From: Rhododendron vialii | Taxonomy: Eukaryota > Streptophyta > Magnoliopsida > Ericales > Ericaceae | Assembly (NCBI RefSeq): GCF_030253575.1 | Contig: NC_080565.1 | Coordinates: forward strand, 9,361,001 to 9,425,000 | Length of the DNA: 64,000 nucleotides | Reading direction: 5' to 3' | In this document: in pieces, positions 1-64,000 of the stretch | How positions within the stretch are numbered: the stretch's first letter is position 1 | Layout: each line of letters begins with the position of its first letter | Position numbers and translations under genes: made by a program | Notes under the pieces: generated by a model | The model's input: the letters and a program-made list of their open reading frames with translations, nothing else | What the model was told of the DNA's origin: nothing | Database searches by the model: none

Positions 1-1
1 T

Positions 2-430
2 TGTGGTTTGAATCCTCTTAGTCAGATTAATCTGTTAGGGGGAGGCGAGGGAGGGCTACCTTTATCTCAAAGGGAGGTGGAATCTCTAGCAGTGGGTGGT
101 GAGCGGGTTGCAGCCCTAGAAATCCCAGTGGATTCTGTGAGGTGCTCTCAACTCCCAGGCATCAACTTGGTGGTGGACCTTAAGGATGCTGGTTGTAGAA
201 GAAGGAGGCGACGTCAACTAACCAATCTGGCTACAATTAGTGAGGCTGTTGATCGTAATCCAAACCTGGCGGCAATCAACTCTTCAGCCGATCTAGAGGA
301 GATGGTTCAGTCTAATTCCGATGTTGCTCAAGAGGTTCTTGCTACCATGGCTATCGGAGGTGAGTTGGGAATTATTTTTCGCTCGAATGATGATATAATT
401 CTCTGTAAAATGATCGAAATTGAGTCTTAG
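2..430 (+). CDS. LINE ORF1 C-terminal part (partial)
   Basis: An open frame runs in from the window edge and ends with TAG at 428-430. The C-terminal segment, with a GGELGIIF-type motif followed by a short acidic tail, matches the end of plant LINE ORF1 (nucleic-acid-binding, gag-like) proteins as I know them. A basic run of six arginines lies near residue 65. The ORF2 start follows after about 90 bases, the normal LINE order. The N-terminal part lies outside the window, so intactness cannot be judged. Confidence 0.6.
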   Translation, partial: CGLNPLSQINLLGGGEGGLPLSQREVESLAVGGERVAALEIPVDSVRCSQLPGINLVVDLKDAGCRRRRRRQLTNLATISEAVDRNPNLAAINSSADLEEMVQSNSDVAQEVLATMAIGGELGIIFRSNDDIILCKMIEIES

Positions 431-521
431 GAATTCTCTCCTGATCGTGTGAGAGTATAAGGTGGGCAGATTTCGGTCTATCTGTCTTTGTGGAGTATAT
501 TGTCTTGGGTTATTTGTTTTT

Positions 522-2880
522 ATGCAGATTATTTCTTGGAACATTAGGGGATTGGGGAGTTCGGTTAAGAAAAGATTTGTGCTCAAGCTGATAAAAAAGA
601 GGAAACCCGATATGGTTTTAATCCAGGAAACCAAGCTGGAAACCATAGATGCCTATTCGGTTCAGAAATTGTGGGGCAGTGGGGATTGTGATTTTGCTTG
701 CTCTAGTGCTTCCGGGGCGTCAGGGGGATTATTGGCAATTTGGAACAAAGTCTTTTTCAATCCTATTAGTATCATTTGCCACAGATCTTTTATTTTTTTG
801 CAAGGTGTGATTAATGCTGAGTTTTCTTGTACTGTGGTCAATATGTACGCTCCAAATGACGTGGTTAGTAGGAGAGGAGTATGGGAGGAATTGGTTTCTT
901 TGAAAGCAGCCTCTTTAGTTCCTTGGTGCATTGGGGGTGATTTTAATGAGATCAAAGCTATCAGTGAAAGGGTAGTCTGCCTGAGGATGGAGAGGGGAAT
1001 GAGGGACTTTCTAGAGTTCAGTAATAATATGGAACTCCTAGACATTCCATTGTTGGGTAGGAGGTTCACGTGGACTAACTTCCAAGATCATGCAATTCAC
1101 AGTCGGTTGGATAGATTTTTAATATCCCAACAGTGGCTTGAGAAATTCAAGGTGGTCCAATGGGGGATTCATAGGCCAATTTCAGACCATTGCCCAATTG
1201 TTCTTACTGATGATGAAAGAGATTGGGGCCCTAGGCCTTTTAGGTTCATGGATATATGGCTATCAAACCCGAGGTGTATGGCTATTGCAAAGGAGTCATG
1301 GGAGAACTCTACCGTGTCTGGATGGGCTGGATTCCGAATCTTGCAAAATTTGAGGGCCATTAAAGATAAGCTAAAGGTGTGGAACAAGGAGGAGTTTGGG
1401 GATGTAAATTCAGCTTTGTTAGCAGCGGAAAATGAGCTTCATCAGTTTGATTTGTTAACCGAGGAAAGACAACTCTGTATAGAGGAAAAAGCATCTAGAT
1501 GTAAAGCCAATTCAAAGTATTGGAGACTCATTCGACTAACGGAATCGTTATGGCGGCAGAAATCTAGGCTCAATTGGCTAAAATTGGGGGACAAAAACAC
1601 AAGGTATTTTCAAGCTATAGCCAATAATAGGTTTCGGAGAAATTTGATGGGTTCAATAAAGGCAAATGGGAGAGTGTTAGACGATCCGAAGGATATTAAA
1701 GAAGCAGCCGTTGTACACTTTAGTAACAATTTCAGAGAGGACAGAGCATATAGGCCAGTATTGGGGGGCACCTTTCATATATAGGAGGTTGCCACATGAT
1801 ATTTCAGTCCATCTTGGCCGAGCTTTTGATGAGAGGGAGGTCTTGATTGCTCAAAAGGAGTGCAGCAATCTTAAGGCTCCGGGCCCGGATGGATTTAATT
1901 TCTCTTTTGTGAAGCATGGTTGGGGATTTATGAAGGATTTGATTATGCAGTTTTTTTCTGAATTTCATTCCAATGGCAAGCTTACAAAAGGTATCAACGC
2001 GACTTTTGTGGCTTTGATTCCTAAGGTGGATTGTCCTATTTCATTTAAGGATTATAGACCTATAAGCATGGTTGGATGGGTGTATAAGGTGCTCTCCAAA
2101 GTGCTTTCTAATAGAATTAAAGCTCATTTGCCATCGATTATTGGAGAATCTCAGGCTGCATTTATTGGGGGAAAACAAATTTTGGATGGAGTTCTTATTG
2201 CAAATGAGGTTATTCATAGTTGGAAAAATAGCTCTCACGGGGGGCTTCTTCTGAAAATTGACTTTGAAAGGGCTTATGATTGTGTCAATTGGGGATTTCT
2301 GCTTGATCTTCTTGCAAAAATGGGTTTCGGAAGGAAATGGTGTGGTTGGATAAAGGAGTGTGTAACCTCAGTGTCTATGTCAATGTTGATCAATGGTTCA
2401 GCATCCAAGGAATTTCAGATCCAAAGAGGTATCAGACAAGGTGATCCGTTATCCCCCTTTCTTTTTAATGTCGTGGTGGAAGGTCTCAACATATTATTGG
2501 AAAGAGCTAGGGATCGGAATATTGTTAAAGGAGCAAGAATAGGGACCAACGGGGTTGTGGTGTCCCACCTCCAGTTTGCGGATGATACAATTCTTTTCTG
2601 CAACAATGACATGGAGGAACTGATTAGCATCAAAAGAATCCTTCGTTGTTTTCAACTCATGTCAGGTCTGAATATCAATTTCTCCAAAAGCTCCTTATGT
2701 GGTGTTAAAGTTCCTCATCAGGATGTGCTGTCCTTGGCGCAAGTTATGGGGTGTAAAGTGGAAAAGCTGCCCATTAAGTATTTGGGTCTTCCTCTGGGTG
2801 CTAACCCTAACAAAGTCAAAACTTGGGACCCTGTAGTGGAGAAGATGGAAAAGTGATTAAGTGTGTGGCGTGGAAGATAA
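522..2880 (+). pseudogene. LINE ORF2: endonuclease-reverse transcriptase, frameshifted
   Basis: The first part (522-1784) opens with MQIISWNIRGLG, the N-terminus of LINE endonucleases, and carries the catalytic-type motifs IQETK, GGDFNE and SDHCPI. The reverse transcriptase continues in another frame from about 1740 to 2856, with KAPGPDGF, RPIS, QAAFI, IDFERAYD, a GIRQGDPLSPFLF block and the FADD active site near 2576. The frame changes between about 1735 and 1784, so a full-length product cannot be made from this copy without a frameshift. Further stops follow at about 2854 and 2875. The usual 3' zinc-binding/RNase H region is missing here. Confidence 0.9.
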
Positions 2881-3062
2881 GATAGCACAATAGATCCGTA
2901 GTTTAAATTTTCAATCACTCACAATTGACTTATACAAAAAAATATTAGCACAATTGATTTCATCGGCGGACACAACCAATTTGTCATTCGATTTTTTATT
3001 ATAGTAAATTTGATTATATTGATTCACCAACGTAAAATGGTTGATAAAACAACTTCATTTTA

Positions 3063-3495
3063 GGCTCCGTTTGTTTGAGCGTAAAATATTTTCCGGTAGA
3101 ATGTTTTACCTATTTTTCAGTGTTTGGTTGTGTAAAAAATTAGAAAAACATTTTACATGTAAAACATTTTTCATCAATTAGATGAAAATGACTTACCCTT
3201 AAATCTTCCATAAGTTATTTTCCAAAATGAACCCGATGTCTTTTACTGCAATTCTCACTGCTCAGTTTTCTCGGTCGCCAGTCATGACCCATGTTCAATT
3301 CCAATATTCTCAGATCTCTCTACTGTTTAAGCCCCCCTCTTTCTCTCTCTGCACTATTTTGTTGATTTCTGAAAATACTTTCAAGTGTCAACCAAATATC
3401 GAAAAATAAAAGTTTGAAATTTGTTTTCTGAAAAAATATTTTACATGGAAAATATTTTACATTGTAAAACATTTTACATCAAAACAAACAGAACC
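3063..3495. mobile_element. PIF/Harbinger-like MITE, 433 bp, TTA target duplication
   Basis: The terminal inverted repeats GGCTCCGTTTGTTT and AAACAAACAGAACC match at 12 of 14 positions. TTA flanks both ends (3060-3062 and 3496-3498). The related block at 18640-18665 lacks the element, which supports these boundaries. The subterminal regions repeat AAAATATTTTAC/GTAAAACATTTT strings in both orientations. There is no coding content. Confidence 0.85.
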
Positions 3496-3664
3496 TTAAT
3501 TCTTGACTAGATAAACAGGAGCACATATTTGATTTCATAGTTTCAACATTTGTGAATTGGCTCTCAAAAAAACTTTATTGTTAAATATATCAAAAACTCC
3601 AAACCAATCAATTCTTAAACTATACCCATTCTTTATTTTATTTTTTCAAACCTTTGATTTCTTT

Positions 3665-4310
3665 TATGTTTGATAGAGCTCTCAATAACCAGAATCACCT
3701 GTTGTTAGCTGTTGCTTTCATTTTATGAACAATATTTGTAATGCTTGTTTAATATAACCTCTCTTAGAATGCCCAAAACGTGACCCATCGACGATTTGAA
3801 ATGAATTATATGTCAACCCATTCGATAAATTCTTTATGAAATGATTGGCATCTATAGAGTTTTGACTGGGGAAGTGGTATTCTAATAACTTTTCATTAAC
3901 AAAAGCAAAACTATTTCCTCGATGTACCCCGGTCGAGTTTTATAAATTATTTCGTTTGCCGAGAAAAAAAAAAAAAAGCAAAACTATCATGTACGTTTGT
4001 CGATTGTAGTGAAAATTTTATAAAATTGGAACAAGTATTTCAAACCTCTTTCCGATTTTTTTATTATGTTTGATTGTGCTCTAAATAACCAGAATCGCGT
4101 GCTAGCCGTTGCTTTCATTATGTGCACAATATTTGCAATGCTTGTTAAATATTATGTACCTATCTTAGAATGCCCAAAACGTGACCCATCGATGATTTGA
4201 AATGAATTATATGTTAACCCATCAGATGAATTTTTTATATATCAAATGATTGGCATCCATAGAGTTTTGACTGGGGAAGTGGTATTCTAACAACTTCATT
4301 AGCAAAAGCA
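3665..4310. repeat. Internal direct duplication within the 2881-4370 block
   Basis: Two diverged copies of about 250 bp (3665-3915 and 4063-4310) share GAATGCCCAAAACGTGACCC, a GAAATGAATTATATG string and GACTGGGGAAGTGGTATTCTAA. The spacer between them holds an A-rich run at about 3965-3977. The equivalent block at 18830-19100 has only one copy. Confidence 0.8.
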
Positions 4311-4463
4311 ATGCTCACATATATGTACGTCTGCCGATTGTATTGAAAAATTCATAAAGTTATGATTCGTTTTCATAGACAACGTACTAAGAAAGTTATT
4401 TGTCAAAGCATCATACGCATCTCTTTCTCATCTCTTCCTGAAAAGTCACTTCCTGTTATTGTA

Positions 4464-4575
4464 GTAGTAAAGATTAATTTTATTCACAACAGGGCGGAAG
4501 TGCAATTACAAAGAGATTTATAGTAAAGATTTTATTCACGACAGGGTGGAAGTGCAATTACAAAGAGATTGGAAC
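4464..4575. repeat. Short tandem duplication (about 55-bp unit, two copies)
   Basis: TAGTAAAGATT...ATTCAC followed by GGAAGTGCAATTACAAAGAG occurs twice head to tail (about 4464-4518 and 4520-4570) with a few differences. Confidence 0.85.
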
Positions 4576-4699
4576 AAGTATTTGACAATAATCATTCAAG
4601 TTTAAAATAGCTCATGAACTTTATCCGGTGTATTTTGATTTTGAGATTTGACATCCATGGTTAGCTCAAGACACATTGAGGTTTAAATCGGTAATTTGG

Positions 4700-4875
4700 A
4701 AGAGCCCTTCTACAACCACACCCAAACACACACCCATGCACACAAGTGTGTGGGCTCCACACACACTAGAGTATGTAGTGTGTGTGGAGCCCACACACTT
4801 ATGTGTGTGGGTGTGTATTTTGGTGTGTGAAATGGGTGTGGTTATAGAATTATTGAATTTGAAAGGGGCCTTTCG
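4700..4875. mobile_element. Foldback/MITE-like inverted repeat
   Basis: Two arms (about 4715-4768 and 4779-4843) made of CACACA-rich sequence around GTGTGTGGGCTCCACACACA fold back on each other, centred near 4773. Partial complementarity continues outward through AACCACACC and GCCCTT/AAGGGGCC. This looks like a nonautonomous foldback element. I could not find a convincing target duplication. Short ORFs here merely reflect the repeats. Confidence 0.6.
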
Positions 4876-4920
4876 GTTCGGGTCCACACCTCATTTTTTG
4901 GATGTACCAAATGCACTCCT

Positions 4921-6375
4921 ATAATATTCTCCTTTGGATGATAAGCATTCAATCTCTACTTACATATTTACGGTATTAAATATTTGCTACATCAGTAGGC
5001 CGATCATCCAAAATAGTCCAATGAGGTTCATAACTTTTTCGACGAACAAGATCATTCAAAATATATTATATATAAGAAAAAAATAGTACAATAAAAGCGG
5101 ACACTATCGATCCGAAAATAAACAAAAACAAAATACAACAAACAAATTGATTTATAGTAAATTGATTCATAACTTAAAATCAATAAAACTCGTATAACTT
5201 ATACTGTACTAACTAATTTATGGTAAATTGATTCTAAAATTGATTAACTTCTTTTTTTAAGTCGATTCCATGAGCTATTAGTTTATACTCTACAAATCAA
5301 TAATGAGTTTCGTGATGAATTTCACAATAAATTTTATTGAGAGACAATTAAAAAAACTTGAAGCTACAGAACCAAATATGTGCTCGTGTTTATTTAGTTA
5401 GAGAAGTAAAAATAAATTGTTTTTTGAAATACATAGCGTTGAAGGATCCAATAGTAGGGTTTCACCAACAAGACCAGGTATAGGACCTTTAATTAATTAA
5501 TTTATTTATTTCTATATCCCCTTGGAGGGGATAAATTTTAGACACCCCTTGAGGTGGCCAAAATTAGTTATTGAAAAGAATTAGCTGCAACTTTAAATTA
5601 AAATGCATGTGTTGGTCTCCCCATTCTCTCGTCGGAATGGGGGTTGGTGCTGTGTAGCTGCTGCACAACACCAACCCCCAATCCTCATCCTCGTCAAGTG
5701 ATTCTCTCTCTCTCTAACTGAATTTGCAAATCGTCTAGAAGGGGTGATATATGGTGCTAAAATTGGTACATATGCGGTGAGAAGTAGTAGTACGTACATG
5801 CAATATTGCACATTCCAATATTTAGATCTTTGATTCACATTTCCATGTGAGTTTACTGTAGTACTGCCCCAAAATCACAAAACCTACATTTTTAACAACT
5901 AACGAATAATCCATTCCACGATCGCATGCAGCAGTATCAAGCAAAGTCAAGGATTGTTGCATTTTTTTGGGATCCACTTTCTCAATTCTTCCTTCAAGAT
6001 CAAAAAACAAGGTGCTTTATTAATTACCAATTTCTATCTCTATTAATAAATAAATAAATAAAGGATTTGGTTGGCCCTGTCTTTAGTTTTTTAATTTTCC
6101 TCTCAGATTCTAAGAAAGAGTCGACCAAATGGGTGCAACAGGATTCTACCCAAATTTCTGGTCTCTTCTTGAAATGGGACACAGGGACTTCAAAGACCGG
6201 GTAGGAAATCACATTCATAATAAAATTTTGGGTTGTTCGAGGTTGATTTTCTCTCTTGATTATGAATCAATTAAATGGGTCAACTTTGCCAGTGATGAAT
6301 GGAGGCCCCAATTGCTGGGTATACACGTAAACCCACGTGTTTAGGTTGGGCTTGTGGTAGATGGTGGTTAATTTA
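4921..6375. other. AT-rich intergenic DNA, no gene recognised
   Basis: Mostly AT-rich sequence. The only structured site is a 17-bp hairpin at 5638-5654/5664-5680 with one mismatch and a 9-base loop. A short AATA repeat occurs near 6045-6060. A 62-codon minus-strand ORF at 5822-6010 and a 64-codon one at 6024-6218 look peptide-like in places, but I recognise no family and call neither. Confidence 0.6.
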
Positions 6376-6544
6376 GGCTCTGTTTGGAACAAAAGGAAAA
6401 GAAAATGGGCGGAAAATGGGAGAGAAAATTTACTATTCGCTAAACTTGAAATTTTTATTTTCTTCTCTCTTTCTCTTCCAACTATACAATGCAAGGGAAA
6501 CTTTTTTAATTTTCCTTGCTTTTTCATAAGTTCCAAACAAAGCC
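6376..6544. mobile_element. MITE, 169 bp (Harbinger- or hAT-like termini)
   Basis: The terminal inverted repeats GGCTCTGTTTGGAAC and GTTCCAAACAAAGCC match at 14 of 15 positions. The left flank is TTA and the right flank TTT, so a 3-bp target duplication is possible but imperfect. There is no coding content. Confidence 0.75.
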
Positions 6545-6779
6545 TTTCAAACTAATTTGGGAAAGAACATGAGCAAAGGGTATAATTGTCATTTTATCAG
6601 ACTACTTTTGGAGGTAAGTACAGTTTTTCATGCATAAATGCACTAAGAGCGCGTGAGACACACACAACGTTACTTTGGATGGAATATGTAATGGTTGCAC
6701 TTTCCAAAATCACAAGAAAGCGAATTGGTCATTAGTAAAACTAAAGGAGGTCATTTGCCAAATAGCCAAACTAGAGGGA

Positions 6780-7446
6780 GCTAATGGTGTGGTGGTCCTC
6801 AGTGCCGTCTCCTCGGGCCAGACATGAGATCTACTCTGGCGAACTTTGGTGGTCCGATCTTGTGGGATGGCAGCGTCAATGGTCGGCGAGTCGGTGTTTG
6901 GGTGGTTCTCTTATCGGCCGAGACAGGTTTCCAGGTGGTGGTTTGATTTTCTACACGGTGGTGGACGATCGGTGGAACAGACAGGTTTTGGGTTGTTAGG
7001 GTTTGGTTCGGTTTTGGATTTTTTTTTCCTGCCTTTCAGGCTCTTGGCAGAGGCAAAAAGGCAGCTTGGCAGCAGCGGCGATTGTAGCTACGGTGCAGTT
7101 AGAGGTGGCTAGGATGGCAGTGTGCCACTCCGGGCAGCTATAAGGGCTGGTTCCCCGAGTCGCAGTGGTGGCAGGGTAGCGTCTTTCCTATGATAGGGTT
7201 GTTAGGGTTGTTAATTGAGGGCTGCTTGGGTTGTTTTTTTTTTTTGAGCTGATTGTAAATCTGGATTTTTTAGACCCATAGGGGTGTTTGGGCGTTTAGG
7301 TGGGTTTCAGCCCAATGAGTGTCTTTGATTGGCTTCTTGTCAATTGTAGATTTTGGATCTCAAATTAGGCCGATGACTGTTTTTTGAGTATGATGCTATT
7401 TTCTTGCTTCAAGTTAATGAAATTTTTTGGCAGTTAAAAAAAATTT
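6780..7446 (+). mobile_element. Likely short LINE-derived remnant (5' GC-rich part plus 3' end)
   Basis: A GC-rich head (about 6784-7190), a T-rich run, then a tail ending AGTTAATGAAATTTTTTGGCAGTTAAAAAAA. This resembles the 3' end of plant LINEs followed by oligo(A). No reverse transcriptase is present between them, so it may be an internally deleted LINE. The 71- and 88-codon frames inside lack recognisable domains. Tentative. Confidence 0.35.
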
Positions 7447-7639
7447 CAATAGTATGTGAAGAAGAAAAAAAGGTGCCAAATCAATCATAAAAAATAAGCA
7501 AGACTATTACCATAATTTATAATTTTCAAAAGGAAATTTTAAACCTAAAAAAAGGAAATGTTAGTTTGATTTCTCACGGTTTATCCATTTTAGGAGGAAA
7601 GCTACTATGGGTTTCAAAAAATTCTCTAATTGTTTCGAT

Positions 7640-7896
7640 TATTTTGACTAGCTAGAGGATTTGCTCCCACCCCGGAGGTATGGGTTCGATTCTTGGAAGG
7701 TAGGCCAATTAGTAGAGAGGTAAAAGTTCATGTAGATATGCCTCATTGGCACGTCTAGTAGTAATCCCCCCCTCCTACCTGCTTCTAATTAAATGTCTTC
7801 CATTGGTGTTGGTTTCCTGTGGCCGCCTTAAGTGGATTAATCTCATTCCTATTTGAGTGTGAGGATACCTTCTATGTTATAAAAAAAAAAAAAAAA
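7640..7896 (+). mobile_element. tRNA-derived SINE-like element
   Basis: GGGTTCGATTC at about 7683 matches the RNA polymerase III B box (GGTTCGANNCC), with a plausible A-box region about 35-45 bases upstream (GACTAGCTAGAGG). The body runs through a non-coding segment to an A-run at about 7880-7896. That architecture fits a plant SINE. No clear target duplication was found, and a GAA-rich stretch follows directly. Confidence 0.5.
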
Positions 7897-8535
7897 AGAA
7901 GAAGAAGAAGACGACGACTTGTGTTCTACAAGAAAATTACCGCAAAAATCTCCAAACCCTAACCGCCAACCGCCCTCCCTCCCCCCCCCCCCCCCGCCGA
8001 TCTCTCTCCCTCTGTTCTTTTCCCCCCACTGTCAAACCATATTCTCTCTCCATCCCAGGACTGAAGTTCGGGCGTCAATTGGGAACTTTTCAGACAAATC
8101 GTTTTCCGGTGACGTTCCGGGGCTTCGATTTCAGTAGTTGCGGGTAAGATATTGTGCACAACCGTTCTCAACCTCCACCTTCTCAGATCTGTGACCTAAC
8201 ACCATCTACTGCGTTTGCTGGGCAACCACCTCTCAACGATGTGTTCCTATTTTGTGAAGCAGAGGTGGTGGTTACGAGTCTATCAAGGTGGTTGCGAAAG
8301 AGTGGCGGCAGATGTTTCGGCGGTGCTTCTTTTATTTTGTTATTTGTTTTAATAATGTCCTCCTTCGGAGGGTTTTGTCCTCCTTTGGGAGGTTTCTTCT
8401 TATTCTGTAGAGCAGCGTTTCTATTCTCTTATACGCTCTTTCTATTGGAATGTCCGATCTATAGACTTCCAACCTTCCCCATGGGGATCTTTTGATAAAT
8501 ACTACCTCTCAACTTTTGACAATAAAAAAATAATA
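7897..8535. other. GC-rich then AT-rich segment, possible deleted LINE
   Basis: Begins with a GAA/GAC-rich stretch, then a C-run of 15 (7981-7995), CT-rich sequence resembling a 5' leader, and an end with AATAAAAAAATAATAAT near 8521. It resembles the head-plus-tail arrangement at 6780-7446. The 113-codon frame at 8154-8495 has no domain I recognise. No function assigned. Confidence 0.3.
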
Positions 8536-9060
8536 ATAACATAGCCACGATTATTATGACAATATCATAAATTGACATTTATTTATGATAACGTATCATA
8601 CAAAGAAAATCAATCAGATATTCCGTAACAAATCAAAAATACATTGTACCACAATCAACGATAGTTATACTCAGCAAAATATGTATGTAAAGTACCATAA
8701 TATAATTAAATAACATAACCACAATTATTATTAACAATTAACAAAATCATAAAGTGATGTTACCTTACCACAACGTGCCATACAAATTTTGTGCCATACC
8801 ACAATTAAATAACATAACAACAATTATTATAAAAGAAATCATAAGATGTTACCTTATCACAACGTGCCATACAATTTGTTTTTGAGATGATCAAAATATC
8901 TTGTCACAAGACCAAAATATGTTATCAATAATAGTTATACATAAGCAAAATATATATGTAAATTAAATTCACATATTAAATAACATAACCAAAAATGTTA
9001 GAACAATACCATAGATTGTCGTTACCTTAGCAAATCGTGTTTTACCAAATTTAACTGAAT
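8520..9060. repeat. AT-rich imperfect tandem repeats
   Basis: Repeated phrases AAATAACATAACCACAATTATTA and TTACCTTACCACAACGTGCC / TTATCACAACGTGCC recur at irregular spacing (for example about 8703, 8808 and 8975). No coding or RNA feature is seen. The segment borders the insertion site of the young LTR element. Confidence 0.55.
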
Positions 9061-9336
9061 TATTCAAGTCATGTTGTATTATTTTCTTAAATTTTAAATT
9101 ACAGCCATATTATCACAATTTTCAACTCCTGCCATATTATTTTTTCAAATTTTAAATTTTTTCCCGCACAATACCTCAATAGTTTGAACTAAAAACGAAA
9201 TTCCCACTCAAAATATTCCTCCAAGAAATTCACCAAAAGGTAAAAAATAGGATTTCTCTACTTATAAATAGCGTCGTAAGCCTAAGGGCAAATTATGTTT
9301 TATTCAACTTTTATCAATATAGGAGTAATTTTATGA

Positions 9337-9341
9337 GTTTA
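9337..9341. other. Target-site duplication GTTTA (left)
   Basis: GTTTA directly precedes the TG of the 5' LTR and is repeated at 18247-18251 after the 3' LTR. Five base pairs is the standard length for LTR integrases. Confidence 0.95.
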
Positions 9342-10221
9342 TGTAACGACCCTGATTTTTAATAAATAAAAATTTCGTTAAATATTTAAATTTTATTTTA
9401 ATTACTTGGATTTGCTACTAAATTATTTTTTTAATTTTTATAATCCGTCATAATTAGATTTGAAACTTATAAAATTATATCTTTCACGCCGAGCAATCTA
9501 GTCATTTTCTAAAAACAAGTATGCTTATAAAAGCACTTGTATATTTTTCCTAACGAGTTAGATAAAATCTTTAAATTATATTTCTTGGCTAGAAATCCTA
9601 CTTGGCGAGTAAGGTTAGTTTCCAACCGACTAGTTGGACAAACCAAACTACCGATTCACCTAGTTACATTACCCTAACCCTAATTGGATCTTTTAGACCA
9701 TCTTTGAGCCTTATGAACCCCTCCAAACCCTATCGGACCATTAGACCATAGGAGTAATCATTTTACTCCCATGACAAGTCATTTCAAACCCTAATTATTA
9801 CCAATATTCCTTTACCCATTGGTCCATAATTGTTAGGGGAATTTTTGTCCCTTGGTTATTAGACCTTTGACTTGCCTAAATGCATGACAAGACAAGTCAT
9901 ACAAGAATCCCATCATTTTGCTTCCAAAAGAAGCAACCTTAGACTTGCCATAATGAGAACCTAGATTTGACTAGTCATTCAAGCCCATACTTACCTTCTT
10001 TAACCAATGGTTAATAAATGCTAGGAGAATTTTTGACCATTGGTTAATAGCAATTAAGTTGCCAATGAAGCCTTGATTTGACAATACAAAATCATGGGCT
10101 AAGGAATCTCATCATTTTGCTTCCAAGGGAAGCAAAGCTAGCTTTGCCATGCATGCACACCTATGTTCTAGTCTTAAAATCCTAGACTTACTTTCCTAGA
10201 TTTTCTTGGATGTATATAGAT

Positions 10222-10261
<40 letters not shown>

Positions 10262-12261
10262 CCGAAAGTGAGAGAGTGAGATGGAGTGTGTGCTTGTGTT
10301 TGATTACTTACACAAGCAACATTTATAGCCTTAAGCCTATTTTTGACCACTTGCCAACCCATTTCTAGTCTTTCAAAGTACAAAGCTAGGCCATGATTAT
10401 ATTCCTTCTTGCAAGCAACCTCCCCATAGACTTGACAAGTCAAAAACCCTTCATGATGGCCTAAGATTTGGCCTAAAATGGAAGTGACAAGTCATGGAAG
10501 GCTATGACTTGATTGAAAGACTTGAAATGACCACTTAATGGAGCAAATCCATGGGAGAGAGAGAGAGAGATATGGCTGGCCATAGAGGAGGGAGGAGGAG
10601 CTCAAGTGTTGGCTATAAATAGCACCCCATGTCTTCCATTCAACTCACACCCTCACTCAATTGCCATTTCCATTTTCCAGACAGCTTACTGCCCTTCACG
10701 AATCCTCATTTTTCTCCTGCTTAAAATAGTTTTTGGAACCAACTCCCTTCGGAAAAGTTGTAGAGCACTTCGAAACCTTCAAGTTAGAGCCAAGAACCAC
10801 CCCAATCGGTGAAGAAATGACAAAGATATTGGCATCCGAAGTTCAGTAAAAATCTCGGATTTCCATTTCCAGACAGCATACTGTCTCTTCCTTTATCACC
10901 ATTTTTCTCCTACCTAAAGTAGTTTCTAGGATCAACTTCCTTCACGAAAGTCGTAGAGCACTTCAAGAGCTTCAACTTCGACCCAAGAACGATCATATTC
11001 GGCCAAATACTGACCGAGTTACTGCCATCCAAAGTTCGGTCCAGATTTGCGAGTTTCACCACCCGTAAAATCTTCCAACTAGCTTATTCGGCCCCGACTA
11101 GTTTCGGATCAAGGTAAATTATTCTTACCCCTAACTCTAAGTTTATCCTTACTCACTTACTTACTTATTCCAAGTAAAACGTATGTTGTTTGATCTTTAA
11201 GAAAAAACGGTTTTCGAAAGTTAAAACGTTACCATGTGAATCGAAGTATTCGTATTTTGATATTCCAAGGAGTATGAGCTTACATACATAAATCGAATGT
11301 GTTACTTGTAGTATATTATAGAATTGGATGATCTTGTTAGAATGTTTCATGCTTACTTTTGTCCTACCGCGGAGTCTTTGCATGTAAACGAGACACGAGA
11401 ACCGAGAAAGTAGAAACATGGCACCTAGGGTGTGATAAATGAAAGGAAATGTTTTCCGAAGAAGGAAATATTTTTGAAACTACATTATGACCGGTTTTGG
11501 TGGCATAATGTGAGTTGGGTGTGTGTTCCAATGGAGATCCGGAATAGCGGAACCATTGTGAGGTTGTGTGCGTTCCCATGGGAACCCGGACCGGCGGAAC
11601 CATGGTGAGGTATGGCTTGGTTATCCGCGGAGAGGAGCCAATGCAAGATTTTGTGTGCCAATGGGAACCCGGTGCGGCGGAACCATTGTGAGGATACTCG
11701 GGAGACCGGAACGGCGGAACCGAGGTTGGGTGTGTTAAACAAATGATTTTTGAAAGATTGAGTTGTAAATGAAAATGTTGACACGGTCTACGACGAGTCG
11801 CGTAGGAGAAACACGGAAATCTTGGACACCAACGATAGATGATTAACGAATATGGGTGTGTCATTGTTAGCTATATATACATGTATCATGTGGAAATCGA
11901 TGATTGTATAACCTGTTGTTTGTAAGTTATGGGTTAGCGGGTATGGGTTTGTTCTACTGAGCTTTTGTAGCTCACGGTGTTACCTTTGGTGACCCTGACA
12001 TATTATATCGGTGGCGACGCTGGTATAATGTGTCAGACTTTGTAGATGATCAAGGTGAGCAGTACACCTTGGAGGCCTTTGGAGCTGAAGAGTTGGCTCA
12101 GATGAAGGAGCAGGCGGAGCTGTAGTTAGGGACCTTAGTTTCCCTTCCCTTGTGTAATAAAAGTACTCTCATGAGAGTTATGTTGTAATAATGAGCTAGA
12201 CTCACTTTGTTTTTGCAATAAAATGTTTTCTTTAACGTACCCAAAAATTCGGGGCGTTACA
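9342..12261 (+). repeat. 5' LTR (2920 bp)
   Basis: Begins TGTAACGACCC, ends GGCGTTACA; the termini form an imperfect inverted repeat. It holds a GA microsatellite (about 10208-10260), a TATAAATA box at 10614-10621 and polyadenylation-type AATAAA signals at about 12158 and 12220. Imperfect internal duplications occur at about 9820-9975/10003-10165 and 10666-10850/10857-11045, plus short GGGAACCCGG..GGCGGAACC repeats at 11515-11725. The ORFs inside are duplicated in the 3' LTR and are not genes. Confidence 0.95.
10614..10621 (+). promoter_or_regulatory. LTR TATA box
   Basis: TATAAATA in GGCTATAAATAGC, followed about 30 bases later by a C/A-rich stretch suited to transcription start. It probably marks the U3/R boundary near 10645. 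The same box is at 16599-16606 in the 3' LTR. Confidence 0.7.
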
Positions 12262-12264
12262 ACT

Positions 12265-12276
12265 TGGTATCAGAGC
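12265..12276 (+). other. Primer-binding site, initiator tRNA-Met type
   Basis: TGGTATCAGAGC, three bases after the LTR end, is the complement of the 3' end of plant initiator tRNA-Met and is the standard primer site of many plant LTR elements. Confidence 0.93.
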
Positions 12277-12757
12277 TTTAGGTTCAAAACCTCGGCCATG
12301 GGTAGAATGGGTAGAACCATGAGATAGTTTGACCGTTGCACAAACGTGAATTGAGTTTAAGTTTACCGTCCCAAATTGGGTGGAATTCTGTCAAAACAAT
12401 CTTCGGATTGAAGCAAGGCACGGAAATTGGCAGTACAGCCGAGCTGGGAATTCCCGAACAATTGGATGATAACTTAAATCAAGAATCGAATGTGGGACTT
12501 AGAAACTTGAAAATATTTTTGGTATTAGTAAACCTTGCGGCCTGTTGTTGGGATAAATATTTTTCCACGTCTTTTAAACGACGAGAGCGGAACCTAGCAC
12601 CGAGTGCCACCCCATTAGGCGTGGCAAACCGCACCCCCCTAACCGTCCAATTTCAAAAAAAAAAAAAAAAAAAAAATTTCAACCTCCAAAATTCAAATTT
12701 CAAACTTCAAATTTAAATTTCCAATCTTTCCCTCCACAACACCCCTTTTCCGTCCCC

Positions 12758-12765
12758 TATATATA
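12758..12765 (+). promoter_or_regulatory. Internal TATA box upstream of the 90-codon ORF
   Basis: TATATATA in CCCCTATATATACCCC, about 100 bases before the ATG at 12862, followed by a CT/CA-rich leader typical of plant 5' UTRs. It lies inside the retrotransposon's internal leader, where a promoter is not expected. Prediction only. Confidence 0.5.
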
Positions 12766-12861
12766 CCCCACCACCACTTCCATCTCATCATCTTCCTCAC
12801 CATCATAACTCCTCCAAATCTCCATCATATCCTATCAAGCCGAACCGAACCGAGCCGAGCC

Positions 12862-13134
12862 ATGGCAACCCGACGACGAGGATTTCCGGAAGACGCCATA
12901 TTCCGAGAAATCGAGCGAGCCGAAATAACCATAACAATCCAAACCTTATGGTTGCAACTCTTCGCCCTCATTATATTTTGTGCGGTAGTCACAATAGGCA
13001 TGCCACGGTGGTTCGCCGTGAATAACCGTCTCAACACCTTCTGGTACGGGACTCTCGTCGTGGCCGTCGCACTCGCCGCAGTCATAAAGGAGTACGAACG
13101 TCAGTTGCGCCAAGCTTACAACGAAAGATGGTAG
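12862..13134 (+). CDS. Unrecognised 90-aa membrane-protein-like ORF inside the retrotransposon leader
   Basis: I do not recognise this protein. It begins at an ATG in strong context (GCCATGGC). It has a charged N-terminus (MATRRRGF...), a hydrophobic stretch at about residues 28-47, a second at about 61-77, and a charged C-terminus ending NERW. Two membrane passes are therefore plausible. It lies between the primer site and gag, in a leader of about 1.25 kb that is long for this class. It has its own TATA box about 100 bases upstream, and a 3' part that reads like a plant 3' UTR. This could be a captured host gene or an accessory element gene. The GC-rich codons differ from the AT-rich LTRs. 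An antisense ORF of 86 codons overlaps it, so coding status is unproven. Confidence 0.5.
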   Translation: MATRRRGFPEDAIFREIERAEITITIQTLWLQLFALIIFCAVVTIGMPRWFAVNNRLNTFWYGTLVVAVALAAVIKEYERQLRQAYNERW

Positions 13135-13511
13135 AGAATCTCGAGGATGGGCGAGACCCGAACCCAACGACGCCATTTAGACATATATTAGGCCGATTGT
13201 AATCCTTCGGGATGTAGGATGTCGAAAATTAGGATCCCTTCTATCTGTTTAAATATGTACTCTTCCTATGTTATTAATGAAGGGCTTATTTCAGTTACTA
13301 TTTATTCTATTATGTTCTTGATCTCTATTCACGTATGTGACCCTACTTGCCATTATAGTGGAACTCTATGCTTATTTGTGAAAAGCTTGCTTTTGTTGAT
13401 TGCATACTACTCGATAAACTACTTCGACTTTTGAAAAGAAACACCATGTGCAAAAAAAAAAAAAATTGTTTAAGTAGACTAAAAGTTTCCCCTTTCAATT
13501 TTTACTCGTAG

Positions 13512-14813
13512 ATGGCGAACCGACGCAATGGACTAGGACACGATAATGGAGGACCCTCTAACGCGAACCCCGACCTAGCCCAGATCATGCAAGCGTTCAT
13601 AGCTGCTTTGAACGCTAACCGCCAAAACCAAAACCACGACGACGGACCTATGACCCGAACCCGAGCAATGAACGAGTTCTGCAAACGCAGACCTCCGACC
13701 TTTCATGGGGACACCAACCCTGTCATGGCCGAGACGTGGCTAAATGAGGTCAAGATGATCCTCAAAACCTTAGGGATTACCCAAGACGGAGATCGTGTGG
13801 CCCTAACCACCTACCAACTGAAGGGAGAAGCCCGCTATTGGTGGGATCTGATGGAGGCGACCCATGACATTGCCACCATGACCTTTGCTGAGTTCGAGAC
13901 TTTGTTTCTCGACAAGTACTTTCCCACGCCCCTTCGCTTATCCAAGGAACAAGAGTTCTTGAACCTGAAACAAGGAACAATGACCGTCACCCAGTACGCG
14001 GCCAAATTCGAAGAACTGTCCCGCTATGCCTTAACCTCCATACCTACTGAAGACAAGAAGGCAAGACGGTTCGAGTGGGGACTGACAACCGCTCGAAAGG
14101 CTGTGGTAGCTCAAGCTTTTGCCACCTACGCCGAAGTAGTGAAGTGTGCACTCCGGCTAGAGAGTGAGGAGACTGACTTCAAAACCCGATGGAAGAAGGT
14201 GACAAGCAGCACCGGCGGACCGATCCGAACCCAACCACCCAACAACAACCGTGGACCCTACCATAACAGACCCTTCACCCCGTCACAGAACAACCAACCC
14301 TGGAGGACTACTACCCCCGAACCTAGCGGGCCACAGAGAGATGGTCAAGACATAGCAACAATTCGGTGTTTCAATTGTCAGGCTATGGGCCACATTAGGC
14401 GCAACTGCCCGCAGCCTCAAAGGAGGAGGGATGGGAACTTTTGGGATCAGAAAGCTCAACAACCTGGACAGGTCGGGTTTGTGATGCAAAACCCCGAGGG
14501 TCCATCACAGCAACAGAATGGGCAGAACAAGGGAAAGCAGCTCATGGGGAACCAGCAAAGCACGGGAGGGCGTATCTTTGCGCTACAGATGGAGGCACAG
14601 GAGCAGGATCCCTCTGTGATCCAAGGTACGCTATTATTGTATAGTACCTATGAGCAAGCCTTGTTTGACTCTAGGGCATCACATTCATTCATATCTACTG
14701 CCTGTGTAACTACTCTAGCCCTAGAAACAGAACCCCTAAGTACGAGTATGAAAGTAACATCACCGTTTGGGGGGAGTATAACTGTTAGTCTAGTGCAAAG
14801 AGGTGTGAACTAG
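13512..14813 (+). CDS. Gag polyprotein with zinc knuckle and N-terminal protease fragment
   Basis: A 433-residue frame from ATG at 13512. The central part (about residues 70-210) has the Ty3/gypsy capsid signature: ETWLNEVKMIL, a YWWDL segment and a FLDKYFP-type motif. A CX2CX4HX4C zinc knuckle (CFNCQAMGH..., first Cys at about residue 286) binds nucleic acid. The last 60 residues enter the aspartic protease, but its active-site triplet reads D-S-R (in FDSRASHS) where retropepsins have D-S/T-G. The frame stops soon after. The capsid part looks intact, so this copy could make virus-like particles but is unlikely to process them. The frame is followed by broken protease/RT sequence. Confidence 0.92.
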   Translation: MANRRNGLGHDNGGPSNANPDLAQIMQAFIAALNANRQNQNHDDGPMTRTRAMNEFCKRRPPTFHGDTNPVMAETWLNEVKMILKTLGITQDGDRVALTTYQLKGEARYWWDLMEATHDIATMTFAEFETLFLDKYFPTPLRLSKEQEFLNLKQGTMTVTQYAAKFEELSRYALTSIPTEDKKARRFEWGLTTARKAVVAQAFATYAEVVKCALRLESEETDFKTRWKKVTSSTGGPIRTQPPNNNRGPYHNRPFTPSQNNQPWRTTTPEPSGPQRDGQDIATIRCFNCQAMGHIRRNCPQPQRRRDGNFWDQKAQQPGQVGFVMQNPEGPSQQQNGQNKGKQLMGNQQSTGGRIFALQMEAQEQDPSVIQGTLLLYSTYEQALFDSRASHSFISTACVTTLALETEPLSTSMKVTSPFGGSITVSLVQRGVN

Positions 14814-15273
14814 AAGTAGCCAACTTGCACCTAAACTGCGATCTTGGAGTGAATGACATGGCGAATTTTGACGTAATCCTGAGGATGAACTGACTATCAG
14901 TACATCAAGCGGTCAAAGACTGCCATCTGAAGATGGTGACCGCGTATACCCCCGTAGGAACTTGTTCTCAATTTAAGGGGGATAGACAAACGGTGAACCC
15001 GACGACGAGAACATCCGAGTGGCAGAATCAACTATTTGGATGGCTCGCTAGTCTCCAATTAGAAGAAGCCAATAGGATGGAAGTGAGATTGCCACGCATC
15101 GTATGCGAGTACGCTGATGTTTTCCCTGAAAAACTTCCTAGCTTACCGCCCCAAAGAGAAATAGACTTCTCTATAGAACTCCAACCGGGAATGGCACCAA
15201 TCTCTATGGCGCCGTACCGAATGACTCCTGCTGAGCTAAAGGAGCTCAAGACCCAACATAGCGACCAAGTCTA
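14814..15273 (+). pseudogene. Protease C-terminus and RT N-terminus remnant
   Basis: Translation in shifted frames gives the protease end (DVILRMN, stop, LSVHQAVKDC) and the pre-RT segment with YADVFPEKLPSLPPQREIDF, a PGMAPIS motif and YRMTPAELKELK. These are the conserved entry to the chromovirus reverse transcriptase. The frame ends at TAA near 15271, and the polymerase core, RNase H and integrase are absent. The sequence jumps to the short conserved tail before the polypurine tract. A large internal deletion is the simplest explanation. Confidence 0.88.
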
Positions 15274-15312
15274 ATCTATAGTCACGTGCCAATTTCGGGG
15301 ACGAAATTGTTT

Positions 15313-15326
15313 TAAGGGGGATAGTT
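15313..15326 (+). other. Polypurine tract
   Basis: AAGGGGGATAG lies directly upstream of the 3' LTR, the expected priming site for plus-strand DNA synthesis. Confidence 0.85.
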
Positions 15327-16206
15327 TGTAACGACCCTGATTTTTAATAAATAAAAATTTCGTTAAATATTTAAATTTTATTTTAATTACTTGGATTTGC
15401 TACTAAATTATTTTTTTAATTTTTATAATCCGTCATAATTAGATTTGAAACTTATAAAATTATATCTTTCACGCCGAGCAATCTAGTCATTTTCTAAAAA
15501 CAAGTATGCTTATAAAAGCACTTGTATATTTTTCCTAACGAGTTAGATAAAATCTTTAAATTATATTTCTTGGCTAGAAATCCTACTTGGCGAGTAAGGT
15601 TAGTTTCCAACCGACTAGTTGGACAAACCAAACTACCGATTCACCTAGTTACATTACCCTAACCCTAATTGGATCTTTTAGACCATCTTTGAGCCTTATG
15701 AACCCCTCCAAACCCTATCGGACCATTAGACCATAGGAGTAATCATTTTACTCCCATGACAAGTCATTTCAAACCCTAATTATTACCAATATTCCTTTAC
15801 CCATTGGTCCATAATTGTTAGGGGAATTTTTGTCCCTTGGTTATTAGACCTTTGACTTGCCTAAATGCATGACAAGACAAGTCATACAAGAATCCCATCA
15901 TTTTGCTTCCAAAAGAAGCAACCTTAGACTTGCCATAATGAGAACCTAGATTTGACTAGTCATTCAAGCCCATACTTACCTTCTTTAACCAATGGTTAAT
16001 AAATGCTAGGAGAATTTTTGACCATTGGTTAATAGCAATTAAGTTGCCAATGAAGCCTTGATTTGACAATACAAAATCATGGGCTAAGGAATCTCATCAT
16101 TTTGCTTCCAAGGGAAGCAAAGCTAGCTTTGCCATGCATGCACACCTATGTTCTAGTCTTAAAATCCTAGACTTACTTTCCTAGATTTTCTTGGATGTAT
16201 ATAGAT

Positions 16207-16246
<40 letters not shown>

Positions 16247-18246
16247 CCGAAAGTGAGAGAGTGAGATGGAGTGTGTGCTTGTGTTTGATTACTTACACAA
16301 GCAACATTTATAGCCTTAAGCCTATTTTTGACCACTTGCCAACCCATTTCTAGTCTTTCAAAGTACAAAGCTAGGCCATGATTATATTCCTTCTTGCAAG
16401 CAACCTCCCCATAGACTTGACAAGTCAAAAACCCTTCATGATGGCCTAAGATTTGGCCTAAAATGGAAGTGACAAGTCATGGAAGGCTATGACTTGATTG
16501 AAAGACTTGAAATGACCACTTAATGGAGCAAATCCATGGGAGAGAGAGAGAGAGATATGGCTGGCCATAGAGGAGGGAGGAGGAGCTCAAGTGTTGGCTA
16601 TAAATAGCACCCCATGTCTTCCATTCAACTCACACCCTCACTCAATTGCCATTTCCATTTTCCAGACAGCTTACTGCCCTTCACGAATCCTCATTTTTCT
16701 CCTGCTTAAAATAGTTTTTGGAACCAACTCCCTTCGGAAAAGTTGTAGAGCACTTCGAAACCTTCAAGTTAGAGCCAAGAACCACCCCAATCGGTGAAGA
16801 AATGACAAAGATATTGGCATCCGAAGTTCAGTAAAAATCTCGGATTTCCATTTCCAGACAGCATACTGTCTCTTCCTTTATCACCATTTTTCTCCTACCT
16901 AAAGTAGTTTCTAGGATCAACTTCCTTCACGAAAGTCGTAGAGCACTTCAAGAGCTTCAACTTCGACCCAAGAACGATCATATTCGGCCAAATACTGACC
17001 GAGTTACTGCCATCCAAAGTTCGGTCCAGATTTGCGAGTTTCACCACCCGTAAAATCTTCCAACTAGCTTATTCGGCCCCGACTAGTTTCGGATCAAGGT
17101 AAATTATTCTTACCCCTAACTCTAAGTTTATCCTTACTCACTTACTTACTTATTCCAAGTAAAACGTATGTTGTTTGATCTTTAAGAAAAAACGGTTTTC
17201 GAAAGTTAAAACGTTACCATGTGAATCGAAGTATTCGTATTTTGATATTCCAAGGAGTATGAGCTTACATACATAAATCGAATGTGTTACTTGTAGTATA
17301 TTATAGAATTGGATGATCTTGTTAGAATGTTTCATGCTTACTTTTGTCCTACCGCGGAGTCTTTGCATGTAAACGAGACACGAGAACCGAGAAAGTAGAA
17401 ACATGGCACCTAGGGTGTGATAAATGAAAGGAAATGTTTTCCGAAGAAGGAAATATTTTTGAAACTACATTATGACCGGTTTTGGTGGCATAATGTGAGT
17501 TGGGTGTGTGTTCCAATGGAGATCCGGAATAGCGGAACCATTGTGAGGTTGTGTGCGTTCCCATGGGAACCCGGACCGGCGGAACCATGGTGAGGTATGG
17601 CTTGGTTATCCGCGGAGAGGAGCCAATGCAAGATTTTGTGTGCCAATGGGAACCCGGTGCGGCGGAACCATTGTGAGGATACTCGGGAGACCGGAACGGC
17701 GGAACCGAGGTTGGGTGTGTTAAACAAATGATTTTTGAAAGATTGAGTTGTAAATGAAAATGTTGACACGGTCTACGACGAGTCGCGTAGGAGAAACACG
17801 GAAATCTTGGACACCAACGATAGATGATTAACGAATATGGGTGTGTCATTGTTAGCTATATATACATGTATCATGTGGAAATCGATGATTGTATAACCTG
17901 TTGTTTGTAAGTTATGGGTTAGCGGGTATGGGTTTGTTCTACTGAGCTTTTGTAGCTCACGGTGTTACCTTTGGTGACCCTGACATATTATATCGGTGGC
18001 GACGCTGGTATAATGTGTCAGACTTTGTAGATGATCAAGGTGAGCAGTACACCTTGGAGGCCTTTGGAGCTGAAGAGTTGGCTCAGATGAAGGAGCAGGC
18101 GGAGCTGTAGTTAGGGACCTTAGTTTCCCTTCCCTTGTGTAATAAAAGTACTCTCATGAGAGTTATGTTGTAATAATGAGCTAGACTCACTTTGTTTTTG
18201 CAATAAAATGTTTTCTTTAACGTACCCAAAAATTCGGGGCGTTACA
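15327..18246 (+). repeat. 3' LTR (2920 bp)
   Basis: Same length, ends and internal ORFs as the 5' LTR at a constant 5985-bp offset. It is followed by GTTTA at 18247-18251. A full base-by-base alignment would be needed for an exact age. Confidence 0.95.
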
Positions 18247-18477
18247 GTTTATCTCTCTTCTTGTGGATTCAAGAACTGCTCGTGGATTCGAGTACTTATT
18301 CGTTTCGATTAGTACGCTAACTAATCTCGTCGTAAATTCCGCTGCGTCACAATCGTTACTCTTAAAGGGACAATACTCCTTGATTTCATGGATACCCACA
18401 AACTTTAGATAATGGTAAAACAATTGAGGTTCTAATGACCTACATCTCTATCAATTTTTATTTGATTGTTTGGTTAA

Positions 18478-19180
18478 AATAGCACAGTAGATCCGTAGTT
18501 AAAATTATCAATTTCACTTATAAAAAAAAATATTAGCACAATTAATTTCATCCACAGACCCAACCAATTTGTCATTCAATTGTTTATTCATAGTAAATTT
18601 GATTATATTGATTCTCCAACGTAAAATGGTAGATAAAATAACTTTATTTTAATACTTTTATTAGATAAACTGGAGCACATATTTGATTTCGTAGCTTCAA
18701 AATTTGTGAATTGGATCTCCGAAAAATTTATTGTTAAATATATCAAAAACTCCAAACCAATCAATTCTTAAACTACACCCATTCTTTATGTTTATTTTTT
18801 CAAACCTCTGATTTCTTATTATGTTTGATATAGAACTAGCTGTTTTGTTTGCCGAGCGCCAAAAGAAAAAAAAGAAAAAAAAAAGAAACCAGAATCGCCT
18901 GTTAGCTTTTGCTTTCATTATGTGAACAATATTTGTAATGCTTGTTTAATAGTACCTATCTTAGAATGCCCAAAACGTGACCCATCGATGATATGAAATG
19001 AATTATAAATCAACCCATTAGATGAATTCTTTATCAAATGAGATTGGCATCCATAGAGTTTCGACCGGGGAAGTGGTATTCTAACAATTTCATTAACAAA
19101 AGCAATGCTGACATGTACGTCTGACAATTGTATTGAGACATAAAATTGTGATTCGGATTGAACTGATTTTTTTTCGGTCA
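18478..19180. repeat. Duplicated block, copy 2 (upstream of the defensin-like gene)
   Basis: Aligns with 2883-4370 from AGCACAGTAGATCCGTAG through GCCCAAAACGTGACCCATCG (about 18968) to GTACGTCTGACAATTGTATTG. It lacks the MITE and the extra internal copy. It carries its own small A-rich insertion at about 18840-18890. It ends about 300 bp before the defensin-like gene's TATA box. Confidence 0.8.
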
Positions 19181-19207
19181 CACGCTATTTTTTTTTTAAA
19201 TTATTGA

Positions 19208-19327
19208 TGCTGTGTTTGGAACATTTTTTGAAAAAAAAATTGAAAAAATAATAAAAGTGATAAGTAGAGAGAGAAATGGGAGAATCTTATGAAAAATACT
19301 TTTCAAAAAGTGTTCCAAACAGAACAT
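19208..19327. mobile_element. Small MITE-like inverted repeat
   Basis: CTGTGTTTGGAAC...TTTTTGAAAA pairs with TTTTCAAAAAGTGTTCCAAACAGAAC. ATG occurs on both flanks, a possible 3-bp duplication. It lies in the promoter region of the defensin-like gene, about 140 bp upstream of the TATA box. Confidence 0.6.
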
Positions 19328-19464
19328 GAACAGTTCAAATCATCCGTGCGAAATTCAAAATGAACCCCATATGACCGTCGATTCATGATCGGTTAAAAAA
19401 CCATCAGAATACACCTAAGAGTCCCACGAACACGTGATGATATAATATTCTATCCGAACACACC

Positions 19465-19472
19465 TATAAATA
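19465..19472 (+). promoter_or_regulatory. TATA box of the defensin-like gene
   Basis: TATAAATA in CACCTATAAATAGG, 120 bases before the ATG at 19585. The spacing fits a short plant 5' UTR. Confidence 0.7.
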
Positions 19473-19584
19473 GGTCTAGATAAGTCAGGAATGAAACCAG
19501 GAAATCCCAATCTTACATTTGCCTCTCCCTTTCCTCTCTCACACAGCCCTTGTTTTTATTTTCCCGAAAAATTACTCTCGGAAG

Positions 19585-20368
19585 ATGGCGCGCTCCATGC
19601 GTTGGCTTTCGATCATGGTCCTTGTCTTAGTGCTTCTCATGGCCTCTGGTTCGTTCTCTATTTTTTGTTGCACTAAAACTAATTTTACCATGTTAATATT
19701 TTCTTCGTCTCTTTTTAAGTGTACAGCTTCGTGATTCCAACTTATTAAAGAAATATTATCATTACACTTTTTACATCAATTTTTACATTCATTTTTCCTA
19801 CTTACCCTCTATGGAGACATCATTATAACACTAATTTTATTCACTAACATTTCAAAATGAAATCTATTTTTCAATCTATTTTTTGTATTGTGGATTTTAT
19901 CTTTTCACGTTTAATTATTACCTTTGGGAAGGAAAGGGGACATTAATTATCAGGTTCACTTCTGTCAATTTTAAAGAAGGAATTATTAGGTAAATTCATT
20001 ACCAACTTTTACCGATTGAGATTTCAATAGAGACACTAGTTTTAGGACAATAAAACAATTCAAAAATACACCAGCAAAGCAATTGAAGATGGGTAAACTA
20101 TACATATATGCAATGACTTATCTCGTTAATACTAAATAAAAAACAAGACCATCTTTGATTAGAAAAATTAAGATGACTTCAGGATTCTCTTAAATTGATT
20201 TTGTGGTGTATTTGTTAATTTCCAGAGATGGCTAAGAGCGTGGTAGAGGGAGTATCTTTCCCATCATGCGGTGACGTGGACTGCCAAAGTGCGTGCGAGC
20301 TGGTGAATGTCGTCCCTGGCGTTGTGATCCCATGCCCAGTGCCGGAGCTGCAGTGTGTATGTGGCTAA
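19585..20368 (+). CDS. Defensin-like (cysteine-stabilised alpha-beta) secreted peptide, two exons
   Basis: Exon 1 is 19585-19648 and exon 2 is 20226-20368, with a GT..AG intron of 577 bases. The joined product has 68 residues. The first 21 form a signal peptide: basic start MARSMRW, hydrophobic core LVLVLLMAS. The mature part has six cysteines at residues 36, 41, 45, 58, 65 and 67. The C-X3-C followed later by C-X-C is the signature of the defensin-like CS-alpha-beta fold (three disulfides). The intron right after the signal-peptide exon is the usual structure for this family. It is likely exported to the apoplast. Such peptides serve in antimicrobial defence, signalling or pollen-pistil recognition, and which applies here cannot be told. 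The family's usual fourth disulfide is absent. The TATA box at 19465 and an intact frame support a functional gene. Confidence 0.8.
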
Positions 20369-20629
20369 TTAATGATTCATGAGAATTGCAAGGCCTCTCT
20401 CTAGCTTGAGGAGTGGCTAGCTACTGCGTGAACAAAGTCTGTGTAATATTGGTGTGAAAATAATGTCGCCTCCTCCTGTGTGATCATGGGGCTTCACTTC
20501 TTCCTTTAGTACTGCATGTTAAACAGTACATGGTTTTCGTACTTATTTACAAGTTGTGTGCATGGCTTTGTTGTTGGTACTGATGTTTATGTTTGGATTA
20601 CTCTCTCTCTCTCTCTCTCGGTAAATCAG
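20369..20629. other. 3' flank of the defensin-like gene
   Basis: Probable 3' UTR and flank. A CT microsatellite lies at about 20601-20619. No other gene is seen. A 94-codon frame at 20516-20800 crosses into LINE sequence and is not considered real. Confidence 0.5.
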
Positions 20630-22020
20630 AGATGCATTAAATTAAAGGTTTACAGTTATAGGGTCAACAACCCCAATCAAGTCCGCATAGAAAACAATAG
20701 CAAAACAACTACGAATGCAATGCTAAACAAAAAAAATCTCCAACTGAAACCGGTGCATCACTTGCCAACGCACCTAGCCCATTTATTTGCTTTCCGATAG
20801 ATATGTTTAATAGATCATAGACACCGCCTAAAATGCCTCTATGAGGGACCTGCAATTGATCAAAATACTACCAAGTGGATGATGTGAAATTATTATCATT
20901 GATCAATTGGAGAACTCCCAAGGCATCTGTTTCTACTTCCAATTTCTTGAAACTTTCCCCTTTCTGCAAAGATCAACCCGTCACGTAAAGTCCACAATTC
21001 GGCCATAAGGCTAGCTATATATAGAGGTTGCCAAGATGTTCGTATGGAAACCTCCAAGCCATCAGCCATGTTCATCCCGAAGTAAACCTCCTGTTGATGC
21101 TTTGCCTATACTAAGCTGGATAGCACCATCAGTGCTGAGTTTAAACAAAGGAAGCCTGTGGAGGAGTCCAGCCAACAAGGATGTCACTCCTGCGGTAACC
21201 CATCTGTTGCGGCACGGTAACCACTCCAAAGCTTTGTTTCTGATGGTCTTGGCAACGATGTTAGTGCTTGGTGAACTCGAGTTGGAATTGGGTTCAAAGA
21301 GGTGTTGGTTGTGATCATTCCAAATGTGCCAAATGGCGAAAAGGAAGATGATATTCCAAGGAATGCCCTAAGGGTCAGAAAAATTGAGCTTGGTATTCAA
21401 ATGAATCCAGTCAAGAGGATTGTTGGTTTGGATGTGTGAGGGGAAATAGAAAGCAGCACAGATTTCCTTAGCACGAACCCAATCGCGACAGGCATGGCAG
21501 GTTGTTTCAACCAACTGGTGGCACCACTCACAATAGGACGTGGGAATGATGCGACGGAGAAACAAGTTATTTCGGTTAGAAATCCGCTCTTGGGCGGCCA
21601 ACCAAAGGAAGTGTTGAATGCGGTAAGTGCATGGGAGGCGCCAAGCCGCCAAATCCAACTCCAATTTAACACTGGGTCAGGAGTGGTATTGTATCATTGA
21701 AATGAAGTCAAGCGAATGCTATCCAACAAAGCATTTGGGAAATCAAAGGATATGGGATTAAACTTCCAATCATTTGAAGCCCAGCAGACACTCAAATGAG
21801 GGTACGGAGACACCCCTGGCCAGTCCAGTCATCCAACCAAAAGGATCAAGGTGTCTGGACCGTTACCCAAACAAATGCGAGTGCCTCAGTTGAAAAGAGT
21901 TTTCCCTCCTTGAATGCCCCTCCATGTGGTAGATGGTTTAGCGCATCTTCAAGAAGTTGATTGATAACGAGCCTTGAGAATACGAGTCCAGAGTGACTCG
22001 TCCTGGGTAGAGAACTTCAA
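20630..22020 (-). mobile_element. LINE 3' fragment: zinc-binding and RNase H domains, degenerate
   Basis: On the minus strand the order is typical of the end of plant LINE ORF2. A WTRILKARY-type motif comes first (about 22000), then the reverse-transcriptase zinc-binding segment (21400-21664, HFLWLAAQERISNR, C-X2-C, ETTCHAC). Next is an RNase H piece (about 20890-21010) with ELWTLRDGLI and LEVETDALGVL in two different frames. Frameshifts separate the domains, so it is dead. This is the part missing from the LINE at 1-2880, although the two need not come from one insertion. Confidence 0.8.
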
Positions 22021-22025
22021 ATGGA

Positions 22026-22027
<2 letters not shown>

Positions 22028-22058
<31 letters not shown>

Positions 22059-22072
22059 TCTCTCTCTCTCTC
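22028..22072. repeat. CT microsatellite
   Basis: A (CT)n tract broken once by CACTC at the end of the LINE fragment. Confidence 0.95.
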
Positions 22073-22079
22073 AAAAGCA

Positions 22080-23510
22080 AGGCAGGAAGGGTTAATTTGT
22101 TCCTTTTCGAAAAAAATTCAAAAAAGGACTTGTACTTACACTTCAATGTCCTATGAACACGTGAACTTTCTTTTATTTCAATGAAATGAAACATCTTAGT
22201 TAATCTGCCATTATTAAATTGTATATATACCCGGTGTCAATTTTCGTCCATTTGCTAATAGAAATTGCACACGCGTCATGTTTCGACGCAAAGAAGGTAT
22301 TTCACATAAGATGACATTTTTGGGCTTTTTGGGGGGAAAACAAATGCCACGTGACAAAAAAATGTAACTTTATCAACATCAAGTTTTCTCTTTCTCTCCC
22401 ACTTCTCTACCATCATCATCAACATTAGCAACCACCACCACCTCTCACTACCCCCTCCACCACCATAACATCCCTCCCTCTTTGGTCTTCACCACCCACC
22501 TTCTCACACCTCTTAAATCCACAGACCTTAATTTTCAGGTGAGCTCCATAAAAGTGAGTAAGCTTTCATCAGCGGCGGTGCCAAATCAACCCAAACATGT
22601 CGTTGTGTGGGGTCTTCTATTAATTTATTTTGCTATTAAAATTGGTTGAGATGTTGGCATAGTTAGAATCTCTTTCAGTTCAAAAACTCAGATTAATTTG
22701 ATTTGGATGAATTGTAGATGAAATTCATATGTAGCGTGTGAACGAAAATATCTAGGGTTTAGATTTAAAATCTCAGGATATCACTTTTTGATTCTTGTTT
22801 AAAAAAAATGTTAGAAGACTTGAAAGTATTTCACCTAAATTGAATGTGTGATCTAATATATGGTTTTGATTATCTATGGGGAGAGGGGTGGGTGAGTATT
22901 TATCTTTTGTTATACATATGGATGAGTTAGGAGGGTCCGGGGAAATAGTTGTTGGTTGTGGAATAAGTAGGTGAGCCAGTGGGCCTAATAGTCGGCTTTA
23001 TGGGTTTGGAAGAGTTAGAAATCACGTTCTGAGCGACAGGGATCAATTGGAGGATGGAATCAAATACAAATGATAACTGTGTATGTTTAGATTTTACAAA
23101 GGGTGAGGTGTGATTGTGGTCTATTATGTTAACGGGGTTTGAAGGATACAGGTTTGGAAAGTACATGTCTAGTCAGGATTAAACTGGGTTGAGAGGTTGA
23201 ATGAACAGTACGAATGAGCAATGTCTACAAACAACTACGGGTGTTAGATGAAAAATGTGTTTAACTTCATGGAAGTGAATCTGGGGCAGAGTTATGGTAA
23301 TCTTGAAAGCCATTCTAAGAAAATGGGACAAGTATGATTTATATTTGTTGTGTAATTTGATAAAATGATCATGCATTATGGTTATGATGTCAAAGTCAGT
23401 CCAGTCGACTAAAGTGCCATTGGTGTTGTGAAGAATTAGGCAATGTGCCTATTAAATCACAACATGTCTTGCATATTGTTTTATACACTTGTTATCAATG
23501 ATATATATTG
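22080..23510. other. No gene recognised
   Basis: AT-rich DNA with a pyrimidine-rich ACC/TCC stretch at about 22380-22530. Only short ORFs without recognisable domains. Nothing else supported. Confidence 0.55.
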
Positions 23511-24175
23511 TAGAGACCTGTATAAAAATTTCTTAATTTTAATGTTTAATATGTACTTGAGTGATTAAAAGTGTGAATGATAATGTGGTTATGTGTTGGG
23601 TTTAATGTGCAAGGATATGGAAGTTTGGGAGTTAGTGAAGTATGATTATAAGTGAAAGGGGCGCAATATGGGTGCTATATGTGTGTCAGTCTGTGTGTGT
23701 GTGTTTGTTGGGGGGGGGGGGGGGGGGGGTTGGCACGTTGCACATCTCTCTCTCTCGCTGGCACGTTGCACATCTCTCTCTCGCTCTCCCTTAAGAATCA
23801 CACCCTATAATTCAAAATCCACATAGATCTACCTGTATTCCACTCACTAATCACGATCCTGAGCTTGATTTCCGTTGGTTTGAACTTGGGAAAGAGTTCT
23901 TGGTGGATTTCTAGCTTTTGGGGTTAAGGCTTGACCAATCGCTTGGGTGTTCGACTTCAAACTTGAGGTAGGGAATCATAACTCTCTTTATGTGTTTATG
24001 AGTAGTTTTGGTGCCTAGATGTTTGTTGTTGGTCGCTGTTTTGGATTTGGGTAAAATCTGTCATGTCTGTGTTCTTCATGCTGAATTTCAATATCAGTAT
24101 CGGTATCCCACTTTTGCCTAGTACCAGTACCCTTTGTTCAGTGGTGAGTTTTTCAAGTTTCTCGCAGCCAGTACC
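23511..24175 (+). mobile_element. Partial LTR related to the solo LTR at 39678-41394
   Basis: Starts TGTAGAGACCTGTATAAAAATTTC, like the reverse complement of the solo LTR end (TGTAGAGACCC). It later contains AACTTGAGGTAGGGAATCATAAC, similar in position and sequence to the solo LTR's TTTGAGGTAGGGAGTTCTAAC. It holds a G20 run (23710-23729) and a duplicated TGGCACGTTGCACATCTCTC unit (23731-23790). The far end appears interrupted at 24176. Family assignment is by visual similarity only. Confidence 0.5.
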
Positions 24176-24394
24176 GGTATTGTCACCCCCTGCCGCGCAA
24201 ACAACACCCAAAGTGGGCCCGAGCCGGCACAGCCACATGGCATTCCACACAAAGACCAATGACAAACCATAAACTAAACATATATAAAAACCCAGCGGAA
24301 GACTTCACATATACAAGTAAAAGTGTCAACGTTTTAGTCTTCGTTTCTAAAGGGAATCAGTAACCTCGTGAAAACAAAATTTCTACAAGCATTC
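24176..24394 (-). mobile_element. LTR 3'-end fragment, duplicated in tandem
   Basis: Begins TGTCACCCCCTGCCGCGC, matching (in minus orientation) the ...GGGGTGACA ends of plant gypsy LTRs. Bases 24222-24362 (from GGCACAGCCACATGGCATTCC to GGGAATCAGTAACC) recur at about 24473-24605 plus 24846 onward. The second copy is split by a MITE. Confidence 0.45.
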
Positions 24395-24471
24395 GGGATC
24401 TCTGATAGGCGCGTAAATGTTCACATACGCGCCCCCTAATTTATGCTTGGTAAGTCTATTTATATATTACG
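24395..24471 (+). mobile_element. First ~75 bp of an Athila-like LTR (same family as 37146)
   Basis: TGATAGGCGCGTAAATGTTC... through AAGTCTATTTATATATTA matches the start of the LTRs at 37146 and 45127. Unusually, the 20 bases before it (CAAGCATTCGGGATCTC) also nearly match the bases before 37146. It ends abruptly at the second copy of the flanking repeat. Confidence 0.75.
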
Positions 24472-24604
24472 GCACAGCCACGTGCCATTCCACTCAAAGA
24501 CCAACGACAAACCATAAACTAAACATAAATAAAAACCCAACGGAGGACTTCACACATACAAGTAAAAGTGTCAACGTTTTAGTCTTCGTTTCTAAAGGGA
24601 ATCA

Positions 24605-24845
24605 GGTGGTGTTCCAACTAGCCTTCCTTTTTAAAAAGTTCTTTTTCTTCAATTTTCAAACTCAAATATAATGAAAATGAAAAATAATTTTTTGATTTTT
24701 CTTACACCGTATAAAAGATCTCAATGAAATCTATCAAACAAGATCCATATTGATAGGAAAATTATTTGCATAAACATATGATTTTTGGGCTTGAAATTAC
24801 CTTCCTTTTTCCAAAACCTTCTTTTTTTTAAGTTGGAACACCCCC
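24605..24845. mobile_element. MITE, 241 bp, TCA target duplication, empty-site sibling present
   Basis: The ends GGTGGTGTTCCAACT and AGTTGGAACACCCCC match at 14 of 15 positions. TCA flanks both sides (24602-24604, 24846-24848). The tandem sister at 24358-24364 reads AATCAGTAACC with no insertion, which confirms the boundaries. Termini and 3-bp duplication fit PIF/Harbinger-like MITEs. Confidence 0.85.
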
Positions 24846-24879
24846 TCAGTAACCTAGTGAAAAAAAAATATTGGGAGAC

Positions 24880-26845
24880 TTAAAAAATCATCCTAGAAGC
24901 CCTACAAACTTATGATTTCATCCTGCCTCCTCCGCTACTTATGTTTCCGTCCTTGAACTACTTTGTATACCGGTAATGCCCTTTTGTTGTTATATATATA
25001 TATATATATATATATCGCTAAATTTTGGGACGAAATCCTAACCCATTCCGTCCTCGCGAGAATCTCGACTCCTCCAGCTACCAGATCTGCAAAAATCTCG
25101 CGTGTACATCCCAAAAATTCCTCCCCCAATCCTTCCCCATAAATTCCGACTTCTAATCCCAAATTCTTCCTCCCAAAATTTCCTCCACTCAACCCATCAC
25201 AGTCCCCATCACCGGCGGCTCTCCATCTGGACCACTCCCTATCGTCGACGGCTCCCCCCACTGGTCCTCACCGCTACTGATGCCACAACCGGAGAGGCGG
25301 CAAAACCAAGGCGCTCAACAGATTTTGTCAGGGTGACACAACCCATCTGGAGTCCTGGACAGCGGCGAGGAAACCAGCGGTGCCCGGCAGATCTCAGTCC
25401 CATCACCGACAGCTCTCCTTCTGGAAAATATTGTTGCTTCAACTATGGTCTTTTCTTATTATGTCTTCATTTAGTATTGTTTCTCCAATCACGAACTGTG
25501 CAAATTGGACTTTTCCAGTCTTACTTTGTTTCTACAAATCGAGAAGTATGTATGCATGAAGTTGAGATTATATATAGGCGGCTCCCCACTGAATCTTGGT
25601 CGGTTCTCCGAGAAATCATGAATTATGTATTGTCCATTGTGGGTTCATGCCAATACTCAAGTATTCTGATTTGGGTTTCACCAAGAAAACTTGATTTTGG
25701 TTTATTTTAGTTTTATATTTCAATTCATGGTAAATTATTAACATCATTTACCATGAAGCGAGTTTGTCTGTAAGCTTTGTAAGAATTAAACTTGAAACGT
25801 TGAAATCGACATGGTAATTTAATCATGAAATGCTGATCATGATAATACTTGTTTTGATGGTAATTTGACCATATTTCATAGAATAAGATCAATTAAAAAT
25901 GTGACCTTTTTGAATAATATGTGAGCATTTTACTGTGATTAATACATGCAAAAAATATGGTCAACTTATCATGTTAATTTCATAAAACATGGTCACTTTA
26001 TCATGGCTAGTTGGCCAATACCTATAATCCATGAAGTTGATGGCCAAAGACCTTTTCATCGTGAACATTAATATTCGCCAACGTTTCATGGTTGACTATT
26101 GTGCGAGCGGAACAGAATACACATGCTATGTGCTCAAAATAACAAACATAACAATCAAGTGGAGATCTTGATTGCGTAATACTATGAGATATAGATTTGA
26201 CAAAATGCTTCGAACGAAACTATTTAATACTCTACATGTGAATATACAAATTGTATCAGGAATTCGAGTTTATCTCATAACTTCGACAAAGTACGTACGT
26301 GAGTGCTTATCTATATCCTACGTTGCGATTATGAAATGAGTGGCTTTTATTTTTGATTGGCGTGAATGGCCTTTCTCTACGACAAATTAAGAACTGGTTT
26401 ATATATATACCACCAAAACTTGTAGGTAACATGGTTAATAATATTCTGCAATGATTGATAATGCTGAAATGTTCATGTACGTATTCGATACATGTTGCAC
26501 GGTGGAATCACTGGAGCAATTCATGATGAACAGGGCTTTGGGCATCTGCTTTGTGGAATATAAATGGAATGAGAAATCAGTGGGATTTCTTGTTGGAAAT
26601 TTGAAATTTTGAAAATTCTCATCTCTTCCCCTGTTATATCTCACCTAATTCCATAGGTGATTCCATATTCAACCCATCTATTTCCCATAGATTTAGGAAA
26701 TAGTTTTCATCAACAACACCCCCCCCCCCCCCCCCCCCCCCCCGCATAAATGTGTAAATGTATGTATATTTAATATAGGGCTCCTTGTTTATAAGGACAT
26801 ACTATAGGGTTTAACAAGCAATTAGTCCATCTAAAGAATTTATAG
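24880..26845. other. No gene recognised; microsatellites and a C25 run
   Basis: Contains a TA repeat (about 24991-25015), a GC-rich stretch at 25030-25430 with a 202-codon plus ORF (25102-25710) lacking any recognisable domain, AT-rich DNA with repeated CATGGT/ACCATG words (25730-26060), and a C-run of 25 (26719-26743). I see no promoter-gene structure. Confidence 0.5.
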
Positions 26846-27229
26846 CGGCTCCAGTCCTTTTTATCACACGCGTTCTAAAATTACCCATATTACACGCGTT
26901 TTCAAAAACATTTCAGAGACGAAAAAACCTAATCGCGGTCTTTCTCGTCGATCCTTTCACGGTCGTCATCGTCGATCTTTTCATCGTCGTTGCCATCATC
27001 GTTATTGTAGGCGTTCCTTTCACCATCCCTGTCGTCATCTTCGCTGGTTTTCGACCATTTCAACAGGTAATTTAACTTTTGTATTCGTTGCTATTGTCAT
27101 CGTGAACAGCGTCATTCCGATCGTCGTCACTTTCCTAGGGTTTTAGCGTCATTTACTGGTTTTGTCACTTTCTTTATGTTAGGGCTCATCAATATGTTAA
27201 ATATTGTGTAATGGAGTATTTGCATGTGT

Positions 27230-27945
27230 TTACATTGTGATATTCGTATCTCCTACTTTATCCCTTGTTGTAAAATACAACCAGAAAACGTTTTCGATGA
27301 GATAACGTTATCTCTTTATTAAGTTTGTGAGATACCAACACTATTTAGGGCACTATTTATCTGAGATACTATTATCTCTTGCTCATTTTTACCAATACAC
27401 TATATTTCTGGCAGATAGAGTTATTTGTGATATTAATATCTCCTACTTTATTCCTTGTTGTAAAATACAACCAGAAAACGTTTTCGATGAGATAACATAA
27501 TCTCTTTATTAAGTTTATGAGATACCAACACTATTTATCTGAAATACTGTTATCTCTTGCTCATTTTTGCCAATACACTATATTTCTGGCAGATAGAGTT
27601 ATTTGTGATATTAATATCTCCTACTTTATCCCTTGTTGTAAAATACAACCAGAAAACGTTTTCGATGAGATAACATTATCTCTTTATTAAGTTTGTGAGA
27701 TACCAACACTATTTATCTGAGATACTGTTATCTCTTGCTCATTTTTGCCAATATACTATATTTCTGGCAGATAGAGTTATTTGTGATATTAATATCTCCT
27801 ACTTTATCCCTTGTTGTAAAATACAACCAGAAAACGTTTTCGATGAGATAACATAATCTCTTTATTAAGTTTATGAGATACCAACACTATTTATCTGAAA
27901 TACTGTTATCTCTTGCTCATTTTTGCTAAGATACTGTTTTCTCAT
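27230..27945. repeat. Four-copy tandem array (about 178-190 bp unit) with palindromes
   Basis: Equivalent palindrome positions 27237, 27427, 27605 and 27783 give units of 190, 178 and 178 bp. Each unit carries three palindromic sites (GTGATATTAATATCTC, GAGATAACRTTATCTC and a GARATACTRTTATCTC form), plus TTGTTGTAAAATACAACCAG. It lies directly upstream of the Ulp1 gene's first coding exon, where a promoter or 5' UTR intron would be. A CAG acceptor-like site at 27957-27959 suggests a 5' UTR intron. Confidence 0.9.
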
Positions 27946-27971
27946 CTGTTTTAACAGGAAAAAGATTCAAA

Positions 27972-30900
27972 ATGATACAAAACCCTGAAAATCCTCCTGA
28001 AAACCCTGAAAACCCTCCTGAAAACCCTGAAAACCCTCCTGAAAACCCTGAAAACCTTCCTGAAAATCCTGAAAAACCTAGAACATATAAAAGATTCAAA
28101 ATGATAGCCCGGAAGAAGACTACAAAGAAACCACAACATCAAGAAGAAAAAAGCATAAAAACAAGGAGTCAAACAACAAAGAAAAGGAAAGAGGAAGAGA
28201 CAGAACCACAACTTGAAGAGGAAGAGAGAGAAGATAAACCCAAGAGCAAAACAAAAAGACAAAAAAGACAAGAAAAAAAGGAGGAACCAGACATAGAAGA
28301 GGTGAAGGAAGAGGAGGTTAAACCAAAACGTTTGCAATACAGGTAACTACTTGGCGTGCCATTCTATACAATAACCTGAAGGTGTTATTTTTTTGAGATA
28401 CTGTTATCTCTTGCCTCATTTTTGCTGATATACTGCTATTGTCTTGTTACTTTTATTATAGGTCGAATCTTTACAGCATTGTAAGCCTTCTACATGATGT
28501 AAAGTTCAATGAAGTACAATCCGAACAGATTCAGAAATCACCTTTTGCGAACATGTTGTTTGCAATTACTCAAGGCAGTATTGATGAGCAAATGGTGAAG
28601 AAATCTGATCCTGTCCTTATCAAGTTGATAGAGACATATAAGAGAGGTCAAGCAAAGTTTTCCCTAGCAAGAAAAGATATTCCTCTGACTGATCATGACA
28701 TTGGTGTCATTTTTGGAATAACATCTGGACCGGTGAAGATCCACATCGCAACCCACGGGCGAAGGCCAGACACAGAATTTGCCAATCGAGTCTTTGCTGG
28801 GGCAAGCACCATGCACCTTTCAACAATGAGGGTGACAATTGAAAATATTTTGAAACCTCCCGTCAAGAAGAAGCAGAAGAAGAAGCAAAAGCAAGTATCA
28901 GAGATAGAAGCTGCAAAAGATTTGGCACGTCTTCTGACATTGTACACCATTGGAACACTGTTTTTCCCAACAACAGGTCCAAACCTGAATTGGTCCTACC
29001 TGAAGCTTGTTGAGGATTTGGAAAATAGTGCAAATTACAATTGGTCAATGTTCATCACCAATAATCTTGTTAACGAACTCAACTCCAAGAATCCGGCGAT
29101 TGTTGGTGGTTGCACCACTGCACTCCTGGTAAAAATCTTCTACCCTTTCTTGTAGTAAAATATCAACAACATCTGACACATATTTTCATTGAAAACAGTA
29201 TTGGCTCTGTGAACATACCCACATTATGGAACCAGCTCAACAAACTTTTCCAAGATTTATGAAATGGAAAATGAATGAGCTTGCTGCTAAACTGTTGGAG
29301 GCACCACTGAGCAGCCTTCCAGAGGGAATGGTAAGCATCATTACCTATTGGATTTTATTATGTATTATGGTCAAAACTAGATAACGGTATCTCATCAAAA
29401 ATAGTGTATCTACCAGAATAAATCAAGAGATAATGCTATCTCAAACAATAAACTCTATATAAACACACAAAAAGAAAGAGATACCAGTATCTCAGTCAAA
29501 TACAGTTTGCAAATAAAATGAGACATAACTCTATCTTAGTTGAAACATTAAATCTCATGAATCTATAATCTGAATTTACCTCTTTTAATTCATTGTTCCC
29601 TTCTACTCTCAAAGGTCAAACAGGAAGAATTGGAGCTAACTGAACGGGAGAGAGGGTTGTTTGCAGCTCTAGTCTTGCACGAACAAAAAGGTACACACAA
29701 AGAACCCGAAGCCAAAGAGAAAAACCTTACGGACCAAGAGCCTTTAACCCAAGAAGAAAACCCTCAAGAAGAGAACCAGGATGTTAAGAATTTGATTTTA
29801 GAGCTTGAACAACGAATTAAGGTGCTTGAAGAAGAGAACAATGTCATGAAAGTTGAAATTGAAGATAGGGACAAGAAGATCCAAGAAAGGGATCTGTTGA
29901 TTGTTGAGTTACGCCAGAATGTAGAATCCCTTCAACATGAGCTTTCAGGTTATAGAAAACAAAATGCAGATTATACAGATATTGAAAAAGAAACTTGTAG
30001 TCTGCATGTTGAGGTGGAGATGTTGAAGGAAGACATAATCGAAAATGAGGTTGAAATAGGCGGGTTGTATGTTGAGAAGGACATAGCGGAAGAAAAAATT
30101 GAAGAGGTGACAGAAGAGTTGCATGACATTGCAGCACATTGTGTTTCCCAACATTACAAAGATCAGAAGATAATTGAAGAGTTGCAGAAACAAAAAAACA
30201 GCTTGTCTGAACAAAAACAAAGCGAGAATGTGCACCATCATGAATCTCCAATTCATGATGAAGAAGTGACTGAGGAAGAAATAGACCAAATGATCAAGTC
30301 CACAATCTCAAGCATTCAAGCAGAACCACAACAAACAACGAAGAAGAGATTGAGGAAAGGTCATACTGTGGACCCATCGTCGTTGACAAAGAGAGTGAGT
30401 AAGAGGGAAGATAGGAAAGGGAAGAACATGGAGGATTTTCAAGTCTATGGGAAGAAGAAAAGCACAGAGAAACAAGCAGAGAAAGCATCTCCAGAACTAC
30501 CATATATGGGTGTTGAAACAACAAAGCTGGCACATCTTGTCCCAGAAAATGACAAGATCTTCTTAAATCACATATTTGAGTGTGAGAAAGACATCAGGTT
30601 AGTAAAAATGCACCAATTTGCTTGCTCAAATAGATGTTATTTGTCTGAAATACTGTTATCTCTTGATTCATATTCATTGCTGATGTACTGCTGTTGTCTT
30701 ACAACTTTGCAGAATCCCTATCTGGGATAACAACCTCTTTGATGGTACAGTAAGCTTGCAAGAAGTCATAGAAATCTTGAATGAAAAAGATGTACAAAAC
30801 ACGGTAAGAAAGGCTCCTTGTCTTTCTCAAACCGTACCCCTCCGGTACTCTTTATCAATCCCTCGCTTTCCATTAATTCTTAGCTCTTAGTTTATTCGGT

Positions 30901-32364
30901 TTATTTGGGAATTGAATTGGCTGACATTTACATTGTGATATTACTATCTCTTGCTTTATCCACATTCGCATGTGTATACATTGTACTACCAGTAAATTCT
31001 TTGGATGAGATAACATTATCTCTTTATTAAGTTTGTGAGATACCAACACTTTTTATCTGAGATACTGTTATCTCTCACTTCATTTTTGCCAATACTCTAT
31101 ATTTCTTCAGGACTGTTACCAATCTTTTGTGCATTTAAGTCTCACATGAAATAATGTGTGCAGCTCATCGATTCGTTTACATTCATATTGGAAAGAGAGC
31201 AAGGAGATGAAAGTAAAATACTATTTTTCAAATCCATATTGTGGGTAAGTAAAGCACTAGTCTCGCATGACTACTTGATCTCTGTATCTATTGCTTAAAT
31301 ACATGTTATTTTTCTGTAATACTGTTATCTCTTGTTCACATGCACTGTTTTTTCTCACAAAGAACAACAGATAAGAATATCAAAAACATATTATGTGTCT
31401 GAGATACTGTTATCTCTTGCTTCTCATATACTGTTTTTGCGCACAAAGAACAAGAGATAAGAATACCTCACGAATTCTATGTTCTGAATTATCCATTAGA
31501 AACCATGAGATATGGTTATCTCAACTGGTATATGGTATGTATTTTGTTGCATGTAATTTGTAAAACACTTCCTTCTGACAGAGCCTACTGAAGGACCAGA
31601 AAAATGAGGTCAGAAAGATGTTCCTTGATGACAAGCTGCTAGAACTCATTCAAAAACAGCATGCCTATCGCTACTTGGTTTTCCCCATGAATTCCTCAGG
31701 AGGTAATAAAGAGAACGACAACGATCCATACCATTGGACTGTCCTGGTTTATGACATTGAGGATGGGCAATGGAGGCATTACAACTCCATCAGACCAACT
31801 GGAAGAAAGGCAGATGCATACCTTAAAGATGCTCGTTTAATGGTAAAAATACTGAGACTTCTTGTAATCCATACTTAAATGACGCAAAAATAATAATAAA
31901 CAAATATTTAACCTTGCAAATGCAGAAAAGGTATGTTGAAGGATTCGTGAAGAAAAATCATACCCCAACATTCATCCTCTCATCACAAAACGAAACAATC
32001 TTTGAAAAGCAAAAGTTTGATGCTCCAATAATCTCACCTGCATCTCCGCAACAAAGACCTGGAACGTAAGCCAATTAATCATGTTCAGCATCTTATTTCG
32101 ATACTACTATGCACTGTGTTATTTCCTGTGCACTCTATTTCTATCCTTCTAAACTCTGATTATGACAACTTTTGCAGTGTTGACTGTGGAATTATAGTTT
32201 GCTACATCATTGACAAGCTTGCACACGGAGAAAGCATCCCTGAGTCATTGACAACTGATGAAATCAGAGAATACAGAGTGTTATTGTTGATGAGGTTCCT
32301 GTATGATGAACCAAGAACATGGACAGAAGCTCTTTGGAAAGACCGAAACTTGAAGACTGACTAG
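27972..32364 (+). CDS. MULE-encoded Ulp1-like (C48) cysteine protease fusion, nine exons, 970 aa
   Basis: Exons: 27972-28342, 28462-29128, 29199-29330, 29615-30597, 30713-30803, 31164-31244, 31582-31842, 31926-32065, 32178-32364. All introns are GT..AG and the frame stays open throughout. Order: PEN-rich repeats (about residues 3-36), a lysine/glutamate-rich basic segment, a DUF1985-like region (about 125-390, with DHDIGVIFGI and YWLCEH), a long coiled coil (about 440-600), a basic linker, and a C-terminal Ulp1 peptidase domain. The peptidase has H826 (in HWTVLVYD), Q904/Q905 and C912 (in VDCGIIVC). The usual catalytic Asp position reads N843 (HYNSI). Such proteins may cleave SUMO or related conjugates. 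In VANDAL MULEs, DUF1985-bearing proteins include anti-silencing factors, so a DNA-binding regulatory role is possible but inferred. The first ATG is provisional. Confidence 0.82.
29378..29493. promoter_or_regulatory. Palindrome cluster in Ulp1 intron 3
   Basis: GAGATA-N4-TATCTC sites start at 29378 (one mismatch), 29427 and 29478 (both exact). The composite word TATCTACCAGAATAAA precedes the second. A more degenerate copy follows at about 29522. Confidence 0.85.
30647..31522. promoter_or_regulatory. Palindrome clusters in Ulp1 introns 4-6
   Basis: Sites at 30647 (one mismatch), 30935 (one mismatch), 31007, 31059, 31401 (exact), 31454 (one mismatch) and 31507 (exact). All lie in introns; the exons between them (30713-30803, 31164-31244) contain none. 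The 30935-31074 part repeats the upstream tandem unit. Confidence 0.85.
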
Positions 32365-32384
32365 GTGTTGGAAAGTTGAATAGG

Positions 32385-33345
32385 ACTAGGTGTTGGAAAG
32401 TTGAATAGGTATTCTTTTGCTGAATAGGTGTTCTTTTGTTAAAAACTGACACATATGAATGGTCGACTCCGAACAATTGGAATTCGCCATACCAGGGTTG
32501 TACATGAAATGTCTTGGCTGCTCTGTTAGAAGTACGATAGGTGTTCTCTTTTGTTAAAACTGACACATATGAATGGTCGGCTCAAAACAATTGGAATTCG
32601 CCGTACCAAGGCTTGTATATGAAATGTCTTGCCTGCTCTGTTTTGAATTACAGTAATTGTTCTTTTGTTTAAAACGATACCTATGCATAGTCGGCTCCGA
32701 ACAATGGGAATAGCAGGTCATCGTTTTGTTATGATAACAATTCTGAATCTTTTCATTTGATATATAACTGATGCTGCGAAATAGTCTATCTACCAGAATA
32801 CAGCTAGAGATAATGCTATCTCAGAGAGAAAAATCTGTATCAACACAAAATTTAAAAGAGATAAAAGTATCTCAGCCAATACATTTCGCAAAATAGAATG
32901 ACAGATAAAGCTATCTCATACAAAACATTCTTTGTGAACCTTTCATTCAATAGTTGTTCTTTTGTTAAAATTGACACATATGAATGGTCGGCTCAGAACA
33001 ATTGGAATTCGCCGTACCAAGGCTTGTATATGAAATGTCTTGCCTGCTCTGTTTTGAATTACAGTAATTGTTCTTTTGTTTAAAACGATACATATGCATA
33101 GTTGGCTCCGAACAATGGGAATAGCAGGTCATCATTTTGTTATGATAACAACTCTATATCTTTTCACTTGACACACAACTGATGCTGCGAAATAGTCTAT
33201 CTACCAGAATAAAGTTAGAGATAATGATATCTCAGCCAATAAAATCTGTATCAACACAAAAATTAAAAGAGATAACAATATCTCAGCCAATACATTTCGC
33301 AAAATAGAATGACAGATAAAGCTATCTCATACAAAACATTCTTTG
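32385..33345. repeat. Tail-to-tail spacer with ~411-bp direct repeat and palindromes
   Basis: Between the two convergent genes, a block (about 32552-32935) recurs at 32954-33345 with an offset of 411 bp, and a partial earlier copy lies at about 32436-32545. Each carries CACATATGAATGGTCG and AATTGGAATTCGCC. Palindromes start at 32807, 32858, 33218 and 33269 (exact) and at 32902 and 33313 (one mismatch). Confidence 0.85.
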
Positions 33346-33482
33346 TGAACCCTAAACCCATAAACTGTAAAACCTAAACATGCTCTGTAAAAACAAAATA
33401 AAATATATATCAATATCTCAGCCAACGTTCAACCTTTCATTCAATGTCCAATGAATATGAATCAACAATAGAACACAATGAA

Positions 33483-35907
33483 TCAATCACAAGCTTCCTT
33501 ACATCTCTTCCTATTATGATTTCCTAACTTCTTGCACCTGCCACACCTTATTTGCCTCACCTTCTCACCCCTTGACCGGATTCTTGCAACCTTGAGTCTA
33601 CCACGTGGCCTCCTAGTCTTAGGAGGAAGAATAAGAGGAAGAATAACAGCAGAATTTTCAGACACTGGTGCAACTCCAAGAGTAGAAATAGGAACAGGAT
33701 GTATAGGACAATCGTAGCAGAATCGGAAAGCATCAGCAGTGTATAATGGATCAATATAATTGGATACATCTATGCCATTCTTCTGAAGAGTTGTGAATGC
33801 ATGCACACAAGGGAAACAATAGAGCTGCCAACGACAACATGTGCATGTCCTGTTTCTTATGTCAACCACAACAGCTGGTAATGAAGACACTTCAAAAACC
33901 TCATCACTTGATCCAAACACAGTCCATGTCCGTCCTTTATTAAAGAACTCTCTCAATTTTGCATCATATTCAGGACACAAAACACTGTTCAATTTTCTTG
34001 ATAACTGTTTCCTTTCACACATTTGAGTCATGATTTGAACCCTGATCGTATCAACACATTTAAGGACTGGCAACTTACGAGCTTCAACAATCCAGTTGTT
34101 GAAAGACTCCACAGCATTTGAGGTCATTTCCCCATATCGTTTACTTGGGAAATATGCATTTGCCCAATTATACACTGGAATGGAAGCAACAAACTCCTTA
34201 GCTCTGTCTCCACCGACCTTAAACAATTCGTTTACACAGTTTTTAAAATCTAATACTGTAGGTGCAAGAGCACAATCATTGAAAAGACTCACTACTCGTT
34301 CCCGGAAACCATTAGGTGCTCTTCCTGACATCCTATCCCTCAAGTTATTCTTCAAATGCTGCAGACAATAAGAATGATATCCGTTTGAGAAAACCTCTGG
34401 CACATGCTTCACAAGACCAGTATGGCGATCTGTTATGAAAGTAAGTTCACGAGCTGACAGAATAGATCTCAACTTCAACAAAAACCAAAGCCAATTATCG
34501 TCGGTCTCGGAATCAACAACACCATAAGCAACCGGAAACAAGCCTGCCCAAAAAAACAACAGATAACAGTATCTCAGCTATAACAGTCTCTGTATCTACC
34601 AGAATGAAGCAAGAGATAATGACATCTCAATAAAAACAGTCTCTACAAACCAAAATAAAGCAAGAGATAACGGTATCTCAGGAAAAATAGTCTCTGTATC
34701 TACCATAATAAAGCAATAGATAACGCTATCTCAGCCAATAATCACAAAACTAAAAAGAGAGATAACTCTATCTCAGTATAAGCATTCTCTGAATTTGAAA
34801 AAAAAAAAAAAACTAACCGTTATCAGCATCCTTCCCAACGGCTGCGAGCACAGTTCCCTTATATCTCCCTGTCAAAAAAGTACCATCAAGACACAAAAAA
34901 GGCCGACAGTAGTTGAATCCTTTGATGCATGCATCGAATGCCACAAATAACCTTCGAAACCGATTATCTTCACAGCATTCAACGTCCACAACACTACCGG
35001 GATTTTTCTCCTTCGCTACCTCCGCATACAATCGAAGTTTGTTAAATGACAATGCATAATCACCTTGAGTATCATTGTTCGCCATCTCAATACCTAACCA
35101 TGCATGGTGATAACCGATTGTAGTACCGTATCGTTGTCTGAAGAATCTAACAGCATCTATAGGCTTATACGACGCCTTTGAACGAACTTCATCAAGAACT
35201 TCTTCTGCAACAAGCTTTGAAGACATCCGAGAATTTTTTGAATTACAAATTGTAGCACCACATCTGTGTTCTTTTTCAAGCTCCTTAATGCAAAAAAATT
35301 GATTTGATTTGTCTAGAATTGCATGAACAAACCATTTACACCCATCTGCCTTAAAAGCACACTCAGCTGTCACTCTTGATTGGTCATTCTTCAAATACTT
35401 GAACCTAAATCCAACTTCAATTGCATACTTACACAAAGATAACCTAAAATCCTTAACACCACCTCTAAATTCTTGACCAACATGACTAATCAAATACGCC
35501 CAATCAGCAGAAAGTCTTTTTGTCTCATGATGAGGACAAAATTTTTCAAGAGGATCCTCAACAATTTCAGAATGTGAACTACTAGTTACTCCACCATTTC
35601 CATTGCTACTACTGCTTTCACCGATTTCAAAACGGCTACTAACTCTACAATTACCATCTTCAACTGATACCTCGACACAACGAGCACCATATGCAGCAGC
35701 TAAATCCATCATATTACAAAAATCATCATCATTCTCAAGGAGTATATTACGATGATCACAAACAGAATACAACAACCTCATTGATACCAAACCATTCCAC
35801 TTGTTAGAAATACTTCCAATAAGATTCTCAAATTGATAACCTTCTGTCACCTTAACAACAAGACTATAGGATCCATATTTGCACAATAGAAGAATAGAAG
35901 AATCCAT
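33483..35907 (-). CDS. Mutator-type (MuDR/VANDAL-like) transposase, two exons, 716 aa
   Basis: Exon 1 is 35907-34818 and exon 2 is 34543-33483, with a GT..AG intron rich in palindromes. The N-terminus has a PB1-like leader (SYSLVVKV), a serine/glycine linker, and a MuDR DNA-binding region around FRLSLCKYAIEVGFRFKYLKN. The MULE catalytic domain has D341 (CLDGTF), D402 (FITDRH) and E509 (NAVESFNNW), a complete DDE set. A SWIM zinc finger (C597, C599, C609, H611) and a C-terminal Cys-rich knuckle (CGRCKKLGNHNRKRC) follow. It cuts and joins transposon ends in the nucleus. The frame is uninterrupted, so it could be active. A 10-residue extension to 35937 exists, but a CAG acceptor there suggests an upstream 5' UTR exon, so I start at MDSS. 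Confidence 0.9.
34560..34774. promoter_or_regulatory. Palindrome cluster in the transposase intron
   Basis: Sites start at 34560, 34613 and 34717 (one mismatch each), 34664 and 34759 (exact), spaced 53, 51, 53 and 42 bp. TATCTACCAGAATGAAGC or a close relative precedes several. The near-constant spacing is about five helical turns. Confidence 0.88.
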
Positions 35908-35938
35908 TTCAACTTCAAAAACCAGTTCAGTCTGCAAA

Positions 35939-36390
35939 CAGATAACATTATATCAGAATAAACAAATCAGATACACATATCTCAAAAAAGTAGTCTATCT
36001 ATGAGAACAAAGCAATAGATAATGTTATTTCAACAAAAACAGTCTCAGTATCTACCAGAACAAAGAAATAGATATAATGCTATCTCAGCAAATAAACAAA
36101 AATAGAAAGAGATAACAGTATCTCAGAAAATACAGTTCACTGTGATACACATATCTCAGCAACAATAATTTCTGTATCTACCAGAATAAATCAATAGATA
36201 ATGTTATCTCAACAAAAAAACAATCTCAGTATCTACATAACAGTATCTCAGAAAATACAGTTCACTGTGATACACATATCTCAGCAACAATAATTTCTGT
36301 ATCTACCAGAATAAATCAATAGATAATGTTATCTCAACAAAAAAACAATCTCAGTATCTACCAGAATAGAACAATAGATAACGCTATCTC
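35939..36390. promoter_or_regulatory. Palindrome array upstream of the transposase gene
   Basis: Sites at 35968, 36142, 36195, 36267, 36320 and 36375 (one mismatch) and 36109 (exact), plus more degenerate ones near 35939 and 36012. A 126-bp direct repeat (about 36117-36235 and 36243-36361) holds two sites per copy. The array occupies the likely promoter/5' UTR of the minus-strand gene, mirroring the array before the Ulp1 gene. Confidence 0.85.
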
Positions 36391-36402
36391 AGCAAATAAA
36401 CT

Positions 36403-36968
36403 CTATAAAACACAAAATAGAAGAACACAGCAAAAATCAAAACAAATACTGAGATAGTGAAGAACACAGCGACAGAGAAACATCAGCACAGAGATCGCGA
36501 ACAGAAAACACTCCGAAGACAAAAGATCGTGATCCTGATCGGGAGAGATCGTCACAAAGCGAAACGAGATCGTGATCGCAATACAGAAACGAAATCGTGA
36601 AAGTGATCGTGATCCAAAAAAGAGCTGTGATCGCAGGAAGAGAGAGAGAGAACTGAGCTGTGATTGCGGGAAGAGAGATAAATAGAGAGAGAGAGAGAGA
36701 GAGAGAGGCGCACCAGAAACGAGCTCGATCTCGTGATTGTGCTGCTCGAGATCCAGAAATGGTGCCCTATCCAGTAATGGCGCGTTGGGTTGAAAGCAGC
36801 AGGGAACAAAATTTAAACATAACACATTATATATACACACCAGTCAGGGCATTTTGGTCTAGAAACGGACTGTAGACCTAATAAATGTTACAGTAATGGG
36901 CCTTCACCACTATTACACATTGGGTTGGACTAAACACCCAAAAACACCTTTAAAACGGACTCTAGCCC
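36403..36968. other. MULE right subterminal region
   Basis: Contains GATCGTGATCG-rich sequence, a GA microsatellite (about 36684-36708) and two related words near the end, AAACGGACTGTAGACC (36864) and AAACGGACTCTAGCCC (36953). No coding exon is seen; probably transposase 5' leader and terminal sequence. Confidence 0.6.
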
Positions 36969-37145
36969 AATTTACCGTTTAATTATGGATATAAAATAGA
37001 ATAAAGGGTAATAAAGGTAATTTACATATTACAAAGATGAAAACATAAGCATGAAAAAAGGGGGGGGATGAATTCTTACATAGCATGAAAAAAGAGGATG
37101 GATATTTAAATATTCCAAAAATATTCTGCAAGCATTCGGAATCTC

Positions 37146-38337
37146 TGATAGGCGGGTAAATGTTCACATACGCACCCCCTAATTATCCATGGTAAGTCTA
37201 TTTATATATTATTACTTGGTGATTTATGCTTTTATTTTTGTTGTAGGTATTTGGAGGATTTAGTACAAAAAGCACAAAGTTAAAATATTAAACGATGTTC
37301 GAAGCTGATCTGTTTAAAGGTCATATGGAGTCAAGAATTTAGCACTGGACTAATTAGTCCACGGGCATCACTGAGGAAAATGATTTGCAATTCAATTGGG
37401 TGGGCCCAATGTTTATTAGTTGACTGAATGGTGTGCCATGGAGTAAAAGGTTGAAGTCGGCTGGGAATAATTAAAAGGCGGAAAACATAGGGCTGCACCA
37501 TATATAAAAGCAGAGCCACGCACATAACGAAGAGGCATCACGATAAACAGAGAATGGAGAAAGGCAGTGTGGTGCGCATATCAAGAGACTGGCATTCTAC
37601 AATAGCAGTGAACCAAAGCAAATTATTGTAATGATTTGCCTTCCGATGTCTGGCTAATCCCCTCTTCTAGGACGGAGATGAAGCTCAAACTCGGAGTAAT
37701 AATGTTAGTATTTTGATTTAGTATTTTATTATTCAAATCGTGGTTGTATGATATAAGGATTTATTTGCGATATTAATTTTTCCAATCACATCTTGTGTAT
37801 GAATTCCTGAGTTTTATGCACGTTCATACAACAGTTCTTAATTGTTTTGTGATAACTGAGTAAGATGGGTTATGCTTCTTAAGACGCACTATACTATTAG
37901 ACGATCTGTGCCATAGAGACGGATTGTACTAGTAAGACAGTTCATGCTAGGCGACGATACCCCATGCTATTCGGGGATTCATGATAATCTTTAGGTGATA
38001 CTGTAAGGCCCGCGAACCCTAATGATATCCGGACTGATTCAAGTAATTAACCTTTGTCATCGCATAAATATTGTTACAATGGGAAGTGGATTCGAAACCC
38101 TAGATTTTTCTCTCATAAATTCTCTCACTTTTTATTGCTTATTTTTATTCAGCTTTAAATATTTTAGAACTCAAACAATCAAATCTCTTTCCGAATTAAT
38201 TTAGAAATCAATTGAAGCAATCACAACTTAGCCTTCGTAATCCCTGAGGACGATACTCGAAGTACTTACCGCTATCTTTTAGGTAGTAGTAATTACTCTT
38301 TCTATTAATTATTTTTTATACAGAAATGACACGATCA
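37146..38337 (+). repeat. 5' LTR of the Athila-like element
   Basis: TGATAGGCGGG... to ...ACACGATCA, preceded by ATCTC. A TATATAAAAG box lies at 37501-37510. Its partner is 45127-46313. Confidence 0.9.
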
Positions 38338-39672
38338 AATTTTGCACCTCAAGTAATTGACTCATCCATTTGCATGCACCGCATTCATTGCGAAAATAAT
38401 GCAAAACCATCAAGAGAGATGCAAAAGAGGTTGAACCCTAAAATAAAGGAGGTCGTTATGAAGGAGGTGGTTAAATTGTTGGACGGGTATCATATACCCC
38501 ATCTCTGATAGTAAATGGGTGAGTCCTACTCAAGTAGTGCCCAAGAAGTCAAGCATCACTGTCGTTATGAATGAGAAGGGTGAGCTCGTGCCCGCACGCA
38601 TGACAATAGGTTGGCGTGTGTGTATTGATTATAGAAAGCTCAATGCCATGACTAAGAATGATCATTTTTCACTTCCATTTATTGATCAAATCCTAGAGAG
38701 GTTAGCAAGCCAGAGCTTTATTATTTTTTGGATGGCTATTCCGGATATAACCAAGTGGCCGTCAACCCAGCGGATCAAGAGAAAACTACCTTCACCTGTC
38801 CTTATGGTACTTATGCTTATCGGCGCATGCCTTTTGGCTTATGCAATGCACCCGCGACCTTTCAAAGGTGCATGATGGCTATCTTCTTTGATATGGTGGA
38901 GGACTTTCTAGAAGTATTCATGGATGACTTCTCGATCTTTGGGGCCTCTTTTGATTCATGTCTCCAAAATCTTGCCCAAGTGCTCAAACGCTGCAAAGAG
39001 ACTAACCTGGTCCTCAGTTGGGAAAAGAGTCACTTCATGGTTCATGAGGGGATTGTTTTGGGCCACATAGTGTCCAAGAGGGAGATTGAAGTTGACAAGG
39101 CAAAAGTTGACTTAATTTCTTGACTTCCTCCCCCTTCATCAGTCAAGCAAATTTGCTTTCTTGGGACACGCTGGGTTTTACAGGCATTTTATCAAGGATT
39201 TTTCTAAAATCGCCAAGCCCTTGTGTGATTTTTTAGCTAAGGACACCCCCTTCATTTTTGATGAGGCTTGTATGAGAGCTTTTGAGAAGCTCCGTGAGGC
39301 ATTGTCCACAGCACCAATCATGCAGTCCCCCAATTGGTTTTTGCTCTTTGAAATTATGTGTGATGCATCCGACTATGCAGTCGGTACTGTATTGGGCCAG
39401 TGGGTTCACAAGGTCCCTCAAGCCATTTATTATGCGAGTATGACCCTCTCTGATTCGCAGTTGAACTATACCACTACAGAGAAGGAATTACTCGCTGTGG
39501 TCTTTTCCTTTGACAAGTTCCGGTCCTACCTTTTAGGGTCAAGGTCATAGTATACACTGATCATGCTGCTCTGCGGCATTTGCTTTCTAAGAAGGAGACC
39601 AAACCTAGGTTGATTAGGTTGATTTTGCTCCTCCAAGAGTTTGATGTGGAGATTTGAGACAAGAAGGATCTG
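38338..39672 (+). pseudogene. Athila-like reverse transcriptase and RNase H, degenerate
   Basis: Starts CMHRIHCENNAKPSREMQ, meets a stop near 38506, resumes with WRVCIDYRKLNA, then in another frame DGYSGYNQVAV and RRMPFGLCNAPATFQRCM, and has an FMDDFSIF active site (about 38918-38942). A stop at about 39121 separates an RNase H part (39161-39550) with GHAGFYRHFIKDF and CDASDYAVGTVLG. The frame breaks again near 39548, and the coding homology is cut by the solo LTR at 39673. Several stops and frameshifts make it non-functional. Confidence 0.92.
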
Positions 39673-39677
39673 AAAAT

Positions 39678-41394
39678 TGTCACACTCTCGATTTTCAACA
39701 TAAATATAAAAGGTTTCCACAAATAAAATCTCACAATAATCCGTACAATACCCCAAAAGAATTTAACATTTCACCTCCATAATTGGACTTTGTCATTCAA
39801 GTTTCTAGTAAATTACATCATTAGCTCAACGGTCCAAATAACGTAAGTACAAAGTATCGAAAGAGTTAAGGATTACAACGTCCAAAGTCAAAAGATTTAC
39901 AATTAAAGTTACTAATACATCTTCCAAAAAGATGACATGCAAAGATGAACAAGTAACTTCTCAAAGGTTAGGTTTCAAAAGAATTTTTCACATCCATGCG
40001 CTCCCAAGCATGCGACTACTGTCCTGAGTTAGTACCTGGAAAATAATTTAAGGTTTAAGCTACACTAGCCCAGTAGAAAGCTCTAATCTAACAATGTATG
40101 CACATGAGCTGTAAGGAAGATCACATGATGGACAGTGATACAAAAACTCAAAGAATTGATGGTAACAACAACCGATAACCCAACACTCCAATTTCAGAAC
40201 CAACCGAATACTTGATGAGAAACCTTTGAAAGTACCATGTGTCCAAATGTGTCTCGTACAAGTGTCTTGAGCCGTAGCTCCTGCCAGGCCAGTTAAAGAA
40301 CCCCGATGTCCTCTACTAGGCACCTTACCCATTGGGAGGTCCTGAAGTATCCAATATGAGCATATAGCTCCTACCGGGCCAATTGAAGGACCCGATGTCC
40401 TCTTCTAGGCACTCACCCGTTGATGAGTCCTGAATGTTCGCGTTGTGTCGATAAATGTTCAAGCATCGCGTATCCTTGTGTTACGTCATTTCAATTCAAT
40501 CACGGTTCATACGATAATCAATGCAAAATTTCCACCGAACAAGGGCAATAGATGCAACGATACTTTACAAACTCAACCATTACAATTAACCATGTAACGG
40601 GGTGTTTTGGAAGTGTTTGGAATAAGTTAGAAGTAATCGGGGGTCAAAAAGATGAAGTTTAGAACAAAACTGAAAAACTGTCCCTAAGCCAAAGGTATCG
40701 ATACTTAGCCAAATGGTATCGATACCATTTGACCAAGAAGCTTTCTAGATGCAAAGGTTTCGATACCTAGGACAAATGGTATCGATAACAAGTGATTTTC
40801 TGGGTTTTGAAACACAAATGTATCAATACCTGGCAAAATAGTATCGATACCAGATCAGTTCGAGCAGATTTTCTGCAAATTTTAATGGGGTTCAACACAA
40901 CAACATCAACAACGACCAAAGGCACGAATCGAGGCAAGGAAAACAAGTCATAAACATATATTGGAAGTTAGAACTCCCTACCTCAAAGATTGAAGAACAA
41001 ATCAAAGGGTTTTCTAAGCCCTAGCTCCAAAGCTTCAAATCGAATGGAATATGCCTCCACCGAGCTCAAACCAGCGAAATAAGGACTGAAATACGTGAAG
41101 GGATGAAGGATTGAAGGCTGTTTTGAGTGGGTTTTGGGTAATTTGGTGGGAAAATGGGTGAGAGTGAAAGTGAGAAAGAGAGACATTAGAGAGAGGGAGA
41201 GATTGGGGGTGAGGGGTGTGAGTGTGTTTCTCACACTCCTCCCTATATATACTCACATAAATGCAAATTACACCATCACCCACATCTTTCAAACTCTTGC
41301 ACATCGAACCCTTCGAACAATTATCCATATAATATTTTCAATTATCCCCTATGAAACAATTTAAATTTATTAAACGAAATTATGGGTCTCTACA
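39678..41394 (-). mobile_element. Solo LTR (1717 bp) inserted in the Athila-like pol
   Basis: Plus-strand ends TGTCACACTCTCG and GGGTCTCTACA, with AAAAT duplicated on both sides (39673-39677, 41395-41399). The minus-strand start TGTAGAGACCC and end GTGTGACA resemble the ends of the young element at 9342, and a TATATATA box (41244-41251) fits minus orientation. No internal coding is present, so this is a solo LTR from intra-element recombination. It includes three imperfect repeats with GGTATCGATACC-like palindromes at about 40690-40860. Confidence 0.88.
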
Positions 41395-41399
41395 AAAAT

Positions 41400-42822
41400 T
41401 CTGTAGCAGACCACTTATCGAGGATCCTAGTGGATGCCTCTGTTGACACCTTGCCCCTCAAGGACTCATTCCTCGATGAGCAACTCTTTGAGGTGTCACA
41501 AGTGCGACCCCCATGGTATGCACACATCGTCAACTACCTGGCCACAAGCGCGCTTCCCTCTCATTGGTCAAAGCACGACAAGGACCAATTCTTTGCGCAT
41601 GTTAGGCACTATTTTTGGGAGGATTCGGAACTCTTTAAGTTGTGTTCGAACCAGGTGATTAGGAGGTGCGTTCCTACGATTGAGCATCATAGCATTCTCA
41701 CCTTTTGTCATTCACTTGAGTGCGGAGGGCATTTTAGTGGGAAGAAAACGGCGGCGAAGGTCTTACAAAGCGGTTTCTACTAGCCCACTCTATTTAAGGA
41801 TACATATGAGTTTTGCAAGGCATGCCTTAAGTGCCAGAAAACCGGCAATATTTCACGTCGTGATATTATGCCCTTGTCCTCCATCCTTGTTGTGGAGATG
41901 TTTGATGTTTGAGAGATAGACTTCATGGGTCCGTTTCCGTGTTCGCATGGGAACGAGTATATCCTTGTGGCAGTGGACTACGTGTCCAAGTGGGTGGATG
42001 CGATCGCCACCAAGACCAATGACCACAAAGTTGTGGTCAAGTTTCTTCAAAGCAATATTTTTACTCGTTTTGGCTATCTGCGGGCGATTATTAGTGATGA
42101 AGGCACCCATTTTCTCAATAAATACTTCGTCGCCCTTGTGCAAAAGTATTCTATCACTCGTAAAGTGGCAACACCTTATCATCCTTAGACTAGTGGGCAG
42201 GTTAAAGTGTCAAATAGGGAGATTAAATGCATACTTGAAAAGACAGTTAGGCTTGATCGAAAAGATTGGTCTTTAAGGCTTGATGATGCTTTATAGCCTA
42301 CCGTACAACTTATAAGACTCTATTGGCATGTCTCCTTACCGGTTAGTTTTTGGTAAGGCATGTCATTTGCCCATTGAGTTGGAGCATAGAGCTATGTGGG
42401 CCATTAAGAAGTTTAACTTTGATATGGTCACTGCCGGGTTACATCGTGAGCTCCAACTTGCTGAATTGGAAGAGTTGCGCAATGAAGCATCTGAGAGTGC
42501 ACATATATATAAGGATAGGACTATGGCATTTCATGATAAACACATTGTTAGAAAGCCCCTTGAAGTTGGTCAAAAAGTGTGGCTCTTTAATTCTAGACTT
42601 AAACTTTTCCAGGGCAAGTTGAGGTCACGATGGGATGGTCCATATGTTGATACTCGTATTTTCCCCCATGGGGTAGTAGAGTTTAACGATCCACGTGTTG
42701 GTAATGTTTTCAAGGTCAATGGCCAAAGACTTAAACCTTATGGGGAAGGAATTGGTGATGGCGTGGTAGATGGTGCCACGATGGAGTCCATTACTTTGAT
42801 GGACCCAATTTATATAGATTAG
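41400..42822 (+). pseudogene. Athila-like integrase, degenerate
   Basis: Resumes exactly where RNase H broke off (NSVADHLSR). It carries the zinc-binding part (EHHSILTFCHS...CKACLKCQK), the catalytic core ([17 protein letters not shown] and [10 protein letters not shown]) with stops near 41781, 41911 and 42187, and a C-terminal part in a clean frame (42328-42822) with [14 protein letters not shown] and SRWDGPY. Frame changes occur around 42188-42328. Not functional. Confidence 0.92.
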
Positions 42823-45126
42823 TGCTTTCATTGGAAGTCTAGGAGGCTTAAAATGCATGGAGTTTGTGATACCTCCAATGTTTACCGTACTCGAACGGTT
42901 TCTAACGGTCTAGTATAGCCACCTGGTCAAAGCTATGTATGTAGTACTTAGGAGGTTGGGTCTGGCAGCAATTGCGTAGTTAGTAATGAGAATTCTGCCG
43001 AACCATCTGACTTTAGTGTCCAACTCTGTGGAGATTGCTTCACAAATGGAGTGGTGGGTAAGGAATCTGGCAACCCCAAAGGGAGTGATAGCCTAATATT
43101 AGACGATGACACCACTTCTCAAGATATCGTTGAATCCTATGCATACTGTTCTTCGAACAAATAGAGAACCATAGTCTTTGGCCAGGGAAAAAAGTAGTAC
43201 ATGTGTCTTTCACATGAAGAAAGTGGATGGATTTTTACATTTTATATATTTTTTTACTTCTTGCCTTTGTTTATGTTTCTTTAGTTGTTTTCCTTGTATA
43301 TATTTTGTTGTTTTGGAAGCTAACATTTTGCAGATTGTTTGAACAAAGTTGGGGGGTCTCCCTCTTGCTATATTAGTCTGCTATGTTCCTCCTTTTCGAG
43401 GTGATACATTTCCTCTCTTTTACGTTTCTGTCCAATCTTTTCATTTTTATACTTTCAATGCGGACATTGAATAGTTCAAGTTGGGAGGAGGGATCACTTT
43501 GTTCTTTTTGTATTGTTGAATTCAAAAAAAATAAATAATAAAACATTTAAAAAATAGTAGGATTCTTTTTGCATGAGACTTGAGAGCTATTGAGATTGAC
43601 TCTTGATTGATTGAGTTTGAGATGTGATAGTCATTGTTTTAATATTGTGATAGCATTGTAGTTCTTTTTGTTAGCTTGTCGCGAAAAATTTGTCATGACA
43701 TTTATTTTTAGCACTTTTGCATTTCACATTCATTTGGGCTTTGGTTACTTGTGAGATATGACTTGATTGTTCTCGATGGCTAGTTTAGTGGAGACTTATA
43801 CCCATGTAAGTTTAGAGCCTTATCTTTTTTTGGAGTGTTGTCAAATAAACTCTTGTTGTTACGGGAAAGCAAATTCGTTGTTGATCTCATTATTTTTGTT
43901 GTCAAGTGTTGGGAATGTTTTAAATTGCCTACTTATTTCTTGGGTTTGGAAAGTTTCATGATTGTGTTGCCCCTTGGAGAGAATTATAGGCCATCTTTGA
44001 TATCTTAAACCGGTTCGTTTCTTTCTTTTCATACATTTATCCCTTATGAGCATGTTTGAGCCTCCAGCATGATAACCATTTTCTTGTTGAGCTCCACCAT
44101 TTATATTGTGACTTGAGAATGGCTAGTTAATCATGTGAGGGTGAATTATTGAGAAAAGAAGGGGATGAATGGAGTTGATAGTTATGTTTGATTGGTGGTG
44201 ATCTTTCCCATTCAAAAAAGAAAAGAAAGAACCAACAGAAAAAAAAAAAATAAACAAAAAAGGAAGACACCAAATCATTGTGGAAAGAAGAAATACTTGT
44301 TCTTAATTTGGAATTGCATTAAAAGGTAGGAAAGAGAGATGTAGCGAAGTTGGAAAAAAAAAAAAAAAAAGAAGAAGAAGAAGAAGAAAGAGGGAACGCA
44401 TTATTATATTTGCCCTATGTGAATTGTTATAAGCCATTCTCGGACGCTTGAATATTTTTCCTAGCCTTGAAATATTTTCTCTTACCTGACGTTATAACCG
44501 GAATTGAAGTTCTATTTGATCTTAGGGGCAATGGGTTGTGGATTGGTGGATAGAGAGAGTTTCCAGTACTTGGCATTCTTTTCATAAAAACGTGTGTCCA
44601 CTTTATAGAGCGTTCTTTTCGTGTCATTATTTGCTGAAGTATTTTGCTTTCATTTACATAACTTCCACCTGCACATGTTGAGAGTATCTAATATGCACCT
44701 TGTTTTGAGTGATTTCATTTGTTGAGTGCATGACACGGTCAGCTTTGAAGTCGAGCTCGGTCCAAAGAAAACTTTTTAGTTATTTTTCACTTCTAATCGA
44801 AGCCCTTGTTCACACACGCTGAGTATAGGTGTCGTGACTCATTTTTATGACTTGATAGCATCTAGAACTGCTTATGTCATTATCTCTTTGCGATGACTTC
44901 ATATTCTTTGCTTGAGATATCATTGAGCTGTCTTACAGGTTTTCGGGTTTCATGTGGAAAGGATTCACTGTGTTTTGTGGGTGATCACTGCTGAAAACCC
45001 TCACGAAACTTCACTCGTCCGACCGGGGCCGCCTGGGGGTTTAAAAGAACTATCAATTTTAATTTATTTTCTTTAGTTGCATTTTGTTTTCTTTGCTCAT
45101 GACTAGCAAATTGTAAGTTGGGGGGG
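42823..45126. other. Athila-like 3' internal region, no ORF supported
   Basis: AT-rich with A-runs (about 44217-44260 and 44355-44385). Athila elements often carry an envelope-like ORF here, but I see no frame long enough and no membrane-protein pattern. A G-rich run (TTGGGGGG) at about 45118-45126 is the likely polypurine tract. Confidence 0.6.
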
Positions 45127-46313
45127 TGCGATAGGCGTGTTAATGTTCACATACCCGCCCCCTAATTTATCCTTGGTAAGTCTATTTATATATTATTACT
45201 TGGAGGTTTATGCTTTTATTTTTGTTGTAGGTATTTGGAGGGTTTGGAACAAAAAGCGCAAAGTTAAAATATTAAACGGTATTCGAAGCTGGTCTGTTTA
45301 AAGGTCATATGGAGTCAAGAGTTTAGCACTGAACTAATTAGTCCACGGGCATTACTGAGGAAAATGATTTGCAATTCAATTGGGTGGGCCCAATGTTTGC
45401 CATGGAGTAAAAGGTTGAAGTCGGTTGGGAATAATTAAAAGGAGGAAAACATAGGGTTGCATCATATATAAAAGTAGAGCCACGCACATAACGAGAGGCA
45501 TCACGCATAACAGAGCCACAGAGGACGGAGAAAGGCAGTGTGCTGCGCATATCGCGAGACTGGCATTCTACAATAGCAGCGAACTGAAGCAAATTACAGC
45601 AATGATTTGCCTTCCGATGTCCGGCTAATTTCCTCTTCTAGGGTGTAGATGAAGTTCGAACACAGAATAATAATGTTAGTATTTTAATTTAGTGTTTTAT
45701 TATTTAAATCATAGTTGTATGACATAAGGATTTATTTGCGATATTAATTTTCTAATCACATCTTGTGTATGGATTCCTAGGTTTTATGCACGTTCATACA
45801 ACGGTTCTTAATTGTTTTGTGATAACTGAATAAGATAGATTATGCTCCGTAAGACACGCCGTGCTATACGATTCGTGCCATAAAAACGGATAGTATTAGT
45901 AAGACGATTTGTGCTAGGCGGCAATACCTCATTCTATTCGGTGATTCATAGAAATCTTTTGGCAATACCGTGAGGACCCACGAACCCTAACGATATCTGG
46001 ATTGATTCGAATAATAGACCTTTATCATAGTATAGAAATTGTTACAATGGGTCGAGTGGATTCGAAACCCTAGATCTTTTCTCTCATAAACTCTCGTTAG
46101 TTCTTAATTGCTTTAATTTAATTTAGTTTTGAATATTTTCGAAATCCAACAATCAAATCTCTTTCTGAATTAAGTTAAAAATTAATTAGAACAACTGCAA
46201 TTTAGCCTTTGTAATTCATGAGGATGATACTCGAAATACTTATCACTGTTCATTTGAGTAGTAATAATTGTTTTGTTTTATAAATTATTTTTTATGCGGA
46301 AACGACATGGTCA
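45127..46313 (+). repeat. 3' LTR of the Athila-like element
   Basis: TGCGATAGGCGTG... to ...GACATGGTCA, followed by ATCTC. Diverged from the 5' LTR by many substitutions and small indels. The TATA box is at about 45466. Confidence 0.9.
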
Positions 46314-46383
46314 ATCTCCGTCCTAACCTTCTTTGCTAGGGGCCAAGCAGTAGTTTGGTTAGATTTAGCAACACAACAGAATG

Positions 46384-46760
46384 AGGAGACTGGCTATTCG
46401 CAAGGAAGATTTGTAGGGAACCACGCAATGAGGAGACTTGCTATTCGCAAGGAAGATTTATAGGGAACCACGCAAGGAAAAAACGCGTTTTGTCACATTC
46501 TGGGTCCCACAAAAAATTAGAAAAATATCTATAAATTTTTGAATATTATTTTATGGGACCCTATAAAAAATCAGCTCAAACAGTTTCACCCCTACGAATC
46601 TAAAAGTAATACTTACCGATGTCCGTTGGAGCTGATTTTTTATAGAGCCCCATAAAATAATATTCAAAAATTTATGAATATTTTTCTAAATTTTTGTGGG
46701 ATCCAGAATGGGCTCAAACGCCTTTTTTCTTACGTGATTCCCTACAAATCTCCCTTGCGA
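46384..46760. mobile_element. Foldback/MITE with ~130-bp arms and duplicated left end
   Basis: Bases 46445-46577 are the near-inverse of 46628-46760, from TCGCAAGGAAGATTTATAGG / CCTACAAATCTCCCTTGCGA inward to AAAAAATCAGCTC / GAGCTGATTTTTTA; the loop is about 50 bases. The left outer part is duplicated: CTATTCGCAAGGAAGATTT...GGGAACCACGCAA occurs at about 46393 and again at 46441. No coding content. Confidence 0.8.
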
Positions 46761-48912
46761 TTAGAATTTCCGATGAGATTGCGTTGTGGATAAAGACGTT
46801 TTGCAAAGAAAGTGGTAGGGAGATTACGAAGCGAAAAACTCATTTCCCTTTTCATCCTCCATGTGTATTTTTGCTTAATAATAAAGGCGTATAGGATATA
46901 GTTATGCAGTTCTATTGCTGAATAACGTCACTAGAAGGCTTGTTGTGTCTTCTATTGAGGCTGGTTCTTCTATGGTTTTATTTTTAGGTATATAAAGCTT
47001 TTCATGTTTTGTATTTGGAGAGTTGTGCTTGGTTATCCTTTCAAGTCAAATTGGCATTGTTGGTTTCACTGCAGTTGCGTTTCCTTGTGCGCAACACCGA
47101 CGTTGATTTTGACAGAAATTATTCAGCTTTTTGAGACAACAAAAAATATGAACGCAATAAAATCAAAACTCAAAACTTAGAAGTCTATGAAAATATCATA
47201 GTGATCAAGGCAAGTGTGACACTCTATACTTGAGACAATTCCGCCCCCACTACGGTGCTTACAGTTTGCATTGGACGCCTGTCTCCCAACACTACTTGAT
47301 CAAAATCCCTCCAAAGCAGCACTACAATTGAAGGCTCTGGCGAACCAAACTTGTTTTTGCACTCTTTCATATGGAAGGACTTTGACTCAATGAAACCATT
47401 AGAAAAAATTATCCACACAAAATGATGAGGGGCTTTGTATTTATAAACCAACTGATCACCAGGGGAAAAGACACTTTTGTTCATTAAAAACACGCCCGTC
47501 CACGATGACCTGGTGTCATTCAAAAGACACGTTCCAAATCAAATCAATTTACATTCCCACCCTATTCGGCCCACTACGCCAGCATACAAAACAGGGTTGG
47601 AAGCCATGTAACTGGTGCTGTGATTATCACAATAGCGTTGAAATATGTCGCTCAAGCTTTTATAGAAGACGAGTAGTTGAAATGGTCTTAGAACAATTTG
47701 AGCTGAAAAGTACTACTCGGACTCATCACTATATTGAGTGACAGTAGGTTATTTCTTAGCACTTCAGAAGACCAACAGGGGACCCCCAAAAACACATAAA
47801 ATGAAACACGCAGAGCTCTACTGCCGAGTAAGGTCAAAAGGCCATCATCCATTGTACCTTCAAAATCACACAAGAAACATCTTATAGCAATATGATGACT
47901 CGTATGTCAACTGAGTAGTAACGAAGGAGTAACATGATCATTACATATGCAGGCATCAAGTACAAAAAGATACAACAAACTGAAAGCACTCAGTGGAGTC
48001 AGAGCCTAAAGCAGCAACATCAGAAGTGAACAGATCGGCTTGGCACATAGCTATGGACTCGAGTAGTGATGGAATTGCAAATGGAACAGATGAAGGTCAG
48101 GGACCAAGTGCATGGGACCCATATCCTAGACCTCAGGCCACAATTACAAACCCATTGCCAACAGTAGAAATGAAAGGCTAGACAAGGGCTGGTGTGAACC
48201 TGCCAAAACCAAAAATCGAATGAACGGGATAACCAGCAGTAAACCCAACCCATAGAGAAGCATACAAAAGAAGTACAAGGGCCCTAAGAAGCTGATTTTT
48301 TAAATCAACAAGCTTGCAGTCCTATTTTGAAATGAAAATAAAGATGAGCAACTAGACAATTGTCTGCGTGGGCTTATTGTGAATCTGAATGTATCATGAA
48401 ACCATGCTAAGACACCTGCAACTAGTGGTAATCTCAAGAAACTTCGCCCGGTAGGACCCGACGTGAAAATGTGTTACAGATGAAATTCTCATTCAGATTC
48501 TTTATACTACCTTGTACGCACACACTTAAGGAAGAAAATAAAATAAGAACTGATCTTTCATTTCCTCTGCAGTGAATGGGGCCGGATTCATAGGCAAAAT
48601 AAGAAAATAGAGAACAAAAAGGAATAAAACAGGATACCCACATATTAGACCAACAAAGGGAATAAAATTGTGCATCTCTGTTTCCCTGTGACAGAAAAAT
48701 ACCTGCCTTCGCTTCTAAGTTCTAACTTATGATAAATGATATGCCACTAATGAGGACGAAACATGATTAATTGGGAGATCACCACCATTTCCAGTATGCA
48801 TTATTCAACTCTATACTTTGTTTTGTTTTTTGAAAGGGATTCATAAACGCTATGCACAGCCGCAATTTCCCTTCAGGCTGCAAGATTCCATCTGGAAAGA
48901 GGAGACCATAGC
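46761..48912. other. Mostly anonymous DNA
   Basis: Apart from the tentative minus-strand ORF at 47224-47523, nothing is recognised. Small frames at 47505-47741 (plus) and 47993-48181 (plus) lack domains. No repeats of note. Confidence 0.4.
47224..47523 (-). CDS. Unrecognised 99-codon ORF or exon
   Basis: Reads VFSPGDQLVYKYKAPHHFVW and later LLWRDFDQVVLGDRRP, ending with TGA near 47224. It looks protein-like, and an ATGACACCAG acceptor-like site at about 47510 suggests it could be a terminal exon, but I recognise no family and see no upstream exon. It could equally be a gene fragment carried by a transposon. Confidence 0.25.
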   Translation of the reverse strand: MNDTRSSWTGVFLMNKSVFSPGDQLVYKYKAPHHFVWIIFSNGFIESKSFHMKECKNKFGSPEPSIVVLLWRDFDQVVLGDRRPMQTVSTVVGAELSQV

Positions 48913-49146
48913 ATCTAGGCGTGTCAACGAGCTGAGCCGAGCTTTGAGGTGCTCAGGCTCGGCTCGCCAAAAATGGGGTCAGCAGCCAAGCTACAAAAAC
49001 TTAGCTCGAAATCGACTGGAGAAATTATCGAACGGCTCGAGCTCAGCTCGCTCTGACTCAGTTACAATGTCACATGCAAGGGGCGTGGTTGAGTTGGGGA
49101 GGATGGGCTCTACATTTAAACGAATTCTGCCATGTGGGAAAATCAG

Positions 49147-49159
49147 CCGATGTGGGACT
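49147..49159 (-). promoter_or_regulatory. Second USE-like motif, opposite strand
   Basis: On the minus strand AGTCCCACATCG matches the plant USE consensus exactly. It faces away from the plus-strand copy at about 49200, giving a divergent pair about 45 bases apart. Confidence 0.4.
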
Positions 49160-49199
49160 AAAGCCTAAAGGAGAAGAAAGCAGGTATTCTATTTGGACA

Positions 49200-49253
49200 A
49201 ATCCTACATCGGAAATCGAAGACTCAAGAGCCATCCACCAGATCTATAAAGCA
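49200..49253 (+). promoter_or_regulatory. USE plus TATA, snRNA-type promoter-like
   Basis: TCCTACATCGG followed about 33 bases later by TATAAAG. Plant U-snRNA promoters use RTCCCACATCG and a TATA box with 33-34-base (Pol II) or about 23-base (Pol III) spacing. One base deviates. No snRNA sequence is recognisable downstream, so this may be a relic. Confidence 0.4.
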
Positions 49254-50131
49254 CCTTTGCACTCTGCCATTTCCGCCAGCCAATGTTTATTAGGAGGCTT
49301 ATTTTATATTGAAATTACTAATATTACAACAAGAAGAACAACATGTAGTCTCCAATCATTGAGGCCTAGTAGCACGAAGCGGGGGCTGGGGCGGGGGCGG
49401 GAGAGGAAGCGGGAGCGGGTGCGGCGGAGCGGAGGCACCTAGAAGCTCCTAAGGTTGGGAGCACCTAAGGAGCGTATATAGATTATATAAAAATATGTAT
49501 ATAAAATATTTTGAAAGTACTTAACCATCATAGGAAAAGTGATGCTTAGTGAGAATTTTCCCAATTTTAAAGTGTAATTATTGGAAATTATATATTCTCA
49601 ATTTGCAAAACTTCTTCACTAATGTGATTTTCATATTCTTATTTCCACAATGGCATAACTCCCTTAAAAGTAAGAGAATAACTACCATAAGAGCCCGATA
49701 AGCTCTCATCTTAGTGAGGAGCGAGCTCCCGTCAAGCTCCCATCTTGGGAGCGCCGATTCAAGCTCTCGTCTAGAGAGCACACCTATTTTAGAAGGATCC
49801 AGCTACTAAGATTGAGGGTATGGGCGGGGGAGAATTGGAGACAAACCTAACCTTGGCAATATGCACAAAGTGGCTGCTCTCAGAATACCACTAAAACAGT
49901 GGCCCCCTATACCTGTTTTGGTGCAGAACCATCAAAAATATATATATGATGTTCTTGGCTTGCGAGCCAACTCAAGCCGAGCTTCTATTAGCTCAGGCTT
50001 GGCTCGTTTAACAAACGAGCCAAGTATTCTAGCTCGAGCTTGTTCATTTAAGTTTTGAGTCGAGCTTGAATGAGCTCATCTCAAGCCAAGCCTCGCGAGC
50101 GGCTCTATTCATTTACAGCCCTAATTGCATC

Positions 50132-50886
50132 AAAGACACAAGAAGAGAAGAAAATCAATGCGCTGAGAAAAGATAACAAGGATGGGAGCCGAACAACATG
50201 AACCCTTTGTGGTCATGGTAGAACCCCATATTGCCTTAACCACCGCCCGTCAGAGTGTCTGATAACTTAACACAGCTTGTATCCCTTTGAGTTGGTCGAT
50301 GGAAAGAACATAAAAAGTTTTCGTGCAATTTTCGTCTACTTGTTTTATTTTTTTAGTCAACTTCGGAAAAGATTGCAGTGCCATCTGAACAGCCTAATGA
50401 CAATAACAAATAAAAAAATACAACTCGTGTGAGTACCATACTTAAAAAAAAAATTGCCAATTGCAGTATCCAACTTATAAGCATGAAAAGAGTAACTAAT
50501 CTTTAAGATGTAACGTCTTTTAGGAAATAACATTCTTACAAATGATAAGAGCAAGGCATAGAGATTCTTGTTTAGCTTCATTTTTCAATCATTTACTCAC
50601 AAGCATCAAACAGGTCAGGAATTATTACATAAAAGACATTTAAAGCCAAAACAAATTTGCCAAGCACTTCAGCAAATTTATTCTTCAAAAAAAATATTCT
50701 TCTCTAGTTACAAAACAATCAAGGCTCAGACAACAACAGGCTTCGAAAACATTCTTTTACCAGACGGAAAAATGAATAAATGTGGAAAGAAATTTTAGGT
50801 TTCAAGATCAAAATGGAGTAAAATTACCATGTGCATTAAACAAAAGTAAGAGCTTATGGTATAATTTTACCTGTCTTTGCTTTATG
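50132..50886. other. 3' flank of the F-box pseudogene
   Basis: AT-rich, no recognisable gene. Short frames at 50357-50581 and 50568-50798 are not supported. Confidence 0.45.
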
Positions 50887-52083
50887 TTATTGGTGTTCCC
50901 TCTGAATCACATTTCCGGTGCTAGGTGAGACTAGGCTCTCAACATAGATATGAGCTTCAAGCCAAGCAAGCAAATTGTGAATCACAATATTCTTAAATGT
51001 ACCATCTCTGGGATTGCACAAAACTAATTGTGGCCAAAGCTGCAGTAAAACTTCACCGTTCCTTGAAAGATACAATAGCGTGGAGTGTTCATAATCCCAT
51101 AGATTTGTAATATGTGGTATTGAAAACAACTTAGTCCATGACTCTGTCTGCCCATACTCCTTCATCACCCATATATCAGATCGAGTACCAGGGAAGTTAC
51201 ATAGCACACAAAGGCATCCTCTTAAAATCTCCAATGTCGAATCAAACCTACCCTCACCACAATTAGGCAGCACAACCTTCCCATACACCTCGTTCGCCAA
51301 ATCAAGAGAAACAATATCCCAAGAGTAACTTGAACCTTGAACCCCACTTGCAGACCAATGGAGCGACCCGCTAGCATATCTCCCCGAATCATTCAACGGA
51401 ATACCATGACAAAAGTCTCCAATCCTCCTCCATTTATCGGTCCTTAACGAGTAAACCTTCACCTCAGTCTCATATGAACCTCCGCTACGAAGAACACAGA
51501 ATATCACTACCACTTTGTAGTCATCACTACACAAATCATAACCAAACCCATATATAATAAAGCATCCGTAACGCATCCGAACACCCGAGTCCGGCAACCT
51601 ATTGGATTTCCTAGTAGTTGGGTTCCACAGGAATACGGCATCTTCTTCTATAGCAATACACACCAACCCATTACAAGAACCAACAATTCAGACCGAATTA
51701 TGAGGGGCTCTCAATGGATAATCAAGATCTACAGCCGTATCGGATTGGTCATTCAATATAGAACCAAGGGAACATGACTTGAGATCGAAATGGGGACGAA
51801 CACAGCTCAAAACAAGTCGCCTGTGGGTATAATCATCGCTTTTGTATGCTAAACTGAGATGGGATTTCACGAAATGGGGATTGGAGATTAGAGAAAGCCA
51901 TGATTTGCAAACTGACCTGAATTGCAGCAGAGACTTAACGGGCAGCCTCGTGAGTACCTCGGCGATGATTTCGTGCGGAAGGTCAGGAAGTGGGTCCGAA
52001 GCTTGTTGGGATGGGATGGGGGTTTGGTGGGTTTTATTGGTCCTTTTGGATTCTTGATGTGTCGGGTCCCTTTCGATCTCCAT
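50887..52083 (-). pseudogene. F-box protein with F-box-associated domain, one in-frame stop
   Basis: A single-exon reading of 398 codons on the minus strand. The N-terminal F-box is at about residues 31-76 (LPDLPHEIIAEVLTRLPVKS, then FRSVCKSW), which binds SKP1 in SCF ubiquitin ligases. It is followed by the plant F-box-associated region (SCNGLVCI, LWNPTTRKSNRLP, GFGYD, WVMKEYG). This resembles the CPR1/F-box-kelch-like families. A TGA at 51688-51690 cuts the frame after residue 131, and the rest continues in the same frame with no other lesion. So it is a recent pseudogene, a null allele or a sequencing error. A 3' fragment of a paralogue lies at 58315-58623 in the same orientation. Confidence 0.88.
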
Positions 52084-52728
52084 TGATGGTGTTCCCAGGT
52101 AAATTATTGGGTTAAGGAGGGCAACCCAGAATCGTGCTCAGACGATCGAGGAGAAAATAGAGTTATGCCAGACATCATTGAGCAATGCTAGGAAAAACTG
52201 TCCTACTACCCTCTCCGAGTCTCCGACCAGTTCTTATCCTTCCCTTTTCATCATTAAAGGAGTGTTTTCACACAAAAAAAACGCTATAAACTAAACTATT
52301 TTACCATTTCGGTTCTACTAACAAAAAAATTTCAGTATTTAACCATTTCATTTCTACTAACAAAAAAGTTGTCAACAAAAACTTTTTTTTGTTAAAGTAA
52401 CTCTACTCAGTATTTGCAAAAAAAATTTGAAGTATAAGTACGCCAATTTTTTTCTCAATGAGTTCTTTAAATTGGAGTAAAAATATTTGGGGAAAAAAAT
52501 CATGTTAATACATTATTTGTTGCATGCAAAATGCATGGTCTTCAAGAAGGGACAAGCAATTTAGAACGGGGAGTTAATAAAGAACAGACTTCTAAATATA
52601 TGTTCCTAGACAAGAGTCTACTACAAAGAGACATTTAATTTTTGAATAAAAATGAAATATTTCCGTGCATAATTTTTAAAATTTCTTGACACCAATCTGT
52701 AAGCCTTAAAATTGCACGTCTTTCTGTA
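52084..52728. other. Upstream flank of the F-box pseudogene
   Basis: Probable promoter side for the minus-strand gene. AT-rich with repeated TTTCTACTAACAAAAAA words at about 52310-52370. No other feature. Confidence 0.4.
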
Positions 52729-52972
52729 CTCCCTCTGTTTTGTTAGCCTTTTATTCCATTTTGGGATGTCCCAAGATATTAGTCTTAGTTAAAAAGTTAA
52801 CGGAAAAATGTTTAAATTTTCAAAAAAAATAATTTTAGAAGTGAGAATTTAGAGGCAATAATAGAAATTGAAATCAAATTTTTGAGGAGACATGCATTAT
52901 GAATGTCCCCCTTAAAAAGACTAAAAAACTGGGACAGACAAAGTAGTTTTCTATTATATAGAAACGGAGGAA
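52729..52972. mobile_element. Stowaway/Tc1-mariner-like MITE
   Basis: Ends ACTCCCTCTGTTT and AAACGGAGGAAGT, matching the widespread plant CTCCCTCCGTTTC termini. The internal arms (TTTGTTAGCC...GGGATGTCCC / CTGGGACAGACAAAG) are partly complementary. The left flank is TA-like, as expected for a TA target. Non-coding, about 244 bp. Confidence 0.8.
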
Positions 52973-53693
52973 GTCCAACTCAACCCTATTTTTGTGTGCA
53001 ACTTGAAAAATTCGATAAACTCAACCCAATTTTGTGCCCTTACTGTCTATTCCTTCCGGACTGGGGATAATATTATGCACATCCGGCACCCATCTCAACT
53101 GAGGGAGTTCCCAAGATTTTTTCGGTTTTTTCTCTGGAAAAGAAATACTATAGTATTAGTTTCTTTATGGAAAATGATTTTGTCACTCCTTTTTTTGTTA
53201 AAGTCACTTCCTTAGAAGTGTATTTTTGGTGCAAAATCAGCAACCTTCTTTATTTGGATTTGGTTGAGGTTTGTCTTAGATAACCAGGCCACCCAAACTC
53301 ACCGAACTCGATTTATAGTAGTAGCAATTTATAATTTTACCTCCGATACAGTATTAACTAATATAATACTCCACAGACAAAACTCAGCCCTTTCCTTTTT
53401 TGAGAAATACTAGATTACTTATTTACTAAGAAATTTAGTTCTAAATTTCGGTCTTATTGTAGCGTCTTGAAGTTTTGTACACCTCCATTGATAACATATT
53501 GCAACTCTCCAATGAGTTTGTACAAGATTGGAACTTTTCATTGTTTTTTTTGACTTCTAGAATCAAAAAGATCAATAATAATTAAAAAATGCCGATACGG
53601 GCTTTGGATATGGGGCGGGGCAACCCAATTCCCCAACTGTTTGGGGAATGCGAGTCAAAACCATTCCCTATAGGAGATCAAAGTTATGCAATT

Positions 53694-53895
53694 TTGTTCA
53701 CCCTTTTTAAAAGAGGGTGAACATTACCCTTCCTTTTATTGGTTGAATTTATGTGGATCCCACCAAAAAGTGATGTCATGCTTATCATGCAACACACTTT
53801 TTGGTAAGCATGACATTATTTTGTGGTAAGATCTATACTATTTCAACCAATAGGAAGGAAGATAATGTTCACCCTCTTAAGTGGAGGGTGAACAA
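53694..53895. mobile_element. Foldback MITE, 202 bp
   Basis: TTGTTCACCCT...AGGGTGAACAA ends. The arms pair through GGGTGAACATTA, CTTCCTTTTATTGGTTGAA and GTCATGCTTA/TAAGCATGAC around a centre near 53795. A smaller hairpin (TTCACCCT...AGAGGGTGAA) sits at each end. No clear target duplication. Confidence 0.8.
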
Positions 53896-55542
53896 TACTC
53901 AACTCGGACGTAGCAGTTATGTACACGTGCACAAACTACCTTCCACAACTTACGCGGGTAGTCCCGACCGGGTCCGGATCATGTATACCTAACTCCAAAA
54001 GTCCAAGTGGAGCGACCTGGTTGCACTGACCTCTTAGTGTGGTTACCGAGCAACCTTGGGACCGAACTCCCAATAATTGCTCGGATGCACCGAGCCGGCC
54101 TGGTGACCCATCTGGGTAAGAGAATGACTAGTGGTGATGACCGAACAAGGTTTGTACCAAGCGAACCCAATCATTGTTCGCTCAATGCTAGCAGTTCTTC
54201 AGTTACGTACGTTCACCTAGTTAGTCACCGTGGTTGCACCAAACAAACCCTCCCAACCCATATGGCTCAGACCGGTTATTCGGACCACTACAGTTATGTA
54301 ATCAAAAAATATGTGTAATACATATATTTATATTTTTACAGATTCTGATTATGAACTGTTCATAATCCAAACTATACAATTTACAATACTCTTCATAATC
54401 TACCAAAATAATATGTGCCAAACACCCACTTAATAATAGCCAATAAGTTCAGAAACAAACAAAAAAAAACAACAACAACAATTAATTTAACAATGCATTG
54501 CACATCAGCAAGGTGAATAGTGCCCCAGTTCACAAAGAGAGCTTAAAAACAACTCCATTGGTTCTCAAGGAAACATCAATATACTTCAGAGCTCCATCAC
54601 CTTAAGTTCAAGGACCTTGTCAGCCCAGTAAGACTGTTTTCCAGCAGCTTAGCTGCAGCATTTCACCTTTAGGCCAAGCTTTCTTTTCCACTCTCCCACT
54701 GACGATAGAAACAGCACAATAACATAACAAATCGGTAAATCACCAAGCAAAATCTGTAATTTCTCCTCCGTGATTGAAACCCTCCAATATAATTCTCCAT
54801 CTATCTGCATCTTTATACAAGTCCAGCGAAAAATTTGAACACACACCAACTTAGTATTCTAAGGCGAACAACAAAACACTGCAAGGTTATTAGACTACCT
54901 TTTGTTTTCATGGAGGAGTAATGTAAAGTTTGCCATTTAGAAATGGAAGTCAATGTCAAGGTTGGCAGAGCTTCTTTCGTGAAGTTGGTGCCACATTGAT
55001 GCTTCAGAGTATTCAGCAGTGTTGATTGTTCTGTTTGTTTTTTTGGTCTTAGGGTGCGTCTTTCTTTTGGAATTCATAGTATTTGTTTTCTTTCTTATCT
55101 CAGTGAATAAGGTTGCGCGCCTTCGACATGGTCCCTAATACATTTTCCCTGTGTTGCTGACCAAGAATAAAAGGAGACGTATTGGAGCATCAAACCACAT
55201 AAAAAGGTCCTACATTTCACTAAAAACTCGCGGAAGCTGAAATATCTAGAGAGAGATACAACTGCCTATATAATATCACTGCATAGCCTTCAATGCTTAA
55301 AAATATGGCCCGTAGCAATCTAAAGCATAAAAGAGATTTAAATCCAACCCAGTGTGGTGTCATCATCCTCCTTACGATAATGGGTACTGAAATTATTTTC
55401 TGGGCATGAAGAGGACTGCATTATCGGACCTATTGGATGAAAAGGCACAAGGTCAATAGTAAGGAACAAAATGCAGCTTCTTTCCATTCAATTTATGTAA
55501 AACCAGGTTTCTAAATATGTTTCTGGACGGTGATATGATAGA
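53896..55542. other. No gene recognised
   Basis: Contains a moderately GC-rich stretch (53900-54330) with a 103-codon ORF lacking domains, then AT-rich DNA. Possibly decayed retroelement sequence, but I cannot show it. Confidence 0.4.
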
Positions 55543-55659
55543 CAGGGCCAGCGCAGGGGTAGGCCCAGCAAGTCCCCCAGACTGAGGCAACCTAAAAAAA
55601 AAACAAAGAAACCTAGGTTAATTATGTATAATTAAAAAAAAGTTTCCACAATTTATTCC

Positions 55660-56017
55660 GTTCGGACAAATAAGCCACAGTGGCTTATTTTTTATCCTTA
55701 TTCAAATTTTTTTCGTATCACTTGGCTTGTTGTCATTTTTTGGGGGATTATTGCATCCTCACGACAAGAGAAATCTAAAAAGTAAAAAAATTTGACCGAA
55801 ATCCAATTTTTTTTGAATAAAGACGAAAAAATTGGCTTATTAATTTTTTTTCATCTTTATTCAAAAAAAATTGGATTTCGGTCAAAATTTTACTTTTTAG
55901 ATTCCTCTTGACGTGAGGATGCAATAATCTCCAAAAAAAATGACAATAAGCCAAGTGATACGAAAAAAATTTGAATAAGGACAAAAAAATAAGCCAAAAT
56001 GGCTTATTTGTCCGAAC
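55660..56017. mobile_element. Long foldback nested in the hAT element
   Basis: From GTTCGGACAAATAAGCC to GGCTTATTTGTCCGAAC, two arms of about 178 bases pair almost throughout around position 55838, with landmarks TTGAATAAAGACGAAAAAA and TTGGATTTCGGTCAAA. The transcript would form a long double-stranded RNA stem. Non-coding. Confidence 0.88.
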
Positions 56018-56019
56018 AC

Positions 56020-56110
56020 CAATTCGGGGAGAGAACTCGGTTTGGTGGTCAGTGCTTGCTTTCCAAGTTCTAAGTGAACGGAGTTCGATTCCCAGAAAGC
56101 CCACTTTTCC
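56020..56110 (+). repeat. tRNA-like SINE head
   Basis: GTTTGGTGGTCAGTGCTTGC (A-box region) and GAGTTCGATTCCCAG (B box) are about 35 bases apart, as in tRNA-derived Pol III promoters. It does not fold cleanly into a tRNA and has no recognisable anticodon arm, so it is better read as a SINE fragment or tRNA relic. Confidence 0.45.
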
Positions 56111-56849
56111 GGGTTTTTTTCTCTCTCAACAATCTTCTTTCCCTTTTGTCCTCTTTCATTGTTATTTCTGGCTCCATTTTTTAGCCCTCTCAATAAACAA
56201 TATTACGAATTTACAATGGTACAAGTGATATGTTATTACATTTGATTAAAAAAAAAAAACCCCAATAGTGAAAAAATGAAAAGAATCGAGCAAGCTAACA
56301 TGTTTAATTAGTTTTTCGGATTTTTCCACTCCAATCATAGTTAAAATTTGAGGATAGTTTCTTGTGTTCTTCAAAAAAAAAAAGAAAATATTACAATGAT
56401 ATCTTTTTGAGTTTATCTTTTATAGTAGTATCCTTTTAGCTTGAATTTTTGTAATTTTCTTAAAAGAACTCTTGAAGATGGAAAGAGCCCAATACGAGGG
56501 GTTTGCTTTGGGCCCCTAAAATGTTAAGGCCACACTGCACATTACAATTACTTTGCGGAGTGGGTTTTCTAAGATGAAATTGATAAAAACTTACCTTCAT
56601 ACTATGTTTCCACAAAAGAGATAAAGCATGGATTGACTATATATAATCTCAATTAAAAATGATTTCTTGGATAAGTTAAAGTAAGATAATTCAAGCTAAA
56701 AATACAGTTCTTTTTACTTGTATGTTTTTTTATTTTTTATGACTCAATAGTAAATGGACAATCAAGCTAGGGGTCGGGTTGGGCAGCCCAAACATCGGGG
56801 CTGGCCCTGATGATAGAACTATCCTACAGATTCGTAATTGATGATGGCA

Positions 56850-57430
56850 AGAAAGATTATTGAGTTCAGGGATGCAGGCAGCTCTAATCAACCAAAATAA
56901 TGGAACAAATCTCTTTGCGCCTTCATAAAAGAGAGATGATAGGGAAGGCACCATAAAAACTGGACTAATCGATTCAAGCTAACTAGTGGACATCGTCCAT
57001 CAAGGAACTGGGAAACAGCCAAGGACAAGGAATAAGGTCACACAGGAGATCGTTGTTCATGCGTCCTTGTTCCTGCAACCTCTGTTTCAAATCCTAATAA
57101 AGTTTATCCGGACCCCACCTCCGATGTCATGTTTCAGCCAAATGAGGTTGGAACTCTGTTACAAGTAGAATAAATGAAGTCAAGTGTAATGTCTGGTAAT
57201 AACGAGGATGAATCAAAACTACGAGCAACACCAATAGCTATGCCATACCTTGAAACGAGGGTTCCAAATCTTTTAGAGCCTTTGTAGAAGACAAATGGAG
57301 AGAGGGTGGTCAATAATCCAGAAAAGCCCTTCAACCAAAAGTAGATGATATCATCCATTAATTGGAACTAGGAAATGGACAAGGATAAGGAATAAGGTCA
57401 CACAAGAGACCATTGCTCCTGCTTCTGTGA
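56850..57430. repeat. Diverged direct duplication, about 350-bp offset
   Basis: GGACAAGGAATAAGGTCACACA and nearby sequence at about 57020 recur at about 57378, and TTCATAAAAGAGAGATGAT/GGCACC at 56920 corresponds to 57275 with its GTAGAAGACAAATGGAG. Minus-strand short frames share an SLFYEGAKRF / FVFYKGSKRF pattern, so the unit may derive from a coding exon, but I recognise no family. Confidence 0.5.
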
Positions 57431-57801
57431 AAACTTTCAGAAAAAGTTACTTCTAAAATCACTAACCGCGTGGAAACTACAGATGAGTTTGGACTAACAT
57501 AGGCCATATAAAGGTTGTGGGTTCCATCACTAACGAATTAAGGATGATCAAGGCGGAGTACGATAAGAGACTGAAATAAAGTTGTAGTTGCTGATCAAAA
57601 AGTAACGAAGGATGAAGTGTACATTAACTTCAGTGAAGTCACTCAAAATTACCAAGGGAGTATAGAGTAATTAAATTAGGACTCCTACATGCAAAACCTC
57701 AGTTTCTCTTCAGGACTACAAGATATAGAGGTAGGATGCAACTTGGATTGACAAAAGTACCAAGGGTTTTTGTGCCATTTTCGATCAACTAGTTTTTCCA
57801 A

Positions 57802-57840
57802 CTTTTTCCTCTTAAGTCCAAGTACCTTAAGAGGAAAAAG
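57802..57840. other. Perfect 15-bp hairpin
   Basis: CTTTTTCCTCTTAAG and CTTAAGAGGAAAAAG (57802-57816, 57826-57840) with a 9-base loop. Possibly the core of a decayed foldback; no gene abuts it. Confidence 0.7.
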
Positions 57841-58314
57841 GCACGTGGTAATAAAGTTGAGACATATTTATCTCATCGAAAAATAAAGGGTAATTAGTTC
57901 ACAGGCCCTTTTTATTTTGGATAAGTATATTGCCAAACATTCTTATTCTTTAACAGGGAAAGGAAGACGGAATTATTTTTCAACATTAAATGATGCATCA
58001 CAATTAAGACATTTAATCCAGAATTTTTTTCTGATTAATCTAAGAACGTCACAATCTCTTTCCAAGACTCAAATTGTTTAGCTATAGTGCATTCACAACT
58101 CAAAGGACAACACCTAACTTCAGTAAGCATTCTCATTAAAAATAGTAGGCATTGACACGTTAGTTTCTTACTCTGTGCTATGAATATCAAAATTGAGTAT
58201 GATGCACATGTATGTAAGGGTTACAAAAGAATGCATACAAAAAAGAAACTTATAATGTAGAATGCTTTTTTTTTTTTTGGGTATATAAATAAAGTCTAAA
58301 CTTATATACCTGTC

Positions 58315-58623
58315 TCACCTTCTTTCTGGCAATTGCTGCTGCCTCTGAACCTCATCATCAATGTTGGGTGAGATTAGGCTTTCAACGTAGGTATTCATGT
58401 CGAAACAGCAATCCACGTTATTAATTACCGGATACCTAAACGAACCGTCTATTGGGTTGTACAAAGCTACGTGTGGCCCAAATTGCAGTAGAATTTCACC
58501 GTTATTTGAAATGGCGAGTGGTGTGGAGTAAAAAAAATTCATTGGATTTGTAAGATATGGTATTGCAAACAACTTAGTCCAGGACTCTCTCATACCGTAC
58601 TCCTTCATTACCCATACATCAGT
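58315..58623 (-). pseudogene. 3' fragment of a paralogous F-box-associated gene
   Basis: The minus strand reads DVWVMKEYG, ESWTKLFAIPYLTN, NNGEILLQF, NPIDGSFRY, YVESLISPN and a stop at 58315. These correspond one-to-one with the last 95 residues of the F-box pseudogene at 50887-52083 (WVMKEYG, ESWTKLFSIPHITN, NGEVLLQL, YVESLVSPS). Upstream of 58623 the homology ends at once, so the N-terminal two-thirds, including the F-box, are missing. A truncated tandem paralogue. Confidence 0.88.
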
Positions 58624-59499
58624 AATTGTTCAAACTTGGCCTCACATTTAAAATTTTGTGATCGTGATAAACTTAGCTCAGCTCATGGAATATATAAGTC
58701 TATCTCAAACTTAAGTTAGTCAAGTTCCAAAATGAAAAAAAAAACAGAGGAAGATTATGTTAAGAAACTTTCATCGATAAAAAAGAGCATAGCAATACAT
58801 CAAAGAAGAAGATTATTGTTACACAGAGAATTCAATAACCAATAAGGTGGTCTAATTTCCCAAGTACGAATATCGGAACCTTGCAAAACCGAAGTTGCCA
58901 AAGTGTATTCAACTATATTCGCCAATCTACGAATAAAAAGAAAATCATAAATCCTAACCGATCAACCTCGCATGCAGCGAATATCTTCAATGACAACTTT
59001 CACTTTCGTAGGACAAGACCACACACTAATAGTAAGTCAATCAAACCAAATCTGATCGAACCACCATTGCCGCAGCCTTACTTCATGAAACGACATCTCG
59101 ATGATAAACGAGAAGCCAAGAGAAAGAGAAAAAAGGGAAAAACATAGAGAATTAGATCTGAGATTGAGAGAGAAAAATACCCATCAAGAGTAAAGTCATA
59201 CCCTCCTGAAGCACTCTTGCCGCCGCATTAGGGTCTAGGGAAAACTGTCATACACCTACACAAAAATGCTGAATGTTCAGCGTTTCGCTGTAAATTTTTA
59301 GCACTAGAAATGCAATTTTAGTCTTCCACACACTCAATGGAAGTCATGATAAATTATAAAAGAAAAGGATTTTACACAATACATATCATCCAAACAATTG
59401 TACAATTTTACAAGTTCAAATCTTTTCTAATGTTTACTCGATTCTTAAAAAAATTATATTCTCGTTTTGAAGTTTGCACCTATAAAATTTACTATTATA
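58624..59499. other. No gene recognised
   Basis: Anonymous, partly AT-rich DNA between the F-box fragment and the CACTA MITE. An 88-codon frame at 58881-59147 ends in a lysine/arginine-rich tail, but nothing supports it. Confidence 0.4.
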
Positions 59500-59696
59500 C
59501 ACTACTAGAAATAGTATATTTGTTGACGAAAAAAATAGCTTGTCTCCAGAAAGTCTTTCGTCACCTATAGGTTGTCGAGGAAAGTTCCTTTTGGTGAACT
59601 TTTAGTTACGAAAATATTGTTGTTTCGTCACCAATAGTAAAAATTAAATTTCGACATCATTTTTTTCGTCAACTATTGTGATTTTTCTTGTAGTGA
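59500..59696. mobile_element. CACTA-type MITE, 197 bp
   Basis: Ends CACTACTAGAAA and TTTTTCTTGTAGTG with an ATA 3-bp duplication on both sides (59497-59499, 59697-59699). This is diagnostic of CACTA (En/Spm) transposons. Internal TCGTCACC/TTGACGAAA words repeat in both orientations. No coding content. Confidence 0.9.
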
Positions 59697-59699
59697 TAT

Positions 59700-60712
59700 A
59701 ATGAAGCTAGAGGTGGCAATCCCAACCTAAACTCATTTATCCGCCCATGTATATATATCCGCCTAGTTATAATCCTCCGATTCCCAACTTTGTCCCTTTT
59801 TGCCTCCATCATTCTACATGGGAAGAGATCGAACTAGAGAAGGGTGCATCTCAACATAGTTAGAATGTTTTCCTCCTTTGTTTGGGCATGACGTACTAGG
59901 CCTTTTTGATTCTAGTACCTCTATTTTTCTATCAATTCATACTATTAGAGTCATTCGACTTAGTTTTTTTATGCCCAATCGGATCTGTTTTTTTGTTTTT
60001 TTTTTTATGGACGATGAGCACATGGGTCATTTTTAATTACAATAGGGAGGGTATGATGGATCATCACATTTCCTTGCACAGGCAAGTGTCTTCTCATTTG
60101 AAAAATCATCAATTGGTCCCTCATGTGATGCAAAATATAATTCAATATTATACTATTTGATAATCCAAGCCGTCTATAATTCGGTAAAAGCTTGGTGCAA
60201 ACATATTTTTTCTCAAAAAAGAATACGTTATATAGTCATCAAAATCTATGAAATGAACAATTCAGATCATCAAATAAAATCATGACGGGCGTCATCTTAC
60301 ATCACATGAACAGCCGCCAATGTGGGATTCTATTTCCTTAACAGTATCATCATCTTTATCATCATGTAGAGGATCTTGATTAGGCCACTCTAGTTAAAAA
60401 AACGAAAAAAGGAATCCCTTCCACGGCAAGTAAGTTGCTCAAAAGAAACAGGAAACGTAAAAACCATTTGATTTAGTGAGTTAGAATTATGTAATTTCCA
60501 AATTTGGAACTCTGAGATATGAAAAATTGCATTGCTATTTTTTCGACAGAGAATTTTTCTATAAGAGTACTTCACCTAAAGCGCGACGATACACAACTAA
60601 TACGGTTTCCCTTATCGCGGAAACTCTAAAGGGAATTATTTGAGAAAGATTATTCATTAATTGAAGTATTCTTCCATTTAAGAAAGCTTTCGGTGCATGG
60701 GAGAATTATTAT
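59700..60712. other. No gene recognised
   Basis: AT-rich DNA with several small ORFs, none recognisable. Confidence 0.4.
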
Positions 60713-60835
60713 GGGAAATGATATTGACACTCCAAAAATTGATGCAGGCACTCCAAAAACAAAAGAAAATGGCTTTGGAATTACACTGATTTTGGAGTGC
60801 CTGCATCAATTTTTAGAGTGCCAATATCATTTTCC
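60713..60835. mobile_element. 123-bp MITE forming a long hairpin
   Basis: The arms GGAAATGATATTGACACTCC...GATGCAGGCACTCCAAAA and their inverse pair over about 47 bases with few mismatches and a loop of about 30. ATTATTAT flanks both ends (60705-60712, 60836-60843), an 8-bp duplication though low in complexity. hAT-like. Confidence 0.75.
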
Positions 60836-61050
60836 ATTATTATTTGAGCGAGATTTATCAAATCATTTACTAATTAAAAAAAAGATTTCTCAAATCATTT
60901 CGTGGACTATAATGGAAACTGCAATTATTTAGCCAGAATCTCTCACCGTAAAATTTAGCAACTAAACTTGTTATAAATAAGAGGCATGCAAACCAAGCAA
61001 CATCACAATTACCACCTACGACCATAATTTTCCCAAGTCCTAACACACCT

Positions 61051-61278
61051 TTGATATGCTCTCTCTCTCTCTGTCTCAATTTTCTGCCATGGAAGTTTAT
61101 AGCCTCGCAACCTCATCCCAAGCCCATAAATATTAGCCACAACGCTACTGTATCCCATGCGCTCTGGGGTTACGCCAATATAAGTGATGCGATTGTTGCT
61201 GCTCCTGTCGAAGTGCAAACACGTATTACATTCACATTAAGCCGGGAGTGTGCAGGGATGAATATGCCAGTAGGGAGT
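61051..61278 (+). other. Possible exon truncated by the copia insertion
   Basis: A plus frame reads LPWKFIASQPHPKPINISHN and onward to SRECAGMNMPVG, right up to the first base of the copia LTR. It looks protein-like, and the LTR supplies the stop. I do not recognise the family and cannot exclude chance. Confidence 0.25.
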
Positions 61279-61478
61279 TGCTAGAATTAAGGATATGATT
61301 TAGTCAATATTTGATTTGGTCAATATCCTTAATTGTGTAATCTTATTTTATGCCATAAGTGTAGAATATTTCCATGTAATCTTGTATTCTTTCCTTGTTA
61401 ATGTTTGTACTATATATATTGTACAACTACGATAAATGGAATTATCAGAAAATTACTCCACAATTGTGTTTATTTTCA
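61279..61478 (+). repeat. copia 5' LTR (200 bp)
   Basis: TG...CA ends, a TATATATA-containing AT-rich part at about 61412, and the primer site immediately downstream. The partner LTR is outside the window, so the left boundary is inferred from TG and from family resemblance. Confidence 0.65.
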
Positions 61479-62355
61479 TGGTATCAGAGCTCGCCTCCTT
61501 ATGAGATGCCTTCTTACCCTTTGGATGCCATTCTGGATACCCATGAAGTCGGAAACACGTGTCCACCGTATGACCAGTACCATTACAGTGAGTACATTTT
61601 TGATCTTTCTTTGAGATGGTCATCTTCCGAGAAGCCATTACAGTCCCTTCTCTAATATTTTCTCCAAGCATAGCATCTTGGTGATTAGCTTCCGAACACA
61701 CTATAGTATAAGCTGCCTGTATATCAGGAAGTGGTTTTGTAGACAGTACACGACCTCGAACCCCATCTAAATGAGGATCAAGACCAGCCAAAAACTTATA
61801 CACCCGTTCGGAATTAACCTTTGTGGTGTATATAGCAATATCATTAGCACACTCCATAATACATGCATCAATATCATCAAGTTCCTGCCATATTTTCTGT
61901 AGTTTGCCAAAGTAAGAAATAACAGAACTTCCATTCTGGCGGACAGAAAATACCTCGCAATGAAGTTGATAGGCTTTTGATGCATCTTGATCAACCGAAT
62001 ACGTATTTTTAACTGCCTCCCATATCTCCTTTGCCGTAGACAATCGAAGAAAGAGAGACCGAATATCCTTTGTCATCGCATCAAGAAGCCAAGATTTGAC
62101 CAAACAGTTTTCATCCTCCCATTCTTCATACTCTTCAGACTTTTTATTTGATGGAGCAGCCTTGGTACCCGAAATATAACCCCAACGTTTTCTCCCACGG
62201 ATTTTATTTCGGGCATTCAAAGACCATTCCACATAATTGGTACCGTCCAGCCGTTCCGGAGTGATGAGAGAGGATGTTTCCTGCATATGGAGACCAGACA
62301 CAATAGTCGAAGATTCGTTCTTCTTTGGTGATTTAGCACCACTTACTTCAGCCAT
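61453..62355 (-). CDS. copia Gag (capsid and zinc knuckle), inverted
   Basis: A 300-residue frame on the minus strand, starting MAEVSGAKSPKK. The capsid part includes ERLDGTNYVEWS, WLLDAMTKDIRSLFLRLSTA, EIWEAVKNTYS and FLAGLDPHLDGVRGRVLS, all typical of copia UBN2-type gag. A CX2CX4HX4C knuckle (CTHCNGTGH...C) and LHGYPEWHP follow. The last ten residues or so (DTMKINTIVE) are encoded by the reverse complement of the primer site and LTR end, showing that the frame runs into foreign sequence across an inversion junction. The frame itself is undamaged, but in this orientation it is not on the element's own transcript. Confidence 0.9.
   Translation of the reverse strand: MAEVSGAKSPKKNESSTIVSGLHMQETSSLITPERLDGTNYVEWSLNARNKIRGRKRWGYISGTKAAPSNKKSEEYEEWEDENCLVKSWLLDAMTKDIRSLFLRLSTAKEIWEAVKNTYSVDQDASKAYQLHCEVFSVRQNGSSVISYFGKLQKIWQELDDIDACIMECANDIAIYTTKVNSERVYKFLAGLDPHLDGVRGRVLSTKPLPDIQAAYTIVCSEANHQDAMLGENIREGTVMASRKMTISKKDQKCTHCNGTGHTVDTCFRLHGYPEWHPKGKKASHKEASSDTMKINTIVE
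61479..61490 (+). other. Primer-binding site, initiator tRNA-Met type
   Basis: TGGTATCAGAGC directly after the LTR. Same motif as at 12265 in the gypsy element. Confidence 0.85.
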
Positions 62356-62495
62356 GACGGCACTAGAAGAAAATTTTGCAGCGGAATGATATGAACAGAA
62401 ACACCAACAATTGTGAATACAGGACCTACTTCAATTCCTAAAGTTTAAGAAAAGCAAATCTAGCCACAACCCTTACATTCACTGCTAAGTCTGGT

Positions 62496-64000
62496 ATGTC
62501 TTTTACTGGAAATAGTAATTGGATAATTGACTCTGGCGCAACAGACCGTATGACTTGTGATCGTTATAAGTTTAGTCATTTATCTCCTAAATGTTCCAAA
62601 GCCACTATCACCACTGCTAATGATGTATCATCTCCGGTTATTGGAGTTGGTACAGTTCCATTATCTTTCACGTTAAAAATCCATGATGTCTTATTTGTGC
62701 CGTCGTTAAATTGTAATATTCTCTCTGTGAATCAATTAGCCAAATCTCATGATTGTGTTGCTCTATTTTTTCCTACTCACTGTGTCTTTCAGAACATCCA
62801 TACTCGGGAGAAGATTGGCAGTGGTAGACAAATGGGCGGATTGTACTATCTTGAAGATGGATTCCAACAATCCGATAAAAAAGGGCACGCTCTTGTGGTA
62901 AATGGAGATTCGATGAATAAAAAAAAGGAGGAAATTTGGTTATGGCATAGGAGATTGGGACATCCTTCCTTTGGCTATCTTAGGAAATTATTTCCATCCT
63001 TGTTTCATGGATGTAATCTTTCAGATTTTGTTTGCGAAACTTGTGTGAAAGCAAAAAGCCATCGTACTAAATTTCATTTGAGTGATCATAAAACAGATTT
63101 ACCTTTTTTATTAGTTCATTCAGATGTTTGGGGACCGGCCCCAATTTCTACTCTTAATGGGATGAGGTGGTTTATAACTTTTGTTGATGATTGCACTCGC
63201 ATGACTTGGGTTTATCAAATGAAACACAAGAGTGATGTTTGTTCAATTTTTCGCATGTTCCAATAAAAGTCTTTCGTTCTGATAATGGTGGTGAGTACGA
63301 AAAGAAAGAATTTATGGAATTTATGCACTCTGAAGGGATTATTCACCAAACATCTTGCACAGATTCTCCTCAACAAAATGGTGTCGCAGAGCGAAAAAAT
63401 CGACATTTATTGGAAATTACTCGGTCTCTTTTAATTGGGGGTCATGTTCCTATTTACTTGTGGGGTGAAGCTTTGAATTCGGCGGTCTATTTAATGAACC
63501 GTACGCCATCCAGTGTTCTTAATTTTCGAAGACCATTGGATGCCCTTTCTGACCATTGCACTCTCCCACCGGTAGTACTTCTGGCTCCACGAATTTTTGG
63601 GTGTGTGGTTTATGTTCATTTGCATCCGCGCCAACGGACTAAGCTTGAATCTCGTGCTTTGAAGTGTGTTTTTGTGGGATATGGGAACAATAAAAAAGGC
63701 TACAAGTGTTTTGATCCAAAAACTCGAAGGCTTTATGTTTCCATGGATATTACCTTCCACGAGACCGAACTTTTTTACAGGGCGCCAATTCCTAATTTAC
63801 CATTTCCAGGGGAGAATTTAGACGAAGTGATAAATTATGCAGAACTGGAAGCATTTTTTACCTCAGAAAATATTTCTTCGTCCGGAAATTCTTCAGGACA
63901 AGGTGAATTTTCAGATGAAAGGGAAGAGTTATCGGTTGTTGAACCAGAGACGTCTCATACTGAAGATAATGCTCTTCATGATAGTACAATGCCTCCCAAC
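62496..64000 (+). pseudogene. copia Pol: protease, GAG-pre-integrase, integrase (frameshifted, partial)
   Basis: The first frame (to 63266) has the protease active site (WIIDSGATDRM), the GAG-pre-integrase motif (WLWHRRLGHPSFGYL), zinc-site cysteines (CETCVKAK) and the first integrase Asp (HSDVWGPAP), then FVDDCTRMTW. A small deletion near 63262 shifts the frame, after which integrase resumes with VFRSDNGGEY, QQNGVAERKNRHL, WGEALNSAVYLMNRTPS, the FVGYGNNKKGYKCFDP segment and an acidic linker to the window end. Protease and both catalytic integrase segments are recognisable, but one frameshift disables this copy. RT and RNase H would lie beyond 64000. Confidence 0.9.

Follow-up and report, generated by a model that had tools for sequence, protein, structure and literature searches.

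In the window (the whole stretch of 64,000 nucleotides analysed), we observe a Mutator-like element (MULE) of Rhododendron vialii with a MURA-type transposase gene and a VANC-like gene, whose noncoding DNA carries arrays of the inverted dyad GAGATA-N4-TATCTC, and the arms of this dyad have been retained in places where the flanks diverged. The best-supported reading, which we hold to be moderately probable, is that the dyads are self-recognition sites bound by the 970-aa product of the VANC-like gene in a VANC-type anti-silencing system. In this mechanism the protein, with its PMD/DUF1985-like domain, probable coiled coil and Ulp1 domain, would pair as a dimer; its sites would be the A-GAGATA-AYRN-TATCTC-A arrays in the promoter regions, introns and spacer; and the bound protein would oppose host DNA methylation of the element copies, as VANC does for VANDAL.

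The element and its two genes

The element lies at 26800..37000, limits that are approximate only, and holds two convergent genes without premature stops. Missing or degenerate terminal inverted repeats and a 9-bp target duplication are VANDAL traits; here the similarity between the left and right ends is weak (shuffle p about 0.10), and the many 9-10-bp direct repeats are mostly expected by chance, with no convincing target duplication among them. A blastn search at E 1e-2 found no second copy of the element elsewhere in the window.

The VANC-like gene (27972..32364, plus strand) comprises nine exons (27972-28342, 28462-29128, 29199-29330, 29615-30597, 30713-30803, 31164-31244, 31582-31842, 31926-32065 and 32178-32364) with GT-AG splice sites and an open frame of 970 aa. 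Residues 806-934 match the Ulp1 C48 domain (Pfam PF02902; 21.9 bits against a cut-off of 20.7, E 1.7e-4), the Asp of the triad being read by eye as Asn (YNS). The protein is 99% identical to R. vialii P0001 across 88% of residues 120-420, the region used in the search, and its homologues were confined to Ericaceae among the matches listed, one search covering the best 7,983 candidates. Neither DUF1985 nor PMD matched the 970-aa protein at E up to 1. In a scan of eight homologues (E up to 10), the counterparts of its N-terminal domain matched PMD weakly in four (P0001, 0.006; P0004, 0.0023; P0006, 0.0018; P0008, 3.4e-5) and DUF1985 in one (P0008, E 0.049), all under the Pfam cut-offs; DUF287 was listed for none of the eight at E up to 10, nor for the window protein at E up to 1.

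The structural model of P0008 contains a predicted helix of 180 residues, the only reliable part of that model (mean pLDDT 51), which fits a probable coiled coil in the 970-aa protein. The model of the exon-2 domain of the latter reached a mean pLDDT of 59, with a best PDB match at E 1.8. By sequence, the best PDB match to the Ulp1 part was the splicing factor SAD1 (0.0037) and the remainder gave 0.31 or worse, while a PDB search with the alignment profile returned nothing under 0.056.

The transposase gene (33483..35907, minus strand) has two exons (35907-34818 and 34543-33483) and encodes 716 aa with no premature stop. Its two ORF pieces, scanned apart, contain DBD_Tnp_Mut, MULE, SWIM and PB1 domains, a C-x2-C-x4-H-x4-C knuckle was read by eye at the C-terminus, and the protein shares 99% identity over 94% with R. 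vialii P0009. CpG observed/expected in the element is 0.43 in exons and 0.45 in noncoding DNA, a depletion of the interior from which it follows that lasting protection from methylation is probably absent, a point against the anti-silencing reading.

Enrichment and placement of the dyad

The initial annotation had counted, by eye, 18 exact and about 23 one-mismatch copies of the dyad and none in any exon, and the recount bears this out: all 18 exact copies in the window lie inside 27230-36390, together with 24 of the 25 copies with one mismatch and 7 of the 10 with two. The other 55 kb holds a single one-mismatch copy, so the density is not shared by the flanking DNA. The resulting set of 49 dyads (18/24/7 at zero, one and two mismatches) overlaps none of the 11 exons (5,064 nt). 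Since many dyads are tandem duplicates, in units of 178, 411, 125, 86 and about 52 bp, the 42 exact and one-mismatch copies are not independent sites. The enrichment in the noncoding DNA of the element is nevertheless far beyond chance, as joining the noncoding parts and shuffling them 200 times by dinucleotide yielded no exact site, no one-mismatch site and a mean of 0.305 two-mismatch sites. Of the element's 20 perfect 6-N4-6 palindromes, 18 are GAGATA, and with tandem copies collapsed GAGATA is the top enriched 6-mer (50 seen against 2.95 expected); AGATA-N5-ATCTC is the commonest spaced pair (5+5 bases, gaps of 1-29 tested, tandem copies collapsed). TATCTC occurs 41 times within dyads and nowhere else in the element's noncoding DNA.

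Per-position information content is inflated in the arms because the sites were selected by their arms, and a mismatch-count test was run to reduce this bias. It revealed a cliff: seven sites with three mismatches (shuffle mean 3.44, sd 1.93) and 16 with four (shuffle mean 17.99), with counts at four to six mismatches at chance level and those at three slightly above it. This distribution bears on the possibility that the dyads belong to a neutral, functionless minisatellite, a unit of about 52 bp with a chance palindrome, spread by unequal exchange. The abundance of tandem duplicates suits such an origin, whereas neutral decay would predict a tail at three to five mismatches.

An array of 13 sites with two mismatches or fewer, partly in a 178-bp tandem, precedes the VANC-like gene at 27237..27943 (minus strand). 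Within the gene, sites occur in intron 1 (one, exact, 28395..28410, minus), intron 3 (four, 29378..29537, plus), intron 4 (one, with one mismatch, 30647..30662, minus), intron 5 (three, 30935..31074, minus) and intron 6 (four, 31316..31522, in mixed orientation). Between the ends of the two genes, the spacer holds seven (32807..33419, plus), six of them within a 411-bp tandem duplication; the transposase intron holds five, spaced 42-53 bp (34560..34774, plus), and the transposase upstream region eleven (35939..36390, plus), partly in a 125-bp tandem. The description of the motif as present in all noncoding parts therefore stands for the upstream regions, the spacer and introns of both genes, but has to be narrowed: introns 2, 7 and 8 of the VANC-like gene (70, 83 and 112 bp) contain no dyad site, and neither do the outer ~400-600 bp of the element on either side, its ends being approximate.

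One module direction is found in six of the seven compartments holding at least two sites, intron 6 being mixed, under an orientation rule that partly used the A after the right arm and with two tied sites, at 36142 and 36267, taken as plus. Of the two 5' arrays, each is an inverted copy of the other, and both face outward. Outward-pointing inverted arrays are common in the subterminal repeats of transposons, and this arrangement, like the DBD_Tnp_Mut domain of the transposase, would agree with the dyads being the transposase's own sites, internal and subterminal repeats that serve transposition and not anti-silencing. We consider this unlikely, given that dyads also occupy five of the eight introns of the VANC-like gene, the transposase intron and the spacer, and that the dyad-free outer stretches are where the transposase must act.

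The three densest compartments are the two 5' regions (17.5 and 21.4 sites per kb) and the transposase intron (18.2 per kb). A high density in both 5' regions would also be expected of enhancer-like arrays through which host GATA-type zinc-finger proteins drive both genes. WGATAR is the consensus of GATA-factor sites; each dyad arm has a GATA core, GAGATAA includes the WGATAR site AGATAA, and the noncoding DNA of the element has 4.5 WGATAR per kb outside dyads, compared with 2.4 in the flanks. Shuffles of the same fragments, however, give 12.5 non-dyad WGATAR (sd 3.5) against the 15 seen, which is no enrichment, and 37.2 non-dyad plain GATA (sd 5.7) against 46. The sites keep their GA extension and N4 dyad arrangement, and they occur in the spacer and introns too. 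Host GATA-factor sites are thus a disfavoured reading, and a decidedly improbable one.

Fine structure of the site

The two arms of the dyad are offset by 10 bp, roughly a single turn of the helix. The site is not a full palindrome but a quasi-palindrome: read in module orientation, its spacer tends towards A-Y-R-N (A in 38, Y in 40 and R in 44 of the 49 sites), the right arm is followed by A in 49/49, an A that the orientation rule partly used, and the left arm is preceded by A in 38 sites and by T in five. As a third half-site, TATCTA or TATCTC sits exactly 20 bp upstream of 14 of the 49 dyads. The form GTATCTACC of this half-site, exemplified at 29406..29414 (plus strand) with further copies at 34592, 34696, 36048, 36174, 36299 and 36354, occurs seven times in the element's noncoding DNA and never in its exons or in the 54-kb flank, and its reverse complement is found zero times in all three.

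Helical phasing between adjacent sites at 10.5 bp is suggestive only. With 28 of the 39 spacings below 110 bp, chosen by hand to remove tandem repeats, the V-test gave p 0.0002 and the Rayleigh test 0.0019. The V-test p was 0.025 for the 18 distinct values, 0.022 for nine cluster means and 0.013 without the 48-55-bp cluster, and the Rayleigh p for these three reduced sets was 0.07-0.08, the peak being broad.

The palindrome could also be imagined to act in transcripts, as RNA hairpins with a 4-nt loop; a 6-bp stem is possible, and many sites are intronic or close to gene starts. Among 20 hand-picked sites of the 31 with one or two mismatches (tandem duplicates and spacer sites excluded), the 26 altered pairs, read in transcript sense, comprised 24 broken pairs, two wobble pairs and none that had become another Watson-Crick pair. 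As compensatory changes are absent from these 20/31 variant sites, the hairpin was rejected, and we regard it as very improbable. This lack of any sign of RNA pairing, the helical turn between the arms, the probable coiled coil and the VANC-like gene alongside are what make sites of an element-encoded dimer the best-supported reading.

Divergence of arms and flanks

The flanks of the dyads fall into nine families without detectable mutual similarity, five of them single sites, and the largest single-linkage family holds 32 of the 49 sites. The initial annotation had held the arms to be conserved, and in two older paralogous pairs they are constrained: 0/36 arm against 26/122 flank positions changed in the first (p 0.0007), and 3/36 against 29/101 in the second (p 0.012). 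The claim does not extend to the youngest tandem arrays, where arms change like flanks (2/36 v 3/130, 2/36 v 1/110 and 2/36 v 0/77), nor to the older pair of transposase intron and transposase upstream region (8/48 v 13/82, in an alignment with 78 gap columns); an 86-bp pair likewise showed no arm constraint (2/12 v 14/74). Pooling seven of the ten comparisons, young and old pairs mixed, gave p 0.025; two overlapping comparisons and the pair of transposase intron and upstream region were kept out of the pool.

The arrays lacking arm constraint, and the gathering of 32 of 49 sites in one flank family, again favour a neutral minisatellite. Besides the mismatch cliff, the lack of similarity in the flanks of the eight remaining families stands against it, and we rate this origin as quite unlikely.

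Comparison with known systems

VANC21 and VANC6 are published binders of short motifs that recur through the noncoding DNA of VANDAL elements, and VANC has DUF1985 (PMC5735166). Motif binding and demethylation by VANC21 are proven experimentally for Arabidopsis VANDAL21 (Hiun) (Hosaka 2017, PMC5735166), whereas for the Rhododendron element both are predicted from sequence. As far as the available portions of that paper describe it, VANDAL21 resembles our element in being a MULE with a transposase gene and a DUF1985-type gene, the domain here being weakly DUF1985/PMD-like; in carrying a short motif mainly in intronic, intergenic and terminal noncoding DNA; and in tandem-repeat growth with a single motif orientation per array (PMC5735166). 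VANC21 has repeats in its variable part, and here a 21-bp coding repeat lies at 27979-28079 in the VANC-like gene. The operators differ: the VANC21 motif YAGTATTAY is a one-sided 9-mer (PMC5735166), ours is an inverted dyad whose two arms measure 6 bp each, and the VANC6 motifs AGTTGTCC/AGTTGTAC, in the form given there, are not dyads either (PMC5735166; PMC10398659). Related VANC proteins (VANC6, VANC1) already have different motifs, so that a change of motif between families is expected (PMC5735166; PMC10398659).

Some VANDAL VANC genes have Ulp1, and KIU-carrying Vandals recognise motifs of their own kind, the capture being dated, in the accessible text of a review, to the monocot-eudicot split (PMC13317346). 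Like the Kaonashi (KIU) non-TIR MULEs, our element has a captured Ulp1 domain, here fused to the accessory gene; unlike them, it belongs to Ericaceae, with Ericaceae-only homologues among the matches listed and the altered Ulp1 triad noted above (PMC13317346). VANDAL transposases, in the available text, have SWIM and CCHC fingers, and half of the members carry a PMD and/or DUF gene (PMC6446971). An anti-silencing role for PMD captured by MULEs is a speculation of Ikeda 2017; the homologues resemble PMD-bearing MULEs in matching Pfam PMD, under the cut-off, while the host PMD proteins MAIN/MAIL1, in contrast to what we propose for the element, silence transposons (PMC5418596, PMC7156037). A search of the literature with the motif letters gave nothing about plant transposons among the matches listed, and no Rhododendron or Ericaceae case appeared among the matches listed.

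The initial annotation had proposed dimer-read self-recognition as in VANDAL, by a parallel system with an unrelated operator. The first part remains the best-supported reading, given the dyad geometry and the VANC-like gene; the second is probably wrong. DUF1985 proteins and Ulp1-carrying VANC genes (KIU) are already known from VANC systems (PMC5735166; PMC13317346) and the homologues are weakly PMD/DUF1985-like, so that the system is probably VANC-type in Ericaceae and not an unrelated parallel one, with the operator alone looking different. The alternative, an Ericaceae MULE lineage's own convergent anti-silencing, with a PMD-type protein not descended from VANC, coiled-coil dimers and a helically phased inverted dyad, seems to us conceivable though rather unlikely.

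Significance

If VANC-type recognition by the 970-aa protein is the true reading, self-recognition of the kind worked out in Arabidopsis extends to Rhododendron. The dyad geometry predicts dimer binding and offers a test with one protein and one site. The DNA-reading part of VANC proteins was left for future work by Hosaka 2017, in the available text (PMC5735166), and inverted dyads, which are easily assayed, could reveal that part in VANC-type proteins. Should the activity be real, it might provide a sequence-specific handle on DNA methylation in woody plants.

Distribution and orientation of the site

The palindromic site GAGATA-N4-TATCTC occurs in 18 exact copies in the 64-kb window, all within 27237-36390, inside a two-gene Mutator-like element (MULE; approximate limits 26800..37000) whose VANC-like gene (27972..32364, plus strand) and transposase gene (33483..35907, minus strand) converge. 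By script, 24 one-mismatch sites were counted in the element region vs 1 in the remaining 55 kb, which agrees to about one site with the by-eye tally of the initial annotation. Its statement that exons are free of sites held as well, none of the 49 sites at up to two mismatches touching an exon of either gene. In shuffled noncoding DNA no exact or one-mismatch site arose in 200 trials, and the most enriched 6-mer, after tandem copies had been collapsed, was GAGATA (50 vs 2.95 expected). The claim that the dyad marks an element family is based on a single element copy.

Counted at up to two mismatches, 13 sites lie upstream of the VANC-like gene, 1, 0, 4, 1, 3, 4, 0 and 0 in its introns 1 to 8, 7 in the spacer between the genes, 5 in the transposase intron and 11 upstream of the transposase; the three site-free introns all measure 112 bp or less. 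Density per kb is highest in the 5' regions of the VANC-like gene (17.5) and the transposase gene (21.4) and in the transposase intron (18.2). Read in module orientation, both 5' arrays point outward, and orientation is uniform in 6 of the 7 compartments with at least two sites (two transposase-upstream sites tied and were assigned plus), intron 6 being mixed; the intron 3 array runs opposite to the other left-hand arrays.

Architecture and conservation of the site

The arm centres lie 10 bp apart, one turn of the helix, and a third half-site, TATCTA/C, stands exactly 20 bp upstream in 14 of 49 sites. In module orientation the spacer is constrained to A (38/49), Y (40/49) and R (44/49), with any base in the fourth position, and an A directly follows the right arm in 49/49 sites, unmirrored at the left, although this same A helped to set the orientation. 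Because the spacer is not free and the A is unmirrored, the site is a polar quasi-palindrome. Spacing between neighbouring sites tends to a whole number of turns, with statistics that are suggestive only; helical periodicity of motifs is reportedly a determinant of VANC specificity, according to work by Sasaki in 2022. Isolated arms are scarce, the TATCTA/C half-site excepted: in element noncoding DNA, TATCTC occurs 41 times inside dyads and 0 times outside, and GAGATA 22 times inside and 5 outside, these 5 being copies of one position.

Sites at 0, 1, 2, 3 and 4 mismatches number 18, 24, 7, 7 and 16, against shuffle means of 0, 0.02, 0.32, 3.44 and 17.99; there are almost no half-decayed units, which counts as a point for selection on the arms. 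A second is that the flanks split into nine unevenly filled families (32 of 49 sites in one single-linkage family, five families of single sites), among which no similarity is detected at a 99.9% null cut. A third comes from two older paralogous pairs, whose arms carry fewer changes than their flanks (0/36 v 26/122, p 0.0007; 3/36 v 29/101, p 0.012); the 411-bp pair has the same direction without significance (0/36 v 19/346, p 0.24). Against selection, arm change equals or exceeds flank change in the young arrays of 178 and 125 bp (2/36 v 3/130; 2/36 v 1/110; 2/36 v 0/77), and no difference was found in the 86-bp pair (2/12 v 14/74) or between transposase intron and transposase upstream region (8/48 v 13/82, in an alignment with 78 gap columns). 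A pooled test over 7 of 10 comparisons, with the latter pair outside the pool, gave p 0.025. We read the arms as constrained on the older time scale and slack in fresh duplicates, not uniformly so. When one upstream flank alone was searched, its 11 best matches (up to 4/20 mismatches) included 10 with a dyad (0-2 mismatches) immediately behind them; in the eleventh the dyad was offset by a further 2 bp.

Candidate binders and the encoded proteins

Pairing of the arms in RNA is disfavoured: 20 of the 31 variant sites were compared, and of their 26 changed pairs 24 are stem-breaking, 2 wobble and 0 compensating. Host GATA factors are likewise disfavoured: outside dyads WGATAR occurs 15 times, close to the 12.5 expected from shuffling (sd 3.5), although its density is higher in element noncoding DNA (4.5 per kb) than in the window flanks (2.4 per kb). 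The dyad fits reading by a putative dimer. The transposase is a possible binder, against which stands the placement of the sites, absent from the outer parts of the element and present in several introns and the spacer. The 970-aa protein of the VANC-like gene is the better candidate, since DUF1985-type VANC proteins of VANDAL elements bind similarly placed short noncoding motifs (PMC5735166).

Neither gene model holds a premature stop. Each protein has its best match, 99% identical, in Rhododendron vialii, and the window is accordingly taken as Rhododendron DNA. No convincing target duplication or inverted repeat that would fix the element ends was found in the window sequence. The VANC-like gene comprises 9 exons and 970 codons, ending in a Ulp1 C48 domain. 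By eye its triad (31730-31790, 32178-32195) reads His-Asn-Cys (HWT, YNS, DCG), not His-Asp-Cys; in the Vaccinium homologue P0003 the His part is missing from the gene model. Exon 1 contains a 21-bp tandem repeat (27979-28079) that encodes N-terminal repeats of NPENPPENPE, resembling the repeat-rich variable parts described in VANC proteins. A coiled coil is probable in the middle of the protein, judged from the helix of 180 residues in the structure model of the Vaccinium homologue P0008. Eight homologues were found in all, only in Ericaceae among the candidates scored: a search with residues 120-420 gave 6 proteins, and an alignment-based search 6, of which 2 were new, among the best 7,983 candidates scored. 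Pfam matches, all under the cut-offs, were to PMD in 4/8 and DUF1985 in 1/8, with DUF287 listed for 0/8; the 970-aa protein itself matches neither PMD nor DUF1985 at E up to 1. The 716-aa transposase carries DBD_Tnp_Mut, MULE, SWIM and PB1 domains, PB1, a protein-interaction domain, lying at its start (34818-35907; Pfam E 8.4e-6).

Other features of the window

At 9342-18246, two 2920-bp direct repeats, 100% identical and ending TGTAACG...CGTTACA, enclose a 3065-bp interior, with a 5-bp target duplication, GTTTA; this is a very young LTR element. The sole ORF of at least 150 aa listed for its interior is a Ty3-type gag/protease, and the element may be without pol. ORFs for endonuclease and reverse transcriptase at 462-2856 are probably a non-LTR retroelement fragment, and Copia-type gag and pol pieces lie in opposite orientations at 61453-63266. 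A direct repeat of about 1.2 kb (84%) occupies 37147-38338 and 45130-46314, and inverted self-complementary stretches lie at 55660-56017 and 46441-46764.

CpG record and relation to known systems

The element has a CpG observed/expected of 0.43 in exons and 0.45 in noncoding sequence; TpG is over-represented in both (1.43 and 1.38). Among 4-kb blocks, 28001-32000 is the window minimum (0.35), while 32001-36000 (0.56) exceeds two outside blocks (0.50 each). Against the depleted interior, the margins of the element are CpG-rich (1.67 in the 430 bp of 26800-27229; 1.0 in the 580 bp of 36421-37000). CpG depletion with TpG excess suggests that the interior was often CG-methylated in the past, in agreement with VANDALs being normally silent. 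This record counts against lasting protection and gives no support for continuous anti-silencing.

Within noncoding VANDAL DNA, VANC21 recognises the motif YAGTATTAY and VANC6 the motifs AGTTGTCC/AGTTGTAC, in both cases in tandem repeats (PMC5735166). A 2026 review (PMC13317346) describes Ulp1 (KIU) in some VANDAL VANC genes and dates its capture to the monocot-eudicot split, and half of the members of the VANDAL clade hold PMD and/or DUF (PMC6446971). Anti-silencing as the role of MULE-captured PMD is speculated upon in Ikeda 2017 (PMC5418596). The main text of the two VANC papers searched does not contain the word 'palindrom'. The kind of system is already known from the VANC/VANDAL literature, from which the Rhododendron element differs by its inverted-dyad site, its weakly matching domain and its host family.
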